NCBI RefSeq assembly: GCF_023634025.1
Contig: NZ_JALJCW010000004.1
Location: 124,001 to 188,000 of the forward strand
DNA from: Hanstruepera flava
Lineage (GTDB): Bacteria > Bacteroidota > Bacteroidia > Flavobacteriales > Flavobacteriaceae
Direction of reading: 5' to 3'
Length of the DNA stretch: 64,000 bases
Shown here: piece after piece, positions 1 through 64,000 of the stretch
How the letters are laid out: each line of letters starts with the position of its first letter
Numbering within the stretch: position 1 is the stretch's first letter
Position numbers and translations under genes: made by a program
The notes under the pieces: model-generated
What the model saw: the letters and a program-made list of their open reading frames with translations, nothing else
The model's database searches: none
What the model was told of the DNA's origin: nothing

Positions 1-1161
1 TACACCAATGCACCATATGCACCTCAACTTGTAAAACGAGCTGATTATGCGCGAGTACTAGCAGAATTTTGGGCTGATGGCCCTGATTCTGAAACGCCTC
101 CAGGACATTGGTTTACTATTTTAAATTATGTAAATGATCATCCATTAACCGTAAAGCGTTTCAATGGTCAAGGGCCTGTTTTAAGTGATTTAGAATGGGA
201 TGTTAAAAGCTATTTAACCCTTGGTGGAGCCATGCATGATTGCGCTATAAATGCATGGGGAATAAAAGGATATTATGATTATATTAGACCTATTTCAGCT
301 ATTAGATATATGGCAGGAAAAGGGCAAAGTACCGACGCCTCACTACCTAATTACGATCCACATGGAATTCCTTTAGTTCCAGGCTATATTGAATTGGTTG
401 AAACCGGAGACCCATTAGCAATTGAAGATCCAGCGAACATTGGAAAAGTTCAAATTTACGCATGGAAAGGACCAGACTATATTACGGATCCAACTACCGA
501 CATTGCTGGTGTAGATTGGATTTTAGGTGAAAAATGGTGGCCATATCAACGTGCCACTTTTGTTACACCGCCTTTTGCGGGTTATTTATCTGGACATTCA
601 ACGTTCTCAAGAGCTGCCGCAGAAGTATTAACTTTAATTACAGGTGATCCATTTTTTCCTGGAGGTATGGGTACTTTTGATATACAAGCCAACAACTTTT
701 TGGTTTTCGAACCTGGACCATCTGCTGACATGACATTACAATGGGCTACTTATCGTGATGCTTCAGATCAAACTAGTTTATCTAGAATTTGGGGTGGTAT
801 CCATCCTCCTATTGATGATATTCGTGGCCGAATAATTGGTGAAAAGATAGGGATTGAAGCTTTCAATTTAGCCCTTGAATATTTTAATGGTACTTTAAGT
901 ACTGATAACTTCAGTTTAATTAATGATACCGTATCTATATATCCTGTACCATTTGAAAACGAATTTACTGTAAAACATAATTTGAATGAACCTCTTAAAA
1001 TTGAAGTTTATAGCATTGATGGTAAGATTATAAAAACTGATACAATATTAACTAACAGCCAAAAAATGTCAATTGCTTCGGTACAGAAAGGTATTTATTT
1101 TGTGAGATTAAGTAATTCAAAAAATGAAATTGTAAGTATTAAAAAGGTAGTGAAAAACTAA
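1..1161 (+). CDS. Vanadium-dependent haloperoxidase / PAP2-type secreted protein with T9SS tail (5' partial)
   Basis: The frame is open from base 1, so the N-terminus lies outside the window; 386 residues are visible. The vanadate/phosphate-binding signature of the PAP2-haloperoxidase superfamily is complete: K-x6-RP (Lys near residue 89, Arg-Pro near 96), an SGH motif near 197 (LSGH rather than PSGH) and SR-x5-H-x3-D near 260-271 (SRIWGGIHPPID). The last ~75 residues form a type IX secretion sorting domain (YPVPFENEF start, G-x-Y-F-V-R-L near the end), so the enzyme should be exported across the outer membrane and anchored or released. Members oxidise halides with peroxide or hydrolyse phosphate esters; the sequence alone does not decide which. 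It ends 3 bases before the stop of the convergent neighbour. Confidence 0.85.
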   Translation, partial: YTNAPYAPQLVKRADYARVLAEFWADGPDSETPPGHWFTILNYVNDHPLTVKRFNGQGPVLSDLEWDVKSYLTLGGAMHDCAINAWGIKGYYDYIRPISAIRYMAGKGQSTDASLPNYDPHGIPLVPGYIELVETGDPLAIEDPANIGKVQIYAWKGPDYITDPTTDIAGVDWILGEKWWPYQRATFVTPPFAGYLSGHSTFSRAAAEVLTLITGDPFFPGGMGTFDIQANNFLVFEPGPSADMTLQWATYRDASDQTSLSRIWGGIHPPIDDIRGRIIGEKIGIEAFNLALEYFNGTLSTDNFSLINDTVSIYPVPFENEFTVKHNLNEPLKIEVYSIDGKIIKTDTILTNSQKMSIASVQKGIYFVRLSNSKNEIVSIKKVVKN

Positions 1162-1164
1162 TAA

Positions 1165-2490
1165 TTAGTTTACTATTAGTTTTTTAACAATAATCTGATT
1201 ATCAAATTGAACTTTAATCACGTAAATACCAGAACTCATTGAACTTATATCTATTTCATTAAGGCCCTTGTTCAAGCTTTTAGTTATTACAGATTGACCG
1301 TTTGTATTGTAAATTTCAAAATTTCCTGCATTATTCCCAATACCAATATTCAGCAAGTTGGTTGCTGGGTTAGGATACATATTAAAAGCTATTACAGGAA
1401 CTTCAACCTCTTCTTTAACATTCAATGCATTACACTGTTCATTAGTTTCAACAAAAGTAGTAGCTGCATCTATTTCCCATTCACTTAAAAAATCGGCTTC
1501 CATATCATCAACAAACAGGCAAGTCATGTTTGGATTACTTGTTGCGTTAAAATCAGAAATTTCAGAATTTTCTGCATTACGCATATCAACTGAAGTTAAA
1601 TTGTTGCCATCTAAATGAACATACTTTAATTCAGGATTGTTAGACAAGTCAATCTCGGTTAATAGGTTACCGCTAGCATAAAATAACAACAAATCTTCAG
1701 CTGTGCTTAATTCTAAATCTGAAATATTATTGTTATTACACAATAATCGTTTTAAAAACCAATTAGAGCTTATATCAAGTGTATTTAGATTATTACCACT
1801 GGCATCTAAATATTTTAAATCCAAACAATTTGAAACATTTAATGTTTGAAGATTATTACCTGCACAAGAAATAGATTGTAACAAGCTGTTATTACTTATA
1901 TCTAAATTTGTGATGTTATTTTCTCCGCAAAACAGCGATTCCAACAATACATTGTTAGTGAAATTCAATTCAGAAAGATTATTTGAGTAACACCAAAGCA
2001 CTTCTAAATTTAGATTATTAGAAACATCAAGCTCTGAAATGTTGTTCAAGTTGCACGATAACAGCTCTAACTCAACATTATTAGTAATGTCAAGCTCATC
2101 TAATAGATTATTGCTAATGTATACTTGCTTTAAGTTTATATTATTAGAAATGTCTAACTCTTCAATGCTATTATCTTCTATGTCCAAAACTTCTAATTCC
2201 AAATTATTCTGGACATCTAAATACTGAATGTTATTAAAATAGCAGTACAAATATTTTAAATCTACAAAAGCTTCAATACCTTCTAAACTTGTAATGTTTT
2301 TATTAAAGATATTTAGTGTAATTACACCTTCAGCATCACTATTTAATATATTTCCATTAAGACCATTTGTGTCAATATTTGCTTCAATTAACGCTTGCTC
2401 AAAACTTGGATCGGGAATTAAGGTTGTTTGAGAAAAAGACGTAGAAGGAAATATTATAACACATAAAATTGCTATAATATAATTAGACAT
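1165..2490 (-). CDS. Leucine-rich-repeat T9SS-secreted protein
   Basis: 441 residues. The ATG at 2490 is chosen because it starts a clean signal peptide (MSNYIIAILC..., ending near SFSQ); the frame also has a TTG 24 bases upstream, which would put charged residues before it. After a short N-terminal region (PDPSFEQALIE, a common Bacteroidota LRR cap) come about twelve LRR units of ~21 residues of the form L-D-(I/V)-S-N-N-x2-L-x3. The C-terminal ~75 residues are a T9SS type A sorting domain (YPNPATNLLNI ... GIYVIKV ... KKLIVN). Likely a cell-surface adhesion or recognition protein; the ligand is unknown. It is a single gene, with its stop facing the haloperoxidase gene. Confidence 0.85.
   Translation of the reverse strand: MSNYIIAILCVIIFPSTSFSQTTLIPDPSFEQALIEANIDTNGLNGNILNSDAEGVITLNIFNKNITSLEGIEAFVDLKYLYCYFNNIQYLDVQNNLELEVLDIEDNSIEELDISNNINLKQVYISNNLLDELDITNNVELELLSCNLNNISELDVSNNLNLEVLWCYSNNLSELNFTNNVLLESLFCGENNITNLDISNNSLLQSISCAGNNLQTLNVSNCLDLKYLDASGNNLNTLDISSNWFLKRLLCNNNNISDLELSTAEDLLLFYASGNLLTEIDLSNNPELKYVHLDGNNLTSVDMRNAENSEISDFNATSNPNMTCLFVDDMEADFLSEWEIDAATTFVETNEQCNALNVKEEVEVPVIAFNMYPNPATNLLNIGIGNNAGNFEIYNTNGQSVITKSLNKGLNEIDISSMSSGIYVIKVQFDNQIIVKKLIVN
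1640..2260 (-). repeat. Tandem leucine-rich repeats (~63-bp period)
   Basis: In-frame repeats within the LRR gene, each coding about 21 residues with a recurring NN-x-LxxLD(I/V)SNN pattern. The units are diverged at DNA level, so this is an old repeat family and not a fresh expansion. Confidence 0.7.
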
Positions 2491-2653
2491 TAATATTATT
2501 AGTTTTGAGGCCAATTCTAAATATATTCTTTTCTTGGGATTAAAAATATGTGTTACAATTTGTTGTAACGATTATATTCGTTATTCGTAAGTTTTAATCG
2601 GTAAGCTACTTGATTAAGTGATTTTTGCAGAATAAAAACACTTATTCATAAAA

Positions 2654-2687
2654 TTGTAGAATTGTAGATATAGGAATCGTATTTTTG
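2654..2687 (+). promoter_or_regulatory. Probable Bacteroidota promoter for the DUF3817-mscS pair
   Basis: TATTTTTG at 2680-2687 matches the -7 box TAnnTTTG exactly, with TTG triplets at 2654-2656 and 2663-2665 as possible -33 elements (spacing 23 and 15, near the usual 19-21). It lies 19 bases before the ATG at 2707. Transcription start not measured; motif match only. Confidence 0.45.
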
Positions 2688-2706
2688 CACCTATAAAATT
2701 CAATTT

Positions 2707-2982
2707 ATGTTACAATTGTTTCGAGTTATTGCACTTTTTGAAGGCATATCATATATATTATTGCTATTTATTGCAACACCAATAAAATATTTTCTAAATG
2801 AACCAAAATATGTAAAATGGCTTGGCATGCCACATGGTTTGTTATTTATTGCCTATATAGTATTGGCAGTGATAATTGGAGCTAATTTAAAGTGGGATAA
2901 AAAAACAATGCGTATAGTTTTATTGGCTTCAATTATTCCTTTTGGCACTTTCTATGTTGATAGAGTATATTTAAAACAATAA
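2707..2982 (+). CDS. DUF3817-family integral membrane protein
   Basis: 91 residues with three hydrophobic helices (about residues 8-26, 43-60 and 67-84). The pattern LxRVIALxEGxSYILLL...Mx-K...W-L-GMPHG-LF is the DUF3817 (YdzA-like) signature. The function of the family is not known. It ends 4 bases before the next gene, a mechanosensitive channel, so the two are probably cotranscribed from the TAnnTTTG promoter just upstream. Confidence 0.8.
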   Translation: MLQLFRVIALFEGISYILLLFIATPIKYFLNEPKYVKWLGMPHGLLFIAYIVLAVIIGANLKWDKKTMRIVLLASIIPFGTFYVDRVYLKQ

Positions 2983-2986
2983 CAGT

Positions 2987-4225
2987 ATGACTGAATATTC
3001 ACGTTTTTTTTACGATTATTTTATAAGTTCCAATGTATCTAAATCCACTGCGGAATTCTTGAACATGGCCATACTTTTAGTTATACTACTGGTGGTGCTG
3101 TGGGTTACAGATTTTATCACCAGAAAGGTATTGGTGCAAGCGTTTAATAATTTTGCATCAAGAAGTTCAACTAATTTTGACAACTTATTGGTTAAACACA
3201 AAGCGCCTAGGAATATTGCCCATGTTGTCCCGCTTCTTATAACGATTAAGTTCTTTCCTATTGTATTTTATGACTATCCGCATTTTGAACAACCCATTGA
3301 AACTATTTTAAAGCTTTACACAGTTTTCTTAATTATATGGATTATTAGAAGTGTTTTAAAAACATTCGAGTCATATTTTCAAAGTATTAAACGTTTAAAG
3401 GACAAGCCTATTGCTAGTTATATACAGGTTGTAATGATTGCCCTTTGGGTATTGGGCTTTGCAGTAGCTGTAGTAATTGTTACAGATATTTCCATTATAA
3501 AATTTTTCACCACTCTTGGAGCTGCTTCTGCAGTTATGCTACTTATTTTTAAAGATACCATTTTGGGGTTTGTTGCCAGTATTCAGTTTGCTGTTAACGA
3601 TACAATTAGGATTGGCGATTGGATAACCATGACAAAATATGGAGCAGATGGTGATGTTATTGCTATTAATTTAAACAGTGTACAAGTTCAAAATTTTGAT
3701 AAAACCGTAACGATTATACCTACTTATGCTTTTATAAGTGAAGCATACACAAATTGGCGTGGTATGGAAGAATCTGGTGGGCGACGAATTAAAAGGGCAT
3801 TAATACTCAAAGCTACTAGCATTAAGTATTTAACAAATGATGATATTCAAGCCCTTAAAACAATAGATTTAATAACAGATTATTTAGTATCCAGACAAGA
3901 GGACATTAATTCGTATAACGAAAGAATTGGTGCCAATAAAGATTTGCTGATAAATGGTAGAAACCTAACTAACCTTGGTGTATTTAGAAAATATGCACAA
4001 GAATATGTAACTAATCATTCTGCCATTAATAAAGATATGACCATTATGATTAGGCAGCTTGCACCGAATTCTAAAGGTATTCCTTTAGAAATTTATGCTT
4101 TTAGCAGTGATAAACGTTGGGCAAACTACGAATACATTATGGCTGATATTTTTGATCATTTACTTGCCGCAGTTCCCTACTTTAAACTTGAAGTTTTTGA
4201 GGATATTTCTGGTAAGGTAAACTAA
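2987..4225 (+). CDS. Mechanosensitive ion channel, MscS superfamily (YbdG-like)
   Basis: 412 residues, inner membrane. About five membrane segments in the first ~200 residues (near 26-42, 74-94, 104-120, 142-165, 170-200), the last being the pore-lining helix with small residues (TLGAASAVMLLIFKDTILGFVASIQ) leading into the MscS beta domain (NDTIRIGDWITM). The long cytosolic C-terminus with an insert around residues 250-330 resembles the YbdG/MscM-type subgroup. The family opens under membrane tension to protect against osmotic downshock. It follows the DUF3817 gene by 4 bases and its 3' end overlaps the convergent thioesterase by 4 bases. Confidence 0.88.
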   Translation: MTEYSRFFYDYFISSNVSKSTAEFLNMAILLVILLVVLWVTDFITRKVLVQAFNNFASRSSTNFDNLLVKHKAPRNIAHVVPLLITIKFFPIVFYDYPHFEQPIETILKLYTVFLIIWIIRSVLKTFESYFQSIKRLKDKPIASYIQVVMIALWVLGFAVAVVIVTDISIIKFFTTLGAASAVMLLIFKDTILGFVASIQFAVNDTIRIGDWITMTKYGADGDVIAINLNSVQVQNFDKTVTIIPTYAFISEAYTNWRGMEESGGRRIKRALILKATSIKYLTNDDIQALKTIDLITDYLVSRQEDINSYNERIGANKDLLINGRNLTNLGVFRKYAQEYVTNHSAINKDMTIMIRQLAPNSKGIPLEIYAFSSDKRWANYEYIMADIFDHLLAAVPYFKLEVFEDISGKVN

Positions 4226-4614
4226 TCTGACTTCAACCTATCGCTAACGAACTCTACTTGGGTTTTGCCATGAGGTTTAGGCTTACCATTTTCACCAAGA
4301 TTAACCATTATAATTTTATCTATTGTCAATATGGTTTCACGAGTCATTTTATTTCTAGCCTCACAACGTAAAGTGATTGAAGATTTGCCAAATTTAACAA
4401 CCTCCATTCCCAACTCAACAATATCTCCTTGTTTAGCCGAGCTCATAAAATTAATTTCAGATACAAATTTGGTAACAATACGTTTGTTTTCAAGCTGAAT
4501 TAAAGTGTATAAAGCAGCTTCTTCATCTATCCAAGCCAATAATCGGCCTCCAAATAACGTACCATTAGGATTTAAGTCTTCGGGTTTTACCCATTTTCGC
4601 GTGTGAAATCTCAT
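4222..4614 (-). CDS. Acyl-CoA thioesterase, hotdog fold (YciA-like)
   Basis: 130 residues, the size of a single hotdog domain. The motif NPNGTLFGGRLLAWIDEEAA near residues 16-35 holds the family's helix with the catalytic Asp, and FVSEINF / KQGDIVELG strands follow as in YciA/Acot thioesterases, which hydrolyse acyl-CoA to free CoA and acid. It starts 3 bases downstream of the stop of the DUF72 gene, so both are probably one transcript. Substrate chain length cannot be read from sequence. Confidence 0.85.
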   Translation of the reverse strand: MRFHTRKWVKPEDLNPNGTLFGGRLLAWIDEEAALYTLIQLENKRIVTKFVSEINFMSSAKQGDIVELGMEVVKFGKSSITLRCEARNKMTRETILTIDKIIMVNLGENGKPKPHGKTQVEFVSDRLKSD

Positions 4615-4617
4615 AAA

Positions 4618-5505
4618 TTATAATAATGTTTGCTGGGAATCATCGTTCGGGATTTTCAAATCGCACCCTAATTCTTCATTTAATTTTTTAATAAAATAGG
4701 CAGACAGTAATGGTGATTCTTTTTCTATGTTTTGATGTATAAAAAAATCTATTTCCTTAATGCCTTGTTCTTGCCATTCTTTCAGTCTAATAACCCAATC
4801 ATCCAAACGTGTATAATCGCTTGGGTGATTAGCACCAACATAGCGAACAAAAGCTGTAGGGTTAGTTAATCGCATATGCATTAAATCTCTTCTTCCAGCA
4901 GTATCAACAATAACATTTGAAATATTATTGGATTCCAATAAATCGTACAATTGATTTGAAACTGCTTCATCGTTATACCAATCTGTATGCCTAAACTCAA
5001 TGGCCAATGGCAACTCCTTTGGCCAATTTTCAACAAAGTGGACTACTCTATCAAAATCTTTTGGTGCAAAATTATTGTGCATCTGTAAAAATATTGTCCC
5101 CAACTTTTCTTTTAGATTAGATGCATTATAAAGGTAATTTTCAACAACAGCTTGTACATCGTTTAGCCTTTTCCAATGGCTAATTTCCTGATTGAGTTTA
5201 GGAAAAAACTTAAAACCCTCTGGTGTTTTTTCATACCATGTCGCAAATTGTTCTGCAGGGAAAATTCTGTAAAACGTAGCATTCAATTCTATAGCATTAA
5301 ACTGTCTGGAATAATAACTTAATTCATCTTTTGTTCCTCTAGGATAAAAACCTTTTAAATCGGCTTTGTTCCATTTGGCACAGCCTACATATATTTCAGG
5401 AACATTGTCATCTTTCACTTTATTGAGTACTCGTGCTGTATCTATATGATCAGGTTTTAAAGTAAAATCTATATTTTCTGGATTGTCAACGCTTCCAAAT
5501 TTCAT
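4618..5505 (-). CDS. DUF72-family protein (YecE-like)
   Basis: 295 residues with the features of the DUF72/YecE family: YVGCAKWNKADLKGFYP near residue 41, ELNATFYRI near 74, FKFFPKL near 98, LPLAIEFRHTDWY near 170, and a conserved late-barrel R-Y-V-G. The family is predicted to be a TIM-barrel protein; its reaction is not established. It is the first gene of a two-gene unit with the thioesterase. The region up to the divergent gene at 5678 (172 bases) should hold both promoters. Confidence 0.85.
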   Translation of the reverse strand: MKFGSVDNPENIDFTLKPDHIDTARVLNKVKDDNVPEIYVGCAKWNKADLKGFYPRGTKDELSYYSRQFNAIELNATFYRIFPAEQFATWYEKTPEGFKFFPKLNQEISHWKRLNDVQAVVENYLYNASNLKEKLGTIFLQMHNNFAPKDFDRVVHFVENWPKELPLAIEFRHTDWYNDEAVSNQLYDLLESNNISNVIVDTAGRRDLMHMRLTNPTAFVRYVGANHPSDYTRLDDWVIRLKEWQEQGIKEIDFFIHQNIEKESPLLSAYFIKKLNEELGCDLKIPNDDSQQTLL

Positions 5506-5677
5506 TTTTTTCGGTTTTAATCAAAGATAATGGTTACGATTAGTAAAATAAAATACTTTAATAATTAAGCCTAATTTTAAAATGCATAAAACCCATTGTT
5601 GATAACGCTGTTAATATTGAAATTGAAGTCGACCTATATAAGCTATTTGAATTTATATTTTTAGTAAAACTAAAATC

Positions 5678-6091
5678 ATGAACCGATCTACAAGCCTATT
5701 ACAATGTCGACCAGAAATTTCTTCGGCATTATTTTTTGACACCATGAGTCCTGATGAACGCTTTCAAAACAAGACTTTACGTCCCATTATTAAAATGCAA
5801 AGTGATTTGTTTGTGGCTGTATTTAAAAACTACGTTGCTAAACACAAAAATGTTTTTTATGGTTTGTCTGTTGAAAAACAGATTCACTATATTGAAAATG
5901 CCATACATAAGGACATGAAATTTAGGAATTCTCTAAAAGGAATGATTATTGGCCAATTTACTGTAGAAGAATATAGTTTCTACATTTCAAACTCATCTGC
6001 ATTAAATAAGCGTATGATGAATATTGTTAAGGAACGTTTTATTAGCGATATTCAATTATTTCAAAAAGACACAGTTTTAGAGGCTATTTAA
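5678..6091 (+). CDS. Conserved Flavobacteria protein of unknown function
   Basis: 137 residues, no signal peptide or membrane helix, predominantly helical with an alternating charge pattern. Clearly coding (ATG start, conserved-looking block KQIHYIENAIHKDMKFRN followed by LKGMIIGQFTVEEY). From memory, homologues in Flavobacteriaceae databases carry the name 'glyoxalase', but I see none of the metal-binding His/Glu pattern or the beta-alpha-beta-beta-beta module of that fold, so the name looks unsupported. Its last 8 bases overlap the convergent DUF2461 gene. Confidence 0.7.
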   Translation: MNRSTSLLQCRPEISSALFFDTMSPDERFQNKTLRPIIKMQSDLFVAVFKNYVAKHKNVFYGLSVEKQIHYIENAIHKDMKFRNSLKGMIIGQFTVEEYSFYISNSSALNKRMMNIVKERFISDIQLFQKDTVLEAI

Positions 6092-6761
6092 TTAGTGATT
6101 CACCATTTAGATTTGTAGTTAGTACATCGCTCATATAATCAAAAAATGGTCTTACGGCTTTAAATGAATTATTGACTTCGTCCAAAAAATTGTTGGATAA
6201 GACCTCCGAATCTTTATATTTTTTAGTGAAGATGTATTGCTTCTTTCTAATTAAATCAATATCAGGGTGGTTTTTATCAAAATCTCTGGGTGCCGATTTT
6301 AGTTCGTCGCCCACCAAATTTCCCCAAATATTTTTAAAAGAAGGCTTATTCATAATATCCCTCATTTCAGCAGCATCCATTTCAAACTCTTTACGAATTC
6401 TTAATAAGTCATCCTTATTGGGTTCCCAAAAACCCGTGGCAATAAACGATTCATTGTTAGGTGCTATATGTAAATAATATCCGCCTCTAAGCTGTGGTTT
6501 TTTTCTGTGAAATGAACCACCAAAATGTGTTTTATAAGGCTGTTTATTTTTTGAAAAGCGAACGTCACGATAAATTCTAAAAATTTTGGAACTATCAACA
6601 TCATCGTGAGTCTTTAACATAGTAAACAACTCACTGTAAAAAGCTTTCACTTGATTTTCAAGTACTTTAAACTCTTTTTTGTTTTCATTAAACCAATCAC
6701 GATTATTGTTTTTTTCTAATTTCTTTAAAAAATTTAAGACGTCGTTGGAAAGCGTTTTCAT
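6084..6761 (-). CDS. DUF2461 domain protein
   Basis: 225 residues matching the DUF2461 (TIGR02453) pattern: FLKKLEKNNNRDWFNENKKEF near the N-terminus, then KIFRIYRDVRFSKNKQPYKTHFGGSF near residues 59-84, and GGYYLHIAPNNESFIATGFWEP. The family occurs widely in bacteria and fungi; no biochemical role is established. A single gene, separated from the upstream secreted-protein operon by a hairpin terminator. Confidence 0.85.
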   Translation of the reverse strand: MKTLSNDVLNFLKKLEKNNNRDWFNENKKEFKVLENQVKAFYSELFTMLKTHDDVDSSKIFRIYRDVRFSKNKQPYKTHFGGSFHRKKPQLRGGYYLHIAPNNESFIATGFWEPNKDDLLRIRKEFEMDAAEMRDIMNKPSFKNIWGNLVGDELKSAPRDFDKNHPDIDLIRKKQYIFTKKYKDSEVLSNNFLDEVNNSFKAVRPFFDYMSDVLTTNLNGESLIK

Positions 6762-6788
6762 ATCGTAATAATTTTTATAAAGTTATAA

Positions 6789-6818
6789 AAAAATGCCTCA
6801 GTTTATTGAGGCATTTTT
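6789..6818. terminator. Bidirectional-looking intrinsic terminator closing the dps operon
   Basis: Perfect 8-bp stem ATGCCTCA (6793-6800) / TGAGGCAT (6807-6814) with loop GTTTAT, flanked by A-tract and T-tract that extend the stem. On the minus strand the hairpin is followed by T-rich sequence and lies 24 bases past the stop of the 185-aa gene. Confidence 0.8.
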
Positions 6819-6837
6819 ATTAATCTATAACGGTCTA

Positions 6838-7395
6838 TTATTTATTAGACTTTATAGTCATAAATTTAGTTGTCATTAAGGAATTAGATTCTGTATCATA
6901 ATACTCTATAACGAAATTGCCTTCATCTGTAAAATATCCAATACCTGAATAGTCCTTGTTGTTAAAGATATAATATCTGTCATCTAAACTTGTTTTCAAT
7001 GCGTTACCAAACACACTTTTAGTATTATTGCTAGTTACCGAAAATCCGTTAGATTTCTTGACAAAGTCATACTGTTTCCCATCTCTAACATAGGTTACAA
7101 GTTCAATTTCAGAATCGTAAAACGGGTCATTATCATTATCAATTGCAATGGTTTTGGTAACTGTTTTATCATCGTGTATAACCATATCTTGATTTACTTT
7201 TCCAGCGTCAGCCTTATCTAGTTTTATTTCTTTTTCCTCTTTGGTCGTTACTTTAATTTTGTTTTCTACAACCTTCTCACCATTGTTAATCTTAACGGTT
7301 TTTACTTCTGTAGTTTCTGACATACTTCTTGGTTTATCTTGAGCAAATAAGGCTCCAGAAAATAAGAATATCGATATATAAATTAAATTTTTCAT
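6838..7395 (-). CDS. Hypothetical secreted protein
   Basis: 185 residues with a signal peptide (MKNLIYISIFLFSGALFAQ). The mature part is Lys/Glu/Asp-rich with many TVTK-like short strands (TEVKTVKINNGEKVVENKIKV...) and a C-terminal half with YDFVKKSNGFSVTS and YYIFNNKDYSGIGYF blocks; no named domain recognised. A periplasmic or outer-membrane-associated role is inferred from the signal peptide only. It is the last gene of the run dps-mscS-DUF1328-lipoprotein and is followed by a strong hairpin. Confidence 0.75.
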   Translation of the reverse strand: MKNLIYISIFLFSGALFAQDKPRSMSETTEVKTVKINNGEKVVENKIKVTTKEEKEIKLDKADAGKVNQDMVIHDDKTVTKTIAIDNDNDPFYDSEIELVTYVRDGKQYDFVKKSNGFSVTSNNTKSVFGNALKTSLDDRYYIFNNKDYSGIGYFTDEGNFVIEYYDTESNSLMTTKFMTIKSNK

Positions 7396-7445
7396 TGCTA
7401 TATAGTTTTTAAGGTTATTATTAAATTTTAATTGTGAAGTATGGA

Positions 7446-7625
7446 TTAATCATCTACAACATCTTCTACTGCATCTCCAACTTCATCAGCAGCTTCCTCT
7501 ACATTATCTCCAACTTCCTCTGCTGTTTCTTCAATTTTTTCACTTGGTCCCTTTTCATCTCTACATCCTGTAAACACAGTTGATAAAGTAAATAAGAAAA
7601 CAAATGCTACTAATAATTTTTTCAT
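7446..7625 (-). CDS. Small lipoprotein, 59 aa
   Basis: Short ORF starting at ATG 7625 and ending TAA at 7446-7448. Residues 1-21 are a lipoprotein signal peptide (MKKLLVAFVF...) with lipobox-like STVFTGC, Cys at 21. The mature 38 residues are very acidic and almost wholly an amphipathic helix with a repeated EEVGDxVEEAADEVGDAVEDVV pattern, similar in style to entericidin-like or YtxH-like small envelope proteins. It lies 47 bases below the DUF1328 gene and 50 bases above the 185-aa gene, all on one strand. Function unknown; an envelope-stress role is inferred from context. Confidence 0.75.
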   Translation of the reverse strand: MKKLLVAFVFLFTLSTVFTGCRDEKGPSEKIEETAEEVGDNVEEAADEVGDAVEDVVDD

Positions 7626-7672
7626 CGTATTGAATTTTAATGGTTAATGTTCTTTTGTTTCTATTCTTGTTT

Positions 7673-7837
7673 CTATTTAGTACTTAACAAGCCTTTTAAT
7701 AAGGATGCAACAAATAGTACTAAAAAAATAAAGAAACATATTTTAGCTATTCCTGCTGATGCTCCGGCTATTCCGCCAAAACCAAGTATTCCAGCTATAA
7801 TTGCAATTATTACAAATGTGATTGTCCAACGTAACAT
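7673..7837 (-). CDS. DUF1328 (YtjA-like) membrane micro-protein, 54 aa
   Basis: ATG at 7837, TAG at 7673-7675. The sequence begins [20 protein letters not shown], then [20 protein letters not shown]: two membrane helices separated by a Gly/Ala-rich turn, the hallmark of the DUF1328/UPF0391 family. Family function is unknown, though members are often found in stress-induced operons. It lies between the mscS and the 59-aa lipoprotein gene with spacers of just under 50 bases. The longer frame on the opposite strand here is only its shadow. Confidence 0.85.
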
Positions 7838-7886
7838 AATTTTGTTTTTTAAATTAGTATTAAGGCTTAATTGTTATTAGCCCACT

Positions 7887-8792
7887 CTAGTTATTAGAGA
7901 ATTCTTCTTGAAATTTGACAGGGTTGTCAAACTTTAGTTTATTGTCAAATTGTAAAGTTCGAATTGGGAATGGTATTGTGATACCTTCTTTATCGTAAGC
8001 TTTTTTGATTGCGATAATGGCTTGTGTTTTAGCACGCATTTTTTCTAACATGCTTTCAGCATCTATCCAAAAACGGCATAAGTAGTTTATAGAGCTATCT
8101 CCAAATTCGGTAAAGTAAAATTCAACATCTTCAGGGCTTTCAACTTGATCAAAAGTATTTGCTATAACTTTCTTGGTTAAAGATTCTACTTTTTCAAGAT
8201 TGGAATCGTAACTCACACCACATTCTAAAAACACGCGCATTTTAGTTGTTAATGAATAGTTTTTGAGTGGGTTTTCAAGAATCATTTTATTAGGAATGAC
8301 CACTATATTGTTATCGGCTTCTTTTAGAGTAAAATCTTTCATATTGATATCGATTACCTCACCAGAATACCCATTAGTTTCAACCCAATTACCAATTTGA
8401 ATTTTCTTTCTAAACGATAAAATAATTCCAGAAATAGTATTTGCTAAAGTACCTTGTAAGGCTAAACCAATAGCTAAACCTGCAACACCAGCACCTGCTA
8501 ATAATGAAGTGAGTGCTTTATTTAAATTCATGATTCCTAAAGCCAAAAATAATCCAGCTAGAACAACTACTACGGCAGTTATTCTGGAAACCATACTGCT
8601 CACTGCTTCGTCTTTTACTCGCTTATCAACAATTTTTTTGGTGATTTTGTTTACGTATTTAGCTATAAAATAAGCAGCTGATAAGACTAATAATGCTAAT
8701 ATAAAATTTGGAAGATATTCAATAACTGTATTAAACCAACCTTTTAATTTGCTTATTAAATTGCTAAATGCTTCTGCTAATTGCTCTTTCAT
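7887..8792 (-). CDS. mscS: Small-conductance mechanosensitive channel MscS
   Basis: 301 residues, the typical MscS length (E. coli 286). Three membrane helices: TM1 near 24-42, TM2 near 66-88 and the pore helix TM3 near 91-125 with the classical GAGVAGLAIGLALQ small-residue packing followed by TLANTISGI. The beta domain begins IGNWVETNGYSGEVIDI and the C-terminal cage ends IPFPIRT. It releases solutes on hypo-osmotic shock. It is the second gene of the dps operon (42-base spacer) and is a different subtype from the YbdG-like channel at 2987. Confidence 0.93.
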   Translation of the reverse strand: MKEQLAEAFSNLISKLKGWFNTVIEYLPNFILALLVLSAAYFIAKYVNKITKKIVDKRVKDEAVSSMVSRITAVVVVLAGLFLALGIMNLNKALTSLLAGAGVAGLAIGLALQGTLANTISGIILSFRKKIQIGNWVETNGYSGEVIDINMKDFTLKEADNNIVVIPNKMILENPLKNYSLTTKMRVFLECGVSYDSNLEKVESLTKKVIANTFDQVESPEDVEFYFTEFGDSSINYLCRFWIDAESMLEKMRAKTQAIIAIKKAYDKEGITIPFPIRTLQFDNKLKFDNPVKFQEEFSNN

Positions 8793-8834
8793 AATATCAT
8801 GCTTTTAGTAATTAATAATTCTGTTTGGTTCAAG

Positions 8835-9338
8835 CTAGACTTCCATAGGCGATTTTTTTAAAGAATCTTTTGTGTCCTTTAACCAAGCATTTAACATCCA
8901 GCTTGTCTTTTCCAGTTCTCTTATGTAAGCACCTATTAAGTCAATAGTCCCTTCATCTGAAATGGCTTCAGCTTTTTCAATAACTTGACTCATTTGCTTA
9001 AGAAGAATTTTATGGTCATTTAAAGTTTCTTGAACCATATCCTTATCAGTAACTAGATTATCTTTCTCTGTAATAGCAGAGACTTTAAAATAATCTTTAA
9101 ACGTACTCATTGGATGAAACCTTAAGGTTAAGATGCGCTCAGCAATTTCATCTATTTTTACTTTTGCATCATTATACATTTCTTCAAATTTCATGTGTAA
9201 GTCAAAAAAGTTTTTACCCAAAATGTTCCAATGGTTACTTCTTAACTTTTGATAGTAAATATGGTAATCTGCAAGAAGTGTATTTAATTCTTCAACAACT
9301 GGTAATAAATTTTCATCTTTCATGTTCAAATAACTCAT
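8835..9338 (-). CDS. dps: Dps-family ferritin-like DNA/iron protection protein
   Basis: 167 residues. The inter-subunit ferroxidase residues of Dps are all present with canonical spacing: His36, His48 (12 apart), Asp63 and Glu67 in NHW-x10-H ... IDEIAERI. Dps dodecamers oxidise Fe(II) with peroxide, store iron and shield DNA. The ATG at 9338 fits; an internal ATG at residue 6 is an alternative. A 9-bp inverted repeat covers the start codon (9337-9345 with 9367-9375), suggesting an operator or start-occluding hairpin. Head gene of a stress-type operon with mscS, DUF1328, lipoprotein and secreted protein genes. Confidence 0.93.
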   Translation of the reverse strand: MSYLNMKDENLLPVVEELNTLLADYHIYYQKLRSNHWNILGKNFFDLHMKFEEMYNDAKVKIDEIAERILTLRFHPMSTFKDYFKVSAITEKDNLVTDKDMVQETLNDHKILLKQMSQVIEKAEAISDEGTIDLIGAYIRELEKTSWMLNAWLKDTKDSLKKSPMEV

Positions 9339-9375
9339 AATCGTATTTTTTTGGTTTTAAATTAATTACGATTAT
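9337..9375 (-). promoter_or_regulatory. Inverted repeat overlapping the dps start codon
   Basis: ATAATCGTA (9337-9345) and TACGATTAT (9367-9375) are a perfect 9-bp inverted repeat with a 21-base spacer. In the mRNA the second arm contains the first two bases of the dps ATG, so a hairpin would hide the start; as DNA it could be a repressor site. Either reading is inference. Confidence 0.4.
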
Positions 9376-9508
9376 AAACTATGGGCTAGATTAAAAATGT
9401 CAAGTGGTTTAACAGGCTTTAACGGTATTAAGTTTCTATTAACAAAAATTTAAGTTAAAGAACGGGCCGGCTTCTTAAAGGAATTAACAAATTTTATATC
9501 GCTTTTTC

Positions 9509-10294
9509 CTACAAAAAATCAACTTTATTGAGGATTAACCCTGAAGCTGGAGCAATATAATTTATTGAAATGTTATGGTTTGGATGTAGGCTGTTTTCTA
9601 TATCCTGTAGTGATAATTCACCTTTGCCTACTTGTATAAGAGCTCCCATCATGAGCCTTATTTGATTACGCATAAAGCCATTTCCTTTTACACGCAGTAG
9701 ATAGGATTTTTTAGGAAAAAAATTAGCGGTGAATGTTTTGTTTTCTGTTATTTCGCATACATCAATTTCTCTCTCATAAACACCTTTGTCTGTAGCTTTA
9801 TAGCAGTACGATTTTAAATAGTGCTTCCCTTCAAACAGTTTTGCTGCGGTTTTCATCTGCTCAACATCTAGCTCATCTAAAATGGTTGTCATAATAGGTG
9901 CGCAAAATGGATGGAACTTACCACCACATGCAAAAACATAAAGATATTCTTTAACTTTAGAATCTTGAATAATATTAAAGCTTTCCGTAACAGGTTCAAT
10001 ACTTAAAGCACGAATGTCTTGAGGTAGATTATAATTAAACAACTTTAAAAAGTCATCTAATTCTTCTATTTCATGATATAGGAACAATTCGAAAGCTGCT
10101 TCGTTTGCAGAAACCATAGCATCTGTTCTACCGGAAGTTAATGTTTTAAACCGCTTGCCTTCTAGTATATAATTTAAGGTTTTATCTATCATTAAGTGCA
10201 ACGTTTTTAAGCTAGGTTGCTTTTGCCAACCATGAAATCTGTAACCTAAATACTGGCATTTAACAAGATAATAGAAACGTTTTTGCTCAAACAC
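9509..10294 (-). CDS. TruA-family tRNA pseudouridine synthase, divergent
   Basis: 261 residues with TruA features: N-terminal Y-x3-QYLGYRFHGWQKQP near residues 8-27 and the catalytic-Asp motif SGRTDAMVSANE near 54-65, C-terminal GNGFMRNQIRLMMG near 203-216. TruA converts U38-40 of tRNA anticodon arms to pseudouridine. The usual motif is GRTDxGVHA; here GVHA is replaced by MVSA, so this may be a paralogue with different target. Start: GTG at 10294 gives the expected N-terminus; no ATG lies nearby. Monocistronic, with its 3' side facing the intergenic region of dps. Confidence 0.75.
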   Translation of the reverse strand: MFEQKRFYYLVKCQYLGYRFHGWQKQPSLKTLHLMIDKTLNYILEGKRFKTLTSGRTDAMVSANEAAFELFLYHEIEELDDFLKLFNYNLPQDIRALSIEPVTESFNIIQDSKVKEYLYVFACGGKFHPFCAPIMTTILDELDVEQMKTAAKLFEGKHYLKSYCYKATDKGVYEREIDVCEITENKTFTANFFPKKSYLLRVKGNGFMRNQIRLMMGALIQVGKGELSLQDIENSLHPNHNISINYIAPASGLILNKVDFL

Positions 10295-10392
10295 GTTATT
10301 GAATTTTTAAAACCGTTCGAAAATACTGTATTTTAAGTATCTAACAAATTTTTTATAAATTGTAATATAGAAACTAACTAAATACTTAAAAA

Positions 10393-10824
10393 ATGACTGA
10401 ATCAAACAAACCTGCAATCTGGTTTTGGATTGTAAGCATTATTGCTTTATTATGGAATTTAATGGGTGTTAATGCCTATATTCAACAGGCTTATCGAACG
10501 GAAGCTGTTATGTCTCAAATGACTCCTGAACAAATTGCTTTACTTGATGCTAGACCAGCATGGGTAACGGCATTATTTGCCATCGCTGTTTTTGCTGGAG
10601 CACTAGGATGTTTATTGCTCTTACTGAAAAAGAAACTAGCTACCCCAGTTCTAATTTTATCCTTTTTAGCAGCAACTATCCAGCAAATCTGGTGGTTTAC
10701 ATCTGAAGGACCTGCATTAATGGATCAATTTTCTGGAACAATCATGCCAATAATGATTATTATCTTTTGTGTATTCTTGATTTGGTTTTCAAAAAAATCT
10801 GCATCTAAAGGTTGGCTTTCATAA
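10393..10824 (+). CDS. Four-helix membrane protein of unknown function
   Basis: 143 residues with four hydrophobic helices (about 9-30, 58-77, 83-104 and 113-132) and a soluble loop between helices 1 and 2 containing SQMTPEQIALLDARPAW. That loop and the overall plan recur in a family of small Bacteroidota proteins sometimes labelled 'sugar transporter' without evidence. No catalytic motif seen. It converges on the his operon, and a shared bidirectional terminator follows 19 bases after its stop. Confidence 0.7.
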   Translation: MTESNKPAIWFWIVSIIALLWNLMGVNAYIQQAYRTEAVMSQMTPEQIALLDARPAWVTALFAIAVFAGALGCLLLLLKKKLATPVLILSFLAATIQQIWWFTSEGPALMDQFSGTIMPIMIIIFCVFLIWFSKKSASKGWLS

Positions 10825-10843
10825 AAGAACAAACACTAAATCC

Positions 10844-10876
10844 AAAAAAGGCATTAGAAATCTAATGTCTTTTTTT
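10844..10876. terminator. Bidirectional terminator overlapping the hisIE stop
   Basis: A-tract 10844-10849, stem GGCATTAGA (10850-10858) with TCTAATGTC (10861-10869, one G-T wobble), T-tract 10870-10877. It serves the plus-strand membrane protein gene directly. For the his operon the hairpin includes the hisIE stop codon (10862-10864), so the two uses compete with the terminating ribosome. Confidence 0.8.
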
Positions 10877-11458
10877 TAGTTCCTTTATCACATCTGACAA
10901 CGAAAAACCTTTTGCTTGTAGCAAAATTAAATAGTGAAATAGTAAGTCTGCGCTTTCATTTAAAAACAACGTATCATTAGTGTCTTTTGCCTCAATAACA
11001 ACTTCTACCGCTTCCTCTCCTACCTTTTGGGCAATTTTATTAATGCCTTTTTTAAATAATGATGCTACATAAGATTCATTAGAACTGAAATTTTCTTTTC
11101 GGTCTTTTATAGTTGCTTCTAACTTTGAAATAAAACCAAATGACGATATATTTTCTTCATTCCAACAGGTATCGCTCCCTGTATGACATGTTGGTCCAGA
11201 TGGTTTTACTTGAACTAATAAGGTGTCATTATCACAATCTATTGTAATATTTTCTAATTGTAATACATTACCACTTTCTTCTCCTTTTGTCCATAATCGT
11301 TGTTTTGTTCTGCTATAAAATGTTACTAATCCGGTTTTTAGTGTTTTTTTATAGGCTTCATCATTCATATAACCTAACATTAAAACTGTTTTTGTTTCAA
11401 CATCTTGTATGATAGCTGGAACAAGTCCGTCTTTATTCTTATCAAAATTAATTGTCAT
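10862..11458 (-). CDS. hisIE: HisIE: phosphoribosyl-AMP cyclohydrolase / phosphoribosyl-ATP pyrophosphatase
   Basis: 198 residues, fused bifunctional enzyme for steps 2 and 3 of histidine synthesis. The cyclohydrolase half (about 1-105) has LVTFYSRTKQRLWTKGEESGN-type motif, the metal-binding IDCDNDTLL and the Cys pair in GPTCHTGSDTCW. The pyrophosphatase half (about 110-198) has KVGEEAVEVVIEA, the MazG-like helix binding Mg. The start overlaps the hisF stop by one base (TAATG), giving translational coupling. Last gene of the operon. Confidence 0.97.
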   Translation of the reverse strand: MTINFDKNKDGLVPAIIQDVETKTVLMLGYMNDEAYKKTLKTGLVTFYSRTKQRLWTKGEESGNVLQLENITIDCDNDTLLVQVKPSGPTCHTGSDTCWNEENISSFGFISKLEATIKDRKENFSSNESYVASLFKKGINKIAQKVGEEAVEVVIEAKDTNDTLFLNESADLLFHYLILLQAKGFSLSDVIKELKKRH

Positions 11459-12213
11459 TATAATCTAACTTCTATATTGTTATTTTTTAATTCTTGTTTT
11501 AAATCTTTAATTGGGATATCTCCAAAATGAAATACGCTAGCTGCTAAAGCTGCATCTGCCTTACCCTTTTTAAATGCATCAACGAAGTGTTGTTTAGAGC
11601 CTGCGCCACCGGAAGCAATTATAGGAATGCGTAATTCTTGAGATAAGTTTGAAAGTGCTTCATTGGCAAATCCGTTTTTTGTGCCATCATGGTTCATTGA
11701 GGTAAACAAAATCTCTCCTGCGCCTCGTTGTTCTACCTCCCTTGCCCACTCAAATAAATCAAGATTTGTAGGAATGCTTCCACCAGCTAAATGGACTTTC
11801 CATTTACCTTCAAGTTGTTTAGCATCAATGGCAACAACAACACATTGGCTTCCGAATTTGTTTGCCAATTCGTTTATTAAGTCTGGACGTTTTATCGCTG
11901 ATGAGTTTACAGATACTTTATCTGCACCATTCTTAAGTAATATATCTACATCTTCAACGGATGAAATACCACCACCAACAGTAAATGGTATATTGACTTG
12001 CTCTGCAACTTTTAAAACCATATCTCTTGTAGTTTTTCGGGCTTCTTGCGTAGCAGATATGTCTAAAAACACCAATTCGTCAGCACCATTACGAGCATAT
12101 TGTTTTGCTAAAACAACAGGATCACCAGCATCACGAAGGTTAACAAAATTTACACCTTTAACTGTGCGGCCATTTTTTATATCTAAACATGGTATAATTC
12201 TCTTTGTAAGCAT
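11458..12213 (-). CDS. hisF: HisF: imidazole glycerol phosphate synthase, cyclase subunit
   Basis: 251 residues, the standard HisF length, when started at ATG 12213 ([15 protein letters not shown]); a TTG two codons upstream is not needed. It contains the catalytic Asp in [34 protein letters not shown] with the second catalytic Asp, and IASGGAGS phosphate-binding loop. With HisH it converts PRFAR and ammonia into IGP and AICAR. The ATG sits 2 bases after the hisA stop and the stop overlaps hisIE by one base. Confidence 0.97.
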
Positions 12214-12215
12214 GG

Positions 12216-12947
12216 TCAATATTGCTTTTCTAAATCCCTTAACTGAATATGACCTTCATATATAGCCTTTCCAATGATAACTGCCTCACAACCTAAACGT
12301 TCTAACCTATTCAAGTCATCTAAAGATGTTACACCACCTGATGCTATTAATTTCACGGACTGGCCATTACTACTGGAGCAGTTCTGTATGATATCATTAT
12401 ATAAATCATATGAAGGTCCTTGTAGCATGCCGTCTTTAGCTATGTCAGTACAAATTACATAGCGTATTCCCTTTTTTTGATAATCCTTAATAAATGGAAG
12501 AACTTCTAATTGGCTACTCTTTTGCCAACCGTTAACAGCGACCTTGTAATTGTTACAGTCTGCACCCAAAATAATTCTTGAACTGCCATAATTCACTATC
12601 CAACTCTCAAACAATTCTGTATTGGTTACTGCAATACTTCCACCTGTTACTTGTTTGGCTCCAGAATTAAATGCTATGTGTAAATCTTCGTTAGACTTCA
12701 AACCTCCTCCAAAATCAACTTTCAAACTAGTTTTAGATGTTATTTGCTCTAACACCCTATAATTTACTATATGCTTTGCCTTAGCTCCGTCTAAATCTAC
12801 CAAATGCAAATACTCAATACCAGCTCCTTCAAACTGTTTAGCAACCTCAATAGGGTTTTCATTGTATATTTTTTTTGTGCTGTAATCACCTTTTGTCAAT
12901 CGCACACATTTACCATCTATAATATCTATTGCCGGAATAATTCTCAT
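12216..12947 (-). CDS. hisA: HisA: ProFAR isomerase
   Basis: 243 residues, a (beta/alpha)8 barrel related to His[20 protein letters not shown] near the N-terminus carries the first catalytic Asp (Asp8 position), and [13 protein letters not shown] near 160-172 the second; [12 protein letters not shown] is the phosphate-binding loop. It performs the Amadori isomerisation in step 4. ATG at 12947 lies 2 bases after the hisH stop. One of the eight genes of the minus-strand his operon. Confidence 0.97.
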
Positions 12948-12949
12948 AA

Positions 12950-13534
12950 TTATAATTCAATAAAGTTTTTTAATATTTTCTCTCCTGCCGCACTACTCTT
13001 CTCTGGATGAAATTGCACACCATAAAAATTATCTTTTTGTAATGCAGAGGCATAGTTGACACCATAATTGGTGCTTGCAATTTCATATTCGCATTGCTCC
13101 ACATAGTAGCTGTGCACTAAATACATATATTCTTGTTCGTTTATGTTTGAGAACAATTTTGATTTTAAATCAAACACATTATTCCAACCCATTTGAGGAA
13201 CTTTATTAAGTTGATTTGAAAACTTTTTTACAGATACGTCAAAAATCCCTAAACCTTTGGTGTTACCTTCTTCTGTTTTATTGCACATAAGTTGCATACC
13301 TAAACAAATACCTAATACAGGTTGTTTTAACTTGGGGATTATCAAATCAAGTTGAGATTCTTTTAATTTTTTCATAGCACTGCTGGCTTCACCAACTCCA
13401 GGAAAAACAAGCTTATCTGCTTGTTGTATGGTTCCAGAGTCTTTTGATAACGCAGCATCTAACCCAATACGCTTGAAAGCAAACTGAACACTTTTTATGT
13501 TTCCTGCGCCATAATCTATTATTACTACTTTCAT
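12950..13534 (-). CDS. hisH: HisH: imidazole glycerol phosphate synthase, glutamine amidotransferase subunit
   Basis: 194 residues, class I glutaminase. The triad is visible: nucleophile Cys in [10 protein letters not shown] near residue 80 and His-x-Glu in VQFHPEKSS near 174-176. It delivers ammonia to HisF. Located between hisB (10-base spacer) and hisA (2-base spacer). Confidence 0.97.
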
Positions 13535-13544
13535 AAAATTATTC

Positions 13545-14681
13545 TTAAAGCATTCCTTTTGTTGATGGTAAAATCATTTTCTCAACATCGCGTTTTACAG
13601 CCATTTTAATTGCTTTAGCAAAAGCCTTGAAAATCGCTTCAATTTTGTGATGCTCGTTGGTTCCTTCTGCTTTTATATTTAAATTACATTTGGCGCCATC
13701 AGTAAATGATTTAAAAAAGTGATAAAACATTTCCGTTGGCATCTTTCCTATCATTTCACGTTTAAAATCAGCTTCCCAAACAAGCCAATTTCTTCCGCCA
13801 AAGTCAATAGCTGCTTGTGCATAGCAGTCGTCCATTGGTAAGCAAAACCCATAACGTTCTATACCTAATTTATTTGCTAATGCCTTATTAAAAACCTCAC
13901 CTAAAGCTATGGCTGTGTCTTCTATAGTGTGGTGTTCATCAACTTCTAAATCGCCTTTTACATAAATATCTAAATCAAGTTGACCATGACGCGCAATTTG
14001 GTCAAGCATGTGGTCAAAAAACGCAATACCTGTATCTATTGCACTTTTTCCTGTACCATCAAGATTAAGAGCTATTTTTATTTGAGTTTCATTGGTGCTT
14101 CTTTCTATGCTCGCTGTCCTATCTGCGGCTTTTAAGAACGCGTATATTTTTTCCCAATCGTTAGTTTCCAATGCAATGAAATTGTTTAAATCGTTTTGGT
14201 TTACAGTAATTTCATCCGTTCCTAAAAACGTATTATCATTTATGTAAATACCTTTTGCTCCTAAATTTTTCGCTAATTCTACATCAGTTAAGCGATCGCC
14301 TATAACAAAAGAGTTTTCTAAATCGTAATCTTTAGAGAAATACTTGGTTAACAAACCTGTATTTGGCTTTCTTGTTGGTGCATTATCTTTAGCAAACGTT
14401 TTATCAATAAACTGCTCATCAAACGTTATGCCTTCGTTTTTAAATGTTTCAACAATGAAATTATGAACAGGCCAAAAAGTTTCTTCAGGAAAAGAGGCAG
14501 TTCCTAAACCATCTTGATTTGTAATCATGACGATTTCATAATCTAACTCTTTGGCGATTTTGCTTAAAAACTGAAATATTTTAGGATAAAAAATAAGTTT
14601 GCTAAATGCATCTATTTGTTCATCAGCAGGTTCTTTTATAAGTGTGCCATCGCGATCTATAAATAATACTTTTTTACTCAT
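13545..14681 (-). CDS. hisB: HisB: histidinol-phosphatase / imidazoleglycerol-phosphate dehydratase
   Basis: 378 residues, the bifunctional fusion. The N-terminal HAD phosphatase starts with FIDRDGTLI (nucleophile and acid Asp, residues ~8-12) and carries ITNQDGLGT and [12 protein letters not shown]. The dehydratase domain starts near residue 187 with ERSTNETQI and has the Mn-binding repeats [13 protein letters not shown] and [16 protein letters not shown], and the second pair [17 protein letters not shown] overlaps the hisC stop (ATGA). It catalyses steps 6 and 8. Confidence 0.97.
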
Positions 14682-15730
14682 GCTATGGATTTTAATGCTT
14701 GTATAAGCTTGTTGTTTTCTTCTTTTGTGCCAACTGTAATTCGTAAGCAGTTTTCACATCCTAATTGATTTGTTCTGTTACGAACAACAATCCCTGTTTT
14801 TATTAACTGATTATAACGTGCTGTTGCATTATCTACCTTGATTAAGATGAAATTAGCATCAGATGGATAGGTTTTATCAATAAAACTAATCGATTTTAAT
14901 GTTTCTATTATTCGTACTCTTGATTCTAATAACGTTTGAATTTGTTCATTAACTTCGTTTAAATTATTGAGGTGTTTTAAAGCGCGCTCTTGCGTTAGTT
15001 CATTAACATTATAAGGTGGCTTAATTTTATTTAAAGCCGAAATAATCTCAACTGAAGCATAGCAAACTCCAAGCCTAATTCCAGCTAAACCGTAAGCTTT
15101 TGATAGTGTTTGTGTTACTATTAAATTTGGAAATTCATTTATTCTATTCAACCAACTTTCATTTTTAGAAAAGTCAATATATGCTTCATCAATCACAACA
15201 ATGCCTTTGAAATTACTTATTAGTTTTTCAATTTTAGAAGATTCTAAACTATTAGCAGTCGGATTGTTAGGTGAACATAAAAACAATAGTTTGGTTTGCT
15301 CATTTGACGCTCGTAAAACGTCATCAACTTTTGGTTGAAAATCAAGTGTGTTTAGCGGCACTTCTATATTTTCAACAGCATTAATATCTGCTAAAACACT
15401 ATACATTCCGTACGTTGGTGGCAATGTGATAATTTTATCACAATTGGGTTCGCAAAATGCTCTAAAAATTAAATCTAACACTTCATCGCTTCCATTTCCT
15501 AATAGAATTTGCGACTGTGGTATTTTCTTTATGTCTGCCAAACGCTGTTTTAAAGCCGTTTGTTGCGGATCTGGATATCTATTTACACCATTTTCAAATG
15601 GGTTTTCATTGGCATCTAGAAACATCATATCAGAACGTAAATCATTGTATTCATCTCTAGCTGACGCATATGGCTTAATGGTTTTAATATTAGATCTTAC
15701 CAACTTGTTTATATCAAAAAGTGCATTCAT
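14678..15730 (-). CDS. hisC: HisC: histidinol-phosphate aminotransferase
   Basis: 350 residues, PLP aminotransferase class I/II. Visible: YASARDEY and LDANENPF at the N-terminus, NNPTANSL near 153, [10 protein letters not shown] near 176-185, and [13 protein letters not shown] near 208-220 with the PLP Lys. Step 7 of the pathway. Spacer of 1 base from hisD and ATGA overlap with hisB, so it is tightly coupled. Confidence 0.96.
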
Positions 15731-15731
15731 A

Positions 15732-17015
15732 TTATTTCAAGTCTTTTAATCTAATTGATACGGCGTTTTTGTGCGCTTGAAGCCCTTCAGCTTCGGCCAT
15801 AAGTTCAATAGTATTTCCTATGTTTTTTAAGCCTTCAGAGGTTATTTTTTGAAAAGTAATACTCTTTGTAAAACTATCTAAATTGACACCAGAATAGGCT
15901 TTACTAAAGCCGTTTGTAGGTAATGTGTGATTGGTTCCTGAAGCATAATCGCCCGCACTTTCTGGTGTGTAATTCCCTATAAAAACAGAACCTGCATTTT
16001 GAATACCATCAATAAAATACGTTTCATTTTTAGAACAAATAATAAAGTGTTCAGGAGCATAATCATTAATTAAATCAAGCGCAACAGCATCTGAATCAAC
16101 GTAAATTAATTTAGAGTTAGCAATGGCTTGCTTGGCTATGTCTAGTCTTGGTAATTCACGTTTTTGCTTTTCTATTTCGGTTTCAACGTTTGTAATAAGC
16201 GTTTTTGACGTAGAAACTAAAACAACTTGGCTATCTGTACCATGCTCTGCTTGACTTAATAAATCAGAAGCTACATAACTTGCATTGGCAGAATTATCCG
16301 CAAAAACTAAAAGTTCGCTTGGTCCGGCAGGCATATCAATAGCGACATTAAATTTGGTTGCTAGCTGCTTTGCAACGGTTACAAACTGATTTCCAGGACC
16401 GAAAATTTTATATACTTTAGGAATGGTTTCTGTTCCAAAGGTTAAACCTGCTATGGCTTGAATACCACCAACCTTTATAATTTTTGTGACTCCACAAAGT
16501 TGTGCGGCATATAATATTTCGTTAGCAATCTGCCCTTCTTTATTTGGCGGCGAACATAAAACAATGTCTTTACAACCTGCAATTTGGGCAGGAACAGCAA
16601 GCATTAATACGGTTGAAAACAAAGGCGCTGTTCCACCTGGAATATACAAACCAACTTTTTGAATGGGACGTTTTTCTTGCCAACAATTAACACCTGGTGT
16701 TGTTTCTATTTGAATTTTACTTGTTTTTTGAGCAGTGTGAAAGCTTTCAATATTCTGTTTTGCTGTTGAAATGGCTAACTTTAATTCGTTTGAAATTTGA
16801 CTGCAAGCTGTATTAATTTCATCTGTAGTAACCACACTATTAGTTAGTTTAACACCGTCAAATAGTGCTGTATATTTTGATATAGCTTTGTCACCATTTC
16901 GCTTAACATCAATAAAAATTTGATTTACAGTATTTTCAATGTTTTCAACTGTTTGAGTTGGTCTTTGTAATATGTTAGACCAATTTTCTCTTTTAGGGTT
17001 TTTAAGTGTTTTCAT
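15732..17015 (-). CDS. hisD: HisD: histidinol dehydrogenase
   Basis: 427 residues, usual length. Signature blocks include VGLYIPGGTAPLFSTVLM near 115-132, GPGNQFVTVAKQ near 209-220, DMPAGPSELLV, LLSQAEHGTDSQVVLVS (zinc ligand His) and the late EHFII. Oxidises histidinol to histidine in two NAD-dependent steps. One base separates its ATG from the hisG stop. Confidence 0.96.
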   Translation of the reverse strand: MKTLKNPKRENWSNILQRPTQTVENIENTVNQIFIDVKRNGDKAISKYTALFDGVKLTNSVVTTDEINTACSQISNELKLAISTAKQNIESFHTAQKTSKIQIETTPGVNCWQEKRPIQKVGLYIPGGTAPLFSTVLMLAVPAQIAGCKDIVLCSPPNKEGQIANEILYAAQLCGVTKIIKVGGIQAIAGLTFGTETIPKVYKIFGPGNQFVTVAKQLATKFNVAIDMPAGPSELLVFADNSANASYVASDLLSQAEHGTDSQVVLVSTSKTLITNVETEIEKQKRELPRLDIAKQAIANSKLIYVDSDAVALDLINDYAPEHFIICSKNETYFIDGIQNAGSVFIGNYTPESAGDYASGTNHTLPTNGFSKAYSGVNLDSFTKSITFQKITSEGLKNIGNTIELMAEAEGLQAHKNAVSIRLKDLK

Positions 17016-17016
17016 A

Positions 17017-17874
17017 TTAAATTACCATATTATCAATTGGACAAACAAGAATTCCTTGAGCTCCGTTAGCTTTAAGCTCATCTATAATTTCCCAAAATTC
17101 ATTTTTATTAATTACCGAGTGTATTGAGCTCCAACCCTTTTCTGCTAAAGGTAAAACCGTTGGGCTTTTCATACCTGGTAATATTTTTATTATATCATTA
17201 AGTTTTTCATCAGGAGCATTTAGTAACACATACTTTGATTGTCTCCCCTTTAAAACCGATTGAAATCGAAATTGTAATCTGTCTAGAATAGCTTGATTTT
17301 CTTCAGAAATTAATGGTGAAGCAGCCAAAACAGCTTCAGATTTTAAAATGACTTCAACTTCTTTTAAGTTGTTCTTAAAGAGTGTACTACCACTAGAAAC
17401 AATATCTACAATAGCATCGGCTAGTCCGATATTAGGAGCTATTTCAACAGAGCCGTTTATGATATGAAGATTGGCTTCTACCTTATTTGACTTTAAAAAT
17501 TGATTAACTGTATTAGGATAAGATGTAGCAATGCGCTTTCCTTGTAGGTCACTAATGTTTTCGTATTTAAAAGATTTAGGAACAGCAACTGATACTTTAC
17601 AAGTTGAGAAACCTAGCTTTTCAATAATAGCTATATCCTGCCCTTTTTCAATAAGAACATTTTCACCAATTATTGCCGCATCTACAACACCATCACGCAA
17701 GTATTGTGGAATGTCACCATTACGTAAATAAAAAACTTCTAAAGGAAAGTTCCTAGCTGAAGCTTTGAGTTGATCTTTACCATTATCTATTGAAATACCT
17801 ACATCTTTTAGGATTTTCATAGAATCGTCATGAAGTCTTCCTGATTTTTGAACCGCTATTTTTAATTTACTCAT
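17017..17874 (-). CDS. hisG: HisG: ATP phosphoribosyltransferase, long form
   Basis: 285 residues, the long form with its own C-terminal ACT-like regulatory domain (about 205-285: YVLLNAPDEKLNDIIKILPGMKSPTVLPLA), so no HisZ is expected and none is seen. N-terminal KIAVQKSGRL, DAAIIGENVLIEKG, GIADAIVDIVSSGSTL (written GLADAIVDIV here) bind PRPP and ATP. First committed, feedback-inhibited step and first gene of the operon. It is preceded by the attenuator leader at 17941-18061 and a small hairpin 6 bases before the ATG. Confidence 0.97.
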   Translation of the reverse strand: MSKLKIAVQKSGRLHDDSMKILKDVGISIDNGKDQLKASARNFPLEVFYLRNGDIPQYLRDGVVDAAIIGENVLIEKGQDIAIIEKLGFSTCKVSVAVPKSFKYENISDLQGKRIATSYPNTVNQFLKSNKVEANLHIINGSVEIAPNIGLADAIVDIVSSGSTLFKNNLKEVEVILKSEAVLAASPLISEENQAILDRLQFRFQSVLKGRQSKYVLLNAPDEKLNDIIKILPGMKSPTVLPLAEKGWSSIHSVINKNEFWEIIDELKANGAQGILVCPIDNMVI

Positions 17875-17880
17875 ACTAAA

Positions 17881-17896
17881 TCCCGAGAAAGCGGGA
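17881..17896 (-). promoter_or_regulatory. Hairpin just before the hisG start
   Basis: TCCCG / CGGGA stem with a 6-base loop, ending 6 bases before the hisG ATG on the minus strand. It could limit ribosome access or be a 5' stabiliser. Not followed by a T-tract, so not a terminator. Confidence 0.4.
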
Positions 17897-17940
17897 ATCT
17901 TTTGTTTGTGTTTGAGTAAACCTTTAGGAGTGTTTTTTAA

Positions 17941-17977
17941 TAAAAAATAAACCCGCTTGATTTACTCAAACGGGTTT
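17941..17977 (-). terminator. Attenuator terminator of the his operon
   Basis: On the minus strand: AAACCCG ... CGGGTTT outer stem (17971-17977 with 17949-17955), a TTGA/TCAA inner stem (17966-17969 with 17957-17960), then ATTTTTTA. It lies between the His-rich leader peptide and hisG, more than 60 bases before the hisG ATG, so it acts on operon read-through. Confidence 0.85.
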
Positions 17978-18022
17978 AAAATATATTTAGATTTATTCAA
18001 TACATTTTCAGCTCGCTTGAGT
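17964..18022 (-). promoter_or_regulatory. Antiterminator pairing of the his attenuator
   Basis: ACTCAAGCG in the leader (18014-18022, just before the leader stop) is complementary over 9 bases (one G-U) to CGTTTGAGT at 17964-17972, which is the 5' arm and loop of the terminator. Pairing removes the inner stem and two outer base pairs of the terminator. A ribosome at the leader stop would cover the first element; a ribosome stalled at the His codons would leave it free. Confidence 0.75.
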
Positions 18023-18061
18023 GCAAGTATGAAAATGATGATGTAATTGAATAAAATTCAT
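18008..18061 (-). CDS. hisL: His operon leader peptide (17 aa)
   Basis: ATG at 18061, TGA at 18008-18010. The peptide reads MNFIQLHHHFHTCTQAS: four His in five codons (positions 7, 8, 9 and 11, all CAT), the expected sensor of a histidine attenuator. It is followed by an antiterminator element, then the terminator at 17941-17977, then hisG. Starved cells should stall in the His codons, free the antiterminator and transcribe the operon. The mechanism is established for enteric his operons; its use here is inferred from the sequence arrangement. Confidence 0.85.
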   Translation of the reverse strand: MNFIQLHHHFHTCTQAS

Positions 18062-18127
18062 GTTGTTTATTTTACTGAACAAATTTTCAAAAAAAATAAT
18101 TACAAATCCAAATAGTTTTTAAAAAAA

Positions 18128-18940
18128 TTATTGATTACCAAGTATAATAGGCATTCCAGAGTCTCCAGAACCAATTACAATGACTTTGGAATTAGGTGAT
18201 TCTGATAATTTAATAGTGGCTTCAATACCTTTATCCTGTAAAATTTTATCGGTTAAAGAGGCGCTCAAGATCTTGTTAGCATCTGCTTTACCTTTGGCTT
18301 CGATACGTTGGCGCTCGGCTTCTTTTTGTGCAGTAACCAATCTAAATTCGTATTCTAAAGATTCCTGTTCTTGCTTTAATTTACGTTCAATAGCATCTTT
18401 AATAGTTGGCGGTAGTGTAACATCTCTAATTAAAATGCTGTTTAATTGAATATATTGGTCTTCCACAATTTTTTTAGTCTCTTCATAAATTTCAGCTTGA
18501 ATGGCATCACGTTTTGTAGAATACAACTGTTCTGGTGTATAACGACCTACTACACTTCTTGCAGCCGAACGAACGGCTGGTTGTAAAACCCGTTGTAGAT
18601 AATCTTTACCTTTTTCTTTATGTAGTCTTGGTAAATCTGAATATTTTGGCTGATATAATACAGAAGCATCTAATTTAATATCCAATCCATTTGAGGATAA
18701 AACCGACATTTTTTCTGGTATCTCCTGTTGTCTCACTTCATATTCTATAACACTATTCCAAGGCGCTACAAAATTAATACCCTCGCCGAGAGGATCGCTA
18801 TCTGGGTCTACTCCTCCACCCAACTGATATAAAACTCCTGCATAACCTGAATCAATTGTTACAATAGACTTTGTAACAAGAACAAACAACACTATAATTG
18901 CAATAATAATTGGCAAACCAATTTTCGGTAATCTTTCCAT
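18128..18940 (-). CDS. Prohibitin-family (SPFH/band 7) membrane protein
   Basis: 270 residues. An N-terminal membrane helix (about 10-28, IIIAIIVLFVLVTKSI) is followed by the SPFH/prohibitin domain (VTIDSGYAGVLYQLGGGV near 27-44, REIPEKM-like strand EVRQQEIPEKM, VGRYTPEQLYSTKRDAI near 131) and a coiled coil (ERKLKQEQESLEYEFRLVTAQKEAERQRIEAKG). Such proteins form ring-like scaffolds in the inner membrane and often protect or recruit proteases such as FtsH. It comes 15 bases after the vWA-type gene and precedes the his leader by about 65 bases. Confidence 0.9.
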   Translation of the reverse strand: MERLPKIGLPIIIAIIVLFVLVTKSIVTIDSGYAGVLYQLGGGVDPDSDPLGEGINFVAPWNSVIEYEVRQQEIPEKMSVLSSNGLDIKLDASVLYQPKYSDLPRLHKEKGKDYLQRVLQPAVRSAARSVVGRYTPEQLYSTKRDAIQAEIYEETKKIVEDQYIQLNSILIRDVTLPPTIKDAIERKLKQEQESLEYEFRLVTAQKEAERQRIEAKGKADANKILSASLTDKILQDKGIEATIKLSESPNSKVIVIGSGDSGMPIILGNQ

Positions 18941-18955
18941 TTTTAAAATTTTAAA

Positions 18956-20989
18956 TTAAATAAGTCCGTTATATTTTCTAATAAACCATTCAGAAGCTAA
19001 ACAAATAGCCATTAAGGCAAGTAAATATTTCCAGTCTATCAAAGGTACTGTATTTTTTGTGCTTTTCTCAATAGTTACAAAGCGATTATCGTTTAATAAA
19101 TCGTTAATCAAATCTTGAGAAGTATTGGGAAAATAAGCATTTCCTGAACTATTGGTAGCTAATGCCTGCATTTTTGTTACATCGGCATTTAAAAATTGCT
19201 CTTCAATATTATATTCCAGGATTTTGAATTTCCCTGATTTGCTCAAATTATCTGTTTCGGTTTTTACAGTAAAACTATAATCTGAAGGAGGCAAACTACT
19301 TAAATCGACTTCAAAATTATTATTTCGTAACACAAACGGAAAATCTCTAACAACCTTTGTGCTATCGTTTATTACAGAGATTATCAAACTTTCACGGCTG
19401 TCAAACTCATAATTTTTATTGTAATACTGTGCTTTAACAATAACGTTTGAGTTGCCTTCGTAAAAAGAACTATAATCCAAAGTCAATCGTTCCTTACGCT
19501 TATTTGTTGATAAATATTGAACTAATTTCCCTGTAAAGTTATCAAAGGCATTGAACGATTTAGTATTTAAAAATGATTGAGCACGCCACTGCCATATATT
19601 TTCTCCAAAAATTACGGCTTCTCTCCTACCATTTACCTCAAAACTTGCCATTAGTGGATTATCAGTTGTTGTGCTTCTTATCTTCTTATACAATACGGTT
19701 TCAAAAGGAATGGTAAATTCAACATTACCAAATTTTGATTTTAAAGGCGGAAAGGATTCAAAATCTAAATCACTAATAATAAACACATTATAATTTTTAT
19801 TTGGAAAAGCCAAATAATTTTCTGTTTGAGCAGAATTCTTTTGTGTATAAAATGAATTTACTTGATTTAAGAAATTCCAATCTGTTTTTGTGCCTGTAAT
19901 GACCAATTTATTACTTTTTGAAGCATCTAATTTTTCATAAATTGATTTAAAGCGATTGTTAGGTTGGTATAATATAACTAATTGAAAATCATTTATTTTG
20001 TTTTCATATTCTTTAGTAGTTAAAATACTCACTGTTCGTTGCTCATTACTTTCTATGCTCTTTTTTAAAGCACCAATATCTGGATGGAGCCAATCGCTTA
20101 CAATTGCTATTTTAGATTTCTCATCAACAACTTCAATAGCAAAGTTTTTAACATTGTTTCGTGTATTTAATTCACTCGCTATAGGCTCTATATTAACTTG
20201 ATAAGAAAACGTTCCAACGCTATTGGCTGGTAATGTAAAATTCACAACAGCTGAATTGCTATTCTTATCAAGTTTCAGCACTGACGAATAAACAGTTGAA
20301 CCGCCGCTTTTCACTGTAAACTTCGGATTAACAACTTCATCACCATTATAAACAATAATAGCCTCTAAAGGGAATTTGTTCTTTAAAAACGCATATTTAT
20401 TGACGTTCAATTGCTCTATCTTTATATCAACATGCGTTACAGTATCTCCTAAAATAATAGGAAATATAGGTTGTTTATATGTTCTTGTGGCAAAACTGTA
20501 GTCGCTGCCATAAGTTTGATTTCCATCAGACAGAATAATAGTTGGCGCAACTGTTTGTTTGTAAACATCATTTAAGCCGCCAAATAAGTTATCAAAATTA
20601 GTTTGTTTATCTTGAAATGATAAGCTGTCAGAAAGTTTCAAATCGTTCCCAAAAGCATAATAATCAATATTAAATTTTTCATTTAGTTCTTGATGGTTTC
20701 GTATGTTACCAACTATACTTTCAACTAAAGAATCTTGTTTTAAAAACGAAATAGAATTTGAATTATCTACCGCTACAACCAAGCTAGGCTTTTCGTAAAA
20801 AGTAGATTGTCGTTCTATTTTGGGGTTTATTAATAATAGAACTATGGCGAATACAGTAATAAACCGTAGTGCTAACAAATAATTGTTTACCGATAGTTTA
20901 TGTTTCACCTTATATTTATACTGAAAAAGCGCTACTAATAGCGCTATAATTCCAGATATAATAATATATAAGATTATTGTACTCGACAT
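18956..20989 (-). CDS. vWA-like membrane protein of Bacteroidota
   Basis: 677 residues. Two N-terminal membrane helices (about 5-22 and 38-58), then a von Willebrand A-like region with VVAVDNSNSISFLKQD near 81-96 (a modified DxSxS metal site: DNSNS) and ILSDGNQTYGSDY near 152-164, then long beta-rich domains, and a final membrane helix near 655-672 (LLALMAICLASEWFIRKY). This plan matches Bacteroidota 'VWA domain' proteins near BatA-like systems; function unknown. Two bases separate it from fabG and 15 from the prohibitin gene, so it is in the same transcript. Confidence 0.75.
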   Translation of the reverse strand: MSSTIILYIIISGIIALLVALFQYKYKVKHKLSVNNYLLALRFITVFAIVLLLINPKIERQSTFYEKPSLVVAVDNSNSISFLKQDSLVESIVGNIRNHQELNEKFNIDYYAFGNDLKLSDSLSFQDKQTNFDNLFGGLNDVYKQTVAPTIILSDGNQTYGSDYSFATRTYKQPIFPIILGDTVTHVDIKIEQLNVNKYAFLKNKFPLEAIIVYNGDEVVNPKFTVKSGGSTVYSSVLKLDKNSNSAVVNFTLPANSVGTFSYQVNIEPIASELNTRNNVKNFAIEVVDEKSKIAIVSDWLHPDIGALKKSIESNEQRTVSILTTKEYENKINDFQLVILYQPNNRFKSIYEKLDASKSNKLVITGTKTDWNFLNQVNSFYTQKNSAQTENYLAFPNKNYNVFIISDLDFESFPPLKSKFGNVEFTIPFETVLYKKIRSTTTDNPLMASFEVNGRREAVIFGENIWQWRAQSFLNTKSFNAFDNFTGKLVQYLSTNKRKERLTLDYSSFYEGNSNVIVKAQYYNKNYEFDSRESLIISVINDSTKVVRDFPFVLRNNNFEVDLSSLPPSDYSFTVKTETDNLSKSGKFKILEYNIEEQFLNADVTKMQALATNSSGNAYFPNTSQDLINDLLNDNRFVTIEKSTKNTVPLIDWKYLLALMAICLASEWFIRKYNGLI

Positions 20990-20990
20990 G

Positions 20991-21737
20991 TTATGTTAGC
21001 ATACCTCCATCTACATTTAAAGTTTGACCTGTAACATAAGTAGACATATCACTTGCCAAGAATACGCAGGCATTGGCTATATCCTCTGGTGTTCCACCTC
21101 GTTTTAAAGGGATTGCTTCTCGCCAACCTTTTACAGTATCTTCATCTAATTTTGCAGTCATTTCAGTTTCAATAAAACCTGGAGCAATCACATTACTTCT
21201 AATGTTTCTCGAGCCTAATTCTAAAGCAACTGATTTAGAGAATCCAATAATACCAGCTTTTGAAGCTGCATAATTGGTTTGCCCAGCATTCCCTTTAACA
21301 CCAACTACAGAACTCATGTTTATAATGGAGCCTTTACGTTGCTTTAACATGGTACGCTGAACGGCTTTCGTCATATTAAAAACTGACTTTAAATTAACTT
21401 CAATAACTGTATCAAAATCTTCTTCACTTATACGCATAAGTAAATTGTCTTTTGTAATTCCAGCATTATTAACAAGTACATCAATGCTTCCAAATTCAGC
21501 TACAACTGCATCAGCTAACTCTTGAGCTTCCTGAAAACTAGCAGCATTACTCTTATATCCTTTTGCTTTAACGCCTAATGCGTTTAATTCTTTTTCTAAC
21601 TCATTTGCTGCTTCAACAGAAGAGCTATACGTAAATGCTACATTAGCACCTTGTTGTGCAAAAACTTGAGCTATACCTCTGCCTATTCCTCTACTAGCTC
21701 CAGTTATTATGGCTGTTTTCCCGTCTAATAATTTCAT
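20991..21737 (-). CDS. fabG: FabG: 3-oxoacyl-[acyl-carrier-protein] reductase
   Basis: 248 residues when started at ATG 21737 (MKLLDGKTAIITGASRGIG); a TTG 45 bases upstream adds an unlikely tail. Short-chain dehydrogenase with the NADP loop GASRGIGRG, NNAGITKDNLL, the catalytic Ser-Tyr-Lys in MSSVVG and YAASKAG, and a C-terminal YVTGQTLNVDGGM. Reduces 3-oxoacyl-ACP in fatty acid elongation. It overlaps in operon position with the lipid A genes nearby but is separated from sucD by a terminator. Confidence 0.95.
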   Translation of the reverse strand: MKLLDGKTAIITGASRGIGRGIAQVFAQQGANVAFTYSSSVEAANELEKELNALGVKAKGYKSNAASFQEAQELADAVVAEFGSIDVLVNNAGITKDNLLMRISEEDFDTVIEVNLKSVFNMTKAVQRTMLKQRKGSIINMSSVVGVKGNAGQTNYAASKAGIIGFSKSVALELGSRNIRSNVIAPGFIETEMTAKLDEDTVKGWREAIPLKRGGTPEDIANACVFLASDMSTYVTGQTLNVDGGMLT

Positions 21738-21793
21738 GTTTGAATATTGTGATTGGTTGTTTTTCAAATATAATAAATACAAGATGCATCAAA

Positions 21794-21822
21794 TAAAAAA
21801 ACCTTACAAGATTTTGTAAGGT
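21794..21822. terminator. Terminator after sucD
   Basis: Perfect 9-bp stem ACCTTACAA (21801-21809) / TTGTAAGGT (21814-21822), loop GATT; on the minus strand it is followed by a run of seven T. It lies 25 bases past the sucD stop and 57 bases upstream of the fabG ATG, dividing the long minus-strand block into at least two transcripts. Confidence 0.85.
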
Positions 21823-21846
21823 TTTTAACAGAATATTATTAAACTT

Positions 21847-22719
21847 TTAAGCCAAAACTTCAGCTACTTTTTTGCCTATTTCAGCAGGAGAATCAACTAC
21901 ATGTATACCACAAGCTCTCATGATTTTCTTTTTCGCTTGAGCTGTATCATCACTTCCTCCAACTATAGCGCCAGCGTGTCCCATTGTTCGACCAGCAGGA
22001 GCTGTTTCTCCAGCAATAAAACCAACTACCGGTTTTTTACTTCCGCTTTCTTTATACCAATTAGCAGCATCGGCTTCTAATTGACCTCCAATTTCACCAA
22101 TCATAACTACTGCTTCAGTTTCTGGATCATTAATCAACAACTCAAGAGCTTGCTTGGTTGTAGTTCCTATTATTGGATCACCACCAATACCTATTGCTGT
22201 AGTTATACCCAAGCCTTGCTTTACAACTTGGTCTGCTGCTTCGTAAGTTAATGTACCTGATTTAGAGACAATACCTACTTTTCCTTTCTTGAATACAAAA
22301 CCAGGCATGATACCAACTTTTGCTTCCTCTGGTGTAATTACACCTGGGCAGTTAGGCCCAATTAAACGACAGTCTTTATCTTTTATATAATAAGAAGCAA
22401 TAATCATATCTGCAACAGGAATACCTTCTGTAATCGTAATAATAACTTTAATTCCAGCATCAGCAGCTTCCATAATAGCATCGGCTGCAAAAGCAGGCGG
22501 AACAAATATTATGGTTGTATCAGCACCAACTTTTTCCACAGCTTCTTGAACTGTATTAAAAACGGGCTTATCTAAATGGGTTTGTCCACCTTTACCTGGT
22601 GTAACGCCTCCTACTACATTTGTACCATATTCAATCATTTGACCAGCGTGAAAAGTACCTTCGCTACCAGTAAACCCTTGAACTATTATTTTTGAATCTT
22701 TGTTAACTAAAACGCTCAT
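21847..22719 (-). CDS. sucD: SucD: succinyl-CoA synthetase alpha subunit
   Basis: 290 residues, standard length. CoA-binding Rossmann part starts [23 protein letters not shown]; then [14 protein letters not shown] near 117-130, [12 protein letters not shown] and the phospho-histidine loop GHAGAIVGG near 250. Interconverts succinyl-CoA and succinate with ATP or GTP in the TCA cycle. The beta subunit gene is not in the window, which is common in Bacteroidota. Terminator follows. Confidence 0.96.
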
Positions 22720-22790
22720 TTAAGTTTGATTTTTGTTGTTTTTTAATCGATTACAAAAGTAATCTTTTGCATACTATTTGTAAAAGTATT

Positions 22791-23198
22791 TTACGAATTT
22801 ATTTTATTAAAGGCATTTGAATTAAGTGTGTCGTGATCTGCAGGTTGACTCATTTCGTAAACACGATAAATTTTATCATCTTTAATTTCAATAATAGACA
22901 TATAATGAGCCAATGGAATTTCTTCTTCTGTAGACTCTATAGTCTTTGCATATAAAGTGTATCTGGTTGTAACCTGATTACCATCAGACAACAGATGACT
23001 TAATTGGAATCTTAAATTATTATAAGACTCGGTAATGCCCTTAAAGAAATTATAAACACCTGTAAAGTCTCGTTCTCTAAAACCCAGACTGCTATTCCAA
23101 TACACCTTACAGTCTTGGTGATAAAACTTTTCTATTAAGCTTAAGTCATTTGCTAAATCGGATTCGTAGAAAGTTTGTATTAATTTTTTAGGGCTCAT
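22791..23198 (-). CDS. NTF2-like / SnoaL-type protein
   Basis: 135 residues with the cone-like NTF2 fold pattern: [30 protein letters not shown] near 6-35, [15 protein letters not shown], and a late [20 protein letters not shown] strand. Family members include SnoaL cyclases and many proteins of unknown ligand. Its ATG overlaps the stop of the upstream lpxD-like gene (ATGA), so it is translated with it. No active-site pair stands out. Confidence 0.75.
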
Positions 23199-24133
23199 TT
23201 ATTTTTCTTTAATATTTCTAATATTTCAGGAATCTTTTTAATTGATGCGATTTCTTTATATTTTGATCTGAAATCATCTGCTGGAGTTCCAAAATAACTC
23301 TTACCCCCTTCTAAAGATTTACTAACGCCTGATTGCGCAGAAATAACAGCCTTTGCTCCAATTGTAATACCACTGGTCATACCAACTTGCCCCCAAATGG
23401 TTACTTCGTCTTCTATAACAACGCAGCCAGCAATTCCAACTTGAGAAGCAATAAGACATTTTTTTCCAATTATTGTATCATGTCCTACTTGAATTTGATT
23501 ATCCAGTTTAGAACCTTCGCCAATTGTGGTATCGCCAGTCACCCCTTTATCTATTGTGCAAGCAGCGCCAATATGAACATTATCTTGAATTATTACACGT
23601 CCTCCAGACAACAGTTGATCAAATCCTTCTGGACGATTTTTGTAATAAAAAGCACTCGCTCCCAAAACCGTTCCAGCATGAATTACGACATTATTACCTA
23701 TAACCGTGTTATCATAAATACTGACATTGGAATGTATAATACAGTTATCACCAATTGTAACATTATTTCCTATAAAGCAATTAGGCTGAACAACTGTTCC
23801 TTCTCCTATTTTTGCTGAACTGGAAATAGCAGAGTTTGATGATTGAAATGGTTTAAAGTATGTGGTAAGCTTGTTAAAGTCGCGAAAAGGATCGTCACTA
23901 ATCAATAAAGCTTTTCCTTCAGGGCAATCTACCTCCTTATTAATTAGAACAATTGTTGCTGCAGATTGCAATGCTTTGTCATAATACTTTGGGTGATCAA
24001 CAAAAACTATATCTCCTGGCTCTACTACATGAATTTCATTCATTCCAAGAACTGGAAAATCTTTATCACCAATAAAATCAACACTAATTAGATTGGCTAT
24101 TTCTTGTAAAGTATGTGCTTTTGGGAACTTCAT
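23195..24133 (-). CDS. Second LpxD-like acyltransferase
   Basis: 312 residues. N-terminal uridine-binding-like domain (to about residue 100), then left-handed beta-helix hexapeptide repeats ([18 protein letters not shown]...) and a [11 protein letters not shown] motif with the His that is catalytic in LpxD. It resembles UDP-3-O-(3-hydroxyacyl)glucosamine N-acyltransferase but is shorter than, and distinct from, the lpxD at 27592. It may N-acylate a different sugar nucleotide or a different chain. Gene order lpxA-efp-lipoprotein-lpxD2 is on one strand with very short spacers. Confidence 0.8.
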
Positions 24134-24136
24134 TAA

Positions 24137-24736
24137 TTAGATTATTTTGAAAGTCCCATTGATATATTCAAAAGTATTCTCCAGTTTATCAAAACGACTA
24201 CTATCTGTCCAATTCATTAACATATAAATGTATTCTTCACCTTCAACAAAAGCGACTACATAAACAAAATCTATACCATCAATTATACCAGTAATTTTCA
24301 TTTGTTTGGCTGGATAACCATTAATATCCTTTAGCCCATAGTCTTGAAACTTAAATTGCTCAATAGTTTCATTAAACATTTTTTTCTGAATAATTGAATA
24401 ATTATTTATTGGTGAAAGGTCTGAATTATACTCTTCAAGTTCAGTGAAAATTGAAATAAACTCTTGCTTATTTTCATGTATTACAACTGTATAAGCTTCT
24501 TTATAAATGTTAGCATATTCTAGAGAAGCTTCAGGGTGAAGACTTTTCAACTCTTTCATGTAATTAGGCACATCTAAACTATATAAAGAATCAACATAAA
24601 TTGTTTTATAATCCTTTGCGGATAAAGATTCTGAATCTTGAACTGCAACATTTTTAGCAGCCTTATCTATCATTTCTAAACAACTTGTTAGGAAAATTAA
24701 ACAGATAATTACAATACCTATATTGGCTTTCTTCAT
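24137..24736 (-). CDS. Putative lipoprotein
   Basis: 199 residues from ATG 24736 (the TTG just before it is not needed). Signal peptide with lipobox LTSC (Cys about residue 19). The mature part has no recognised domain: an acidic N-terminal linker, ESLSAKDYKTIYVDSLYSLDVPNYM near 37, and a beta-rich C-terminus (GIDFVYVVAFVEGEEYIYMLMNW). It lies 3 bases after lpxD2's neighbour start and 5 bases after efp's stop in transcription order efp, lipoprotein, lpxD2. Role unknown. Confidence 0.75.
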   Translation of the reverse strand: MKKANIGIVIICLIFLTSCLEMIDKAAKNVAVQDSESLSAKDYKTIYVDSLYSLDVPNYMKELKSLHPEASLEYANIYKEAYTVVIHENKQEFISIFTELEEYNSDLSPINNYSIIQKKMFNETIEQFKFQDYGLKDINGYPAKQMKITGIIDGIDFVYVVAFVEGEEYIYMLMNWTDSSRFDKLENTFEYINGTFKII

Positions 24737-24741
24737 CAATG

Positions 24742-25308
24742 TTATTCCTTAATACGTTCCTTATACGTACCTTTTTCGGTCTCTATTTTTATTTTATCCC
24801 CTTCATTTATAAATAAAGGCACATTAACCTCTGCTCCAGTTTCAACAGTTGCTGGCTTGGTCGCATTTGTAGCTGTATTACCTTTTACACCAGGCTCTGT
24901 GTGGGTTACTTCAAGAATTACACTTGCTGGCATCTCAACAGAGAGTGGCATGTTATCTTCCGAATTGATTAAAATGGTAACTACCTCACCTTCTTTCATT
25001 AAATCAGGTCTATCCAGCGCAGCTTCTAGTAACCTGATTTGCGTGTAATCTTCCTGATTCATGAAATGGTAAAACTCACCATCATGGTATAAAAATTGAA
25101 ATTTATGTGTTTCCACTCGAACATCATCAATTTTATGTCCTGCTGAAAAGGTATTATCAATAACTTTTCCTGTTGTTACACTTTTCAATTTTGTTCTTAC
25201 GAATGCTGGACCTTTACCAGGTTTTACATGTAAAAACTCTATAATTTTATAAATATCATGATTATACCTGATGCATAATCCATTTCTAATATCTGATGTA
25301 TTGGCCAT
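24742..25308 (-). CDS. efp: Elongation factor P
   Basis: 188 residues, the usual EF-P length. KOW-like N domain with the tip sequence VKPGKGPAFVRTKLK near residues 29-43 (the Lys in PGKG is the residue modified in many bacteria), OB domain I with HKIDDVRVE and OB domain II with GDKIKIETEKGTY. It relieves ribosome stalling at polyproline. It is embedded in the lipid A operon between lpxA (4-base spacer) and the lipoprotein gene. Confidence 0.97.
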   Translation of the reverse strand: MANTSDIRNGLCIRYNHDIYKIIEFLHVKPGKGPAFVRTKLKSVTTGKVIDNTFSAGHKIDDVRVETHKFQFLYHDGEFYHFMNQEDYTQIRLLEAALDRPDLMKEGEVVTILINSEDNMPLSVEMPASVILEVTHTEPGVKGNTATNATKPATVETGAEVNVPLFINEGDKIKIETEKGTYKERIKE

Positions 25309-25312
25309 AAAT

Positions 25313-26098
25313 TTAATTTGATTTAAAATATCCTTTCATAATACCTCGCTGGGAATCTTTAATAAATTGTAGAATTTCATCGCGCTCTGGAGTTGCTTCC
25401 ATTTCGGCTTCAATAATTTCTGCAGCTTGAGTATTATTATAATTTTTTTGATAAAGTATTCTATATATATCCTGAATTTCTCTAATTTTTTCTGTTGAAA
25501 AACCACGTCTTCGTAATCCTACAGAATTAATACCTACATAAGATAATGGCTCACGCGCAGCCTTAACAAATGGCGGCACATCCTTTCTTACTAACGAACC
25601 TCCTGTTACAAAGGCATGGTTACCAATTGAGCAAAACTGGTGTACTGCTGTCATGCCGGCAAGCACAACATAATCGCCTACATTAATATGACCAGCTAAA
25701 GTACTATTGTTTGAAAAAATACAATTGTTTCCAACAATACAATCATGAGCCACGTGGCAGTAAGCCATTATTAAACAATTATTACCAATTACCGTTTTCA
25801 TTTTATCGGTAGTACCTCTATTGATAGTTACACACTCTCGAATAGTTACATTATCTCCTATTTCAACAGTTGTGTCTTCGTCATTATATTTAAGGTCTTG
25901 AGGAACCGCAGAAATAACAGCACCTGGAAAAATGTTACAGTTTTTACCTATTCGTGCACCTTCCATGATAGTGACATTACTACCAATCCATGTTCCTTCA
26001 CCAATTACAACATTATTATGTATAGTTGCAAAAGGTTCAATAACGACATTTTTGGCAATTTTTGCTCCTGGGTGTACGTATGCTAAAGGTTGATTCAT
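25313..26098 (-). CDS. lpxA: LpxA: UDP-N-acetylglucosamine O-acyltransferase
   Basis: 261 residues, standard. Left-handed beta-helix of hexapeptide repeats starting AYVHPGAKIAKNVVIEPFATIH; catalytic His in AYCHVAHDC near residue 125; C-terminal helical bundle with SYVGINSVGLRRRGFS near 185-200. First step of lipid A synthesis: transfer of a 3-hydroxyacyl chain to UDP-GlcNAc. It comes about 100 bases after lpxC-fabZ on the same strand. Confidence 0.96.
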   Translation of the reverse strand: MNQPLAYVHPGAKIAKNVVIEPFATIHNNVVIGEGTWIGSNVTIMEGARIGKNCNIFPGAVISAVPQDLKYNDEDTTVEIGDNVTIRECVTINRGTTDKMKTVIGNNCLIMAYCHVAHDCIVGNNCIFSNNSTLAGHINVGDYVVLAGMTAVHQFCSIGNHAFVTGGSLVRKDVPPFVKAAREPLSYVGINSVGLRRRGFSTEKIREIQDIYRILYQKNYNNTQAAEIIEAEMEATPERDEILQFIKDSQRGIMKGYFKSN

Positions 26099-26198
26099 TT
26101 TCGTTATTTTATGATTGATAAATAGGAGATAATGTGTTCGCCTATTAGTTTTTTAGAACTAACACAAAATTTCACGTTGGTTCTATTCATTTCTTTAC

Positions 26199-27605
26199 TT
26201 ATTTTACTTTTGAAATTTGTGCCATCAATTCTGCCTCGGCACACAGTTTACCATTAGCGTATGCATAGCCTTGCATATGGCAAATGCCACGTCTAATAGG
26301 TGTAATTAAATCGCACTTAAAAATTAATGTGTCTCCAGGAACAACTTTTTGTTTAAACTTAACATTATCAATTTTCATGAAAAATGTTAAGTAATTTTCT
26401 GGATCTGGAACTGTACTTAATACTAAAATCCCACCTGTTTGCGCCATGGCCTCAACTATTAATACACCTGGCATTACTGGCGCACCTGGAAAATGTCCTG
26501 CAAAAAAGGGTTCGTTCATCGTTACGTTTTTAGTACCGATGACATGAGATTCACTTAACTCAAAAATTTTGTCGATTAATAAAAAAGGTTGACGATGCGG
26601 CAACATAGCCATTATTTCGTTCACGTCTTTTAATGGCTCTTGATTTAAATCGATATTTGGAACATGGTTGCGCCTATCGTTTTTAATGATTTTGGACATC
26701 TTTTTTGCAAATTGTGTATTAACAAAATGTCCAGGCTTATTTGCTATAACCTTTCCTTTTATAGGTGTACCAATTAATGCCAAATCACCAATAACATCTA
26801 AAAGTTTGTGCCTGGCCGCTTCATTAGGGTGATGCAACGTTAAATTATCAAGTATTCCGTTTGGTTTTACTGCAATGTTGTCTTTTTTGAAAGCTACACG
26901 TAATTTATCCATAGTTTCGGGCGATAATTCTTTATCCACATAAACTATAGCATTGTTCAAATCGCCACCTTTAATTAATCCGTGCTCCAACAGCATTTCA
27001 ATTTCATGCAAAAAACTAAATGTTCTAGAATCTGAAATTTCATCTTTAAATTCTGAAATATGTTTTATGGACGCATTTTGGGTGCCTAAGACTTTGGTGC
27101 CAAAATCAACCATAGTAGTCACTTGATATTCACTAGAAGGCATGACCAAGATTTCACTTCCTGTTTCTTCATCTGTGTATGAAATAACATCGGTAACTTC
27201 GTAAACTTCACGTTTGGCATCTTGTTCTACAACGCCTGCTTTTTCTAAAGCTTCAACAAAGAACTTTGAAGAGCCATCCATTATTGGTGGTTCAGAGGCG
27301 TCAAGTTCTAAAATAGCATTATCAATATCCAAGCCAACTAAAGCAGCTAAAACATGTTCGCACGTTTGAATGGTAACACCATTTTTTTCTAAACATGTAC
27401 CGCGTTGTGTGTTAGTAACATAATTGGCATCTGCCTCAATTATTGGACTACCTTCTAAATCAATACGTTTAAAAGCAAATCCTGAATTTTCTGGAGCGGG
27501 TTTAAATGTTAACACTACATCTTTACCTGTATGCAATCCTACGCCTTTAAGCGACACATCGTTTTTGATGGTCTTCTGCTTAATATCAGTATTAATTATT
27601 CCCAT
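26199..27605 (-). CDS. lpxC: LpxC-FabZ fusion: deacetylase plus hydroxyacyl-ACP dehydratase
   Basis: 468 residues, the Bacteroidota-type fusion. LpxC domain (about 1-310): [29 protein letters not shown] with zinc His and MDGSS, and [14 protein letters not shown] with further zinc ligands. FabZ domain (about 318-468): [34 protein letters not shown] with catalytic His. Deacetylates UDP-3-O-acyl-GlcNAc and dehydrates 3-hydroxyacyl-ACP, linking lipid A and fatty acid synthesis. It overlaps lpxD by 14 bases. Confidence 0.97.
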
Positions 27606-28620
27606 TTACTTTTTTTTCAATATCATTTATAGTTTTTGCCAATCGTGGTAGGTTTTTGAAATACACATAAGATTTATTATAGTCTCCATAGCCAAGAGCT
27701 GGAGAGCCTTGTAAAACCTCATTATCTGCTACATTTCTACCAATTCCAGATTGCGCCTGTATTTTTACATTATTGCCAATAGTAATATGGCCTACAATAC
27801 CTACTTGACCCCCTATTTGACAATTTTCGCCAATTTTTGTTGAACCTGCAATTCCAGTTTGGGCAGCTATAACGGTATTCTTACCAATTTCAACATTATG
27901 GGCTATTTGGATTTGATTGTCTAATTTCACTCCTCGTCTAATAATAGTTGAACCCAGAGTTGCACGATCTATTGTTGTTGCTGCACCAATATCAACAAAA
28001 TCTTCAAGAATGACATTCCCTATTTGAGGAACCTTACTATATTCACCTTTATCATTTGGTGTAAATCCAAATCCGTCAGCACCAATTATCGCTCCAGAAT
28101 TAATAACACAATTACTTCCCACAACACATTCTGAATAAATTTTAGCTCCGGAAAACACTACAGTATTATCTTTGATTGTAACATTGTCACCTATATAGCA
28201 GTTTGGAAAAATTTTAACGTTATCGCCAATTTTTGCATTATCACCAACATATGTAAATGCGCCTAAATATATGTTTTCTCCTAATTGGGCTGACTCTGAA
28301 ACAGAGGTTGGTTGATCTATTCCAGATTTATTTAATTTAATCTGGTTGTAATATTCTAGTAACTTGGAAAATGATTTGTAAGCATCATCTACTTTTATCA
28401 ATGTAGAATTCACGGTATGCTCTGGCTCAAAGCTTTTATTTACAATGGCAATAGATGCTTTAGTTGTGTATATATATTGTGTGTATTTTGGGTTGGCTAA
28501 AAAGGTTAGTGAACCTTCTGTTCCTTCTTCTATTTTAGAAAGTCTTGAGACTTCAACTTGAGCATTGCCTACAATGTCGCCTTCTAAAATACCTGCTATT
28601 TGTTCTGCTGTGAATTTCAT
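27592..28620 (-). CDS. lpxD: LpxD: UDP-3-O-(3-hydroxyacyl)glucosamine N-acyltransferase
   Basis: 342 residues from ATG 28620 ([14 protein letters not shown]); the frame extends to a TTG three codons upstream that is not needed. N-terminal uridine-binding domain ([14 protein letters not shown]), beta-helix repeats and [12 protein letters not shown] with the catalytic His. Third lipid A step. Followed by lpxC-fabZ with a 14-base overlap, which suggests coupled translation. Confidence 0.96.
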
Positions 28621-28645
28621 TAGGAGCAAAAATAGAAAAAATGTA

Positions 28646-29875
28646 TCACATTTTATCTTTAGGGTAGCATATAAAATATTTAGTAACTGGTTTTGTTAGT
28701 GCTTTTAAGTTTAATTGATCTGAAGCCTTAACAATATCAACAATTTTACCAGATTTATACAATATATTTATATCCTGTGTACCTTGCTCATAAGCCTGGT
28801 TGGAAATTGAGCCTGAAAAAACAAAATAGCTAGCTTCAAAATCTGAAATTCCGTATTCAGTTTTTAGATTCTCTATATGTTTTGAGAGTTGTTTAGGTTT
28901 TATAACGTTCTTTTTAATCTTAATTTTCAGTAGATGCCTATTGATTATCATTTCGCATAAATTACTCAAAACAAAATCGGGATGGTGCTGCCAAGCTTTC
29001 ATAGCCGATACAATATCATAATCATCAAGTCTGGCAAACATTTTAAGTTCATCAGACTTAAAATCATCGAATGACACATCATGTTTTAAAAAATATGCCA
29101 ATGGTTCACTAGATTCCAATTCCACACCTTGTTTTGTTAATTCCTTGGCTCGTTGCAACATGCGTGTTAATAATTGTTCGGTCACCAAACCTGTTTTGTG
29201 CAAGTAAACCTGCCAATACATCAATCTGCGAGCTACTAAAAATTTTTCTACGCTATAAATACCTTTTTCCTCTATCACCAAGGCATCATCAACCACATTA
29301 AGCATGGTTATCAAACGTTCACTATTTATATTGCCTTCAGACACACCTGTATAAAAACTATCACGCTTTAAATAATCGGCTCGATCCATATCCAACTGAC
29401 TCGATATTAGTTGACACAGAAATTTGCGATGATAATCGCCCTTGAAAATAGTTATGGCCAGCGTTAAACTTTCGTTAAATTCACTGTTCAAATCTTCCAT
29501 AAACAACAACGAAATCTGCTCGTGTGAAATGCCATTTACTATACTGTGCTCCATGGCGTGTGAAAAAGGACCGTGACCTATATCGTGCAATAAAATAGCA
29601 ATGTATAAGGCATTTTCTTCTTCATTAGAAATGCTAACGCCTTTAAAACGAAGTGTCTGCACAGCCTTTTGCATAAGATGCATGCAACCAATTGCATGGT
29701 GAAAACGGGTATGATGCGCTCCAGGGTATACTAAATAAGACATACCCATTTGTGAAATCCGTCGTAGACGTTGAAAATAATTATGCTCAATTAAATTAAA
29801 AATTACCGAATTGGGAATGGTAATAAAACCGTAAATTGGGTCGTTAAATATTTTAAGTTTGTTAGTTTTAAGCAA
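28646..29875 (-). CDS. HD-domain phosphohydrolase, SAMHD1/dGTPase-like
   Basis: 409 residues. The HD superfamily metal site is complete: H-x3-H in [12 protein letters not shown] near residue 54, HD in [16 protein letters not shown] near 96-111, and a later Asp in [17 protein letters not shown] near 160. The family includes dNTP triphosphohydrolases. The likely start is TTG 29875 ([17 protein letters not shown]), since no ATG occurs before the conserved domain. It sits between porX (divergent, 36 bases) and lpxD. Confidence 0.85.
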
Positions 29876-29902
29876 GTCTTTTAAATTCTATAATTATATA
29901 AA

Positions 29903-29910
29903 CAAATATA
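29903..29910 (-). promoter_or_regulatory. Possible -7 box for the HD-lpx operon
   Basis: TATATTTG on the minus strand matches TAnnTTTG exactly and lies 28 bases before the TTG start. No good -33 element is seen upstream, which would lie inside porX. Weak call. Confidence 0.3.
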
Positions 29911-29911
29911 C

Positions 29912-31465
29912 ATGAACAATATAAATATTCTCTGGGTAGACGATGAAATTGATTTATTAAAGCCCCATATTATTTTTCTACAACAAAAAAACTACAATGT
30001 TACAACATGCAAAAGTGGAACCGAAGCCATTGAAGTTTTAGACGATAAAACATTTGATATTGTTTTCCTAGATGAAAATATGCCTGGATTAACTGGTCTT
30101 GAAACCTTGAACGAAATTAAAGCCAAGCGCGATACGCTTCCAGTTGTTATGATTACAAAGAGTGAAGAAGAATATATTATGGAAGAAGCTATTGGAAACA
30201 AAATAGCTGATTATCTTATTAAACCTGTAAATCCAAATCAAATTTTATTGAGTTTAAAAAAGAATTTAGACCACTCTAGATTAGTTTCCGAAAAAACAAC
30301 TTCTAATTATCAGCAAGAGTTCAGAAAAATTGCCATGGATTTAACTATGGTAAATAGTTTTGAAGAATGGGCCAACCTCTACCAAAAACTGATTTATTGG
30401 GAAATGCAGTTAGAGGACATTGAAGATACAGGGATGTTTGAAATTTTAGAATCTCAAAAAACGGAGGCCAATACGCAGTTCGGAAAGTTTATTGACAAAA
30501 ACTACCCGAGTTGGTTTGAACCTCATGTAGATGCGCCTACCATGTCGCATAATTTGTTTAAAAACAGAGTGGTTCCCGAATTAAGTAAAGAGCAACCAAC
30601 ACTATTGGTAGTAATAGACAATTTGCGCTATGACCAATGGAAAGCTTTCGAACCTATAGTAAACAATTACTATAAAAAAGAACAGGAAGCACCATTTTAT
30701 AGTATTTTACCAACTGCAACTCAATATGCTAGAAATGCTATTTTTTCTGGTTTAATGCCAGCAGATATGGAAAAAATGCATCCCGATCTTTGGAAAAATG
30801 ATACTGACGAAGGTGGAAAAAACTTACATGAAGCTGAATTTTTAGAGGCTCAAATGAAGCGATTGGGATTAAACCACCTTAAGCATGAATATTATAAAAT
30901 CACCAATCTTAAAAACGGAAAAAAGTTAGTTGATAATTTTAAAGGATTAAAAGACAATGATTTAACCGTAGTTGTTTACAATTTTGTTGATATGCTTTCG
31001 CATTCCAAAACCGAAATGGATGTTGTAAAAGAACTCGCTTCAAATGACAAAGCCTATCGCTCACTAACCGTTAGTTGGTTTAAAAACTCACCGCTTTTAG
31101 AGATGATTCAACAAGCACAACAACTGGGCTTTAAATTAATTCTTACAACAGACCATGGCACAATAAATGTTAAAAATCCTTCTAAAATTATTGGTGATAA
31201 GGATACTAGTTTAAACTTACGCTATAAAACGGGTCGCTCGTTAACTTATGAAGACAAGGATGTTTTGGTTGCTAAAGACCCAAAAAAGATACATCTACCA
31301 GCAATAACCATGAGTAGTTCGTTTGTGTTTGCTAAAAACGATTTGTTTTTTGCCTATCCAAACAACTATAATCACTATGTAAGTTATTATAGAAACACCT
31401 ATCAACATGGTGGTGTTTCATTAGAAGAAATGATTATTCCTTTTGTGGTTTTAAACCCAAAATAA
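29912..31465 (+). CDS. porX: PorX: T9SS-associated response regulator with PglZ domain
   Basis: 517 residues. N-terminal CheY receiver (about 1-125) with INILWVDDEIDLL, phospho-acceptor Asp near 53 in FDIVFLDENMPG, and Lys in DYLIKPVNP. The rest is a PglZ/alkaline-phosphatase-like domain (about 180-517) with LLVVIDNLRYDQWKAF and LILTTDHGT metal-site motifs. In Porphyromonas and Flavobacterium the PorX/PorY system controls type IX secretion. Consistent with the T9SS substrates elsewhere in this window. Start ATG, 36 bases from the divergent HD gene. Confidence 0.92.
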   Translation: MNNINILWVDDEIDLLKPHIIFLQQKNYNVTTCKSGTEAIEVLDDKTFDIVFLDENMPGLTGLETLNEIKAKRDTLPVVMITKSEEEYIMEEAIGNKIADYLIKPVNPNQILLSLKKNLDHSRLVSEKTTSNYQQEFRKIAMDLTMVNSFEEWANLYQKLIYWEMQLEDIEDTGMFEILESQKTEANTQFGKFIDKNYPSWFEPHVDAPTMSHNLFKNRVVPELSKEQPTLLVVIDNLRYDQWKAFEPIVNNYYKKEQEAPFYSILPTATQYARNAIFSGLMPADMEKMHPDLWKNDTDEGGKNLHEAEFLEAQMKRLGLNHLKHEYYKITNLKNGKKLVDNFKGLKDNDLTVVVYNFVDMLSHSKTEMDVVKELASNDKAYRSLTVSWFKNSPLLEMIQQAQQLGFKLILTTDHGTINVKNPSKIIGDKDTSLNLRYKTGRSLTYEDKDVLVAKDPKKIHLPAITMSSSFVFAKNDLFFAYPNNYNHYVSYYRNTYQHGGVSLEEMIIPFVVLNPK

Positions 31466-31527
31466 CTCCACGTAACGCAAAAAAATCCGATGAAATACAC
31501 TTTTTTCTAGTTTTTCTCAATTTTAAT

Positions 31528-31962
31528 ATGTATAATTGCATGGAAAGATTACAGAACGTGACTATTGAATATAGCTTAAATGATGTAAAAACTGTTGCAG
31601 ACCAGATTATTACATTGGTAAAAAGTAAAACCATTTTGTTTAATGGCGAAATGGGATCTGGAAAAACAACATTAATCAAAGCTTTGGTAGAACAATTGGG
31701 AAGTGATGATGATGTAAGCAGTCCAACCTTTTCAATAGTAAATGAATATGTAGCAGACAATGATGTTATCTATCATTTCGACTTGTATCGTATAAATAGT
31801 ATAGAAGAAGCCTACGATTTTGGAATTGAAGACTATTTAGATACAACACACTGGAAATTTATAGAATGGCCAGATTTAATAATTGAGGATTTAGATGATG
31901 ATTATTCGGTAATAACATTAAAAATTAACGATAATAATAAACGAATTTTAACGCTGAAATAA
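31528..31962 (+). CDS. tsaE: TsaE: tRNA threonylcarbamoyladenosine biosynthesis ATPase
   Basis: 144 residues from ATG 31528; an in-frame ATG four codons later (MERLQNVTIEYSL) is an equally good start. Walker A loop GEMGSGKTTLIKAL near 42-55, SSPTFSIVNEY near 68, and the Walker-B-like VIYHFDLYRIN. Needed with TsaB and TsaD for the t6A37 modification of ANN-decoding tRNAs. 62 bases after porX. Confidence 0.93.
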   Translation: MYNCMERLQNVTIEYSLNDVKTVADQIITLVKSKTILFNGEMGSGKTTLIKALVEQLGSDDDVSSPTFSIVNEYVADNDVIYHFDLYRINSIEEAYDFGIEDYLDTTHWKFIEWPDLIIEDLDDDYSVITLKINDNNKRILTLK

Positions 31963-32100
31963 CGAGTTTTTATAAGATTAGAAACAACAAATTGCCCCAA
32001 ATTGATTGCTTTTACGGAAAAACCGTAACGGAAAAATCGAAAAACGTTGATTTTAACATAATTTTAACATTTCGACCCAATTTCAAAGTAACATCCTACA

Positions 32101-32108
32101 TACTTTTG
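32101..32108 (+). promoter_or_regulatory. Candidate promoter (-7 box) for the small secreted peptide
   Basis: TACTTTTG matches TAnnTTTG exactly and lies 30 bases before the ATG at 32138, a good distance. The -33 region (TTTCG near 32070) is only partial. A direct repeat TTTTAACAT occurs at 32051-32070. Confidence 0.45.
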
Positions 32109-32137
32109 GATTATTAATTAATTAATCCCTTAATAAA

Positions 32138-32281
32138 ATGAAAACAAAAAAGTATGTATTAGCAATCGCAATTTTTGGCGGTATGTTGTTTACGGCTCAA
32201 GCAGCTAACATGATTGACACTGATGGAAATCAAACAACAAAAATCGACGGAAGGAAAATTAAAGTTCCGACAAACGGATAA
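32138..32281 (+). CDS. Small secreted peptide, 47 aa
   Basis: ATG at 32138, TAA at 32279-32281. The first ~22 residues are a textbook signal peptide (Lys-rich start, AIAIFGGMLF core, cleavage near TAQA-A). The mature ~25 residues (NMIDTDGNQTTKIDGRKIKVPTNG) are hydrophilic. The last 59 bases overlap the next gene in another frame. I recognise no family; coding is supported by the signal peptide, promoter box and spacing. Confidence 0.65.
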   Translation: MKTKKYVLAIAIFGGMLFTAQAANMIDTDGNQTTKIDGRKIKVPTNG

Positions 32282-32774
32282 AAAAAATAATAAAGTTATA
32301 CTGAAAGGTAGCCTAATAGCAACTTTTATAGCTTTAACTCCTTATTTATTTTATTTATATGAAAGTGTTCCAGATACTAAAGTTTGGAACACTTTTTTAT
32401 TTACTTATGAAAGTAAAGTCTACGAAAGTGCCCATGTGGTAGCTTGGACACTTTCTGGTAAATTAATTCCATTATTATTATTGTTAATCTGGTTTTTCAC
32501 TTGTCGTCATTGGTGGTACCATGTTTTATTAGTACCAATAGTAATGTATACTTATCAAACCATTTCATTTATAACATCAGACACTGGGATCTTTGACGAA
32601 TTTCAATTACTTTATTTAGTTCCTGTTATGGCTATAGTTGTACCATCAATTTATCTTATTAGAGCACGCATGTTTAATAAATTGAACACTGCTAATAAAA
32701 CACTTGAAGAGCTTGAGGAAGAATTCAAAATAAAACCAACTACTTTTTGGGAAAAAGTGAAGCAGTATTTTTAA
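32223..32774 (+). CDS. Integral membrane protein of unknown function
   Basis: 183 residues from ATG 32223. After a basic N-terminus come four hydrophobic helices (about 29-51, 76-92, 97-116, 127-145) and a C-terminal helix (LNTANKTLEELEEEFKI) ending FWEKVKQYF. The conserved-looking FTCRHWWYHVLLVPIVMYTYQ spans the third helix. No family recognised. The start region is shared with the 47-aa peptide in another frame (59 bases); no other ATG lies before the first helix, so the overlap seems real unless a nonstandard start is used. Confidence 0.7.
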   Translation: MEIKQQKSTEGKLKFRQTDKKNNKVILKGSLIATFIALTPYLFYLYESVPDTKVWNTFLFTYESKVYESAHVVAWTLSGKLIPLLLLLIWFFTCRHWWYHVLLVPIVMYTYQTISFITSDTGIFDEFQLLYLVPVMAIVVPSIYLIRARMFNKLNTANKTLEELEEEFKIKPTTFWEKVKQYF

Positions 32775-32837
32775 TTTTCATATTATTCTTTACAAAATTA
32801 ATTCGTAATTTGACTATCTGTTTTTAACTAGTCAACT

Positions 32838-34037
32838 ATGTCTAAATCTTTATCGCCTTTTACAAAGCAACAGCTGTTGCCGCAAGAAGAAACCCTTGAA
32901 ATTTTAAAAAACAAAAGCGAATTATTTATAGGTATTCCTAAAGAAACCGCCTTTCAAGAAAAGCGTGTTTGTTTAACTCCAGATGCCGTTTCTGCACTAA
33001 CAAGCAATGGACATCGTATTTTAATGGAATCTGGTGCGGGAAGAGGCGCTAATTTTAGTGATAAGGATTATAGTGAAGCTGGAGCAGAAATAACAAAAGA
33101 TACTGCCAAGGTTTATGCTTGCCCAATGATTTTAAAAGTAGAACCTCCTACCCTAGATCAAATAAAACTAATTAATCCACAAACTATTTTAATTTCGGCA
33201 TTACAGCTTAAAACACAATCAAAAAAATACTTTGAAACATTAGCCGCAAAACGCATTACAGCTTTGGCTTTTGAATTTATTAGAGATGAAGATGGAGCTT
33301 ATCCAGCTGTACGATCGTTAAGTGAAATTGCCGGAACAGCTTCCGTTTTAATTGCTTCGGAATTGTTAAGTAACGTTAATGATGGCAATGGGCTCATGTT
33401 CGGTAACATTAGTGGTGTTCCTCCAGTTGAAGTGGTTATTCTTGGTGCTGGAACAGTAGGCGAGTTTGCGGCAAGAAGCGCACTAGGACTTGGAGCCAAT
33501 ATTAAGGTTTTTGATAATTCCATAACCAAACTACGTTGTATTCAGTCCAATTTAGGAAGAACTGTTTTTACATCTACTTTGCAGCCTAAAAACTTATCGA
33601 AAGCATTAAAACGCTGTGATGTGGCTATTGGTGCTGTTCGTGGTAAAAACAGATCGCCTGTTTTGGTACGCGAATCTATGGTTGAAAACATGAAAAATGG
33701 TTCGGTAATTATTGATGTGAGTATTGATATGGGTGGTTGTTTTGAAACCAGTGAAGTTACATCGCACAAACAGCCTACATTTGTAAAACATGGTGTTACA
33801 CATTATTGTGTGCCCAATATTCCTGCGCGATATTCACGATCGGCTTCAATTTCAATTAGTAACATTTTTACACCGTATCTCTTAAAAATTGCAGACGATG
33901 GTGGTTTAGAAAATTCACTACGTTTTGATAAAGGATTGAAAAATGGTTTGTACATTTATCACGGAATTTTAACCAGCAAATCTGTTGGTGAATGGTTCGA
34001 CTTAAAACACAGTGATATAAACTTACTTATTTTTTAA
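32838..34037 (+). CDS. ald: Alanine dehydrogenase
   Basis: 399 residues. GIPKETAFQEKRVCLTPDAVSAL near 32-55, the substrate loop, LISALQLK near 118, and the NAD-binding VVILGAGTVGEFAARSALGLGANIKVFDN near 196-224 place it in the alanine dehydrogenase/PNT family. Catalytic His/Asp likely in DVSIDMGGCFETS. Interconverts alanine and pyruvate with NAD. Its stop is 3 bases from the next gene. Confidence 0.92.
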   Translation: MSKSLSPFTKQQLLPQEETLEILKNKSELFIGIPKETAFQEKRVCLTPDAVSALTSNGHRILMESGAGRGANFSDKDYSEAGAEITKDTAKVYACPMILKVEPPTLDQIKLINPQTILISALQLKTQSKKYFETLAAKRITALAFEFIRDEDGAYPAVRSLSEIAGTASVLIASELLSNVNDGNGLMFGNISGVPPVEVVILGAGTVGEFAARSALGLGANIKVFDNSITKLRCIQSNLGRTVFTSTLQPKNLSKALKRCDVAIGAVRGKNRSPVLVRESMVENMKNGSVIIDVSIDMGGCFETSEVTSHKQPTFVKHGVTHYCVPNIPARYSRSASISISNIFTPYLLKIADDGGLENSLRFDKGLKNGLYIYHGILTSKSVGEWFDLKHSDINLLIF

Positions 34038-34040
34038 ATT

Positions 34041-34409
34041 TTGAAATTAATTAATCGTATTGGCTACTATTTAGGTGGCTTTTCTATTGGGCTTATTATA
34101 TTGGCCTTTTTCTTAAATGGCAAAAAAGTTTCTTGTGATTATGGTCCTGAAGCCCGCGTTTTGAAAAATATTAATTCTAAAGAATTAATTTATGATGAGG
34201 CTGTTCTACAAGCCTTTAAAAATATACAACTCGACACATTTGGAGCTAGGCAAGTTCTGCGTTATGGCGAGCTTACAATAAACAGTGAATCTAGAAAAAA
34301 ACCTTGTGGCTTCTATAAAATTGAAGGTTTGATTTCTGAACAATTGGTACAATTTACTATTGAAAATTGCGATAGTATTGCAACCGTAAAACAAGTTGAA
34401 TTTAAATAA
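34041..34409 (+). CDS. DUF4258-like small protein with membrane anchor
   Basis: 122 residues from TTG 34041, 3 bases after ald; no ATG fits. One N-terminal membrane helix (about 8-25, YYLGGFSIGLIILAFF) then a soluble region with SCDYGPEARVLKNI near 31, QVLRYGELTINSESRKKPCGFYKIEG near 71. The arrangement resembles flavobacterial DUF4258 proteins. Function unknown. Closed by a hairpin directly after its stop. Confidence 0.65.
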   Translation: MKLINRIGYYLGGFSIGLIILAFFLNGKKVSCDYGPEARVLKNINSKELIYDEAVLQAFKNIQLDTFGARQVLRYGELTINSESRKKPCGFYKIEGLISEQLVQFTIENCDSIATVKQVEFK

Positions 34410-34434
34410 AAAGCCCAGTTAAAAACTAGGCTTT
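34410..34434. terminator. Terminator between convergent genes
   Basis: AAAGCC (34410-34415) / GGCTTT (34429-34434) outer stem with an inner AGT/ACT stem. It starts at the base after the stop of the DUF4258-like gene and lies 24 bases from the end of the convergent T9SS gene, which reads the opposite way. Confidence 0.55.
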
Positions 34435-34457
34435 AATAATTTATTTTACTCAAATTG

Positions 34458-37400
34458 TTAGTTTAGTATTATTCGTTTGGAAAAGGCTTCCCCGTTTTTA
34501 TTAATGGTTAAAACAAATATTCCACGTGGCAAATTAGATACATTAATAGTTTTTGTCATTATTTCTGTATTACCATTTGAAATTCCTTCAGCATATAATT
34601 GCCTACCTTGTAAATCATAGATTTTAACACTAGTGTCAGACAAATAGCCAGTGACTTTTACATTGATTTCAGAGGTTGCGGGAATTGGATATACACTTAT
34701 TTCAGAATCCAAAACTTCATTCTGCTCTGTTTCCGTATCACAGACATTAACAGTAACCCATACAGATGCCGTGGCTGTTTGACTTCCATTAGAAACTTGC
34801 ACATTATATTCTGTTGTTGTTTCTGGATTTACTGTTATACTAGCTGAAGTTTCACCTGTACTCCACAAGTAGGTAGTTCCTCCAGAAGCATTAAGGGTAA
34901 TGGATTCGCCATTACAGATTTCAACATCTTCACCCGCTGATGCATTTAGTGGTTCTAAAACCGTAACTTGAACACTATCAGAATCACTACATTCTCCAAT
35001 ATAAACAGTTACCGAGTAGCTTGTCGTTTCTGTTGGGCTAACTGTAATTTGTTGTGTAGTAGCACCATTACTCCACAAAAAGCTATTACCTCCTTCTGCT
35101 GTTAATGTTATTGACTCACCTAATTCAATGGTTTCGTCTTCACCAGCATACGCAACAGCTAATGGATTAACCGTAACAGTTACACTATCTGTATCAGAGC
35201 TTTGTCCATTTGAAACGGTTACCGAATACGTTGTTGTAGTTAGTGGGCTAACCGATATACTTTGTGTGGTTTCACCTGTGTTCCACACATAATCAGTACC
35301 GCCTGTAGCTGTAAGAGTTACATAATCGTATTGACATATTGTAACGTCTTCACCAGCGTTAGCAACAACAGTTGTATTATTAGGAATTACAGTAACTGTA
35401 ACTTCGTCTGGTTGGCTTATACACCCATTATCAGAAACCGTTACAGAATATGTTGTTGTTTCAGTTGGACTTACCGTTATACTCCGTGTGGTTTCTCCTG
35501 TATTCCAAGAAAAACTTGCACCTCCTGAAGCTATTAGCGTTGTACTTTCTCCTTCGTTTATGGTAACATCGCTTCCAGCATTTGCTGTTGGTGTTGGATT
35601 TACGGTAACAATAACAGAATCACTATCTGAAACGTTTCCTTCAGAAACTGTTACCGTATATGTTGTAGTTGCCTGTGGATTAACCGTTATACTTTGTGAA
35701 GTTTCACCTGTACTCCACACATAATTTGTTCCTCCAGATGCCGTTAAAATAACACTATCCCCTTGGCATATTGAAACATCTTCTCCAGCATTGGCAACAA
35801 CAGTTGTATTATTAGGGATTACAGTAACTGTAACTTCGTCTGGTTGGCTTGTACACCCATTATCAGAAACCGTTACAGAATATGTTGTTGTTTCAGTTGG
35901 ATTTACCGTTATACTCTGTGTGGTTTCTCCTGTATTCCAAGAAAAACTTGTACCTCCAGAAGCTATTAGCGTTGTACTTTCTCCTTCGTTTATGGTAACA
36001 TCGCTTCCAGCATTTGCTGTTGGTGTTGGATTTACGGTAACGATAACAGAATCGCTATCTGAAACGTTTCCTTCAGAAACTGTTACCGTATATGTAGTAG
36101 TTGTCTGTGGATTAACCGTTATGCTTTGTGAAGTTTCACCTGTACTCCACACATAATCTGATCCTCCCGATGCCGTTAAAGTAGTGCTTTCACCAAAACA
36201 AATGGCAACATCTGCACCAGCATCGGCTTCTATGGGAGTGGGTATTACAGTCACTGTGACTTCATCTGGTTCACTTGTACACCCATTATCTGAAACGGTT
36301 ACAGAATATGTTGTTGTTTCTGTTGGACTTACAGTTATGCTTTGTGACATTTCGCCTGTACTCCATAAAAAGCTACTTCCGCCAGTTGCAGTTAAATTAA
36401 CAGACTCACCTTCGTTAATAGTTATATCTGTTCCTGCATTCGCAATTGGAATAGGATTAACGGTTACAGTAACATCGTCAGAAACGGTATTTCCTGAATT
36501 ATCAGATAAGGTTACTGTATATGTTTCAGTAGCATTAGGAGATACTGTTATACTTTGACCGGTTTGACCTGTACTCCAAGTATAATTTGTTCCTCCAGTT
36601 CCAGTAGCTGTTAAAGTAATAGTATTACCATTACAAATTTGTCTATCATTTCCAGCATTTACTGTCATACCTACATTACCTTGCGGATATTCTAATACAT
36701 AAGCTGGTGGATTAGGATCGTTCATAATAGAACTATCGTTCCAATTACTAGCAAATAATATTTTTGTTCCATTTCTATTTGGGACAGCTTGTGCAGAATG
36801 CCCTAATCCACCAGGAGAAACGTCGTTATGATGTTTAGCATAGCGTTCAACTGTTCCAGAATCATCCAACTTAATAGCAAATATTTCTCTAGGTGCTACT
36901 GGATTTGTTGTACAGCATTGTTCACTTACATAAGCCCATCCTGGTCTATTAATATTTCTACAACTAATATGCCCTCCCCAAATACCTCTGTTGTTTACAT
37001 AGGGAAATAAGTTAGTAACGCCTCCTCCATCTAATCTCACCATAAAAAGACTATAATCGGCATCCCATTGACTTTGTCCTCCATAACTTACAAACACTTC
37101 ATTTCCATTTTGGTCAACGCCTAAATCGCCATGCTCTGTAGTATTATAAAGGTGTTGTTCGTTTGTAAAATCTAAATTATAACTCTTGATACCTTGTGTT
37201 GGACCAGAACCGTTATTTCTCCATGAAATAACAGCATATTGACCAAGCTGCGATACCGAAAACCAAGCCAAATCACCTTGAGAGCCAACATTTTTAGTTC
37301 CTACAATATTATCATTCAATATATCATAAACAATGAGAACTCTATCGCCATTACTTAAAATACCGATGAGTCCTACATATCTGTCATTATTATCTTGTGT

Positions 37401-37931
37401 GCTTTTTCCAAATCCAAAATCAACTCTTTGATAGTCACTAAATGTTCTTAATGTCGTTCTGGAATTGGTATTAACATCATGAGCCACAAATTTATCCACA
37501 GAAGTTCCATAAATAATATTGGGCTGTGTATTGGACCATCTTCCATAGCTTGGAATATTACTCCAATATAAAAATTCGAAAGTTTCTGCATCTAAAATTG
37601 CAGCTGGATAACCTGCTAGCTTTATTAGTGTTCCATCACTATTCCATGTTTGGTCTAATGCATAATTATGTCTTAAGCGCTGTGAAGTAGTGCCAAATAC
37701 ATCCCTATCACTAATTCGAGTTATGTTACTACCAGAAAGTGACTCTGTAATAGGCTCTAAATATTCTGGTAATCCACCTGTTGGTAATTGATAGTTCTGA
37801 TATTCCACATCAGACAATGATACTTGTGGCGGATAATTTTGACCGTTTACCGATAAAATAAAACAGAAAAACAATAATAAGTTTGAAAAAATCCTTGAAT
37901 TAAGGATTTTTATAAAATAAAAATTCTCCAT
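34458..37931 (-). CDS. Large T9SS-secreted protein: propeller-like N-domain plus nine Ig/PKD-like repeats
   Basis: 1157 residues. Signal peptide near 8-30 (LLLFFCFILSVNG). Residues ~35-425 are beta-rich with repeated W-S-x-DGT-like and aspartate turns (LDQTWNSDGTLIKLAGYP, HGDLGVDQNGNEVFVSYG), suggesting a beta-propeller of the WD40/oligogalacturonate-lyase-like type, not proven. Residues ~425-1075 are nine repeats of ~70 residues of the form NAGxDVTICxGESxTLTASGG..YxWSTGETTQSITVSP. The C-terminal ~75 residues are a T9SS type A sorting domain. A surface adhesin or glycan-binding protein is plausible. It lies next to the exopolysaccharide locus, on the other strand. Confidence 0.8.
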   Translation of the reverse strand: MENFYFIKILNSRIFSNLLLFFCFILSVNGQNYPPQVSLSDVEYQNYQLPTGGLPEYLEPITESLSGSNITRISDRDVFGTTSQRLRHNYALDQTWNSDGTLIKLAGYPAAILDAETFEFLYWSNIPSYGRWSNTQPNIIYGTSVDKFVAHDVNTNSRTTLRTFSDYQRVDFGFGKSTQDNNDRYVGLIGILSNGDRVLIVYDILNDNIVGTKNVGSQGDLAWFSVSQLGQYAVISWRNNGSGPTQGIKSYNLDFTNEQHLYNTTEHGDLGVDQNGNEVFVSYGGQSQWDADYSLFMVRLDGGGVTNLFPYVNNRGIWGGHISCRNINRPGWAYVSEQCCTTNPVAPREIFAIKLDDSGTVERYAKHHNDVSPGGLGHSAQAVPNRNGTKILFASNWNDSSIMNDPNPPAYVLEYPQGNVGMTVNAGNDRQICNGNTITLTATGTGGTNYTWSTGQTGQSITVSPNATETYTVTLSDNSGNTVSDDVTVTVNPIPIANAGTDITINEGESVNLTATGGSSFLWSTGEMSQSITVSPTETTTYSVTVSDNGCTSEPDEVTVTVIPTPIEADAGADVAICFGESTTLTASGGSDYVWSTGETSQSITVNPQTTTTYTVTVSEGNVSDSDSVIVTVNPTPTANAGSDVTINEGESTTLIASGGTSFSWNTGETTQSITVNPTETTTYSVTVSDNGCTSQPDEVTVTVIPNNTTVVANAGEDVSICQGDSVILTASGGTNYVWSTGETSQSITVNPQATTTYTVTVSEGNVSDSDSVIVTVNPTPTANAGSDVTINEGESTTLIASGGASFSWNTGETTRSITVSPTETTTYSVTVSDNGCISQPDEVTVTVIPNNTTVVANAGEDVTICQYDYVTLTATGGTDYVWNTGETTQSISVSPLTTTTYSVTVSNGQSSDTDSVTVTVNPLAVAYAGEDETIELGESITLTAEGGNSFLWSNGATTQQITVSPTETTSYSVTVYIGECSDSDSVQVTVLEPLNASAGEDVEICNGESITLNASGGTTYLWSTGETSASITVNPETTTEYNVQVSNGSQTATASVWVTVNVCDTETEQNEVLDSEISVYPIPATSEINVKVTGYLSDTSVKIYDLQGRQLYAEGISNGNTEIMTKTINVSNLPRGIFVLTINKNGEAFSKRIILN
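34735..36680 (-). repeat. Nine Ig/PKD-like protein repeats (~210 bp each)
   Basis: In-frame repeats in the T9SS protein gene. Each unit carries NAGxD, G-x-S-x-x-L-x-A-x-G-G, W-(S/N)-T/N-G and TxSYSVTV strings. Units alternate between two kinds: an ICQGDS-type and an INEGES-type. Confidence 0.8.
35361..36182 (-). repeat. Near-identical tandem duplication, 432-bp period
   Basis: Segment 35361-35750 matches segment 35793-36182 with only scattered substitutions. The offset is exactly 432 bases (144 codons), i.e. one two-repeat unit. The high similarity compared with other units marks a recent tandem event. Confidence 0.8.
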
Positions 37932-38344
37932 TTGGGGCGATTTTGCTATTAATCGGTGCTAAACTATAATTTCATTTAAAGTTGCTAAAACATTTAAGGC
38001 AAATATTCGATGAAATACACAATTTTTGTAAGTTATTGATTACTAAAAATGCATTTTGTAGTATTTTTTGCACTTTTAATCGATGTTCTTGTGTTTTTTT
38101 AGAAAACTGTTCTAATGAGTGGTTTGCAAATATACGGTTTAAAGAAGGGTTTTGGATTATAGTAGACCTGTGATTTTATACAACTTATCCACATGTATTC
38201 AACAAAACACATTGACAATGATGCAGTTCGCATTATAAAACCGTCGTTTATCTAATATAAGCGCACTCATATCCTAAAGATTTAAAAAAATATATACTTT
38301 TAAAAAAACTTTAGTGTTTAACAACACAGATTATATAATATCTA
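37932..38344. other. 413-bp AT-rich intergenic region at the head of the exopolysaccharide locus
   Basis: No convincing gene: a plus-strand frame at 37982-38173 has no family features. It separates divergent units and must hold the promoters of the T9SS gene and the glycan locus. Seen in it: a TTGACA-16-TATAAA pair at 38212-38239, a TTATCCACA string at 38185-38193, a very AT-rich tract at about 38280-38312, and a CGATGAAATACAC string at 38008-38020 also found at 31488-31500. Confidence 0.6.
38212..38239 (+). promoter_or_regulatory. Sigma-70-like promoter before the glycan locus
   Basis: TTGACA at 38212-38217 and TATAAA at 38234-38239 with 16 bases between, 106 bases before the first glycosyltransferase. 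This is a proteobacterial-type match; Bacteroidota usually use TTTG/TAnnTTTG, so the call is weak. Confidence 0.3.
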
Positions 38345-39442
38345 TTGAAGAAACGAAAAATAGCATTTATAATTCCAAGTCTTCAAACTGGTGGTGCCGA
38401 ACGTGTTGTAGTAACCTTATCCAACTCGTTATCTACACGTTTTGACGTTACAATTATTGCCTTGTATAGTAGTGAAATATTTTACGCTTTAAACCCAAAC
38501 GTTACGGTTAAATTTTGCTCTGGTACTTATAAATTCAATACTAATCCTATAACGAGAGTTCTTAATCATTTTAAGCTAATTAAGGGCATATATTCAATCG
38601 TAAAACAAAATAAAATTGAAGTTATGATTGGATTTATGACTACCCCAAATGTTTATGCTGTTATAGCATCGAAAATAGCAAAAGTGCGTTGCATAATCAG
38701 TGAGCGTGTACATCCAAATCATATTCAAGCATCTAAATTTTGGGGCTTGATTAGAAAAAAGATATATCCCTTCACGGACTATATGGTGATACAGACCCAA
38801 GAAATTGCTGACTATTTTTCAAGTTTCATAAAAGTTGAAAAGATTAAAATCATTTTAAATCCTTTAAATCCAGAACTACTAAATAAGATACAATCTGATA
38901 ATAAGCGAGAAAATGTAATATTAAATGTTGGACGATTAGATTACCAAAAAAATCAAGATATGCTTATTAGAGCGTTCTCCAATATTGAACGAAAAGATTG
39001 GAAGCTATTTATTGCTGGTGACGGTTCACAAAAAAACAACTACTTGAAATTAATTGACGAATTAAATCTAACTAATTCAGTAGAATTACTAGGAAATATA
39101 GATGATTTATCCCATTATTATAATTCAGCAAAAATATTTGCGTTCACATCACGATACGAAGGATTCCCAAATGCTTTAACCGAAGCTATGGCATTTGGGC
39201 TAGCTTGTGTTTCTACTGATTGTCCCTCTGGCCCTTCCGAACTAATATTTGACAACAAAAATGGAATTTTAATACCTGTTGAAGACCAAACCTCATTAGA
39301 AGTTAAGTTGCAATTATTAATGGATAACGAGGAGTTAAGAACTAATTTAAGTTTAAACGCTCAATTAGACACTCAAAAATTTGAACATAATGTAATTGCT
39401 GATCAATGGGAATTACTAATACAAAATTTATTATCAGCATGA
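38345..39442 (+). CDS. Glycosyltransferase family 4
   Basis: 365 residues with GT-B fold. N-terminal Rossmann part begins IAFIIPSLQTGGAERVV (TTG start at 38345; GGAE is the acceptor-side loop) and the C-terminal part has VGRLDYQKNQDMLIRAF near 201 and the E-x7-E donor loop in SRYEGFPNALTEAMAFGL near 277-294, followed by CPSGPSEL. Transfers a sugar from a nucleotide donor with retention. First gene of the plus-strand locus; its stop overlaps the ATG of the next gene (ATGA). Confidence 0.92.
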   Translation: MKKRKIAFIIPSLQTGGAERVVVTLSNSLSTRFDVTIIALYSSEIFYALNPNVTVKFCSGTYKFNTNPITRVLNHFKLIKGIYSIVKQNKIEVMIGFMTTPNVYAVIASKIAKVRCIISERVHPNHIQASKFWGLIRKKIYPFTDYMVIQTQEIADYFSSFIKVEKIKIILNPLNPELLNKIQSDNKRENVILNVGRLDYQKNQDMLIRAFSNIERKDWKLFIAGDGSQKNNYLKLIDELNLTNSVELLGNIDDLSHYYNSAKIFAFTSRYEGFPNALTEAMAFGLACVSTDCPSGPSELIFDNKNGILIPVEDQTSLEVKLQLLMDNEELRTNLSLNAQLDTQKFEHNVIADQWELLIQNLLSA

Positions 39443-40386
39443 CTTTAACCGAATTAATACCAACTTTTACAGGTATAGTAAATTTTGAGTCACACTATAC
39501 GTTCACAATTTTTACACCTGTTTACAATCGTGCTGACACCTTGGAACGTGTTTTTACTTCCTTAAACAATCAAACATTTAGAGACTTTGAACTCGTACTT
39601 ATTAACGACGGCTCAACAGATAACTCTCACAAGGTTGCTCAAGAATTAATAAAAACTGCTGATTTCCCCATTCAATACGTTAACAATCCAAAAAATCAGC
39701 ATAAGATGGCTTGTTTTTTTCAAGCCATTGAAATGGCTAGAGGGAAGTTTATTTTACCTTTTGATTCAGATGACGAATGCTTGCCAAGTGCATTACAAGT
39801 ATTTAAAGAGCAGTACAACGCTATTCCAATTGACAAAAAAGAAAAGATAAGCGGTGTAACTTGTTTGTGCAAGGATCAAAATGGAAAGTTAATTGGTCAA
39901 AAATTTCCAAAAAGTCCATACTACAGTAACACGTTTAAACAGAATATCGAATCGCCACTTACATCAGAAAAATGGGGGTTTACACGAACTGATATCCTAA
40001 AAGGTATTGAAGTTAATAAGAATATTTTTTCTAGAGGCTACATACCCGAAGGTATTATTTGGGAACTAATATCTAAAGAAGGTTTTACCACAAAATACAT
40101 TAATGAAATTTTAAGAATATATTATTTAGACACCGAAAATAGAATTTCAATTCAAAACCATGAAAAAGATGCATTTGGAATGGCTGTTTATTCATTATCC
40201 ATACTGAACTGGTTTCAAAACGACTATTTATTTAAAACGCCAAAATTGTTTATTAAACGATGTTATACACTACTTCGTGCTGCACAATATTTAGAATTTA
40301 GTTTAAAAGATTATTTAAATGCAATAGAAAATAAGACATTGAAACTCGTTTTTTTAATGGGTTGGCCATTTAAAAAATTGTTCTAG
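39439..40386 (+). CDS. Glycosyltransferase family 2
   Basis: 315 residues when started at the ATGA-overlapping ATG 39439 (33 bases inside a longer frame that starts at 39406). GT-A fold: FTIFTPVYNRADTLERVFTSL near 20-40, VLINDGSTDNS near 50 (donor-binding Asp), and DSDDE near 113 (DxD-type metal site), NQHKMACFFQAIEMARGKFI. Inverting transferase of the glycan locus. Its C-terminal helical part is not informative on the sugar. Confidence 0.9.
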   Translation: MTLTELIPTFTGIVNFESHYTFTIFTPVYNRADTLERVFTSLNNQTFRDFELVLINDGSTDNSHKVAQELIKTADFPIQYVNNPKNQHKMACFFQAIEMARGKFILPFDSDDECLPSALQVFKEQYNAIPIDKKEKISGVTCLCKDQNGKLIGQKFPKSPYYSNTFKQNIESPLTSEKWGFTRTDILKGIEVNKNIFSRGYIPEGIIWELISKEGFTTKYINEILRIYYLDTENRISIQNHEKDAFGMAVYSLSILNWFQNDYLFKTPKLFIKRCYTLLRAAQYLEFSLKDYLNAIENKTLKLVFLMGWPFKKLF

Positions 40387-40400
40387 TAAAATTAACCAAA

Positions 40401-41741
40401 GTGAAAGGACAAAAACTCATATCAACTTTTAATTCTTTAAAAAAGAATCCTACGATTATAAATATTATAACAGTAGGTGCTTTATCCATTTTTGTAAAGG
40501 GTTTTGGCTTTTTTAAAGAAATTGTAATAGCTGGAGAATTTGGACTATCTGAACTATTGGATACTTTTTATATTGCCTTGTTAGTGCCAGGTTTCATAAA
40601 TGAAGTTTTTATAAATGCTTTCAACACGGTTTTTATACCAAATTATATTGCCGAAGAGAAGACTCAAAAAGCCATTGGTCCTTTTCAGTCTACAAGCTTT
40701 ATTATCACTATTTGTAGTTCTTTGGTTTTCATGTTTATTGCCTTTCTATTTACTGATGTGTATTTAAATGTTTTTTTTAGCGGTCACACAGCTGAATATT
40801 ATGATTTAATCAAGTCACAATTCTATTATTTACTACCATGCATCCTATTTTGGGGTTTAACCTCTTTTTTAAACGGTCTACTTAATATATATGATGAATT
40901 CAGATATTCTACAATCTATCCTGTTTTAACATCAATAGCCATGCTTGTTTGTTTGTTTGGTTTTCAAAATGAACTAAAAGAGGATGTTCTTGCAGTTGGG
41001 ATGTTAATTGGTGCCATTAGTCAGTTTTTGTTTCTGCTTATTGTTTCCGTTAAAAAAAGCATAATAACGTTAGGCATACCAGATTTTAAAAACAAGAATG
41101 CAATAACCATGTTTAAACAAGTGCCCGCAAAGGTATCTTCAGGATTTTTAACCGGATTAATTCCTGTTGCAGATCAGTTTTTTGCTGCGCAATTGGTTAT
41201 AGGCTCGATTGCTGCACTAAATTATGGCTTAAAAATACCTGCCTTTATAACCACTATATTGCTGTTGGCATTGGGTAATGTGCTACTTCCCTATTTTTCA
41301 AAGTTATCAGTTGACAATATAGACCAAGCATATAGGAAATTATATCAACTGCTTAAATGGTTATTTATATTGCTTATTTCTCTCACCTTCATTCTTATTA
41401 TCTTTTCAAATGACATTATTGAATTGGTTTTTGAACGCAATAATTTTTCCGAATCTGATACTAATATTGTTTCCAATGTCCAAAAGATGTTTTTAATTGG
41501 TTTACCATTTACAATATGTGGAAATATTGTCGTTCGTTTTCTGACCAGTATTAATAAAAATACCTACATGGCCTACGTATCTCTAGTAAGTATTATTTTA
41601 AATGTTATTTTAGATTGGATATTAATGAAGTGGTACGGTATAATGGGAATAGCTTTGTGTACTGCAATTCTTCAAATATTGAGAAGTTTGGTTTTATTTA
41701 ATTATACTAGAAAGCAACATAAATTAATTAATTCGTTCTAG
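40401..41741 (+). CDS. MurJ/MOP-superfamily lipid-linked glycan flippase
   Basis: 446 residues with about 12-14 hydrophobic helices. GTG start at 40401. The N-terminus (ISIFVKGFGFFKEIVIAGEFGLSELLDTFYIALLVPGFINEVF) is MurJ/MviN-like, more so than the classical Wzx group, but in a glycan cluster it most likely flips the lipid-linked repeat unit across the inner membrane. A conserved AALNYGLKIPAF follows near residue 272. 14 bases after the GT2; the stop overlaps the next gene's GTG by one base. Confidence 0.82.
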   Translation: MKGQKLISTFNSLKKNPTIINIITVGALSIFVKGFGFFKEIVIAGEFGLSELLDTFYIALLVPGFINEVFINAFNTVFIPNYIAEEKTQKAIGPFQSTSFIITICSSLVFMFIAFLFTDVYLNVFFSGHTAEYYDLIKSQFYYLLPCILFWGLTSFLNGLLNIYDEFRYSTIYPVLTSIAMLVCLFGFQNELKEDVLAVGMLIGAISQFLFLLIVSVKKSIITLGIPDFKNKNAITMFKQVPAKVSSGFLTGLIPVADQFFAAQLVIGSIAALNYGLKIPAFITTILLLALGNVLLPYFSKLSVDNIDQAYRKLYQLLKWLFILLISLTFILIIFSNDIIELVFERNNFSESDTNIVSNVQKMFLIGLPFTICGNIVVRFLTSINKNTYMAYVSLVSIILNVILDWILMKWYGIMGIALCTAILQILRSLVLFNYTRKQHKLINSF

Positions 41742-42856
41742 TGAAAGTTTTTAGATACATATTACTTGGATTAATTATTTTAAATGTCCCTACGTTTAGT
41801 TTGGCAGTGTTTGGAGCTACTGCTGGCGCGCTTACTAATTCAATGATGTTTATAGGATTGATTGTATATTTTTTTATGGAGAAAAAATATAAATTAATCA
41901 TTCCTTTATTCATTCTTGGAATAACATATTTTTCAATTTCTGGCTTTAACTACACAGGTATTACCGAGGAATTTATAAAAGATGCTATTCGTTATTTTGT
42001 GTTTATCATTGGAGCTACTAGTTTAGCCAAAAACACAGATAGAAGGACCTTACTTATTTTATTCATAATTGGTGGAGCAAGTGTTTTAATAAATGCTCTG
42101 GTTTTTCCAAATTCTTATGGACGCTATAGTGGACTTTACCTCAATCCTAACAGGGCAGGTTTAGTATGTTTAATTGGATTTGTGCTTACTTATACTATTA
42201 ACAAAACATATCTTCGGCTATTTTTTCAATTTGTACTTACAATTGCAGGAATAATGACATTGTCACGATATTTTATACTTGTATTGGTAATCATAAATGT
42301 TGTTTCGGTTTTTGTAAACAAGAAAAATTCTGTAGGACTACTCGCAGGTGCAGTAGCTTTTTTAATTATTATTGGAACGTCTTCATTACAATTAAATACC
42401 GATAGATTTAGAGCCCTAAAAAGTATATTTAGTGGTAATGCTGAAGTAGAAACCATTACAAAAGCATCTCGCGATGAAACTTGGGCATTATACCATGATA
42501 TTCTTGTAAACAATCCACTTATTGGAGTTGGGTATAGAGAAATGCAAGGAAAAAAAAGTCAGAAAGTTTCAATTAAATCTGGTGTTCACAACACATACTT
42601 AATGGTTTTGGGGGAATCAGGAATAATTCCTTTTATAATTCTTATAATATTTTATTTGTCTTTACTTGTAAAAAGTAAGTGGTTTATAACAACACAACAG
42701 GAATTAGCTTATATGGCATTTACTTTAGCTACCTTTTTACTAGTATCGCATAATTATTTTGACAATTATATAGTTTTGTTTTTATCTATTTGGCTTTATA
42801 GCTCTGTAACCGTACCAGGTAAAGACACGATCAATCAAAACAACATTACAATTTAA
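41741..42856 (+). CDS. Wzy-like polymerase / O-antigen ligase family
   Basis: 371 residues, GTG start at 41741 overlapping the previous stop. About ten hydrophobic helices and a large periplasmic loop around residues 200-290 with ASRDETWALYHDILVNNPLIGVGYREM and SGVHNTYLMVLGESGIIPFI, the H-N-x-Y-x2-x-L-x-E-x-G pattern of the Wzy_C/O-antigen-ligase family. In this setting it should polymerise repeat units or ligate them. Overlaps with neighbours indicate one transcript. Confidence 0.85.
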   Translation: MKVFRYILLGLIILNVPTFSLAVFGATAGALTNSMMFIGLIVYFFMEKKYKLIIPLFILGITYFSISGFNYTGITEEFIKDAIRYFVFIIGATSLAKNTDRRTLLILFIIGGASVLINALVFPNSYGRYSGLYLNPNRAGLVCLIGFVLTYTINKTYLRLFFQFVLTIAGIMTLSRYFILVLVIINVVSVFVNKKNSVGLLAGAVAFLIIIGTSSLQLNTDRFRALKSIFSGNAEVETITKASRDETWALYHDILVNNPLIGVGYREMQGKKSQKVSIKSGVHNTYLMVLGESGIIPFIILIIFYLSLLVKSKWFITTQQELAYMAFTLATFLLVSHNYFDNYIVLFLSIWLYSSVTVPGKDTINQNNITI

Positions 42857-42859
42857 ACT

Positions 42860-44710
42860 ATGTGTGGCATATACGGCGTAACATTAAATAAATACACTGA
42901 AAATCAAATTCAATTAAAACTCGAACGTACTAAATTTCGAGGACCAGACAAGCTTGATTATAAATTTTTAGGAGAGAATAACCATATTGTTCTAGGGCAT
43001 AATAGACTTTCTATTATAGATTTAGATGAACGATCAAACCAGCCGTTTACCTATGACAATCGAATAAATATTGTTTTTAACGGTGAAATATATAATTTCA
43101 AAATTTTAAAATCTGAATTAGAACAAAAAGGTTATACTTTTAGAACAACCAGTGATACCGAAGTAATATGCGCTGCATATTTAGAGTATGGTGAAGCTTT
43201 TGTAAGCAAACTCAATGGCATGTTTGCCTTTGTTATTTATGACCAAGCCAAAGACTTACTATTTGCTGCACGTGACAGAATGGGGCAAAAACCATTTTAC
43301 TACCACTATAATGGTGAATCGTTTGAATTTGCCAGTCAACTATCCTCTATTCAATTATTCAATACTAACCTATCAATATCAAGTAAGGCCATAAGCTATT
43401 ATTTGACTTGGGGATTTGTACCTGATCCCTATTCTATTTTTAACGAAGTAAGCAAGCTTGAACCTGGTAATTCACTTCGATTTGATTTATCTAAAAAAAA
43501 GTTAGAAATAAACCAATATTGGGATATTGATTATAACGGACGGAATGTATTTAACGGCACCTATAAAGAAGCTAAAACTGAATTAACCGAAATTTTAAAA
43601 GATTCCGTTTCAAAGCGTTTATTTGCAGATGTTCCTGTAGGTGTGTTTCTGTCAGGCGGTATTGATTCCTCATTAGTCGCTGCATTAGCAACAAAAGCAA
43701 CAGAAAGTAAAGTAAAAACTTTTTCCGTTAAGTTTAATGAAAAAGGGTTTGACGAAAGTGTTTATGCCCAAAAGGTAGCAGACCATTTAAAAACTGACCA
43801 TCATGTCATTCAGTGTAATTATGATGAAGGTTTAGATTTAATTGAAAATTTTGATTATTACTACGATGAGCCTTTTGCTGATTCGTCTGCTATTCCATCT
43901 ATGTTGCTTTCAAAATATACAAGAGAGAAAGTAACTGTTGCTCTGTCCGGCGATGCTGGTGATGAAAGCTTTATAGGCTATCATCGTTACCATTGGATGA
44001 AACAAGTGAGTCCTATTTATAAAATGCCTTCCGCATTGCGGAATATTGGATCAAGTGTATTAAGTAAAATGCCATATTATAAGCTTAAAACCATTGCAAA
44101 AGGCTTACAATATGAATCATTGGAACGTTTATACTTAGCTTCCGTAACTGGAGTAGATTTATCATGGCTTAACACCAAACATGATTCTCTAAATATAAAG
44201 GAACTCAAGTATTTGAACCACAATAACAAAAACGTCTACGAAAGAATGTCCGATTTTGATTTAAAAACCTATTTAAATTGTGACATAAACACTAAAGTTG
44301 ATAGAGCATCTATGGCTTTTTCCCTAGAAGCAAGAGCTCCACTTATGGATTATCGTGTTGTCGAGTTTGCAAGAGCACTACCAACCCGTTATAAATACTC
44401 TGGAAACAATCAAAAGCGTATTCTTAAAGATATTCTTTATGACTTTGTACCAAAAGAGTTTTTTAACCGACCGAAAGCAGGCTTTACCATGCCGTTTTCA
44501 GATTGGTTTAGAAATGAATTAAAGGATTTAGTATTGGATGAACTCAATGATTCAAGTTTAAATCAAATTCCAAACATCAATGTAGATGAAGTAAAACTTC
44601 GTATTAAACAGCACATGGATGGTAGCTGGAATCGCTATCCATTAATTTGGAAATTACTTGTTTTAAAGCAATGGTTAAATAAAAATGGCAAAGAATATGT
44701 TATCAAATAA
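42860..44710 (+). CDS. asnB: Asparagine-synthase-like amidotransferase, first copy
   Basis: 616 residues. N-terminal nucleophile glutaminase: MCGIYG with Cys2 as nucleophile, FRGPDKLDY, HNRLSIIDLD, FNGEIYNF, TSDTEVI. C-terminal synthetase with the ATP PPi-loop SGGIDSSLVAAL near 253 and DEPFADSSAIPSMLLSK. Uses glutamine ammonia to amidate a carboxylate (Asp or a sugar uronic acid). Within a glycan locus, such proteins often act on sugars; the acceptor here is unknown. A second copy lies at 46961. Confidence 0.9.
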   Translation: MCGIYGVTLNKYTENQIQLKLERTKFRGPDKLDYKFLGENNHIVLGHNRLSIIDLDERSNQPFTYDNRINIVFNGEIYNFKILKSELEQKGYTFRTTSDTEVICAAYLEYGEAFVSKLNGMFAFVIYDQAKDLLFAARDRMGQKPFYYHYNGESFEFASQLSSIQLFNTNLSISSKAISYYLTWGFVPDPYSIFNEVSKLEPGNSLRFDLSKKKLEINQYWDIDYNGRNVFNGTYKEAKTELTEILKDSVSKRLFADVPVGVFLSGGIDSSLVAALATKATESKVKTFSVKFNEKGFDESVYAQKVADHLKTDHHVIQCNYDEGLDLIENFDYYYDEPFADSSAIPSMLLSKYTREKVTVALSGDAGDESFIGYHRYHWMKQVSPIYKMPSALRNIGSSVLSKMPYYKLKTIAKGLQYESLERLYLASVTGVDLSWLNTKHDSLNIKELKYLNHNNKNVYERMSDFDLKTYLNCDINTKVDRASMAFSLEARAPLMDYRVVEFARALPTRYKYSGNNQKRILKDILYDFVPKEFFNRPKAGFTMPFSDWFRNELKDLVLDELNDSSLNQIPNINVDEVKLRIKQHMDGSWNRYPLIWKLLVLKQWLNKNGKEYVIK

Positions 44711-45798
44711 TGCATAGTAGACAGGTCCATATTGTTTTTGTTTTACCTTCTTTGGCTGCTGGCGGAGCTGAACGTATATTATCGTATGTTGCTTCACATC
44801 TAGACCAATCAATTTTTAATGCCACCCTAGTAATTACTGGTTATGAAAAGGACACTGTGTATTCAGTTGAGAACCTAAATGTTGTGTACTTAAATAAACC
44901 TAGAGTTTTAAAGGCATTTGGAAGTTTGTTCAATTATTTAAAGAAAGAAAAACCAGATATTGTTGTGAGTTCAATAGTGCACTTAAACACCATGATGGCC
45001 TTTATGTCTCCTCTTTTTTGGAACACAAAATTTGTAGCCAGAGAAGCTAATGTCTTAAGCGTTTTAAATAAGCACAATCCATATACAAAATCTATTTTCC
45101 CAAAGTTTATGATAGTGCTCGCATATAAACTTGTTGATTGTATTATTTGTCAATCTAAAGATATGAGAGATGATATGATTAATAATTATAGCGTTAAAGC
45201 ATCTAAAACAGTATTAATCAACAATCCCATTACAAACTCATTTAAAACTAAATCTGAAAGTCAAGAAAAAACAAGTCCCATCAAATTTATTACCATTGGT
45301 AGATTAAGCAAGGAAAAAGGACATATTAGAATAATTGATGCATTATCAAAACTGAATTACCCGTTTCAGTATACAATTATCGGGAAGGGACCTGAAAAAG
45401 AAGCCATTTTTGATTATATCAATCAGAAAAAACTGATTGATTCCATTCAATATATAGAATATACAAATGAGGTTGAGCACTATCTAGCTGATAGTGATTT
45501 GTTTTTACAAGGTTCGTATTCTGAAGGCTTTCCAAATGTACTAATTGAGAGTTCTGTAATTGGCACTCCAATTTTAGCCTATGATGGTGTTGGTGGATTG
45601 GATGAGATTATTGAGGTTGGCAAAAACGGATATATCGCTAATTCGCTTGAAGAGTTTGTAAGTTATCTAAATGCTATCCATGATGATTTCCCCTTTAACC
45701 CACTTATAGTGAGTCAAGTGGTTAAAAGCAAATTCAGTAGTTCAAAAATCATGGCTGAATACACTAATTTATTTTTAAATTTAACCAAACAGAATTAA
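44710..45798 (+). CDS. Glycosyltransferase family 4
   Basis: 362 residues, GT-B. N-terminal IVFVLPSLAAGGAERILSYV, C-terminal ITIGRLSKEKGHIRIIDAL near 196 and GSYSEGFPNVLIESSVIGTPIL near 271. TAATG overlap with asnB at its start and with the next transferase at its end, so it is part of the tightly packed core. The donor sugar cannot be named. Confidence 0.9.
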   Translation: MHSRQVHIVFVLPSLAAGGAERILSYVASHLDQSIFNATLVITGYEKDTVYSVENLNVVYLNKPRVLKAFGSLFNYLKKEKPDIVVSSIVHLNTMMAFMSPLFWNTKFVAREANVLSVLNKHNPYTKSIFPKFMIVLAYKLVDCIICQSKDMRDDMINNYSVKASKTVLINNPITNSFKTKSESQEKTSPIKFITIGRLSKEKGHIRIIDALSKLNYPFQYTIIGKGPEKEAIFDYINQKKLIDSIQYIEYTNEVEHYLADSDLFLQGSYSEGFPNVLIESSVIGTPILAYDGVGGLDEIIEVGKNGYIANSLEEFVSYLNAIHDDFPFNPLIVSQVVKSKFSSSKIMAEYTNLFLNLTKQN

Positions 45799-46955
45799 TG
45801 TCTCAAAAAAGAAAAATAGCTCTATTTGTATCAGCCATTGGGTTTGGAGGTGCAGAAAAAGTGGTTAGCCTATTGTTGGATGAGCTTACAAAATACTTTG
45901 ATGTAACTCTAATTCTGCTTTATGATGAAATTAAATTACCCCTAAACAAAAATGCCAAAATCGTAATTTTATCAAAACCAGGAAGCACATTTAAAACGAA
46001 TATTTTTGCACGACTATATGATAACTTTAAGTTTATTTTCAAATATCAAAAGGCTCTAAAAGAACACAATATTGAAGTGGCTGTTTCTTTTTTAGTCAGA
46101 CAGAATATTATGAATGGTATTGCTAAAATGAACAACAAAAAGTTGAAGACCATTATTAGTGAACGCTGTTTTCCTTCAATAATGTATAGCGACCAAAAAG
46201 CAACGTCATTTTTAACAAAATTACTTATACCCTTCTTTTATAATAAAAATGATAAATTGTTTTCGAACTCAATCTACATAAATAACGATTTGATTTCCAA
46301 TTATAACATCAAGATAGATACATCGGTAATATATAATCCCATTTTAACCAAAAACAGAAAACCAAAATTAAAATCGTATAAAAATTTGGAAGACGTTTTT
46401 AATGTGGTTACCGTTGGTCGATTAATTCCAGTCAAAAACCAAAAGAGTATCATTGAAGCTATTAAATTACTCCCAAGTAATTTTGTTCTAGATATTTATG
46501 GAGATGGTGAGTTGCATGATGATTTAAATTTGTTATCTAAAGAGTTAGACATTCAAGACCGCATTCATTTTAACGGTAATGTTAATAATGTGAAATCCCA
46601 TATAGTTGAAAAGCATTGCTTTGTATTGAGTTCAATTACTGAAGGTTTTCCTAATGTAGTATTAGAAGCTATGTCTGTTGGTTTACCAGTTATTTGTACC
46701 AATTGCATGTCCGGACCTTTGGAATTGCTTAACGATAATGAAAAAGTAAACATCCTATCTGGTTCATTTGTAAAAGCTAAATACGGGCTTCTCGTAAATG
46801 TTGATGATACGGTTGGTTTATCTCAAGCCATAAAATATATGCAAAATAATATTGAAGAACGTAACATGTATAGCAAGTTGAGTTTTGAAAGAGCTAAAAC
46901 CTACGATGTATCGAATATTGGTATTCATGTTAAAAACCTAATAGATAGTTTATAA
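45798..46955 (+). CDS. Glycosyltransferase family 4
   Basis: 385 residues, GT-B. Begins ALFVSAIGFGGAEKVVSLLL; C-terminal VTVGRLIPVKNQKSIIEAI near 202 and SSITEGFPNVVLEAMSVGLPVI near 274, then MSGPLELL. Similar in design to the transferase at 38345 (GGAE loop, late CxSGPxEL string), so the two are likely related. TAATG start overlap; 5 bases before the second asnB. Confidence 0.9.
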   Translation: MSQKRKIALFVSAIGFGGAEKVVSLLLDELTKYFDVTLILLYDEIKLPLNKNAKIVILSKPGSTFKTNIFARLYDNFKFIFKYQKALKEHNIEVAVSFLVRQNIMNGIAKMNNKKLKTIISERCFPSIMYSDQKATSFLTKLLIPFFYNKNDKLFSNSIYINNDLISNYNIKIDTSVIYNPILTKNRKPKLKSYKNLEDVFNVVTVGRLIPVKNQKSIIEAIKLLPSNFVLDIYGDGELHDDLNLLSKELDIQDRIHFNGNVNNVKSHIVEKHCFVLSSITEGFPNVVLEAMSVGLPVICTNCMSGPLELLNDNEKVNILSGSFVKAKYGLLVNVDDTVGLSQAIKYMQNNIEERNMYSKLSFERAKTYDVSNIGIHVKNLIDSL

Positions 46956-46960
46956 ATTCT

Positions 46961-48847
46961 ATGTGTGGTATTAATGGCATAATAAGTCAAAATCAGGATA
47001 AGCAAAATATTGCGACTTCGCTAACCAAAATGAATGATTTAATTATTCATCGTGGTCCAGATGATGATGGTATGGTTACCCATGTACAAAATAATAGTAC
47101 AATCGGCATGGCAATGCGACGACTATCTATAATTGATTTAAACTCGGGTAAACAGCCTATTTATAATGACGATAAATCTATTGTAATAGTATTTAATGGT
47201 GAAATTTACAACTACAAAGAACTACGCAATCAATTGATGAATGAAGGCGTGCAATTTAAAACCCAAAGTGATACCGAAGTTATTCTGAAGCTCTATATAA
47301 AACATGGTACAGAATCATTTAGATTACTAGATGGCATGTATGCCTTTAGTATACTGGATACAAATATAAATAAGGTATTTATTGCTCGAGATTTTTTTGG
47401 TGAAAAACCCTTATACTATTATTCAAAGAACGATGAATTTTATTGGGCTTCTGAATTAAAATCAATTATTCAAGGCTTAAATTATAAACCTAAAATATCC
47501 ATAACAGGTTTAAACTTATTCTTCAAACTAACATACATACCAGCGCCTTATACGATATATGATAATATTTACAAGTTAGAAGCCAATCATTTTATTTCAT
47601 TCGATTTAAATTCGCATTATTACAAAACATCTGAAATTCACAAGCTACAATCGGAATCATCAGATATGACATTTGATGCTGCTAAATCTAAACTAAACAA
47701 GCTTGTTTTAAACAGTATAGAAAGCCGGTCTGTAAGTGATGTACCTATTGGAACTTTCCTCTCTGGAGGAGTCGATTCATCTATAGTAAGTCTTGGTCTT
47801 TCGAAATTATCGTCTCAAAAAATTGACACCTTCTCTATTGGCTTTAATAAAAAATCATTTGATGAAACCGATAAATCCAAGTTAGTGGCCAATCTTATTG
47901 GAAGCAACCATCATGAATTTATTATATCAGAAAAAGATATTGAATCACATATTACAGATATACTTCTAAACTTTGATGAACCATTTGCTGATTCATCGGC
48001 ATTACCTACTTATTTGGTTTCTAAAAAAACTAGCGATTTTGTTAAAGTAGCTTTAACTGGTGATGGTGGTGACGAAGTGTTTGGTGGTTATAATAAATAT
48101 TATATGGGTAAACTTAATACGAGTTATACCAAATGGGTCCCTGAATTTGTGCATAAAGCCTTTAAGCCGTTAGCCAATTCATTGTTAGTGACACATGATG
48201 ACAACCGTGGCAAGCGCTTTAAAGCTAAAAAGTTTATTAATGCCATAGATTATAAAGGCGATAATTATTGGAACATTATATCGTTGGGATTTGACGGTGA
48301 ATTGTCTCAACTTATTAATTCTAAATTTCATATTAATAACCCGTTTCAATACTTTAAGTCAAACTTGCCTAAAGCCATAACTTTACATGATTTTCGTGAA
48401 ATTGATAGGCATATTAGCCTAGAAGGCGATATGCTTGTTAAAGTAGACAGAACGAGCATGCTTAACTCGTTGGAGTGTCGTGCTCCTTTTTTAAACAAAT
48501 CATTATGGGAATTTTCAAATAGTTTACCCGAATCGTTTTTGCTAAATGGCTGGAGCAAAAAACATCTTTTAAAGGAAGCTTTTAAACATGAATTCCCTGA
48601 AGGTTTTCTTGATAAATCTAAAAAAGGATTCATTGTTCCAGTTGGCGACTGGCTTCGCTCAATATTAAAAAAAGAACTACAAAGTTACACAGAAACGGTT
48701 TTTTTAGAATTGCAAGGCATTTTCAATACAGATTATATTCAGAAAATAGTTAATGAACATATAACTGGGAAATTAGATAACAGTTATAAAGTATGGACAT
48801 TCTTCACATTCCAAAAGTGGTATAAAAATACGTATCTTAACGAATAA
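46961..48847 (+). CDS. asnB: Asparagine-synthase-like amidotransferase, second copy
   Basis: 628 residues. Cys2 nucleophile in MCGINGI, HRGPDDDG, MRRLSIIDLNSGKQPI, FNGEIYNY and TQSDTEVI in the glutaminase; SGGVDSSIVSLGL near 265 and DEPFADSSALPTYLVSK in the synthetase. It differs clearly from the copy at 42860, so this is not a recent duplication. Two such enzymes in one glycan locus suggest two amidations or two acceptors. Its 3' end overlaps the convergent ATP-grasp gene by 11 bases. Confidence 0.9.
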   Translation: MCGINGIISQNQDKQNIATSLTKMNDLIIHRGPDDDGMVTHVQNNSTIGMAMRRLSIIDLNSGKQPIYNDDKSIVIVFNGEIYNYKELRNQLMNEGVQFKTQSDTEVILKLYIKHGTESFRLLDGMYAFSILDTNINKVFIARDFFGEKPLYYYSKNDEFYWASELKSIIQGLNYKPKISITGLNLFFKLTYIPAPYTIYDNIYKLEANHFISFDLNSHYYKTSEIHKLQSESSDMTFDAAKSKLNKLVLNSIESRSVSDVPIGTFLSGGVDSSIVSLGLSKLSSQKIDTFSIGFNKKSFDETDKSKLVANLIGSNHHEFIISEKDIESHITDILLNFDEPFADSSALPTYLVSKKTSDFVKVALTGDGGDEVFGGYNKYYMGKLNTSYTKWVPEFVHKAFKPLANSLLVTHDDNRGKRFKAKKFINAIDYKGDNYWNIISLGFDGELSQLINSKFHINNPFQYFKSNLPKAITLHDFREIDRHISLEGDMLVKVDRTSMLNSLECRAPFLNKSLWEFSNSLPESFLLNGWSKKHLLKEAFKHEFPEGFLDKSKKGFIVPVGDWLRSILKKELQSYTETVFLELQGIFNTDYIQKIVNEHITGKLDNSYKVWTFFTFQKWYKNTYLNE

Positions 48848-49787
48848 GTTTACTTAAATCTATTTTGGAGCCTAGCTCCAAATCCCAAGATTCGGGATAG
48901 ATACGCTCACAACCACCACCATGGTGGAATGTAATTTCACCAAAATAGATGGCTCCATCAACATTATACAAGTCGATTCTAACATATTCAAATGGCTTGG
49001 CCAATTGTTCAGCCAATTCCATCATTAACTGAAAATTTGCTGGCTTATCAATATCAGAGCCATTTGGCCAAAGCGGCTTGTTATTTTTCCATTGCGACCA
49101 CGTAAATGGCATTAAATTCCAGTTACGGTCATAAAAATTACGCCTATGGTCAGAAAACCTATCTAAATCAACTTGAATGGTTTCTACCCTACCATTAAAA
49201 CAATGAAATTTATAATCAAATGGCAACTCGCCTTTTTCGTCTTTCAGCAATTTTTCTGCTAAAAAAGCTGGAACAATATTTTTGTACTGCCACTCTTTAC
49301 TCTCTAAATAATAATTTTGCTTTAGTAGTTTTTTTATTTTTTTTCTAATCAAATTCCAATCAACTGACTGCGAATCTAAAACTATAAAACCTCCTGAACT
49401 ATTGTGATTGGTTTTTATAATATAAGGTTTGTCGTTGGGAAAATTTTCTGGTTTTAGGTTATTAATATTAGAGCTGTGGTAATAAAGCGGAATTAAATAT
49501 TTAGAACCAATAACACGCTCTACATAACTTCTAACCAGTAATTTATCTGCGCATTTTGTATGCAAATCTGTACGATCATGCAGTTTTAACCAAAGTATTT
49601 TTTCATTTAATGTTTTAGGGTTATCTAAATCTGGTAATCTTTTAAAACTAGCTTTATACTGGTTAATTACATACTTTTTTTCATCCATGAAATGGATTTT
49701 AAAATACTTTCGCATTTCAAAAAAAGCATTAATGATTGTTTTTCCAAGAGAAGTATTACGGTATAAATACTTAACTACCTTCAGCAT
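48837..49787 (-). CDS. TupA-like ATP-grasp protein
   Basis: 316 residues. Fits the TupA-like ATP-grasp/glycosyltransferase-linked family: LPDLDNPKTLNEKILWLKLHDR near 53-74, KYLIPLYYHSSNI near 96-108, KTNHNSSGGFIVLDS (ATP-binding Lys and Gly-rich loop) near 124-138, EKLLKDEKGELPFDYKFHCFNGRVE near 172-196, and DLYNVDGAIYFGEITFHHGGG near 274-294 with metal-binding Asp/Glu. Such proteins ligate amino acids or similar to glycans. It is inverted relative to the surrounding genes; 83 bases separate it from the divergent glycosyltransferase. Confidence 0.8.
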   Translation of the reverse strand: MLKVVKYLYRNTSLGKTIINAFFEMRKYFKIHFMDEKKYVINQYKASFKRLPDLDNPKTLNEKILWLKLHDRTDLHTKCADKLLVRSYVERVIGSKYLIPLYYHSSNINNLKPENFPNDKPYIIKTNHNSSGGFIVLDSQSVDWNLIRKKIKKLLKQNYYLESKEWQYKNIVPAFLAEKLLKDEKGELPFDYKFHCFNGRVETIQVDLDRFSDHRRNFYDRNWNLMPFTWSQWKNNKPLWPNGSDIDKPANFQLMMELAEQLAKPFEYVRIDLYNVDGAIYFGEITFHHGGGCERIYPESWDLELGSKIDLSKLIR

Positions 49788-49870
49788 TCTTTAATAATTT
49801 AACTGATTGTAAATTAAAACAAATTTTCATAAAACGCTTAACTTATAATATATTAGTCTAAATTTTATTT

Positions 49871-50956
49871 ATGGCTAAAAAAATTTGTTTTGTTGGTGGT
49901 GAAGATGTACACAAACGCATACCCTTATCAAAACATTTGATTCAGGCAGGGTATCAGGTAACCATAATTGGAACCAGCATCGAGCAATTCCCATCATCTA
50001 TTACTTATTGCACTTATAATTTAGTTAGGCACTTCTCTCCTATTTCAGATTATAAAACCATAAAATGGTTGCAAAATTATTTTAATAAAAATCCGTTTGA
50101 CATCATTCATACTTTTGACACTAAACCAGCCTTTTTAGTGCCTTTAGCACTTAAAAATAATAATGTACCCATAACTAGAACCATTACTGGATTAGGAACA
50201 TTGTTTATGTCTAACAGTCTATCGAGTTCCGTATTAAGACTTGTGTATAAATTACTTCACAAAAAAGTAAAAAACCGTGTTTTTAAAACTGTTTTTCAAA
50301 ATTTAGATGATCATGAGTTATATTTAAAAAACAACCTTGTAAAAAAGGAAAACTGCGAATTAATTTATAGCAGTGGCATAGATTTAACTAAATTTAAAGT
50401 TAAGGCAATAAGAAAGCAAAACCCCTTTACTTTTATATGTGTAGCCAGATTGGTTTACGAAAAAGGCATAATAAATTATCTTGAAGCTGCAAAAATTTGT
50501 ATTGACAAAAATTTTGATTTCAAATTTCTATTAGTAGGACCTTTAGAAGAAGATTCTAAAAAATTAAATAAACAGATATTAGATTCATACAACGATATTG
50601 TTAGTGTTTTAGGAGCCCGAACTGATATTGTAGAATTACTTCTAAAATCTGATGCCTTTGTATTACCTACCTTTCGAGAAGGCTTTTCTAGAGTACTTCT
50701 TGAAGCTGCAGCTGTTGGGCTTCCTATTGTATCGACAAATGTAACTGGTGTAAGAGACTTTGTTACACATCAAAAAGATGCGCTTTTAGTCGAAGCACAA
50801 GATTCTCAAGCTCTTGCAGAATGCATGATTGAAATTGCAACTAATGCGATATTATCTGAACAATTAGTTGAAAATGCATTAAAAAAGGTTGAAACGTATA
50901 GTATCGAGAATGTATCTAAACAATATATAGCTATCTTTGATGATGCTATTAATTAG
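49871..50956 (+). CDS. Glycosyltransferase family 4 (PglA/WbpT-like)
   Basis: 361 residues. KICFVGGEDVHKRIPLSKHLIQAGYQV start, HTFDTKPAFLVPLA near 79, RTITGLGTLFMSN near 101, ARLVYEKGIINYLEAA near 190 and FREGFSRVLLEAAAVGLPIV near 272-291, typical of GT4 enzymes that add the second or third sugar on a PP-lipid. Located just before the DegT aminotransferase and the initiating transferase, i.e. among early-step genes. Confidence 0.88.
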   Translation: MAKKICFVGGEDVHKRIPLSKHLIQAGYQVTIIGTSIEQFPSSITYCTYNLVRHFSPISDYKTIKWLQNYFNKNPFDIIHTFDTKPAFLVPLALKNNNVPITRTITGLGTLFMSNSLSSSVLRLVYKLLHKKVKNRVFKTVFQNLDDHELYLKNNLVKKENCELIYSSGIDLTKFKVKAIRKQNPFTFICVARLVYEKGIINYLEAAKICIDKNFDFKFLLVGPLEEDSKKLNKQILDSYNDIVSVLGARTDIVELLLKSDAFVLPTFREGFSRVLLEAAAVGLPIVSTNVTGVRDFVTHQKDALLVEAQDSQALAECMIEIATNAILSEQLVENALKKVETYSIENVSKQYIAIFDDAIN

Positions 50957-50964
50957 ATAAAAAA

Positions 50965-52173
50965 ATGAAAATTCCTTTTTCGCCTCCCTATATAAATGAT
51001 GCTGTAATTAACGAAGTGACTGATGCTTTAAAGTCAGGATGGATCACAACTGGCCCTAAAGTAAAAAGACTTGAGGAGCTAGTTTGCGAATATATTGGAG
51101 TTCCAAATTCATTATGTGTAAACTCTGCTACTTCCGGATTAATTTTAGCTTTAAAGTGGTATGGTATTGGACCTGGTGATGAAGTTATTATTCCCGCATA
51201 TACCTATGCAGCTACAGCACTTGCAGTTGTTCATGTTGGCGCTACACCTGTCATGGTTGATGTTAATGATGATTTTAATATTTCGGTTTCAGCAATTGAA
51301 AATGCTATTACTAAAAAAACCAAAGCTATTATTCCAGTTGACATTGCTGGGTGGCCTTGTGATTACGATGACATTATCGCACTAGCGAAACAAAAAAGTA
51401 ATCTTTTTACTCCGCAAAATAATAACCAAAAAAAGCTAAATAGAATATTGGTTTTATCAGATTCTGCACATGCTATAGGAGCAAAATATAAAGAAAAATA
51501 TGTTGGAACAACTTCAGATATATGCGTATTTTCATTTCATGCGGTAAAAAATGTAACAACTGCAGAAGGCGGTGTTGTATGCTTAAATCTGCCAAAGGAT
51601 GCTTTCAGCAACAATGATGAGTATGCCTATTTGCGTTGTTATGCATTAAATGGGCAAACCAAAGATGCTTTTACAAAATCTAAAGCTGGTGGTTGGAAAT
51701 ACGATATTATTTATCCTGGATTAAAAATTAATATGCCTGATGTTTTGGCGGCTATTGGCTTGGCACAGCTACCGGACTATTTTGAATTTATTCTAAAAAA
51801 GCGCGCTAAAATTTATACGTTTTATCAAACTTTCTTTGAATCAAAAGCTTGGGCCATTATTCCACCTTATAAAAACCAAGATAAACTTTCATCTTGTCAT
51901 TTATATGCTTTACGAATTAACGGAATTACTGAAGAGCAACGTGATAGTATAATTAATACGGTTTCTCAAAAAGGCGTAGCTGTAAATGTTCATTTCCAAC
52001 CCTTACCACTTTTGAGTCTTTTTAAGGATATGGGCTTTTCTATAACCGATTATCCCAATGCGTATAAAAATTACAAATGCGAAATATCACTACCTATTTA
52101 TCCACAACTAACTGATGATGAGTTACACTATATAGTAGACACTATTGAAAGTGCAGTATTAGCTCAATTATGA
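50965..52173 (+). CDS. DegT/DnrJ/EryC1 sugar aminotransferase
   Basis: 402 residues, PLP enzyme for 3- or 4-amino sugars. GWITTGPKVKRLEELVC near 27-43, SATSGLILALKWYGIGPGDEVIIPAYTYAAT near 59, and SFHAVKNVTTAEGG near 190-203 with the PLP Lys. An insert near 150 (KQKSNLFTPQNNNQKKLNRI) is longer than usual. Its stop overlaps the initiating transferase ATG (ATGA). One of two such enzymes in the locus, the other at 56571. Confidence 0.9.
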   Translation: MKIPFSPPYINDAVINEVTDALKSGWITTGPKVKRLEELVCEYIGVPNSLCVNSATSGLILALKWYGIGPGDEVIIPAYTYAATALAVVHVGATPVMVDVNDDFNISVSAIENAITKKTKAIIPVDIAGWPCDYDDIIALAKQKSNLFTPQNNNQKKLNRILVLSDSAHAIGAKYKEKYVGTTSDICVFSFHAVKNVTTAEGGVVCLNLPKDAFSNNDEYAYLRCYALNGQTKDAFTKSKAGGWKYDIIYPGLKINMPDVLAAIGLAQLPDYFEFILKKRAKIYTFYQTFFESKAWAIIPPYKNQDKLSSCHLYALRINGITEEQRDSIINTVSQKGVAVNVHFQPLPLLSLFKDMGFSITDYPNAYKNYKCEISLPIYPQLTDDELHYIVDTIESAVLAQL

Positions 52174-52760
52174 TAAAACGTTTATTTGATATCATTTTTT
52201 CTGCTTTAGGTTTAATATTATTATTACCTTTACTCCTGCTAATAGCAATTCTCCTAAAATTAGAATCCAAAGGGCCTGTTTTCTACAAACAAGTTCGAGT
52301 TGGGCATAATAGCACAGATTTTAAAATATTTAAGTTTAGAACCATGTTTGTAGGTTCAGACAAGAAAGGCTTGTTGACTGTTGGAGATAGAGATCCCAGA
52401 GTTACAAAAACAGGCTATTTTTTAAGAAAATACAAGCTAGATGAACTTCCACAGTTAATAAATGTTATTATTGGGAATATGAGTTTTGTTGGACCTAGAC
52501 CAGAAGTAAGGAAATACGTGAGTTTATATTCTAAATCTGATTTAGAAATACTAACTGTAAAACCTGGCATTACGGATTATGCATCTATTGTTTTTAGAGA
52601 CGAAGCCGAATTATTGAAAACAGCTAAAAAACCTGAAGAATTATATATTAATGAAATAATGCCAAGAAAGATAGCCTTGAATAAGCAGTATATAGATAAT
52701 CATAGTATTCTAGTAGATATTAGAATTATTTTTAAAACCATTAAAACAATTATTAGTTAA
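52170..52760 (+). CDS. Initiating sugar-phosphate transferase (PglC/WcaJ-like)
   Basis: 196 residues, the short PglC-type. One re-entrant N-terminal membrane helix (about 8-31), then YKQVRVGHNSTDFKIFKFRTMF near 40, and the catalytic Asp-Glu in KYKLDELPQLINVIIG near 91, followed by SFVGPRPEV. Moves a sugar phosphate from UDP-sugar to undecaprenyl phosphate, starting repeat-unit assembly. ATGA overlap with the aminotransferase and TAATG overlap with the deacetylase. Confidence 0.92.
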   Translation: MIKRLFDIIFSALGLILLLPLLLLIAILLKLESKGPVFYKQVRVGHNSTDFKIFKFRTMFVGSDKKGLLTVGDRDPRVTKTGYFLRKYKLDELPQLINVIIGNMSFVGPRPEVRKYVSLYSKSDLEILTVKPGITDYASIVFRDEAELLKTAKKPEELYINEIMPRKIALNKQYIDNHSILVDIRIIFKTIKTIIS

Positions 52761-53749
52761 TGCCCACCGAAAATGGATATTTATTAATTTCTTTAGACTT
52801 CGAATTATTTTGGGGAGTAAGAGATGTTAAAACAAAATCTGTTTACAAAGAAAATTTATTAAATGTTCAAAAAGTTATTCCAAGGCTTTTAGAATTAGCT
52901 GATAAATATGATGTAAAATTAAGTTTTGCAACAATTGGTTTTTTGTTCGCCAAGAATAAAGCGGAGCTATTAAGCTTTGCTCCTAGTCTTAAGCCTACCT
53001 ATCAAAACACCATTTTTAATCCATACAGTTATATTGAAAGCTTTGAAGAGGAAGAAAATTTTAAACAATACCACTATGCTCCCAACTTAATAGATTTAAT
53101 TAACTCCAATAAAAACCACGAAATAGCCACACATACTTTTAGCCATTTTTACGTTAATGAAACTGGACAAACCATCGAGCAATTTGAAAGTGATTTATTG
53201 GCGGCAATAGCTATTGCAAAACAAAAAGACATTACATTTAAAAGTATTGTATTTCCAAGAAATCAAATTAATGAAGATTACTTAAGTGTTTGCTTTAAAC
53301 ATGGTATAACCAATTACAGGGGAACAGAAAATCATTGGATGTTTGATACGACAGATACAAATAGGCTTGAGCGTCCATCCCATAAAATGTTTCGTTTGAT
53401 GGATGCTTATTTTAATTTATCGGGTTACAACACCTACCCTTTGTCAAGTATAAAATACATACACGGTGTTTTAAACATCCCATCAAGCAAATTTTTCAGA
53501 CCGTATTCCAAGCCATTAAAAGTTCTAGAGCCACGAAGAATTAATAGAGTAAAAAAAGGCTTAACGTATGCCGCAAAACATAACGAAATATATCATATGT
53601 GGTGGCATCCACATAATTTTGGAGCTAACATTGAAGAAAACTTCAATAATTTAGAAGCCATTTTCAAACACTTTATGACCTTAAAAAAAGATTACCGTTT
53701 TAATAGTCTAACCATGTCTGAATTAGCATCGATTGTTAATACTAAATAA
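52760..53749 (+). CDS. Polysaccharide deacetylase family protein
   Basis: 329 residues. NodB-type deacetylase: ISLDFELFWGVRD near 8-20 replaces the usual TFDDG with an Asp-Phe-Glu form, LSFATIGFLFA near 54, and the metal pair HEIATHTFSHFYV near 116-128 (H-x3-H); IVFPRNQINEDYL near 158 holds the catalytic Arg region. This resembles the PuuE-like/COG0726 branch. Probably trims acetyl groups from the glycan or an acyl-sugar. Its 3' end overlaps the convergent gene by 8 bases. Confidence 0.82.
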   Translation: MPTENGYLLISLDFELFWGVRDVKTKSVYKENLLNVQKVIPRLLELADKYDVKLSFATIGFLFAKNKAELLSFAPSLKPTYQNTIFNPYSYIESFEEEENFKQYHYAPNLIDLINSNKNHEIATHTFSHFYVNETGQTIEQFESDLLAAIAIAKQKDITFKSIVFPRNQINEDYLSVCFKHGITNYRGTENHWMFDTTDTNRLERPSHKMFRLMDAYFNLSGYNTYPLSSIKYIHGVLNIPSSKFFRPYSKPLKVLEPRRINRVKKGLTYAAKHNEIYHMWWHPHNFGANIEENFNNLEAIFKHFMTLKKDYRFNSLTMSELASIVNTK

Positions 53750-54980
53750 TCTCTATAGCATAACTAGAAGCTTTTCCAACCACATAATAAGTTGGTTCAC
53801 TATCTCCCAACTTGTAAACCTTTAAATTTTTAAAAGGCTCTGGTTTTTTAAAAAGGCCGTCATAAATTATTCGATTAAGAAAAGGATACTTAATACATTC
53901 TTCTTCTATATTAACCTGCAATAAATTATCAATACCATCTAGGTTATTAATAGACTTTAGCTCAAACTGTCGCTTATTGCTTGGGCAAACTATTAGATGC
54001 TTAAGCTTAAACTTCAATTTAACTAAAAACAAATTAAAATTCTTATCCCTTAAATACTGTTTAAAATTAAAAAAGCAAGCCAACAATTTGGCCGTCATAC
54101 GGCTGGTGAAACTTGAACTATCGTATAAAATATGGCAATTATAGTTGTACTCGCTATTAGTCCATCTATCCTTGTATTTATATGTTCCTTTAGAAAAATC
54201 AAAATATCTTAAATTGTTTTGTAAACAAAACTCAATTAATTTACTAATCTCAATATGGCCAACATTGAACTTATAAAAATCTGAATCAAAAGCTTTAATA
54301 GCTCCCACTAATGACACGCTTCCTAAAAATGCCAATGACATAGAAACAGGTTTGCCGTTAGCTTTTATGGAAACTAAAATGGCTTTTTCGTCAAGTATCA
54401 TATTATATATCAATTCGGTGTAAAAAGGCCATTCAGTAATTAAATTGGTATCTAACTTTAGGGTTTCAAAGCGTCTTGTTATGATGTCCTTAAAGTCTTT
54501 CATTACATTACTGTAATCTTCTTTTGAAATAAAATCTTTGTAAATATTATATTCAACATCAAAACACGCTTCAAATTTTCTTAAGGCACTTCTAAACTTG
54601 TTTCGAGATTTAGTATTGAGTTCTTTTAATAAATAGCTTTCTAGATTTTCAACACCCTCAAAATCGGCTAAATATCCTTTATATTGCTGTATTTCATATA
54701 GTTCAATTGGACTGCCCTCAATTGGAGGCTCAATTTTAAAATAACTAGGAACATCATAAATTAATAATGTTTTATTCTTAAAGTCTCTGGCATCATGATC
54801 GAGGGCATATGTTATTCCATTAGTAGAATTCCTCCCAACATTTATAAAATATGGTAAAAAAGAATGCTTATAGAACTTTAATCCATCAACATAGTTAAAG
54901 GCAACACCTTCTTTATGCCTTGAAAAGTGTTTTAACCACGTTAATTCATATATTTTAGATGTAAATGGATTATTTATCAT
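53742..54980 (-). CDS. GNAT-type acyltransferase (BioF2/FemAB-like), copy 1
   Basis: 412 residues. The central ~120-residue region with KAFDSDFYKFNVGHIEISKLIEF near 229 and LRYFDFSKGTYKYKDRW near 258-274 is the Acetyltransf_6 (BioF2-like) motif, in which a GNAT half binds acyl donor. Closely similar to the neighbour at 54970 in gene order and motifs. Inverted relative to the main locus. Possible role: N-acylation of an amino sugar, or aminoacyl transfer; not proven. Starts inside the stop of copy 2 (11-base overlap). Confidence 0.75.
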   Translation of the reverse strand: MINNPFTSKIYELTWLKHFSRHKEGVAFNYVDGLKFYKHSFLPYFINVGRNSTNGITYALDHDARDFKNKTLLIYDVPSYFKIEPPIEGSPIELYEIQQYKGYLADFEGVENLESYLLKELNTKSRNKFRSALRKFEACFDVEYNIYKDFISKEDYSNVMKDFKDIITRRFETLKLDTNLITEWPFYTELIYNMILDEKAILVSIKANGKPVSMSLAFLGSVSLVGAIKAFDSDFYKFNVGHIEISKLIEFCLQNNLRYFDFSKGTYKYKDRWTNSEYNYNCHILYDSSSFTSRMTAKLLACFFNFKQYLRDKNFNLFLVKLKFKLKHLIVCPSNKRQFELKSINNLDGIDNLLQVNIEEECIKYPFLNRIIYDGLFKKPEPFKNLKVYKLGDSEPTYYVVGKASSYAIEII

Positions 54981-56211
54981 CTTTAGTTATTTTTAACAAG
55001 CTCGTTTCACTCTCAGCAAAATAAGTGCTGTCATTTAATTCGTAAAATTTAAAATTGCTGACTTTTTCTGGGTTCATATATAGATAGTCATACAAAGTTC
55101 TTCTCAAGTTATCAAGACCATTTCCATTAATATCAATATGACTTAAAGTATCGGTTTCCATATCTTTATTTTTAAGCTTTTCAATTTGAAATATAGATTT
55201 ATCTGAACTGGCATTAGTTTTATCTCCAAAAATTTTATGCATCAAACTATGATATTTTGCATTAATCTTCCATTCCCTAAACTTTCTCTTACTATTAAAA
55301 TAAACAACCATACTATTGGTTAAAGCTCTACTTTTTAAAGATTTAGAATCATACAGTAAGTGATAATACGTGTCATACTCACTATCACTCCAACGCTTTT
55401 TGTATTCAAAATTACCTTGGGTATAATCAAACAATCTAATATTGTTTTCAAAACTCCACTCCAGCATTTTTAAAATAGTGGTATGACCTATATTAAACCT
55501 GTAAAAATCAATATCAAAGACCGTAAGCGCTTCAATTAAAATATCACCTATGTGATAACTAAATGTAATACCAACAGGTACTTGATTACAATAAATAACA
55601 AATAGTGAAGCTTTTTTTTCGTTAATCAAGGTAAGGCCTAGTTCTGTATAATATGACCAAACCTTTGGGTCTAATTCTCCACATGGCTCCCCTTTATCTG
55701 TGTAGCGTTTTTCGAATAGCTTGTAAAAGGTCGTAAAAACAGAATGGTAAACAGGTTCTGAAATATCACCATAGTACATAACATATTCTACATTAAAACA
55801 GGCCTCTAATCTATTAACGTTTCTTCTTAATTTGGATCTGGTATTGGATTTGTATATGGTTCGTAAATACTCATCCAAAGAATTATAATCACTAATTTTT
55901 GTTGTATAACCCTTATACTGAAATATTGGCTTAAGTCTTAAATTCCCTAACCCTAAATCTTCAATCTTATGATACGAAGGCACATCACGTATTAAGAGTG
56001 TTTTGTTTCTATAATCAATAGCTCTATCTGACAAACTATAAAAATTACCATTGGTAAGCTTGTTGCCTACATTATAATAAATTGGCAATGTATTATGCTT
56101 AGCAAATAAAATTTGATTTAAAAAATCAAATTTCAAGGCTTTCTTTGATTGGTTAAAATGCTTTGACCATATCTTCTCAAAAGATGGTGTGGCAAATGGA
56201 TTTTGAATCAT
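54970..56211 (-). CDS. GNAT-type acyltransferase (BioF2/FemAB-like), copy 2
   Basis: 413 residues. Same plan as copy 1: N-terminal FATPSFEKIWSKHFNQ, LLIRDVPSYHKIED near 73, YRGYT/YKGYTTKI near 99, ALTVFDIDFYRFNIGHTTILKMLEW near 231 and IRLFDYTQGNFEYKKRW near 261-277. The two share perhaps one third identity by eye, so an old duplication. First of the two in transcription order. The 359 bases upstream separate it from the divergent aminotransferase. Confidence 0.75.
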   Translation of the reverse strand: MIQNPFATPSFEKIWSKHFNQSKKALKFDFLNQILFAKHNTLPIYYNVGNKLTNGNFYSLSDRAIDYRNKTLLIRDVPSYHKIEDLGLGNLRLKPIFQYKGYTTKISDYNSLDEYLRTIYKSNTRSKLRRNVNRLEACFNVEYVMYYGDISEPVYHSVFTTFYKLFEKRYTDKGEPCGELDPKVWSYYTELGLTLINEKKASLFVIYCNQVPVGITFSYHIGDILIEALTVFDIDFYRFNIGHTTILKMLEWSFENNIRLFDYTQGNFEYKKRWSDSEYDTYYHLLYDSKSLKSRALTNSMVVYFNSKRKFREWKINAKYHSLMHKIFGDKTNASSDKSIFQIEKLKNKDMETDTLSHIDINGNGLDNLRRTLYDYLYMNPEKVSNFKFYELNDSTYFAESETSLLKITKDDK

Positions 56212-56570
56212 TTTTTAGCATTTTATTGTTAAAATTAGTCTTTTAAAACAACATATTTTAGAGGAATATATTTTTTTAGTTGTATGTAAAAAAAAACAAT
56301 ATGAACGGTCAGTTTTAAGATACATTTCTGCAATATTTCTTTTTTGTATATTTACTTATTGTATTCGGTTAAAACATTTTACTTCCCTTAATAATAGAAA
56401 TATCAGCTAATAATAGCTTTTTATCACGATTTAGAATTTAATTTTGAACGATTAAATGTGTATAAAAAACGATTAAATCAATACATTTAAACATTGAAAA
56501 TCAAAAAACGTAGAAATTAGTTATTTATCGTATTTATTTGAACAAGACTATTTAAACTTTGATATTTACT
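56212..56570. other. 359-bp AT-rich divergent intergenic region
   Basis: Lies between the minus-strand acyltransferase pair and the plus-strand aminotransferase operon. No ORF of interest. TATATTTA near 56347-56354 is one mismatch from the TAnnTTTG -7 box on the plus strand but is over 200 bases from the ATG. A long untranslated leader or unseen promoter is likely. Confidence 0.5.
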
Positions 56571-57713
56571 ATGGCAAAACAGGCTTCAAACATGAATTCA
56601 AAAATATATTTGTCTGCTCCGCACATGAGTGGATATGAGCAAGAATTCATAAACGAAGCTTTTAAAACCAATTGGGTAGCTCCTGTAGGTCCTAATGTTA
56701 ATGGGTTTGAAAGTGATTTGGAAAACTATTTAAAATCAAGTTCTTATGCCACCGCGTTAAGCTCTGGGACAGCTGCCATACATTTGGCTTTAGTTTTGCT
56801 CGATGTTGGTAAGAACGATGAGGTTATCTGTCAAACAAAAACGTTTGTAGCTTCTGTAAATCCAGTTAATTACGTAGGAGCTAAACCAATTTTTATTGAT
56901 AGTGAGACTGAAACATGGAATATGTGTCCTGATTTGTTGGAAAAAGCATTACAAGACCGAATAAAACAAGGTAAGAAACCAAAAGCTATTATTGCTATTA
57001 ATTTATATGGCATGCCATACAATGTTAAACGCATACACACTATTGCTAAAGACTATAACATTCCTGTTATAGAGGATAGTGCTGAAGCTTTAGGTAGTTC
57101 ATATAACAATCAGCCATGTGGTACTTTTGGGGATTATTCGGTTTTATCTTTTAATGGAAACAAGATAATTACTACTTCAGGTGGCGGTGCCTTAATATCT
57201 AGAGACCAAACCAATAAGGAAAAAGCCATTTTTCTTGCTACTCAAGCTAAAGAAAGCGGTCTTGATTATAGTCATAAAACCATTGGGTATAATTATCGCA
57301 TGTCAAATATTATTGCTGGAATTGGTAGAGGCCAAATGAAAGTATTGAATAAACGTATTAGTGCCAGGCGCAAAATTTACAATTATTATTACCAACAACT
57401 AAAGCATATCAACTCTATATCATTTTTACAAGAGCCGGAAGATTATTTTTCCAATAGATGGTTAAGCTGTATTCTTTTAGAAACTGAAACTATGCGAAAT
57501 GACATTATGAATATTCTGAACGAGAATAATATAGAGTCTAGACCCTCTTGGAAACCTATGCATTTACAAGAAATTTACAATAACCATCCTAGTTATATAA
57601 ATGGTGTTTCTGAAGAATTGTATAAAAAAGGACTTTGTTTACCAAGTGGTTCTGGTTTAACTGAAACCGATTTAGAGCGTATAACATCTATAATAAAAAG
57701 TTATTTTGGATAG
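56571..57713 (+). CDS. PglE-like amino-sugar aminotransferase
   Basis: 380 residues from ATG 56571; an in-frame ATG at 56592 (MNSKIYLSAPHMSG) is an alternative and a TTG at 56559 is not needed. DegT/DnrJ family: TNWVAPVGPNVNGFE near 28-42, SSGTAAIHLALVLL near 60, IEDSAEALGSSY near 167, and SFNGNKIITTSGGGAL near 189-204 with the PLP Lys. Together with the PglF-like dehydratase 8 bases overlapping at its end it likely makes UDP-4-amino-4,6-dideoxy-GlcNAc, the bacillosamine precursor. Confidence 0.88.
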   Translation: MAKQASNMNSKIYLSAPHMSGYEQEFINEAFKTNWVAPVGPNVNGFESDLENYLKSSSYATALSSGTAAIHLALVLLDVGKNDEVICQTKTFVASVNPVNYVGAKPIFIDSETETWNMCPDLLEKALQDRIKQGKKPKAIIAINLYGMPYNVKRIHTIAKDYNIPVIEDSAEALGSSYNNQPCGTFGDYSVLSFNGNKIITTSGGGALISRDQTNKEKAIFLATQAKESGLDYSHKTIGYNYRMSNIIAGIGRGQMKVLNKRISARRKIYNYYYQQLKHINSISFLQEPEDYFSNRWLSCILLETETMRNDIMNILNENNIESRPSWKPMHLQEIYNNHPSYINGVSEELYKKGLCLPSGSGLTETDLERITSIIKSYFG

Positions 57714-59601
57714 GCTATATACCATATTAAGAAAGTTATCTAATCGCTATGCGTCTAAATGGCTCGTACTGCTTTTCGATTCATGCATTGTAGCTTTCAC
57801 TTTCTTTTTAGCCTATTTAATACGGTACAACTTTCAAATTAATTTTGATTTCTTCATGTTTTTAAAGCAAATTCCATTTGTTTTAATAGCAACGGTGGTT
57901 AGTTTTCTTATTGTTAGTTCCCATAAAGGAGTTGTTCGTTTTACAGGGTTCAAAGATGTTGTTAATTTAATTATTGGCGTAAACATATTGGCAACCATAT
58001 TAATTATTTCGACTTTTATGAGTCGAAAGTTTCAATTCAATAACGTTTTTGATATACCTGGATCCATTATATATATTCATTTGTTATTGAATATTTTCTT
58101 TTTAATTGGTTCTAAATTCTTTATCAAATCAATTTACAGAAGTCTAGTAACTGATTATAACATAAAAAGCACTGTTCTTATATATGGTGCTGGTGATTCG
58201 GGAATGATTACTTATAATGCATTAGTAAATGATGCTAAAAGCACCGCTGAAGTTTTTGGTTTTATAGATGATAACGAAAGAAAAGTTGGTAAAAAAATCA
58301 ACTTATTAAACGTTTATCATCCATCGAAAATCACAAATGAATTCATAAAAAAACATGGCATTGATGATGTTATTATATCAATTCAAAACATCAACTCTAA
58401 CAGATTATTGCAGATAACAAGTAGTCTTTTTGCTTTAGGACTAAAAGTGAAAATTGTACCAGCAGTTCAAGAATGGATTGATGGCGACTTGAGTGTTGGG
58501 CAGATTAAAGACATTAAAATTGAAGACTTACTAGGAAGAGAACCTATTAACATTGAAAATCCAATTTTAAGTGATGAGTATAATGGAAAAACCATATTAG
58601 TTACAGGTGCTGCAGGTTCTATTGGTAGCGAATTGGTTAGAAAATTAAGCTTTTTTAATTTTAAAAAATTAATATTAATAGACAATGCTGAATCGCCACT
58701 GTACAATATTCAACAAGAATTAATTAGAAACAACATTAAAAATGTAACTGCCATTGTTAGTGATATTAGAAACAACGTGCGATTGGATAATATTTTTAAC
58801 ACATACAAACCTCAAATAATTTTTCATGCAGCTGCATATAAACACGTTCCATTAATGGAACAAAACCCCTTTGAAGCTGTTAGCGTTAATGTAAGAGGCA
58901 CAAAAAATATTGTCAACCTTTCAGTTAAATATGGTTCAGATAAATTTATTCTTATTTCAACTGACAAAGCTGTAAACCCAACAAATGTAATGGGAGCAAC
59001 AAAACGCATTGCTGAAATGATTGTTTGCTGCCAAAAGAATTTAAATAATGTAAAAACGAAATTTATAATAACTCGTTTTGGAAATGTTCTAGGCTCAAAT
59101 GGTTCGGTAATACCATTATTTAAAAGTCAAATTGAATCTGGTGGCCCTATAACTGTAACGCATAAAGATATTATTCGATATTTTATGACCATACCAGAAG
59201 CAAGTCTTTTAGTTTTAGAAGCAGCTGCCATGGGATTAGGACACGAAATATTTGTGTTTGATATGGGCAAGCCCATTAAAATTTTTGATCTCGCTTTAAA
59301 CATGATTACGCTTTCGGGTCTTAAGTATCCAGAGGATATAGATATTAAAATTATTGGTCTACGACCAGGTGAAAAAATCTATGAGGAATTATTGATTGAT
59401 GGTGAAAATACCAAGCCTACTTATAACGAGAAAATCATGATAGCCAAATGCAAACCTATTGATATAGAAAACGTTGAAAGAAATATAAAAGAATTATGTT
59501 TACTTGGTTCTAACACTCAAAATATAGAAATTGTATCAAAAATTAAAAACATAGTAGAAGAATACAACCCAAATAACTCAACATACGACGTTTTAAACTA
59601 A
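57706..59601 (+). CDS. PglF/CapD-type UDP-GlcNAc 4,6-dehydratase
   Basis: 631 residues, TTG start at 57706 overlapping the aminotransferase stop. Four N-terminal membrane helices (about 17-135), first Rossmann motif LIYGAGDSGMITYNA near 159, second VTGAAGSIGSELV near 299-311, FHAAAYKHVPLMEQNPFEAV near 370, STDKAVNPTNVMGATKR near 420 and a late GLRPGEKIYEELL near 560. It dehydrates UDP-GlcNAc to the 4-keto-6-deoxy sugar, feeding the aminotransferase. The full-length membrane form matches PglF, WbpM and CapD. Confidence 0.92.
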   Translation: MDRLYTILRKLSNRYASKWLVLLFDSCIVAFTFFLAYLIRYNFQINFDFFMFLKQIPFVLIATVVSFLIVSSHKGVVRFTGFKDVVNLIIGVNILATILIISTFMSRKFQFNNVFDIPGSIIYIHLLLNIFFLIGSKFFIKSIYRSLVTDYNIKSTVLIYGAGDSGMITYNALVNDAKSTAEVFGFIDDNERKVGKKINLLNVYHPSKITNEFIKKHGIDDVIISIQNINSNRLLQITSSLFALGLKVKIVPAVQEWIDGDLSVGQIKDIKIEDLLGREPINIENPILSDEYNGKTILVTGAAGSIGSELVRKLSFFNFKKLILIDNAESPLYNIQQELIRNNIKNVTAIVSDIRNNVRLDNIFNTYKPQIIFHAAAYKHVPLMEQNPFEAVSVNVRGTKNIVNLSVKYGSDKFILISTDKAVNPTNVMGATKRIAEMIVCCQKNLNNVKTKFIITRFGNVLGSNGSVIPLFKSQIESGGPITVTHKDIIRYFMTIPEASLLVLEAAAMGLGHEIFVFDMGKPIKIFDLALNMITLSGLKYPEDIDIKIIGLRPGEKIYEELLIDGENTKPTYNEKIMIAKCKPIDIENVERNIKELCLLGSNTQNIEIVSKIKNIVEEYNPNNSTYDVLN

Positions 59602-59613
59602 CATAGTATTAAT

Positions 59614-60405
59614 ATGAAAACGAATATCCAACAACATATAACCATTAAGTTATTAACCTCATTTGCTTTATTAGTAATGGTTTCATCTTGTGTAACAAGT
59701 AAGGAAATAATATACTTTCAAGATGAACCAGTTACAAAGTCAAATCAAATGGATGTAAACCCTTCAATAGCCTATAAGCCAAATGATTTACTATTTATAA
59801 GTGTAGGTGGTGACAAAGATGCTGTTGCACCATTTAATCTTCCAGCCATTTCATATAGCGCATCAGATTTAAACGCTAACGGCGAATTAAAAATGCCAAC
59901 ATACCTAATTGATAACAATGGAAATATTGAATATCCTGTTTTAGGCACAATTAAATTAGGTGGTTTAACACGAATGCAGGCTACAGCTTTATTAAAGAAT
60001 AAGCTGTCTGAATATGTCAAGGACCCAATAGTGAACATTAGGTTGATAAATTTTACAGTTACAGTTTTAGGTGAAGTTAACTCGCCTGGTACATTTACAA
60101 TTGAAGACGAACGTATTTCCTTAACAGAGGCCTTGGGCATGGCTGGAGATTTGACCATACATGGCAAGCGTGAAAATGTTTTCTTAATTCGTGAGAACGA
60201 TGGTAAAAAGCAATTTACACAATTCGATTTAACATCTGTTAATGTCGTGAATTCTCCTAATTATTATCTTCAACAAAATGATGTGCTCTACGTACAACCA
60301 AATAAAGCAAAAGTTAGGTCGGCTTCCTACAACCAAAACAATGGTATAATAATTTCAGCAGTTGGGACATTAGCGACTATTTTAGCTATATTTTTAGTTC
60401 AATAA
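59614..60405 (+). CDS. OPX (Wza-like) polysaccharide export lipoprotein
   Basis: 263 residues. Lipoprotein signal ending SSC (Cys near 26), a polysaccharide export domain (YKPNDLLFISVGGDKDAVAPF near 51, YPVLGTIKLGGLTRMQATALLKNKL near 107) and an SLBB part (FTVTVLGEVNSPGTFTIEDERISLTEAL near 148). A C-terminal hydrophobic helix (GIIISAVGTLATILAIFLV) may anchor it in the outer membrane. Forms the export channel with the tyrosine kinase encoded 10 bases downstream. Confidence 0.92.
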   Translation: MKTNIQQHITIKLLTSFALLVMVSSCVTSKEIIYFQDEPVTKSNQMDVNPSIAYKPNDLLFISVGGDKDAVAPFNLPAISYSASDLNANGELKMPTYLIDNNGNIEYPVLGTIKLGGLTRMQATALLKNKLSEYVKDPIVNIRLINFTVTVLGEVNSPGTFTIEDERISLTEALGMAGDLTIHGKRENVFLIRENDGKKQFTQFDLTSVNVVNSPNYYLQQNDVLYVQPNKAKVRSASYNQNNGIIISAVGTLATILAIFLVQ

Positions 60406-60415
60406 CCTAAATTAA

Positions 60416-62734
60416 ATGAAAGATACCGACCATTTTAGCGATTTAATTGAACCCTATACAAGAAAGTGGAAGTTTATTCTGCTTTGTGTAATTAGTGCGT
60501 TAGCACTCTCATTCTTATATCTACGCTATGCCAATTACGAATACCATGCAAAGGCAACTATCAAAATAAAAGACGATAAGTCTCAAAATAAATTACCAGA
60601 AATTTCATCGTTACAGAATTATGGGCTCTTTAGTAATGATAAAAACAACGTACTTGATGAAATAGAAATAATAAAATCCAGAAATTTAATAAAGAGTGTT
60701 GTTAAAGATCTCAAATTTAATGTTCAAATGTTTGTTGAGGGTCGTGTACAAGCTCACGAAGTTTATGTTAACAAGCCATTAAACATCAATTTTAGTATAA
60801 CAGATTCGATACTACACAAGATTGACACAACCTTTAATATTAAAATAAACTCGTCAAAAGATTTTTATATTAAAGGATTAGATGAGGAAACTGATAATGA
60901 TGGCGCACTTTATGATTTTGGCGAGAGTGTTCCAACTACTTTCGGAGATATTATCATTACCCCAAACATAGGTCAATATGCCACGAAAATTGGTTCTAAA
61001 ATTAAAATTAAAGTATCACCATTAAACGGTATTACAAGTCATTATAAAAACAAGTTACAAATTGAAACCAATGAATTGTCTAGTATTATTAAGCTTTCTA
61101 TTAATGACAATGTAAGGCAAAAAGGTGAACTGTTTTTAGATAAACTTATTGAAAAGTATAACGAAGATGTGGTAAACGATAAAGAAATGGTTGTTAAAAC
61201 TACTTCAGATTTTATAAATAATCGTCTTGAAATTGTTTCTCGAGAATTGGGTCAGGTCGATTTAACTGCAGAAGATATTCAACAAGAGAAAAAATTGACC
61301 GATTTAGCTACGCAATCGAATTTGATGCTTCGAAATGAGCGAGAAAACGAAAGTAAGATAATTGAAGTAGCCAATCAAATTCAATTGATTGATTATATGA
61401 ACGATCACTTATCTGAAAGTATAGATGCAAGCGATTTATTACCTGCAAACATTGGTATAGGCGATGACAATATAGCTCAAGTAACTAAACGTCATAACGA
61501 GCTTGTTCAAGAACGCAACCGATTGCTTAAATATTCAAGTGAAAAAAATCCAACTGTTGTTAATTTAACCAATCAGATTAATCAGTTAAAAACCAATCTT
61601 TCACAAAGCTTAAGTAGTATTCGTTCATCAAATGAAATAACGTACAATAATCTACTATCAGAAAACGCAAGAATTAGCTCACAAATCTATTCAGCACCTG
61701 AAAAGCAACGTGAGTTTAGAGACATTAAACGCCAGCAAGATATTAAAGAGTCTCTTTATCTTTATTTATTAGAAAAACGTGAAGAATCTGCAATTACACA
61801 TGGTGTATCGTCTCCAAATGCTAAAATTGTAGATAAGGCATTTGCCTCAAGCAAGCCTGTTTCACCAAAAAAGGTTATTATAATATTAGCTGCATTGATA
61901 CTTGGGTTTTCCGCACCTATAGGTTTGATATACCTAATGAATTTATTAGATACAAAAGTCCATACTGCAAAAGATGTCAAGAAAGAAATAGACGTGCCGT
62001 TTATTGGTGATATACCACGTTCTAACAAACGAGCACAATTAATAAATAAAGTTGATTATTCGCCAAAAGCGGAAGCCTTTAGAATGGTTCGTACGAATAT
62101 CGACTTCATGCTTAAAAGTATAGACAATAGAGCAAAAACTATATTTGTAACATCTACTACTAGTAAAGAAGGAAAATCCCATACTTCAATAAATCTAGCC
62201 CTGTCATTATCTTTTTCAGAAAAGAAAGTTTTATTGATTGAAACAGATATTAGAGTGCCAAAAGCTACAAACTACTTAAATGTAAAAAATGAAATTGGTT
62301 TAACTAATTATATTAGCGACCCTCATTTAACTCTAAAAGATGTTATAAAGAACCTTGAAGGCAACGAATTTCTTGATGTTATTCCATCTGGTGTTATCCC
62401 ACCTAACCCAGCGGAACTACTTATGAGTGACCGCATGCAGGAATTATTTGATGACATTAAGAACAAATACGACTATATTATTGTAGATACGGCAGCTGTT
62501 GGTTTAGTAACAGACACTATGCTTATTGGTCATCATGCCGATTTATTTATTTATGTAGTTCGCGCCAATTATATTGACAAACGCCAATTGCATTTAGCTG
62601 AAAGCATCTATAACGAAAAGCGCCTTCCGAATATGACCATATTGCTGAATGCAGTTAATCAGAAAAAAGGAAATGGCTATGGTTACGGCTATGGAAAGAA
62701 TCCAAATAAAAGAAAATGGTGGAAATTTTCTTAA
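60416..62734 (+). CDS. Wzc-type polysaccharide co-polymerase / tyrosine autokinase
   Basis: 772 residues. Wzz-like N-terminal membrane helix (about 16-36), a long periplasmic coiled-coil region (about 240-460), a second helix near 487-505 (VIIILAALILGFSAP), then a cytosolic BY-kinase with Walker A TSTTSKEGKSHTSINL near 577, Walker A' LLIETDIRVPKA near 602, Walker B YIIVDTAAVGLVTD and a C-terminal Tyr cluster (GYGYGYG). Controls chain length and export by cycles of autophosphorylation. Last gene of the locus. Confidence 0.94.
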   Translation: MKDTDHFSDLIEPYTRKWKFILLCVISALALSFLYLRYANYEYHAKATIKIKDDKSQNKLPEISSLQNYGLFSNDKNNVLDEIEIIKSRNLIKSVVKDLKFNVQMFVEGRVQAHEVYVNKPLNINFSITDSILHKIDTTFNIKINSSKDFYIKGLDEETDNDGALYDFGESVPTTFGDIIITPNIGQYATKIGSKIKIKVSPLNGITSHYKNKLQIETNELSSIIKLSINDNVRQKGELFLDKLIEKYNEDVVNDKEMVVKTTSDFINNRLEIVSRELGQVDLTAEDIQQEKKLTDLATQSNLMLRNERENESKIIEVANQIQLIDYMNDHLSESIDASDLLPANIGIGDDNIAQVTKRHNELVQERNRLLKYSSEKNPTVVNLTNQINQLKTNLSQSLSSIRSSNEITYNNLLSENARISSQIYSAPEKQREFRDIKRQQDIKESLYLYLLEKREESAITHGVSSPNAKIVDKAFASSKPVSPKKVIIILAALILGFSAPIGLIYLMNLLDTKVHTAKDVKKEIDVPFIGDIPRSNKRAQLINKVDYSPKAEAFRMVRTNIDFMLKSIDNRAKTIFVTSTTSKEGKSHTSINLALSLSFSEKKVLLIETDIRVPKATNYLNVKNEIGLTNYISDPHLTLKDVIKNLEGNEFLDVIPSGVIPPNPAELLMSDRMQELFDDIKNKYDYIIVDTAAVGLVTDTMLIGHHADLFIYVVRANYIDKRQLHLAESIYNEKRLPNMTILLNAVNQKKGNGYGYGYGKNPNKRKWWKFS

Positions 62735-62736
62735 AA

Positions 62737-63912
62737 TTACTTAAGCTTACGCCTTTCTTTTTCTCTTTTAATTAAAGCCAGTTCTCTTCCTGTTTGTCCA
62801 GCCACAGAAGTGTTTTCTTCAGCTCTTCGAATTAAATAAGGCATAACATCTTTTACAGGACCAAAAGGCACATACTTGGCAACATTATAACCGTAATGCG
62901 CTAAATTGAAACTAATATTATCACTCATACCAAATAATTGCCCAAACCAAACACGATTGTCATTTTTTTCAATTCCTTTTTCAGCCATCATATCCATTAT
63001 AAGATAGCTACTTTCTTCATTATGTGTGCCTGCAAAAAGTGAAATAGTATCTAAATGGTCTAAAATATATTTAGCGGCAGCATTAAAGTTTATATCTGTA
63101 GCCTGTTTGGATTCACAAATTGGGGTTTGGTAGCCGTTTTCCAATGCTCTATCATTTTCCTTCTCCATGTAGGCACCTCTAACAATTTTATAGCCTAATG
63201 AAAAACCTTCTTTCTTGGCTAGCTTATGCTGTGCTTTTAAAAAATCCATACGATCGTGCCTATACATTTGAAGCGTATTATATACTATGGTTTGTTCTGT
63301 ATTATACTTTCTCATCATATCTGTAACCAGCTCATCTGCCGCGTCTTGCATCCAGCTTTCTTCCGCATCAATCAAAATTTCGACATCTTTTTCTTTAGCC
63401 AATTTGCAAACAGCATCATAACGCGCTACTACTCTATCCCATTCGGCTTGTTCGGATTCATTAAAAGATTTCCCCTCTCCTTTTTTCTGATACAAATAAA
63501 ACCGCCCAAAACCAGTAGGCTTAAACACAGCAATTGGCATGGCTTCTTTTTCTGCAGCAAAACGAATAATTTTTAAAGTCGTTTCTAATGCAGCATCAAA
63601 GTGCGATTCCGTTTCCTTACCTTCTACTGAAAAATCTAATACAGAACTCACGCCTTTAGAATACATGGCATCTATAACATCCAAACAATCTTCTTCATTT
63701 ACACCACCACAAAAGTGGTCGAAAACAGTAGAACGAATAAGCCCTTCAACTGGCAAACTAGCTTTAATTGCAAAATTAGTAACCGCTGTCCCTATACGGA
63801 CAAGTGGTTCTATTGAAATCATTTTGAATAAAAAATGAGCTCTTTCTAACTCGGTATCGCTTTTTAACTCAAAGGCGATTTCAGTATTATCAAATATTTT
63901 TTCACTTGCCAT
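62737..63912 (-). CDS. Proline dehydrogenase (PRODH, FAD)
   Basis: 391 residues, the monofunctional form. Barrel strands VLDFSVEGKETESHFDAAL near 90, ILIDAEESWMQDAADEL near 182, YNTLQMYRHDRMDFL near 211, LGYKIVRGAYMEKENDRA near 235 (FAD/proline-binding Arg), GTHNEESS near 294 and FGQLFGMSD near 322. Oxidises proline to pyrroline-5-carboxylate with FAD. Convergent with the glycan locus, 2 bases between the stop codons; no terminator hairpin is seen there. Confidence 0.94.
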   Translation of the reverse strand: MASEKIFDNTEIAFELKSDTELERAHFLFKMISIEPLVRIGTAVTNFAIKASLPVEGLIRSTVFDHFCGGVNEEDCLDVIDAMYSKGVSSVLDFSVEGKETESHFDAALETTLKIIRFAAEKEAMPIAVFKPTGFGRFYLYQKKGEGKSFNESEQAEWDRVVARYDAVCKLAKEKDVEILIDAEESWMQDAADELVTDMMRKYNTEQTIVYNTLQMYRHDRMDFLKAQHKLAKKEGFSLGYKIVRGAYMEKENDRALENGYQTPICESKQATDINFNAAAKYILDHLDTISLFAGTHNEESSYLIMDMMAEKGIEKNDNRVWFGQLFGMSDNISFNLAHYGYNVAKYVPFGPVKDVMPYLIRRAEENTSVAGQTGRELALIKREKERRKLK

Positions 63913-63932
63913 AAGCGCTAGGTTTATTATGA

Positions 63933-63940
63933 CAAATATA
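63933..63940 (-). promoter_or_regulatory. Possible -7 box for proline dehydrogenase
   Basis: TATATTTG on the minus strand, an exact TAnnTTTG match 20 bases before the ATG at 63912. No clear -33 partner. On the other strand, TATTTTTA at about 63975 may serve a gene beyond the window edge. Confidence 0.35.
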
Positions 63941-64000
63941 ATTATGATTCAGTTACTTTTTTATAAAAAAAACCTCTTATTTTTACATCGCTATTCAAAA

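Follow-up and report, generated by a model that had tools for sequence, protein, structure and literature searches.

A Predicted Ribosome-Mediated Attenuator before the his Operon in Bacteroidota, with an Additional Pairing Strand in Flavobacteriales

Introduction

The leader peptide of the enteric his operon contains a run of seven His, and the trp operon of B. subtilis joins a TRAP attenuator to a hairpin at the trpE initiation site in the read-through RNA. Published accounts present leader-peptide attenuators as a largely proteobacterial device, rare in other bacteria (PMC3766115, PMC2965389), and those for amino acids are regarded as mainly gamma-proteobacterial (PMC3766115). For the Bacteroidetes, such control had been implied before by Bacteroid-trp, a predicted leader-peptide attenuator (RF01692; listed in PMC2864571). 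A structured 5' element at hisG was described for F. psychrophilum in 2021 (PMC9723704), at the same position and in the same family as the leader considered here, and conserved in other Flavobacteriaceae genera; apart from this element, the same paper reports strong clues for leader-peptide attenuation at amino acid operons in general. Its section on hisG treats neither the anatomy, covariation, and phylum-wide spread of the element nor the fifth strand (S5) described below.

We analyzed a stretch of 64,000 nt (the window) from a genome of the Flavobacteriaceae, in which the his operon is very probably under a ribosome-mediated (leader-peptide) transcription attenuator, with the stalling, the coupling of transcription and translation, the start site, and the response to histidine predicted from sequence comparison. 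The leader resembles the enteric his attenuator (hisL, RF00514) in its His-rich ORF, its mutually exclusive protector, antiterminator, and terminator helices, and its position upstream of hisG; it differs in that RF00514 is not listed for it even at E ≤ 10, that the phylum translates without Shine-Dalgarno pairing, that its His run is shorter (three to four instead of seven), and that S5 is present. The covariance model of Bacteroid-trp does not match the his leader either; that element senses Trp, has a different sequence, and its terminator adjoins the trpE start, leaving no room for S5. In an Rfam scan of the whole window no family, T-box included, attained its gathering score; every match at E ≤ 10 fell well short of that score and was taken as chance.

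Ribosome-mediated attenuation in the Bacteroidota is therefore not new in itself, as it was predicted by RF01692 and by the passages of PMC9723704 on amino acid operons. The kind of control is known; this his member is not in Rfam, and S5 sets it apart. What we add is the phylum-wide evidence, the full anatomy (table 1), and S5, although his leaders of Bacteroidota may already be included in Lopatovskaya 2010 (cited in PMC4833913).

Table 1. Features of the his Leader Region in the Window (Minus-Strand Features Are Given from Their 5' End)
Feature	Sequence	Position	Strand	Remarks
SPFH-protein gene		18940-18128	-	Upstream of the leader
Promoter-like elements	TTG; AAAATTTG	18111-18080	-	TTG 18111-18109; second element 18087-18080, one mismatch to TAnnTTTG; spacing 21
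Leader ORF	MNFIQLHHHFHTCTQAS	18061-18008	-	ATG 18061, TGA 18010-18008; four His codons, three in a run
Strand 1	TTTATTCAAT	18055-18046	-	5' strand of protector helix, within leader ORF, codons 3-6
Strand 2a	ACTCAAGCG	18022-18014	-	5' strand of antiterminator, leader codons 14-16
Strand 2b	AAAATGTATTGAATAAA	18008-17992	-	Begins at last base of stop codon; partner of strand 1 (protector) or 3a
Strand 3a	AATATATTTT	17987-17978	-	Partner of 2b when antiterminated, nested in antiterminator
Strand 3b	CGTTTGAGT	17972-17964	-	Shared strand, alternative partner of 2a (antiterminator), of 4 (terminator), or of S5
Intrinsic terminator	AAACCCGTTTGA/TCAAGCGGGTTT; ATTTTTTA	17977-17941	-	17977-17966 with 17960-17949, then U tract to 17941
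S5	GGTTTACTCAAAC	17922-17910	-	Past U tract; 13-base complement (with G-U) of 3b and terminator loop, 17971-17959
Small GC hairpin	GATTCCCGCTTTCTCGGGATT	17899-17879	-	Between S5 and hisG ATG
his operon		17874-10862	-	ORFs of hisG-hisD-hisC-hisB-hisH-hisA-hisF-hisIE, eight genes; hisG start 17874

Conservation of the Histidine Codons

The eight genes behind the leader, which we take to be a his operon by recognition of their sequences, were represented in the comparison with relatives by hisG. A HisG search of named genomes gave 80 loci, all from Flavobacteriaceae or flavobacterial MAGs according to their titles. The His-rich minus-strand ORF upstream of hisG (four His codons, HHHFH) lies exactly where the earlier note on this DNA had placed it, and the leader is kept in 79/79 loci of close relatives for which upstream DNA is present. 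In these loci the typical peptide starts at ATG and reads M-x-F-I-Q-x-HHH(H)-F-H-x-x-x-Q-A-(S/R/N/K), and the end of the ORF is separated from hisG by about 100–180 nt.

Counted over all 80 loci, the His run is encoded by 272 CAT and 12 CAC codons (284 together) and one TAT, with neither CAA nor CAG found. The relative L005 has its stop three codons early and still keeps the RNA strand CTTAAGCGAG, so that the Q-A-x end of the peptide would reflect RNA pairing and the His codons would reflect coding. The codon counts show the His codons to be conserved as codons.

A motif of the form TTG-N21-xAnnTTTG precedes the leader ATG by 14–25 nt (mostly 17–19) in nearly all 80 loci. It is close to the promoter of Bacteroidota, and we regard it as promoter-like, with a predicted start site for the leader transcript just downstream.

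Mutually Exclusive Helices

The earlier note had described the leader peptide, the antiterminator, and the terminator as the full set of parts of the enteric attenuator. All of these parts were correctly listed; the set is, however, larger than the enteric one owing to S5, and the list missed both the protector helix and this conserved strand past the terminator. The hairpin with its T tract is present as described, and strand 2a, the nine-base element near the leader stop, is complementary to strand 3b over nine bases with one G-U. The whole leader (18070-17941) folds with a z of -7.4, and none of 200 shuffles was equally stable (0/200); the terminator hairpin has a folding energy of -18.6 kcal/mol (z -6.8). 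In the protector, strand 1 pairs with 2b past the leader stop, and an inner stem closes over 2a.

The proposed check by comparison of his leaders bore the earlier note out, with His codons conserved across the Flavobacteriaceae and beyond and with compensatory changes in the competing stems, those of the terminator and protector within the family and those of the antiterminator across the phylum. In the family alignment, 99% of the terminator cells are paired, with compensatory exchanges at two pairs (e.g., C-G to A-U in eight sequences). For the protector, eight pairs show two-sided changes, which make up 27 cells where shuffles give 9.6; an example is ATTCAA/TTGAAT, which is ATCCAA/TTGGAT in the relative L040. 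Support for strand 3a is weaker, with no pair changed on both sides. The antiterminator helix 2a:3b is 95% paired and, since 3b has to match strand 4 as well, almost invariant within Flavobacteriaceae; covariation within the family is consequently silent on it. RNAalifold recovered only the terminator and one four-pair helix from the same alignment, since the alternative structures share strands.

Across the phylum the two antiterminator strands have changed together, at or near the end of the leader ORF: Flavobacteriaceae have TCTCAAGCG/CGTTTGAG, and elsewhere we find GGGTAAGC/GCTTACCC, CAGGTAG/CTACCTG, and GAGCCGGG/CCCCGGCTT. The mean 2a:3b duplex energy is -14.0 kcal/mol for a genome's own strands, -9.9 kcal/mol when strands are swapped between genomes, and -8.3 kcal/mol when they are shuffled; the own duplex lies beyond 95% of shuffles in 39 of 50 loci of the phylum. 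Several features by which this class of attenuators is recognized are found here: a small ORF in which codons for the amino acid made by the operon follow one another and are conserved as such, an intrinsic terminator ahead of the first gene, and a mutually exclusive antiterminator with covariation, seen across the phylum and silent within the family.

The hairpin might instead be merely the 3' terminator of the SPFH-protein gene upstream, the His-rich ORF being incidental or otherwise used. This gene precedes the leader on the same strand in 74/76 close relatives, and the terminator may therefore also end its transcript; but the His codons, the covariation of 2a:3b and of the protector, and the intervening promoter-like motif would then go unexplained. 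As the two relatives lacking an SPFH homologue (L048 and L063) still have leader and terminator, and as the phylum sample likewise shows the device ahead of hisG, we consider this reading very unlikely and retain the attenuator.

Predicted Ribosome Stalling and the Timing of Pairing

In the attenuator as we envisage it, RNA polymerase would start about 10–15 nt before the leader ATG. With charged tRNA-His plentiful, the ribosome would pass HHHFH, reach the stop codon, and cover 2a, leaving 3b to pair with strand 4, and transcription would stop at the U tract (17941). With His-tRNA scarce, it would stall in the His run with its leading edge just short of 2a; the protector could not form under it because strand 1 is covered, 2a would pair with 3b and 2b with 3a inside, and the terminator would come too late, so that hisG and the genes behind it would be transcribed. 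If the leader is not translated, it would fold on itself (1:2b, with 2a enclosed) and terminate by default.

The geometry of the leader is consistent with this scheme. In 62 of 68 loci, 14 nt separate the last codon of the His run from the conserved core of 2a; loci that have a fourth His codon carry it upstream in the alignment, which preserves the spacing. These 14 nt correspond to the assumed reach of a ribosome, and the spacing fits stalling.

Equilibrium folding favors the terminator over the antiterminator in every state and cannot discriminate between them. The switch must accordingly be kinetic, like the enteric attenuators, and we replaced equilibrium folding by a test of the moment just before strand 4 is made, in which the RNA extends only to the terminator loop and the footprint and reach of the ribosome are assumed. 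In this model 2a:3b has a pairing probability of 0.96–0.98 when the ribosome is stalled on the His run, be it at the first codon or the last, and of 0.00 when it has reached the stop codon: under the assumed footprint, the stall codons leave 2a free and the ribosome at the stop covers it, as expected of the class. Without a ribosome the probability is 0.48, which suggests that default termination depends on the protector forming first.

A terminator and antiterminator alone would fit any attenuator, including one controlled by a translation-independent sensor (T-box, riboswitch, or RNA-binding protein) in which the ORF is not the sensor. Against this stand the conservation of the His codons as codons, their placement one ribosome reach before 2a, the scant sequence left for an aptamer outside the ORF and the switch strands, and the lack of any Rfam family, T-box included, at gathering score within the window. 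We give such a sensor very little credence and take the translating ribosome to be the probable one.

Distribution across the Phylum

A covariance model trained on the window together with 41 family loci matches 101 of 120 Flavobacteriaceae genomes, each from a different genus and the source genome included; the latter holds one strong copy. For a wider view we took 69 regions upstream of hisG from genomes of the same family, order, class, or phylum and counted ORFs in which four or more of seven residues are His, at most 300 nt upstream of hisG. Such His clusters occur in 48/69 regions in sense and 0/69 in antisense orientation (mean in dinucleotide shuffles, 0.12), and the next best residue, Ser, reaches 8/69. 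It should be noted that the leader is absent from some of the 69 sampled genomes, including all six whose HisG is only about 30% identical.

The distant leaders have His clusters in common and little other peptide sequence. His-rich peptides can bind metals, and the leader peptide might itself act in this or another way instead of through stalling; against this stand the scant peptide sequence shared beyond the His clusters and the relative L005, whose ORF ends early with the RNA strand kept. This alternative seems to us barely credible, the least probable of those considered, and stalling remains our preferred explanation.

The strands of the switch were independently redesigned across the Bacteroidota sampled and yet remained complementary, which points to ribosomes following RNA polymerase closely enough for stalling to be read; without such close coupling in the phylum the redesign would be hard to explain. 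Transcription–translation coupling without Shine-Dalgarno initiation thereby becomes directly testable in a simple reporter, and the role of S5 in the same construct.

One locus from a different class of the phylum (L111) has the leader MNLLQLHHHRHHHTCSQARW, strands of the Flavobacteriales type, S5, and a HisG 61% identical, suggesting a possible horizontal transfer of the his operon together with its attenuator.

An Additional Strand near the hisG Start

S5 is found in the Flavobacteriaceae, in the other sampled family of the same order, and in L111, and was not evident in the other families of the phylum sample. Over 80 family loci the mean energy of its duplex is -13.2 kcal/mol for own strands, -8.6 kcal/mol for swapped, and -5.0 kcal/mol for shuffled ones. 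With each of the 38 distinct arm-plus-loop sequences represented once, own pairs average -10.9, permuted partners average -7.65 (sd 0.33), and 0/5000 permutations gave a value as low; A-U, U-A, and C-G exchanges occur at the loop positions. The pairing, by which S5 would compete for 3b in the read-through RNA near the hisG start of Flavobacteriales, is thus well supported on comparative grounds. In the read-through RNA of the window (stop codon to hisG), the S5 helix and the terminator are nearly isoenergetic (-31.7 and -31.9 kcal/mol); across loci the terminator is favored at equilibrium.

As to its role, we propose that S5 may gate the translation of hisG; it would add a second control level or would lock 3b. 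It ends 12–21 nt before the hisG ATG in 52/68 loci, and many of the others, the window included, carry a small inserted hairpin. In F. johnsoniae (PMC6847099), the RNA between -20 and +20 tends to lack pairing and A-rich positions around -12/-13 are important, which places S5 at the edge of the initiation region. A two-level switch can be envisaged for the Flavobacteriales, in which 3b chooses between 2a, strand 4, and S5, and the stalled leader ribosome would set both termination and, in the read-through RNA, the access of ribosomes to hisG; this is a tentative suggestion, to which we give distinctly less than an even chance. Such a switch, if true, would act in bacteria whose phylum does not use Shine-Dalgarno pairing for initiation and favors an unstructured start region. 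Its logic would resemble that of B. subtilis trp if S5 controls hisG translation; the sensor is a protein there and a ribosome here, and the role of S5 is a proposal.

Rather than acting on hisG translation, the S5 helix may serve RNA processing, mRNA stability, or the resetting of the leader after read-through. In favor of this, the 13-bp helix is nearly isoenergetic with the terminator in the read-through RNA, and S5 could enter via the unpaired loop; we rate this as plausible, if a little short of an even chance. The position of S5 is, by contrast, tied to the hisG start, with many exceptions that have the inserted hairpin, and this tie favors a role in initiation. Two further ideas were dropped: a protein operator, as S5 covaries rather than holding a fixed sequence, and an action on the termination decision, as S5 is made after the terminator.

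About a dozen relatives in which S5 lies farther from the ATG have similar inserted hairpins here (GATACCCACTTTCGTGGG and others), which resemble short mobile repeats; the one in the window is probably such a repeat and outside the switch.

Further Amino Acid Leaders in the Source Genome

Leaders before pheA, trpE, and thrA in the source genome speak for the attenuator at the his operon as well. A search of this genome for ilvD found none. Upstream of thrA (L156, contig C7) lies a Thr-rich leader ending in STVTTTTPWG, at which a GC-rich hairpin with a U tract was not evident. The trpE leader (L153, contig C2) has MNTILNHTWWCIYRNQLS and a terminator, and matches the Rfam family Bacteroid-trp (RF01692) with 59.4 bits (gathering score 49). 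At pheA (L155, contig C3), a Phe-rich leader, MKASTNFTYYNWFYFFFSKRNETAYM, without an Rfam match is followed by a strong terminator just before the gene, and this is probably a Phe/Tyr attenuator.

Follow-up and report, generated by a model that had tools for sequence, protein, structure and literature searches.

Two WbpS-type amidotransferases and a TupA-like ATP-grasp protein as probable separate decoration modules of a flavobacterial surface-glycan locus

AsnB-type amidotransferases of the WbpS/WbqG kind lie in glycan loci of P. aeruginosa, H. pullorum, P. gingivalis (PGN_1234) and E. coli O121, and the accessible parts of the published reports describe loss of the uronamide in WbpS mutants of P. 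gingivalis and H. pullorum. In the HS:2 capsule locus of Campylobacter jejuni, the C-terminal domain of Cj1438 (Cj1438C), described by its authors as a TupA-like ATP-grasp fold, is a GlcA amidoligase that joins the C6 carboxylate of GlcA to an amine, serinol phosphate, according to the accessible text of that report (PMC11800379). The Wbp/Vim system of Porphyromonas gingivalis combines WbpS with the deacetylase VimE and the FemAB-like VimA, and XrtA/PEP-CTERM exopolysaccharide loci are represented by the models TIGR03108 and TIGR03006.

The 64-kb stretch of DNA analysed here (the window) comes from a marine, Hanstruepera-like flavobacterium and holds a complete Wzx/Wzy-type glycan locus at 38345-62734. 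The locus starts with the GT4a and GT2 glycosyltransferase genes (38345..40386, + strand), followed by genes for a MurJ/Wzx-type flippase (40401..41741, +; PF03023) and a member of the Wzy-type polymerase/O-antigen ligase family (41741..42856, +; PF04932). The glutamine-dependent amidotransferase AsnB1 comes next (42860..44710, +; 616 aa; PF13537/PF13522 and PF00733, 319.8 bits), with the glycosyltransferase GT4b directly 3' of it (44710..45798, +) and GT4c (45798..46955, +) directly 5' of AsnB2; both glycosyltransferases match PF00534/PF13692. AsnB2 (46961..48847, +; 628 aa; PF13537 and PF00733, 272.8 bits) is assigned to a second glycan amidotransferase class. These four genes are packed head-to-tail, sharing one start/stop base or separated by a 5-base gap, and the gene for the TupA-like ATP-grasp protein (48837..49787, -; 316 aa; PF14305 ATPgrasp_TupA, 185.3 bits, cut-off 25) is convergent with AsnB2, tail-to-tail, with an 11-base overlap at the AsnB2 end. 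The remaining glycan locus (49871..62734) includes GT4d, DegT1, a sugar-phosphate transferase, DegT2, a PglF-type dehydratase, Wza and Wzc. A promoter scan returned fewer promoter-like sites than were found in shuffles. The open reading frames and families agree with the initial annotation, which had described two AsnB-like amidotransferases around two glycosyltransferases with a TupA-like gene after them; it was silent on the opposite strand of the TupA gene.

The 3.09-Mb genome has a single PF14305 gene, 14 control genomes have no such gene, and the same gene order is seen again in relatives; the observation is far beyond chance. We consider it reasonably probable that 42860-49787 is a decoration block within a Wzx/Wzy-dependent surface-glycan locus, in which the AsnBs are WbpS-type and TupA is an independent amide ligase. 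The cluster looks like a modular mix of known kinds of glycan decoration and not like a new system.

Both AsnBs resemble WbpS/WbqG in AsnB architecture and in their placement in a glycan locus, and both are nearer to eps_aminotran_1 than to AsnB, a likeness drawn through family models and an AsnB encoded in an O-antigen cluster of E. coli rather than through WbpS/WbqG sequences themselves. They differ in that two separate classes occur here in one locus, where no uronate pathway was found. TIGR03108 is the best NCBIfam model for AsnB1 (512.8 bits) and for AsnB2 (495.1 bits), both below its curated cut-off of 816.9. The best models of the AsnBs and of a deacetylase-like protein described below thus recall XrtA/PEP-CTERM loci, but the scores are far under the cut-offs and no exosortase is among the families found. 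Against NF006949 (asparagine synthase B, cut-off 499), AsnB1 reaches 290.8 bits and AsnB2 301.8 bits, while the housekeeping AsnB, a separate gene elsewhere in the genome, scores 942.8 bits.

Residues were numbered as in E. coli by way of an alignment to 1ct9. AsnB1 keeps Cys1, R49, NGE, D98, SGGxDS and K449 and carries the substitutions E348D, R387K, N389D and K390R, at positions that we take to form the aspartate pocket. AsnB2 has the same catalytic set, with T346 and N405 as fixed differences from AsnB1. Retention of the catalytic residues together with replacement of the pocket residues was seen in 34 of 35 AsnB1-class rows, the sole exception being a spurious long-branch row, and in all 35 AsnB2-class rows. 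The flavobacterial AsnB1 sequences form a clade (SH-aLRT 99-100), and AsnB2 falls in a clade of its own (SH-aLRT 98-100). The four substitutions are common to both AsnBs and to the AsnB of the E. coli O-antigen cluster, where wzx is annotated 'O35 family' and AsnB adjoins tviB and a tviC-like gene; this E. coli protein scores 343.6 bits against AsnB1, 286.2 against AsnB2 and 128.9 against the housekeeping AsnB.

Because AsnB1 and AsnB2 both pass the broad asparagine synthase model TIGR01536 (457.5 and 446.7 bits, cut-off 267.1), databases would call them asparagine synthase, and they might be redundant copies of that enzyme sitting in the locus by chance, or inactive remnants. We regard this as very improbable, since a genuine AsnB gene lies outside the locus, and the clade-wide replacement of the aspartate pocket with catalytic residues kept suggests neither decay nor the same specificity. 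Judged from these residues, the active sites of AsnB1 and AsnB2 are intact and unlike the aspartate type. By analogy with WbpS, both proteins should convert sugar uronates to uronamides: each would hydrolyse glutamine, activate the sugar carboxylate with ATP and form the uronamide, the uronate acceptor presumably being in nucleotide-sugar or lipid-linked form. If this is true, marine flavobacteria form glycan uronamides with two clades of proteins that go by the name of asparagine synthase in databases, and the AsnB residue signature flags that mis-annotation.

The window yielded no uronate dehydrogenase, and the uronate would need a source in trans, elsewhere in the genome. Outside the locus, this genome encodes the TviB-like UGD3 (550 bits) and a TviC-like epimerase (324 bits), each of which falls short of its equivalog cut-off, as well as Ugd. 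UGD3 and the TviC-like epimerase are paired in 10 of 10 retrieved UGD3 regions, the genome's own included, and an NDP-sugar dehydrogenase is present in all 31 AsnB1/AsnB2 genomes. The candidate sources of the uronate are the TviB/TviC-like pair (UDP-GlcNAcA/GalNAcA) and Ugd. Near TupA loci, UGD3 was not significantly enriched where AsnB is present (14 of 35 loci with AsnB, 12 of 45 without; p 0.24), and no enrichment was seen for UGD1 (11 of 35 and 15 of 45; p 1). The TviC-like epimerase was commoner near TupA loci with AsnB (12 of 35, against 4 of 45 without; p 0.0096), a weak signal given that it is one among about a dozen tests and that the loci are related. One AsnB1 genome (G008) has Ugd as its sole dehydrogenase type, so HexNAcA is not the sole possible substrate. 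A division in which AsnB1 uses HexA and AsnB2 uses HexNAcA is left as a lead; it is opposed by an AsnB2 genome with the Ugd type only (G062, 84% complete). Single exceptions favour the division, namely G008 and a genome with the TviB type only (G005).

The AF2 model of the TupA-like protein (pLDDT 94.1) matched D-Ala-D-Ala ligases, ArgX and LysX best in Foldseek and VIA-align (best Z 14.5, rmsd 3.5, 208 residues), at 8-18% identity, a distance at which these folds are uninformative on substrates. No TupA relative was found by a PDB sequence search. Residues R270, D272 and E284 are invariant in 45 sequences and are presumably ATP/Mg-binding, after D-Ala-D-Ala ligase. The protein resembles Cj1438C in its TupA-like ATP-grasp fold and its glycan locus, a likeness based on the published description and not on sequence comparison; it differs in being stand-alone and encoded on the opposite strand, and no serinol-phosphate genes were recognised. 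By analogy with Cj1438C, we propose that the TupA-like protein is an ATP-grasp ligase that probably acts on a uronate carboxylate and an amine. It would act independently of the AsnBs; the amine used by Cj1438C is serinol phosphate.

The TupA-like protein could instead be an aminoacyl ligase that places an amino acid on the amino group of the locus's amino sugars. The locus makes 4-amino sugars, judged by family (PglF-type, DegT), and no PglD-like acetyltransferase is among its ORFs, although such an enzyme may be encoded outside it. Amino-acid ligases are among the nearest folds, but these are too distant for a substrate to be read from them. TupA is also present in loci without a uronate dehydrogenase in their flanks; on the other side, a single TupA-like domain with a characterised activity came to light, and its substrates are GlcA, through the C6 carboxylate, and an amine, as far as the accessible text of its report goes (PMC11800379). 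We give this alternative some weight but consider it doubtful.

The relationship among the three genes was examined in related genomes. Twelve intact loci of the same scaffold, a sample drawn mostly through TupA, contained AsnB1 in 11, AsnB2 in 8 and TupA in 10, in varying combinations. The co-occurrence check suggested by the initial annotation showed a weak association of TupA with the AsnBs across 149 genomes of the family: TupA and AsnB1 occur together in 7 genomes, with 2.7 expected (p 0.007), and the figure for TupA and AsnB2 is also 7 genomes, with 4.0 expected (p 0.071). Each AsnB lies within 20 kb of TupA in only 4 of 27 TupA genomes. Of 15 AsnB1 genomes, 11 have no TupA within 20 kb; for the AsnB2 genomes the figure is 18 of 22. 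Of the 16 genomes with the Wzx type of this locus, 10 have AsnB1 within 20 kb of it. On a quick TupA tree, AsnB presence costs 14 changes, at least 8 by the starred branches. Two loci, L189 and L198, match otherwise and have no TupA; L189 has both AsnBs and L198 has AsnB1 alone. Among other variants, L083 combines AsnB1 with TupA, and L111 of Xanthomarina spongicola has TupA without either AsnB. AsnB1, AsnB2 and TupA are not a single fixed system and are best read as separate modules; the same backbone may gain or lose each of them separately. The amide decoration put forward in the initial annotation is supported and is the preferred reading, with both AsnBs on the glycan (WbpS/eps_aminotran_1) side and TupA folding as an ATP-grasp ligase, while its treatment of the AsnBs and TupA as one functional unit finds no support, a fixed unit being rejected on the weak co-occurrence and the two TupA-less loci.

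If the idea of the initial annotation is taken as one linked pathway, the AsnBs would amidate not a sugar uronate but a carboxylate on some non-sugar group, for example a glutamate or an aspartate that TupA or the FemAB/GNAT-type proteins had attached. This would fit the lack of a uronate pathway in the locus, the convergent arrangement of TupA and AsnB2, a Lachnospiraceae MAG locus (L121) with TupA between two AsnBs, and three loci (L049, L052 and L065) with TupA directly upstream of AsnB1. However, the AsnBs are often without a TupA nearby, as in the genome counts above and in L189, and their acceptor signature is common to the E. coli O-antigen AsnB beside uronate genes; we judge this alternative unlikely. 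If the preferred reading of separate decoration modules is true, loci with a common backbone and a difference in a single decoration gene (AsnB2, TupA, FemAB/GNAT-type or MBOAT-like) are natural pairs that connect a gene to a glycan mass shift, and they include a route to the substrate of TupA-like proteins outside Campylobacter.

A GT4 gene lies directly 5' of AsnB2 in 26 of 27 AsnB2 genes, 4 of those 26 being weakly assigned. The top NCBIfam match is PglJ for both GT4b, far under the cut-off, and GT4c, with 209 bits against a cut-off of 500. Amide-specific glycosyltransferases were considered and rejected. On the same scaffold, with the sibling-species locus (L042) excluded and two loci cut by contig ends (L044 and L074) included, GT4c scores against the window gene were 378-632 bits with AsnB2 and 471-518 without, and GT4d scores were 492-530 and 472-539, respectively. 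Since this similarity does not track AsnB2, no dedicated amide-specific transferase is seen.

Further along the locus lie genes for a polysaccharide deacetylase-like protein (52760..53749, +; PF01522, 23.3 bits, cut-off 23.1), which scores 19.9 bits against TIGR03006, far under the cut-off, and for FemAB/GNAT-type proteins 1 (53742..54980, -; PF13480; aligned with its neighbour) and 2 (54970..56211, -; PF13480). The AF2 model of protein 2 (pLDDT 87.9) has FemX and aminoacyl-phosphatidylglycerol synthases as its best PDB folds. For the pair, no femAB model was among the NCBIfam matches up to E 10. The locus is like Wbp/Vim in combining AsnB-type amidotransferases with deacetylase-like and FemX-fold-type proteins, but the Fem-type proteins here had no pep-cterm femAB model among those NCBIfam matches. 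By analogy with VimE and VimA, the deacetylase-like protein and the FemX-fold-type pair are the likelier source of amino-acid side chains: they could free an amino-sugar nitrogen and then acylate it with an amino acid. The deacetylase-like protein is proposed for a VimE-like step and FemAB/GNAT-type protein 1 as an aminoacyl or acyl transferase. As a very long shot, an aminoacylated uronamide glycan made by the locus could anchor type IX secretion cargo covalently in Flavobacteriaceae. It would then be a counterpart of the linking sugar made by the Wbp/Vim pathway of Porphyromonas, with the chemistry of the anchor set by the two amidotransferases and the ATP-grasp ligase. The deacetylase-like gene and the two FemAB/GNAT-type genes (52760-56211) had been missed by the initial annotation, and the proposed amide and amino-acid chemistry reaches past the block that it covered.

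The glycan locus spans 38345-62734 of the window (G000:C4:124001-188000), which belongs to a 3.09 Mb genome for which Hanstruepera marina (Flavobacteriaceae; locus L042, TupA identity 86%) is the closest named relative found. Its genes run in the order GT4a, GT2, Wzx (MurJ family), Wzy, the AsnB-like glutamine amidotransferase AsnB1 (42860-44710, plus strand), GT4b, GT4c, a second such amidotransferase, AsnB2 (46961-48847, plus strand), and the TupA-like ATP-grasp gene (TupA; 48837-49787, minus strand; PF14305). These are followed by GT4d, DegT1, a sugar-phosphate transferase, a deacetylase-like gene, two FemAB/GNAT-type genes on the minus strand, DegT2, a PglF-type dehydratase, Wza and Wzc. 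The locus is ordinary in kind. The genes and coordinates of the initial annotation are correct, and its observation was confirmed. Upstream of it, 34458-37931 encodes a cargo protein of type IX secretion (Por_Secre_tail) and 29912-31465 a PglZ-domain response regulator that is presumably PorX-like. The window also holds a minus-strand run of histidine biosynthesis genes (13545-17015).

The top NCBIfam model for both amidotransferases is TIGR03108 (eps_aminotran_1; AsnB1 512.8 bits, AsnB2 495.1, both below the cut-off of 816.9), and both also fall below the cut-off of 499 for asparagine synthase B (NF006949; 290.8 and 301.8). The housekeeping AsnB, on a different contig, scores 942.8 with NF006949 and just 242.8 with TIGR03108. 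An alignment of 71 sequences was made up of 35 AsnB1-class and 35 AsnB2-class rows, including the genes of the window, and one housekeeping row; the classes take in a spurious long-branch row (L202_4910), two Lachnospiraceae MAG rows and one identical-row pair. The alignment shows conservation of K449, the SGGxDS motif and the glutaminase residues, while at E348, R387, N389 and K390 every row except one carries D, K, D and R (E. coli numbering, via 1ct9 alignment). AsnB2 forms a single clade (SH-aLRT 98-100), the flavobacterial AsnB1 rows form another (99-100), and positions 346 and 405 differ consistently between them. AsnB1 and AsnB2 are separate classes; since the trees are quick and have long branches, no claim is made on their deep joins. 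The D/K/D/R set is also present in an AsnB encoded in an E. coli O-antigen cluster, where its neighbours are tviB, a tviC-like epimerase and a wzx annotated as O35 family. This AsnB came from a weak DNA-level match (E 0.05) that was obtained in 6 of 5,426 genomes. We take this serotype to be a galactosaminuronamide carrier. The annotated start of this asnB (L206:8016-9800) omits the catalytic Cys.

Amide decoration of the glycan is likely. Deletion of the AsnB-like PGN_1234 (WbpS) in P. gingivalis yields glucuronic acid in place of glucuronamide, by mass, and E. coli O121 WbqG is cited as needed for uronamide (PMC7468200). The glycan of an H. pullorum wbpS mutant is truncated, and is given as HexNAc-HexNAcA in the discussion and HexNAcAN in one results sentence (PMC6025236). 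By our subtraction of the masses tabulated there, wbpS and pglB1 mutant proteins lie 420 Da apart, which fits the acid form. In C. jejuni, the amidated residue is required by the next transferase (PMC11800379).

The search of the 64-kb window turned up no NDP-sugar dehydrogenase. Genome-wide there are three: Ugd/TuaD-like, WecC (above its cut-off) and TviB-like, the last with a TviC-like epimerase 2.3 kb beyond it. This pair recurs in 10/10 TviB-like regions fetched, one from this genome and the others from nine relatives (a further region, from G008, is of Ugd type and outside this count), and adjoins Wza and Wzc in the relatives and Wzc in this genome; it looks like part of another glycan locus. 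Each of the 31 genomes that carry AsnB1 or AsnB2 also has some NDP-sugar dehydrogenase, and the TviB-like enzyme occurs in 29/31 of them compared to 88/118 others (p 0.026). As such genes are common anyway, the association is permissive, not proof. A second glycan region (G000:C1:1390000-1409900) carries WecB, WecC, APS kinase and an inositol-phosphatase-family gene, a content that hints at a sulfated glycan. A third (G000:C2:214000-233000) holds Wzc and TviB/TviC-like genes with, by eye, ABC transporter- and sulfotransferase-like ORFs.

The predicted TupA structure (pLDDT 94.1, high model confidence) has an ATP-grasp fold, nearest to D-Ala-D-Ala ligases, ArgX/LysX and amino-acid ligases, and 20 columns, including R270, D272 and E284, are invariant among 45 sequences. 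For the TupA-like domain Cj1438C, PMC11800379 reports activity with GlcA and serinol-phosphate or ethanolamine-phosphate. Amino-acid side chains, if present, would more likely come from the deacetylase-like and two FemAB/GNAT-type genes at 52760-56211, overlooked in the initial annotation, because the modelled product of 54970-56211 is nearest to FemX, MprF-type and other aminoacyl-tRNA-dependent transferases, and because the deacetylase VimE and FemAB-like VimA of P. gingivalis are inferred to exchange acetyl for serine or glycine (PMC7468200). By analogy, 52760-56211 is a possible VimE/VimA-like aminoacylation module; neither FemAB/GNAT-type protein matched a femAB model in NCBIfam, so the claim is one of similar working rather than of identity.

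Among 149 family genomes, this one included, TupA is present in 27, close AsnB1 in 15, AsnB2 in 22 and close Wzx in 16 (six weaker AsnB1 and five weaker Wzx matches omitted). With p values that ignore kinship, AsnB1 and Wzx coincide in 10 genomes (expected 1.6, p 1.8e-8), AsnB1 and AsnB2 in 6 (2.2, p 0.011), AsnB2 and Wzx in 5 (2.4, p 0.063), and TupA in 7 each with AsnB1 (2.7, p 0.007), Wzx (2.9, p 0.011) and AsnB2 (4.0, p 0.071). AsnB1 and AsnB2 lie 4.1-5.4 kb apart in 6/6 genomes having both, and 4 of the 27 TupA genomes place TupA no more than 20 kb from each AsnB. Thus, AsnB1 accompanies this Wzx locus type, some of these loci have AsnB2 as its partner, and TupA is more loosely attached. 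The excess of TupA with AsnB1, though weak, genuinely shows a preference for the same loci but not joint action, and the proposal that the three form a joint decoration system is not supported. In a Lachnospiraceae MAG (L121), from another phylum, TupA sits between two AsnB genes.

Fourteen loci with the DegT1/PglF backbone were seen. Two of them, L044 and L074, are truncated where their contigs end; the other 12 (the window, L042, L043, L045, L046, L047, L083, L088, L101, L111, L189 and L198) are complete between DegT1 and AsnB1 or the position that AsnB1 would occupy. AsnB1 is absent only from L111 (11/12), and AsnB2 from L045, L083, L111 and L198 (8/12). TupA is present in 10/12, being absent from L189 and L198 and doubled in L043, L045, L046 and L088, a count biased upward because 10 of the 12 are the window or were found via TupA (L189 and L198 came from AsnB1/Wzx searches). 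Backbone genes are constant, and the variation looks like exchangeable decorations, a natural series attractive for testing. Between GT4b and GT4c, L043 (15001-17351) and L047 (13943-16302) carry MBOAT-like and SGNH-like genes, named by eye, that probably serve O-acylation.
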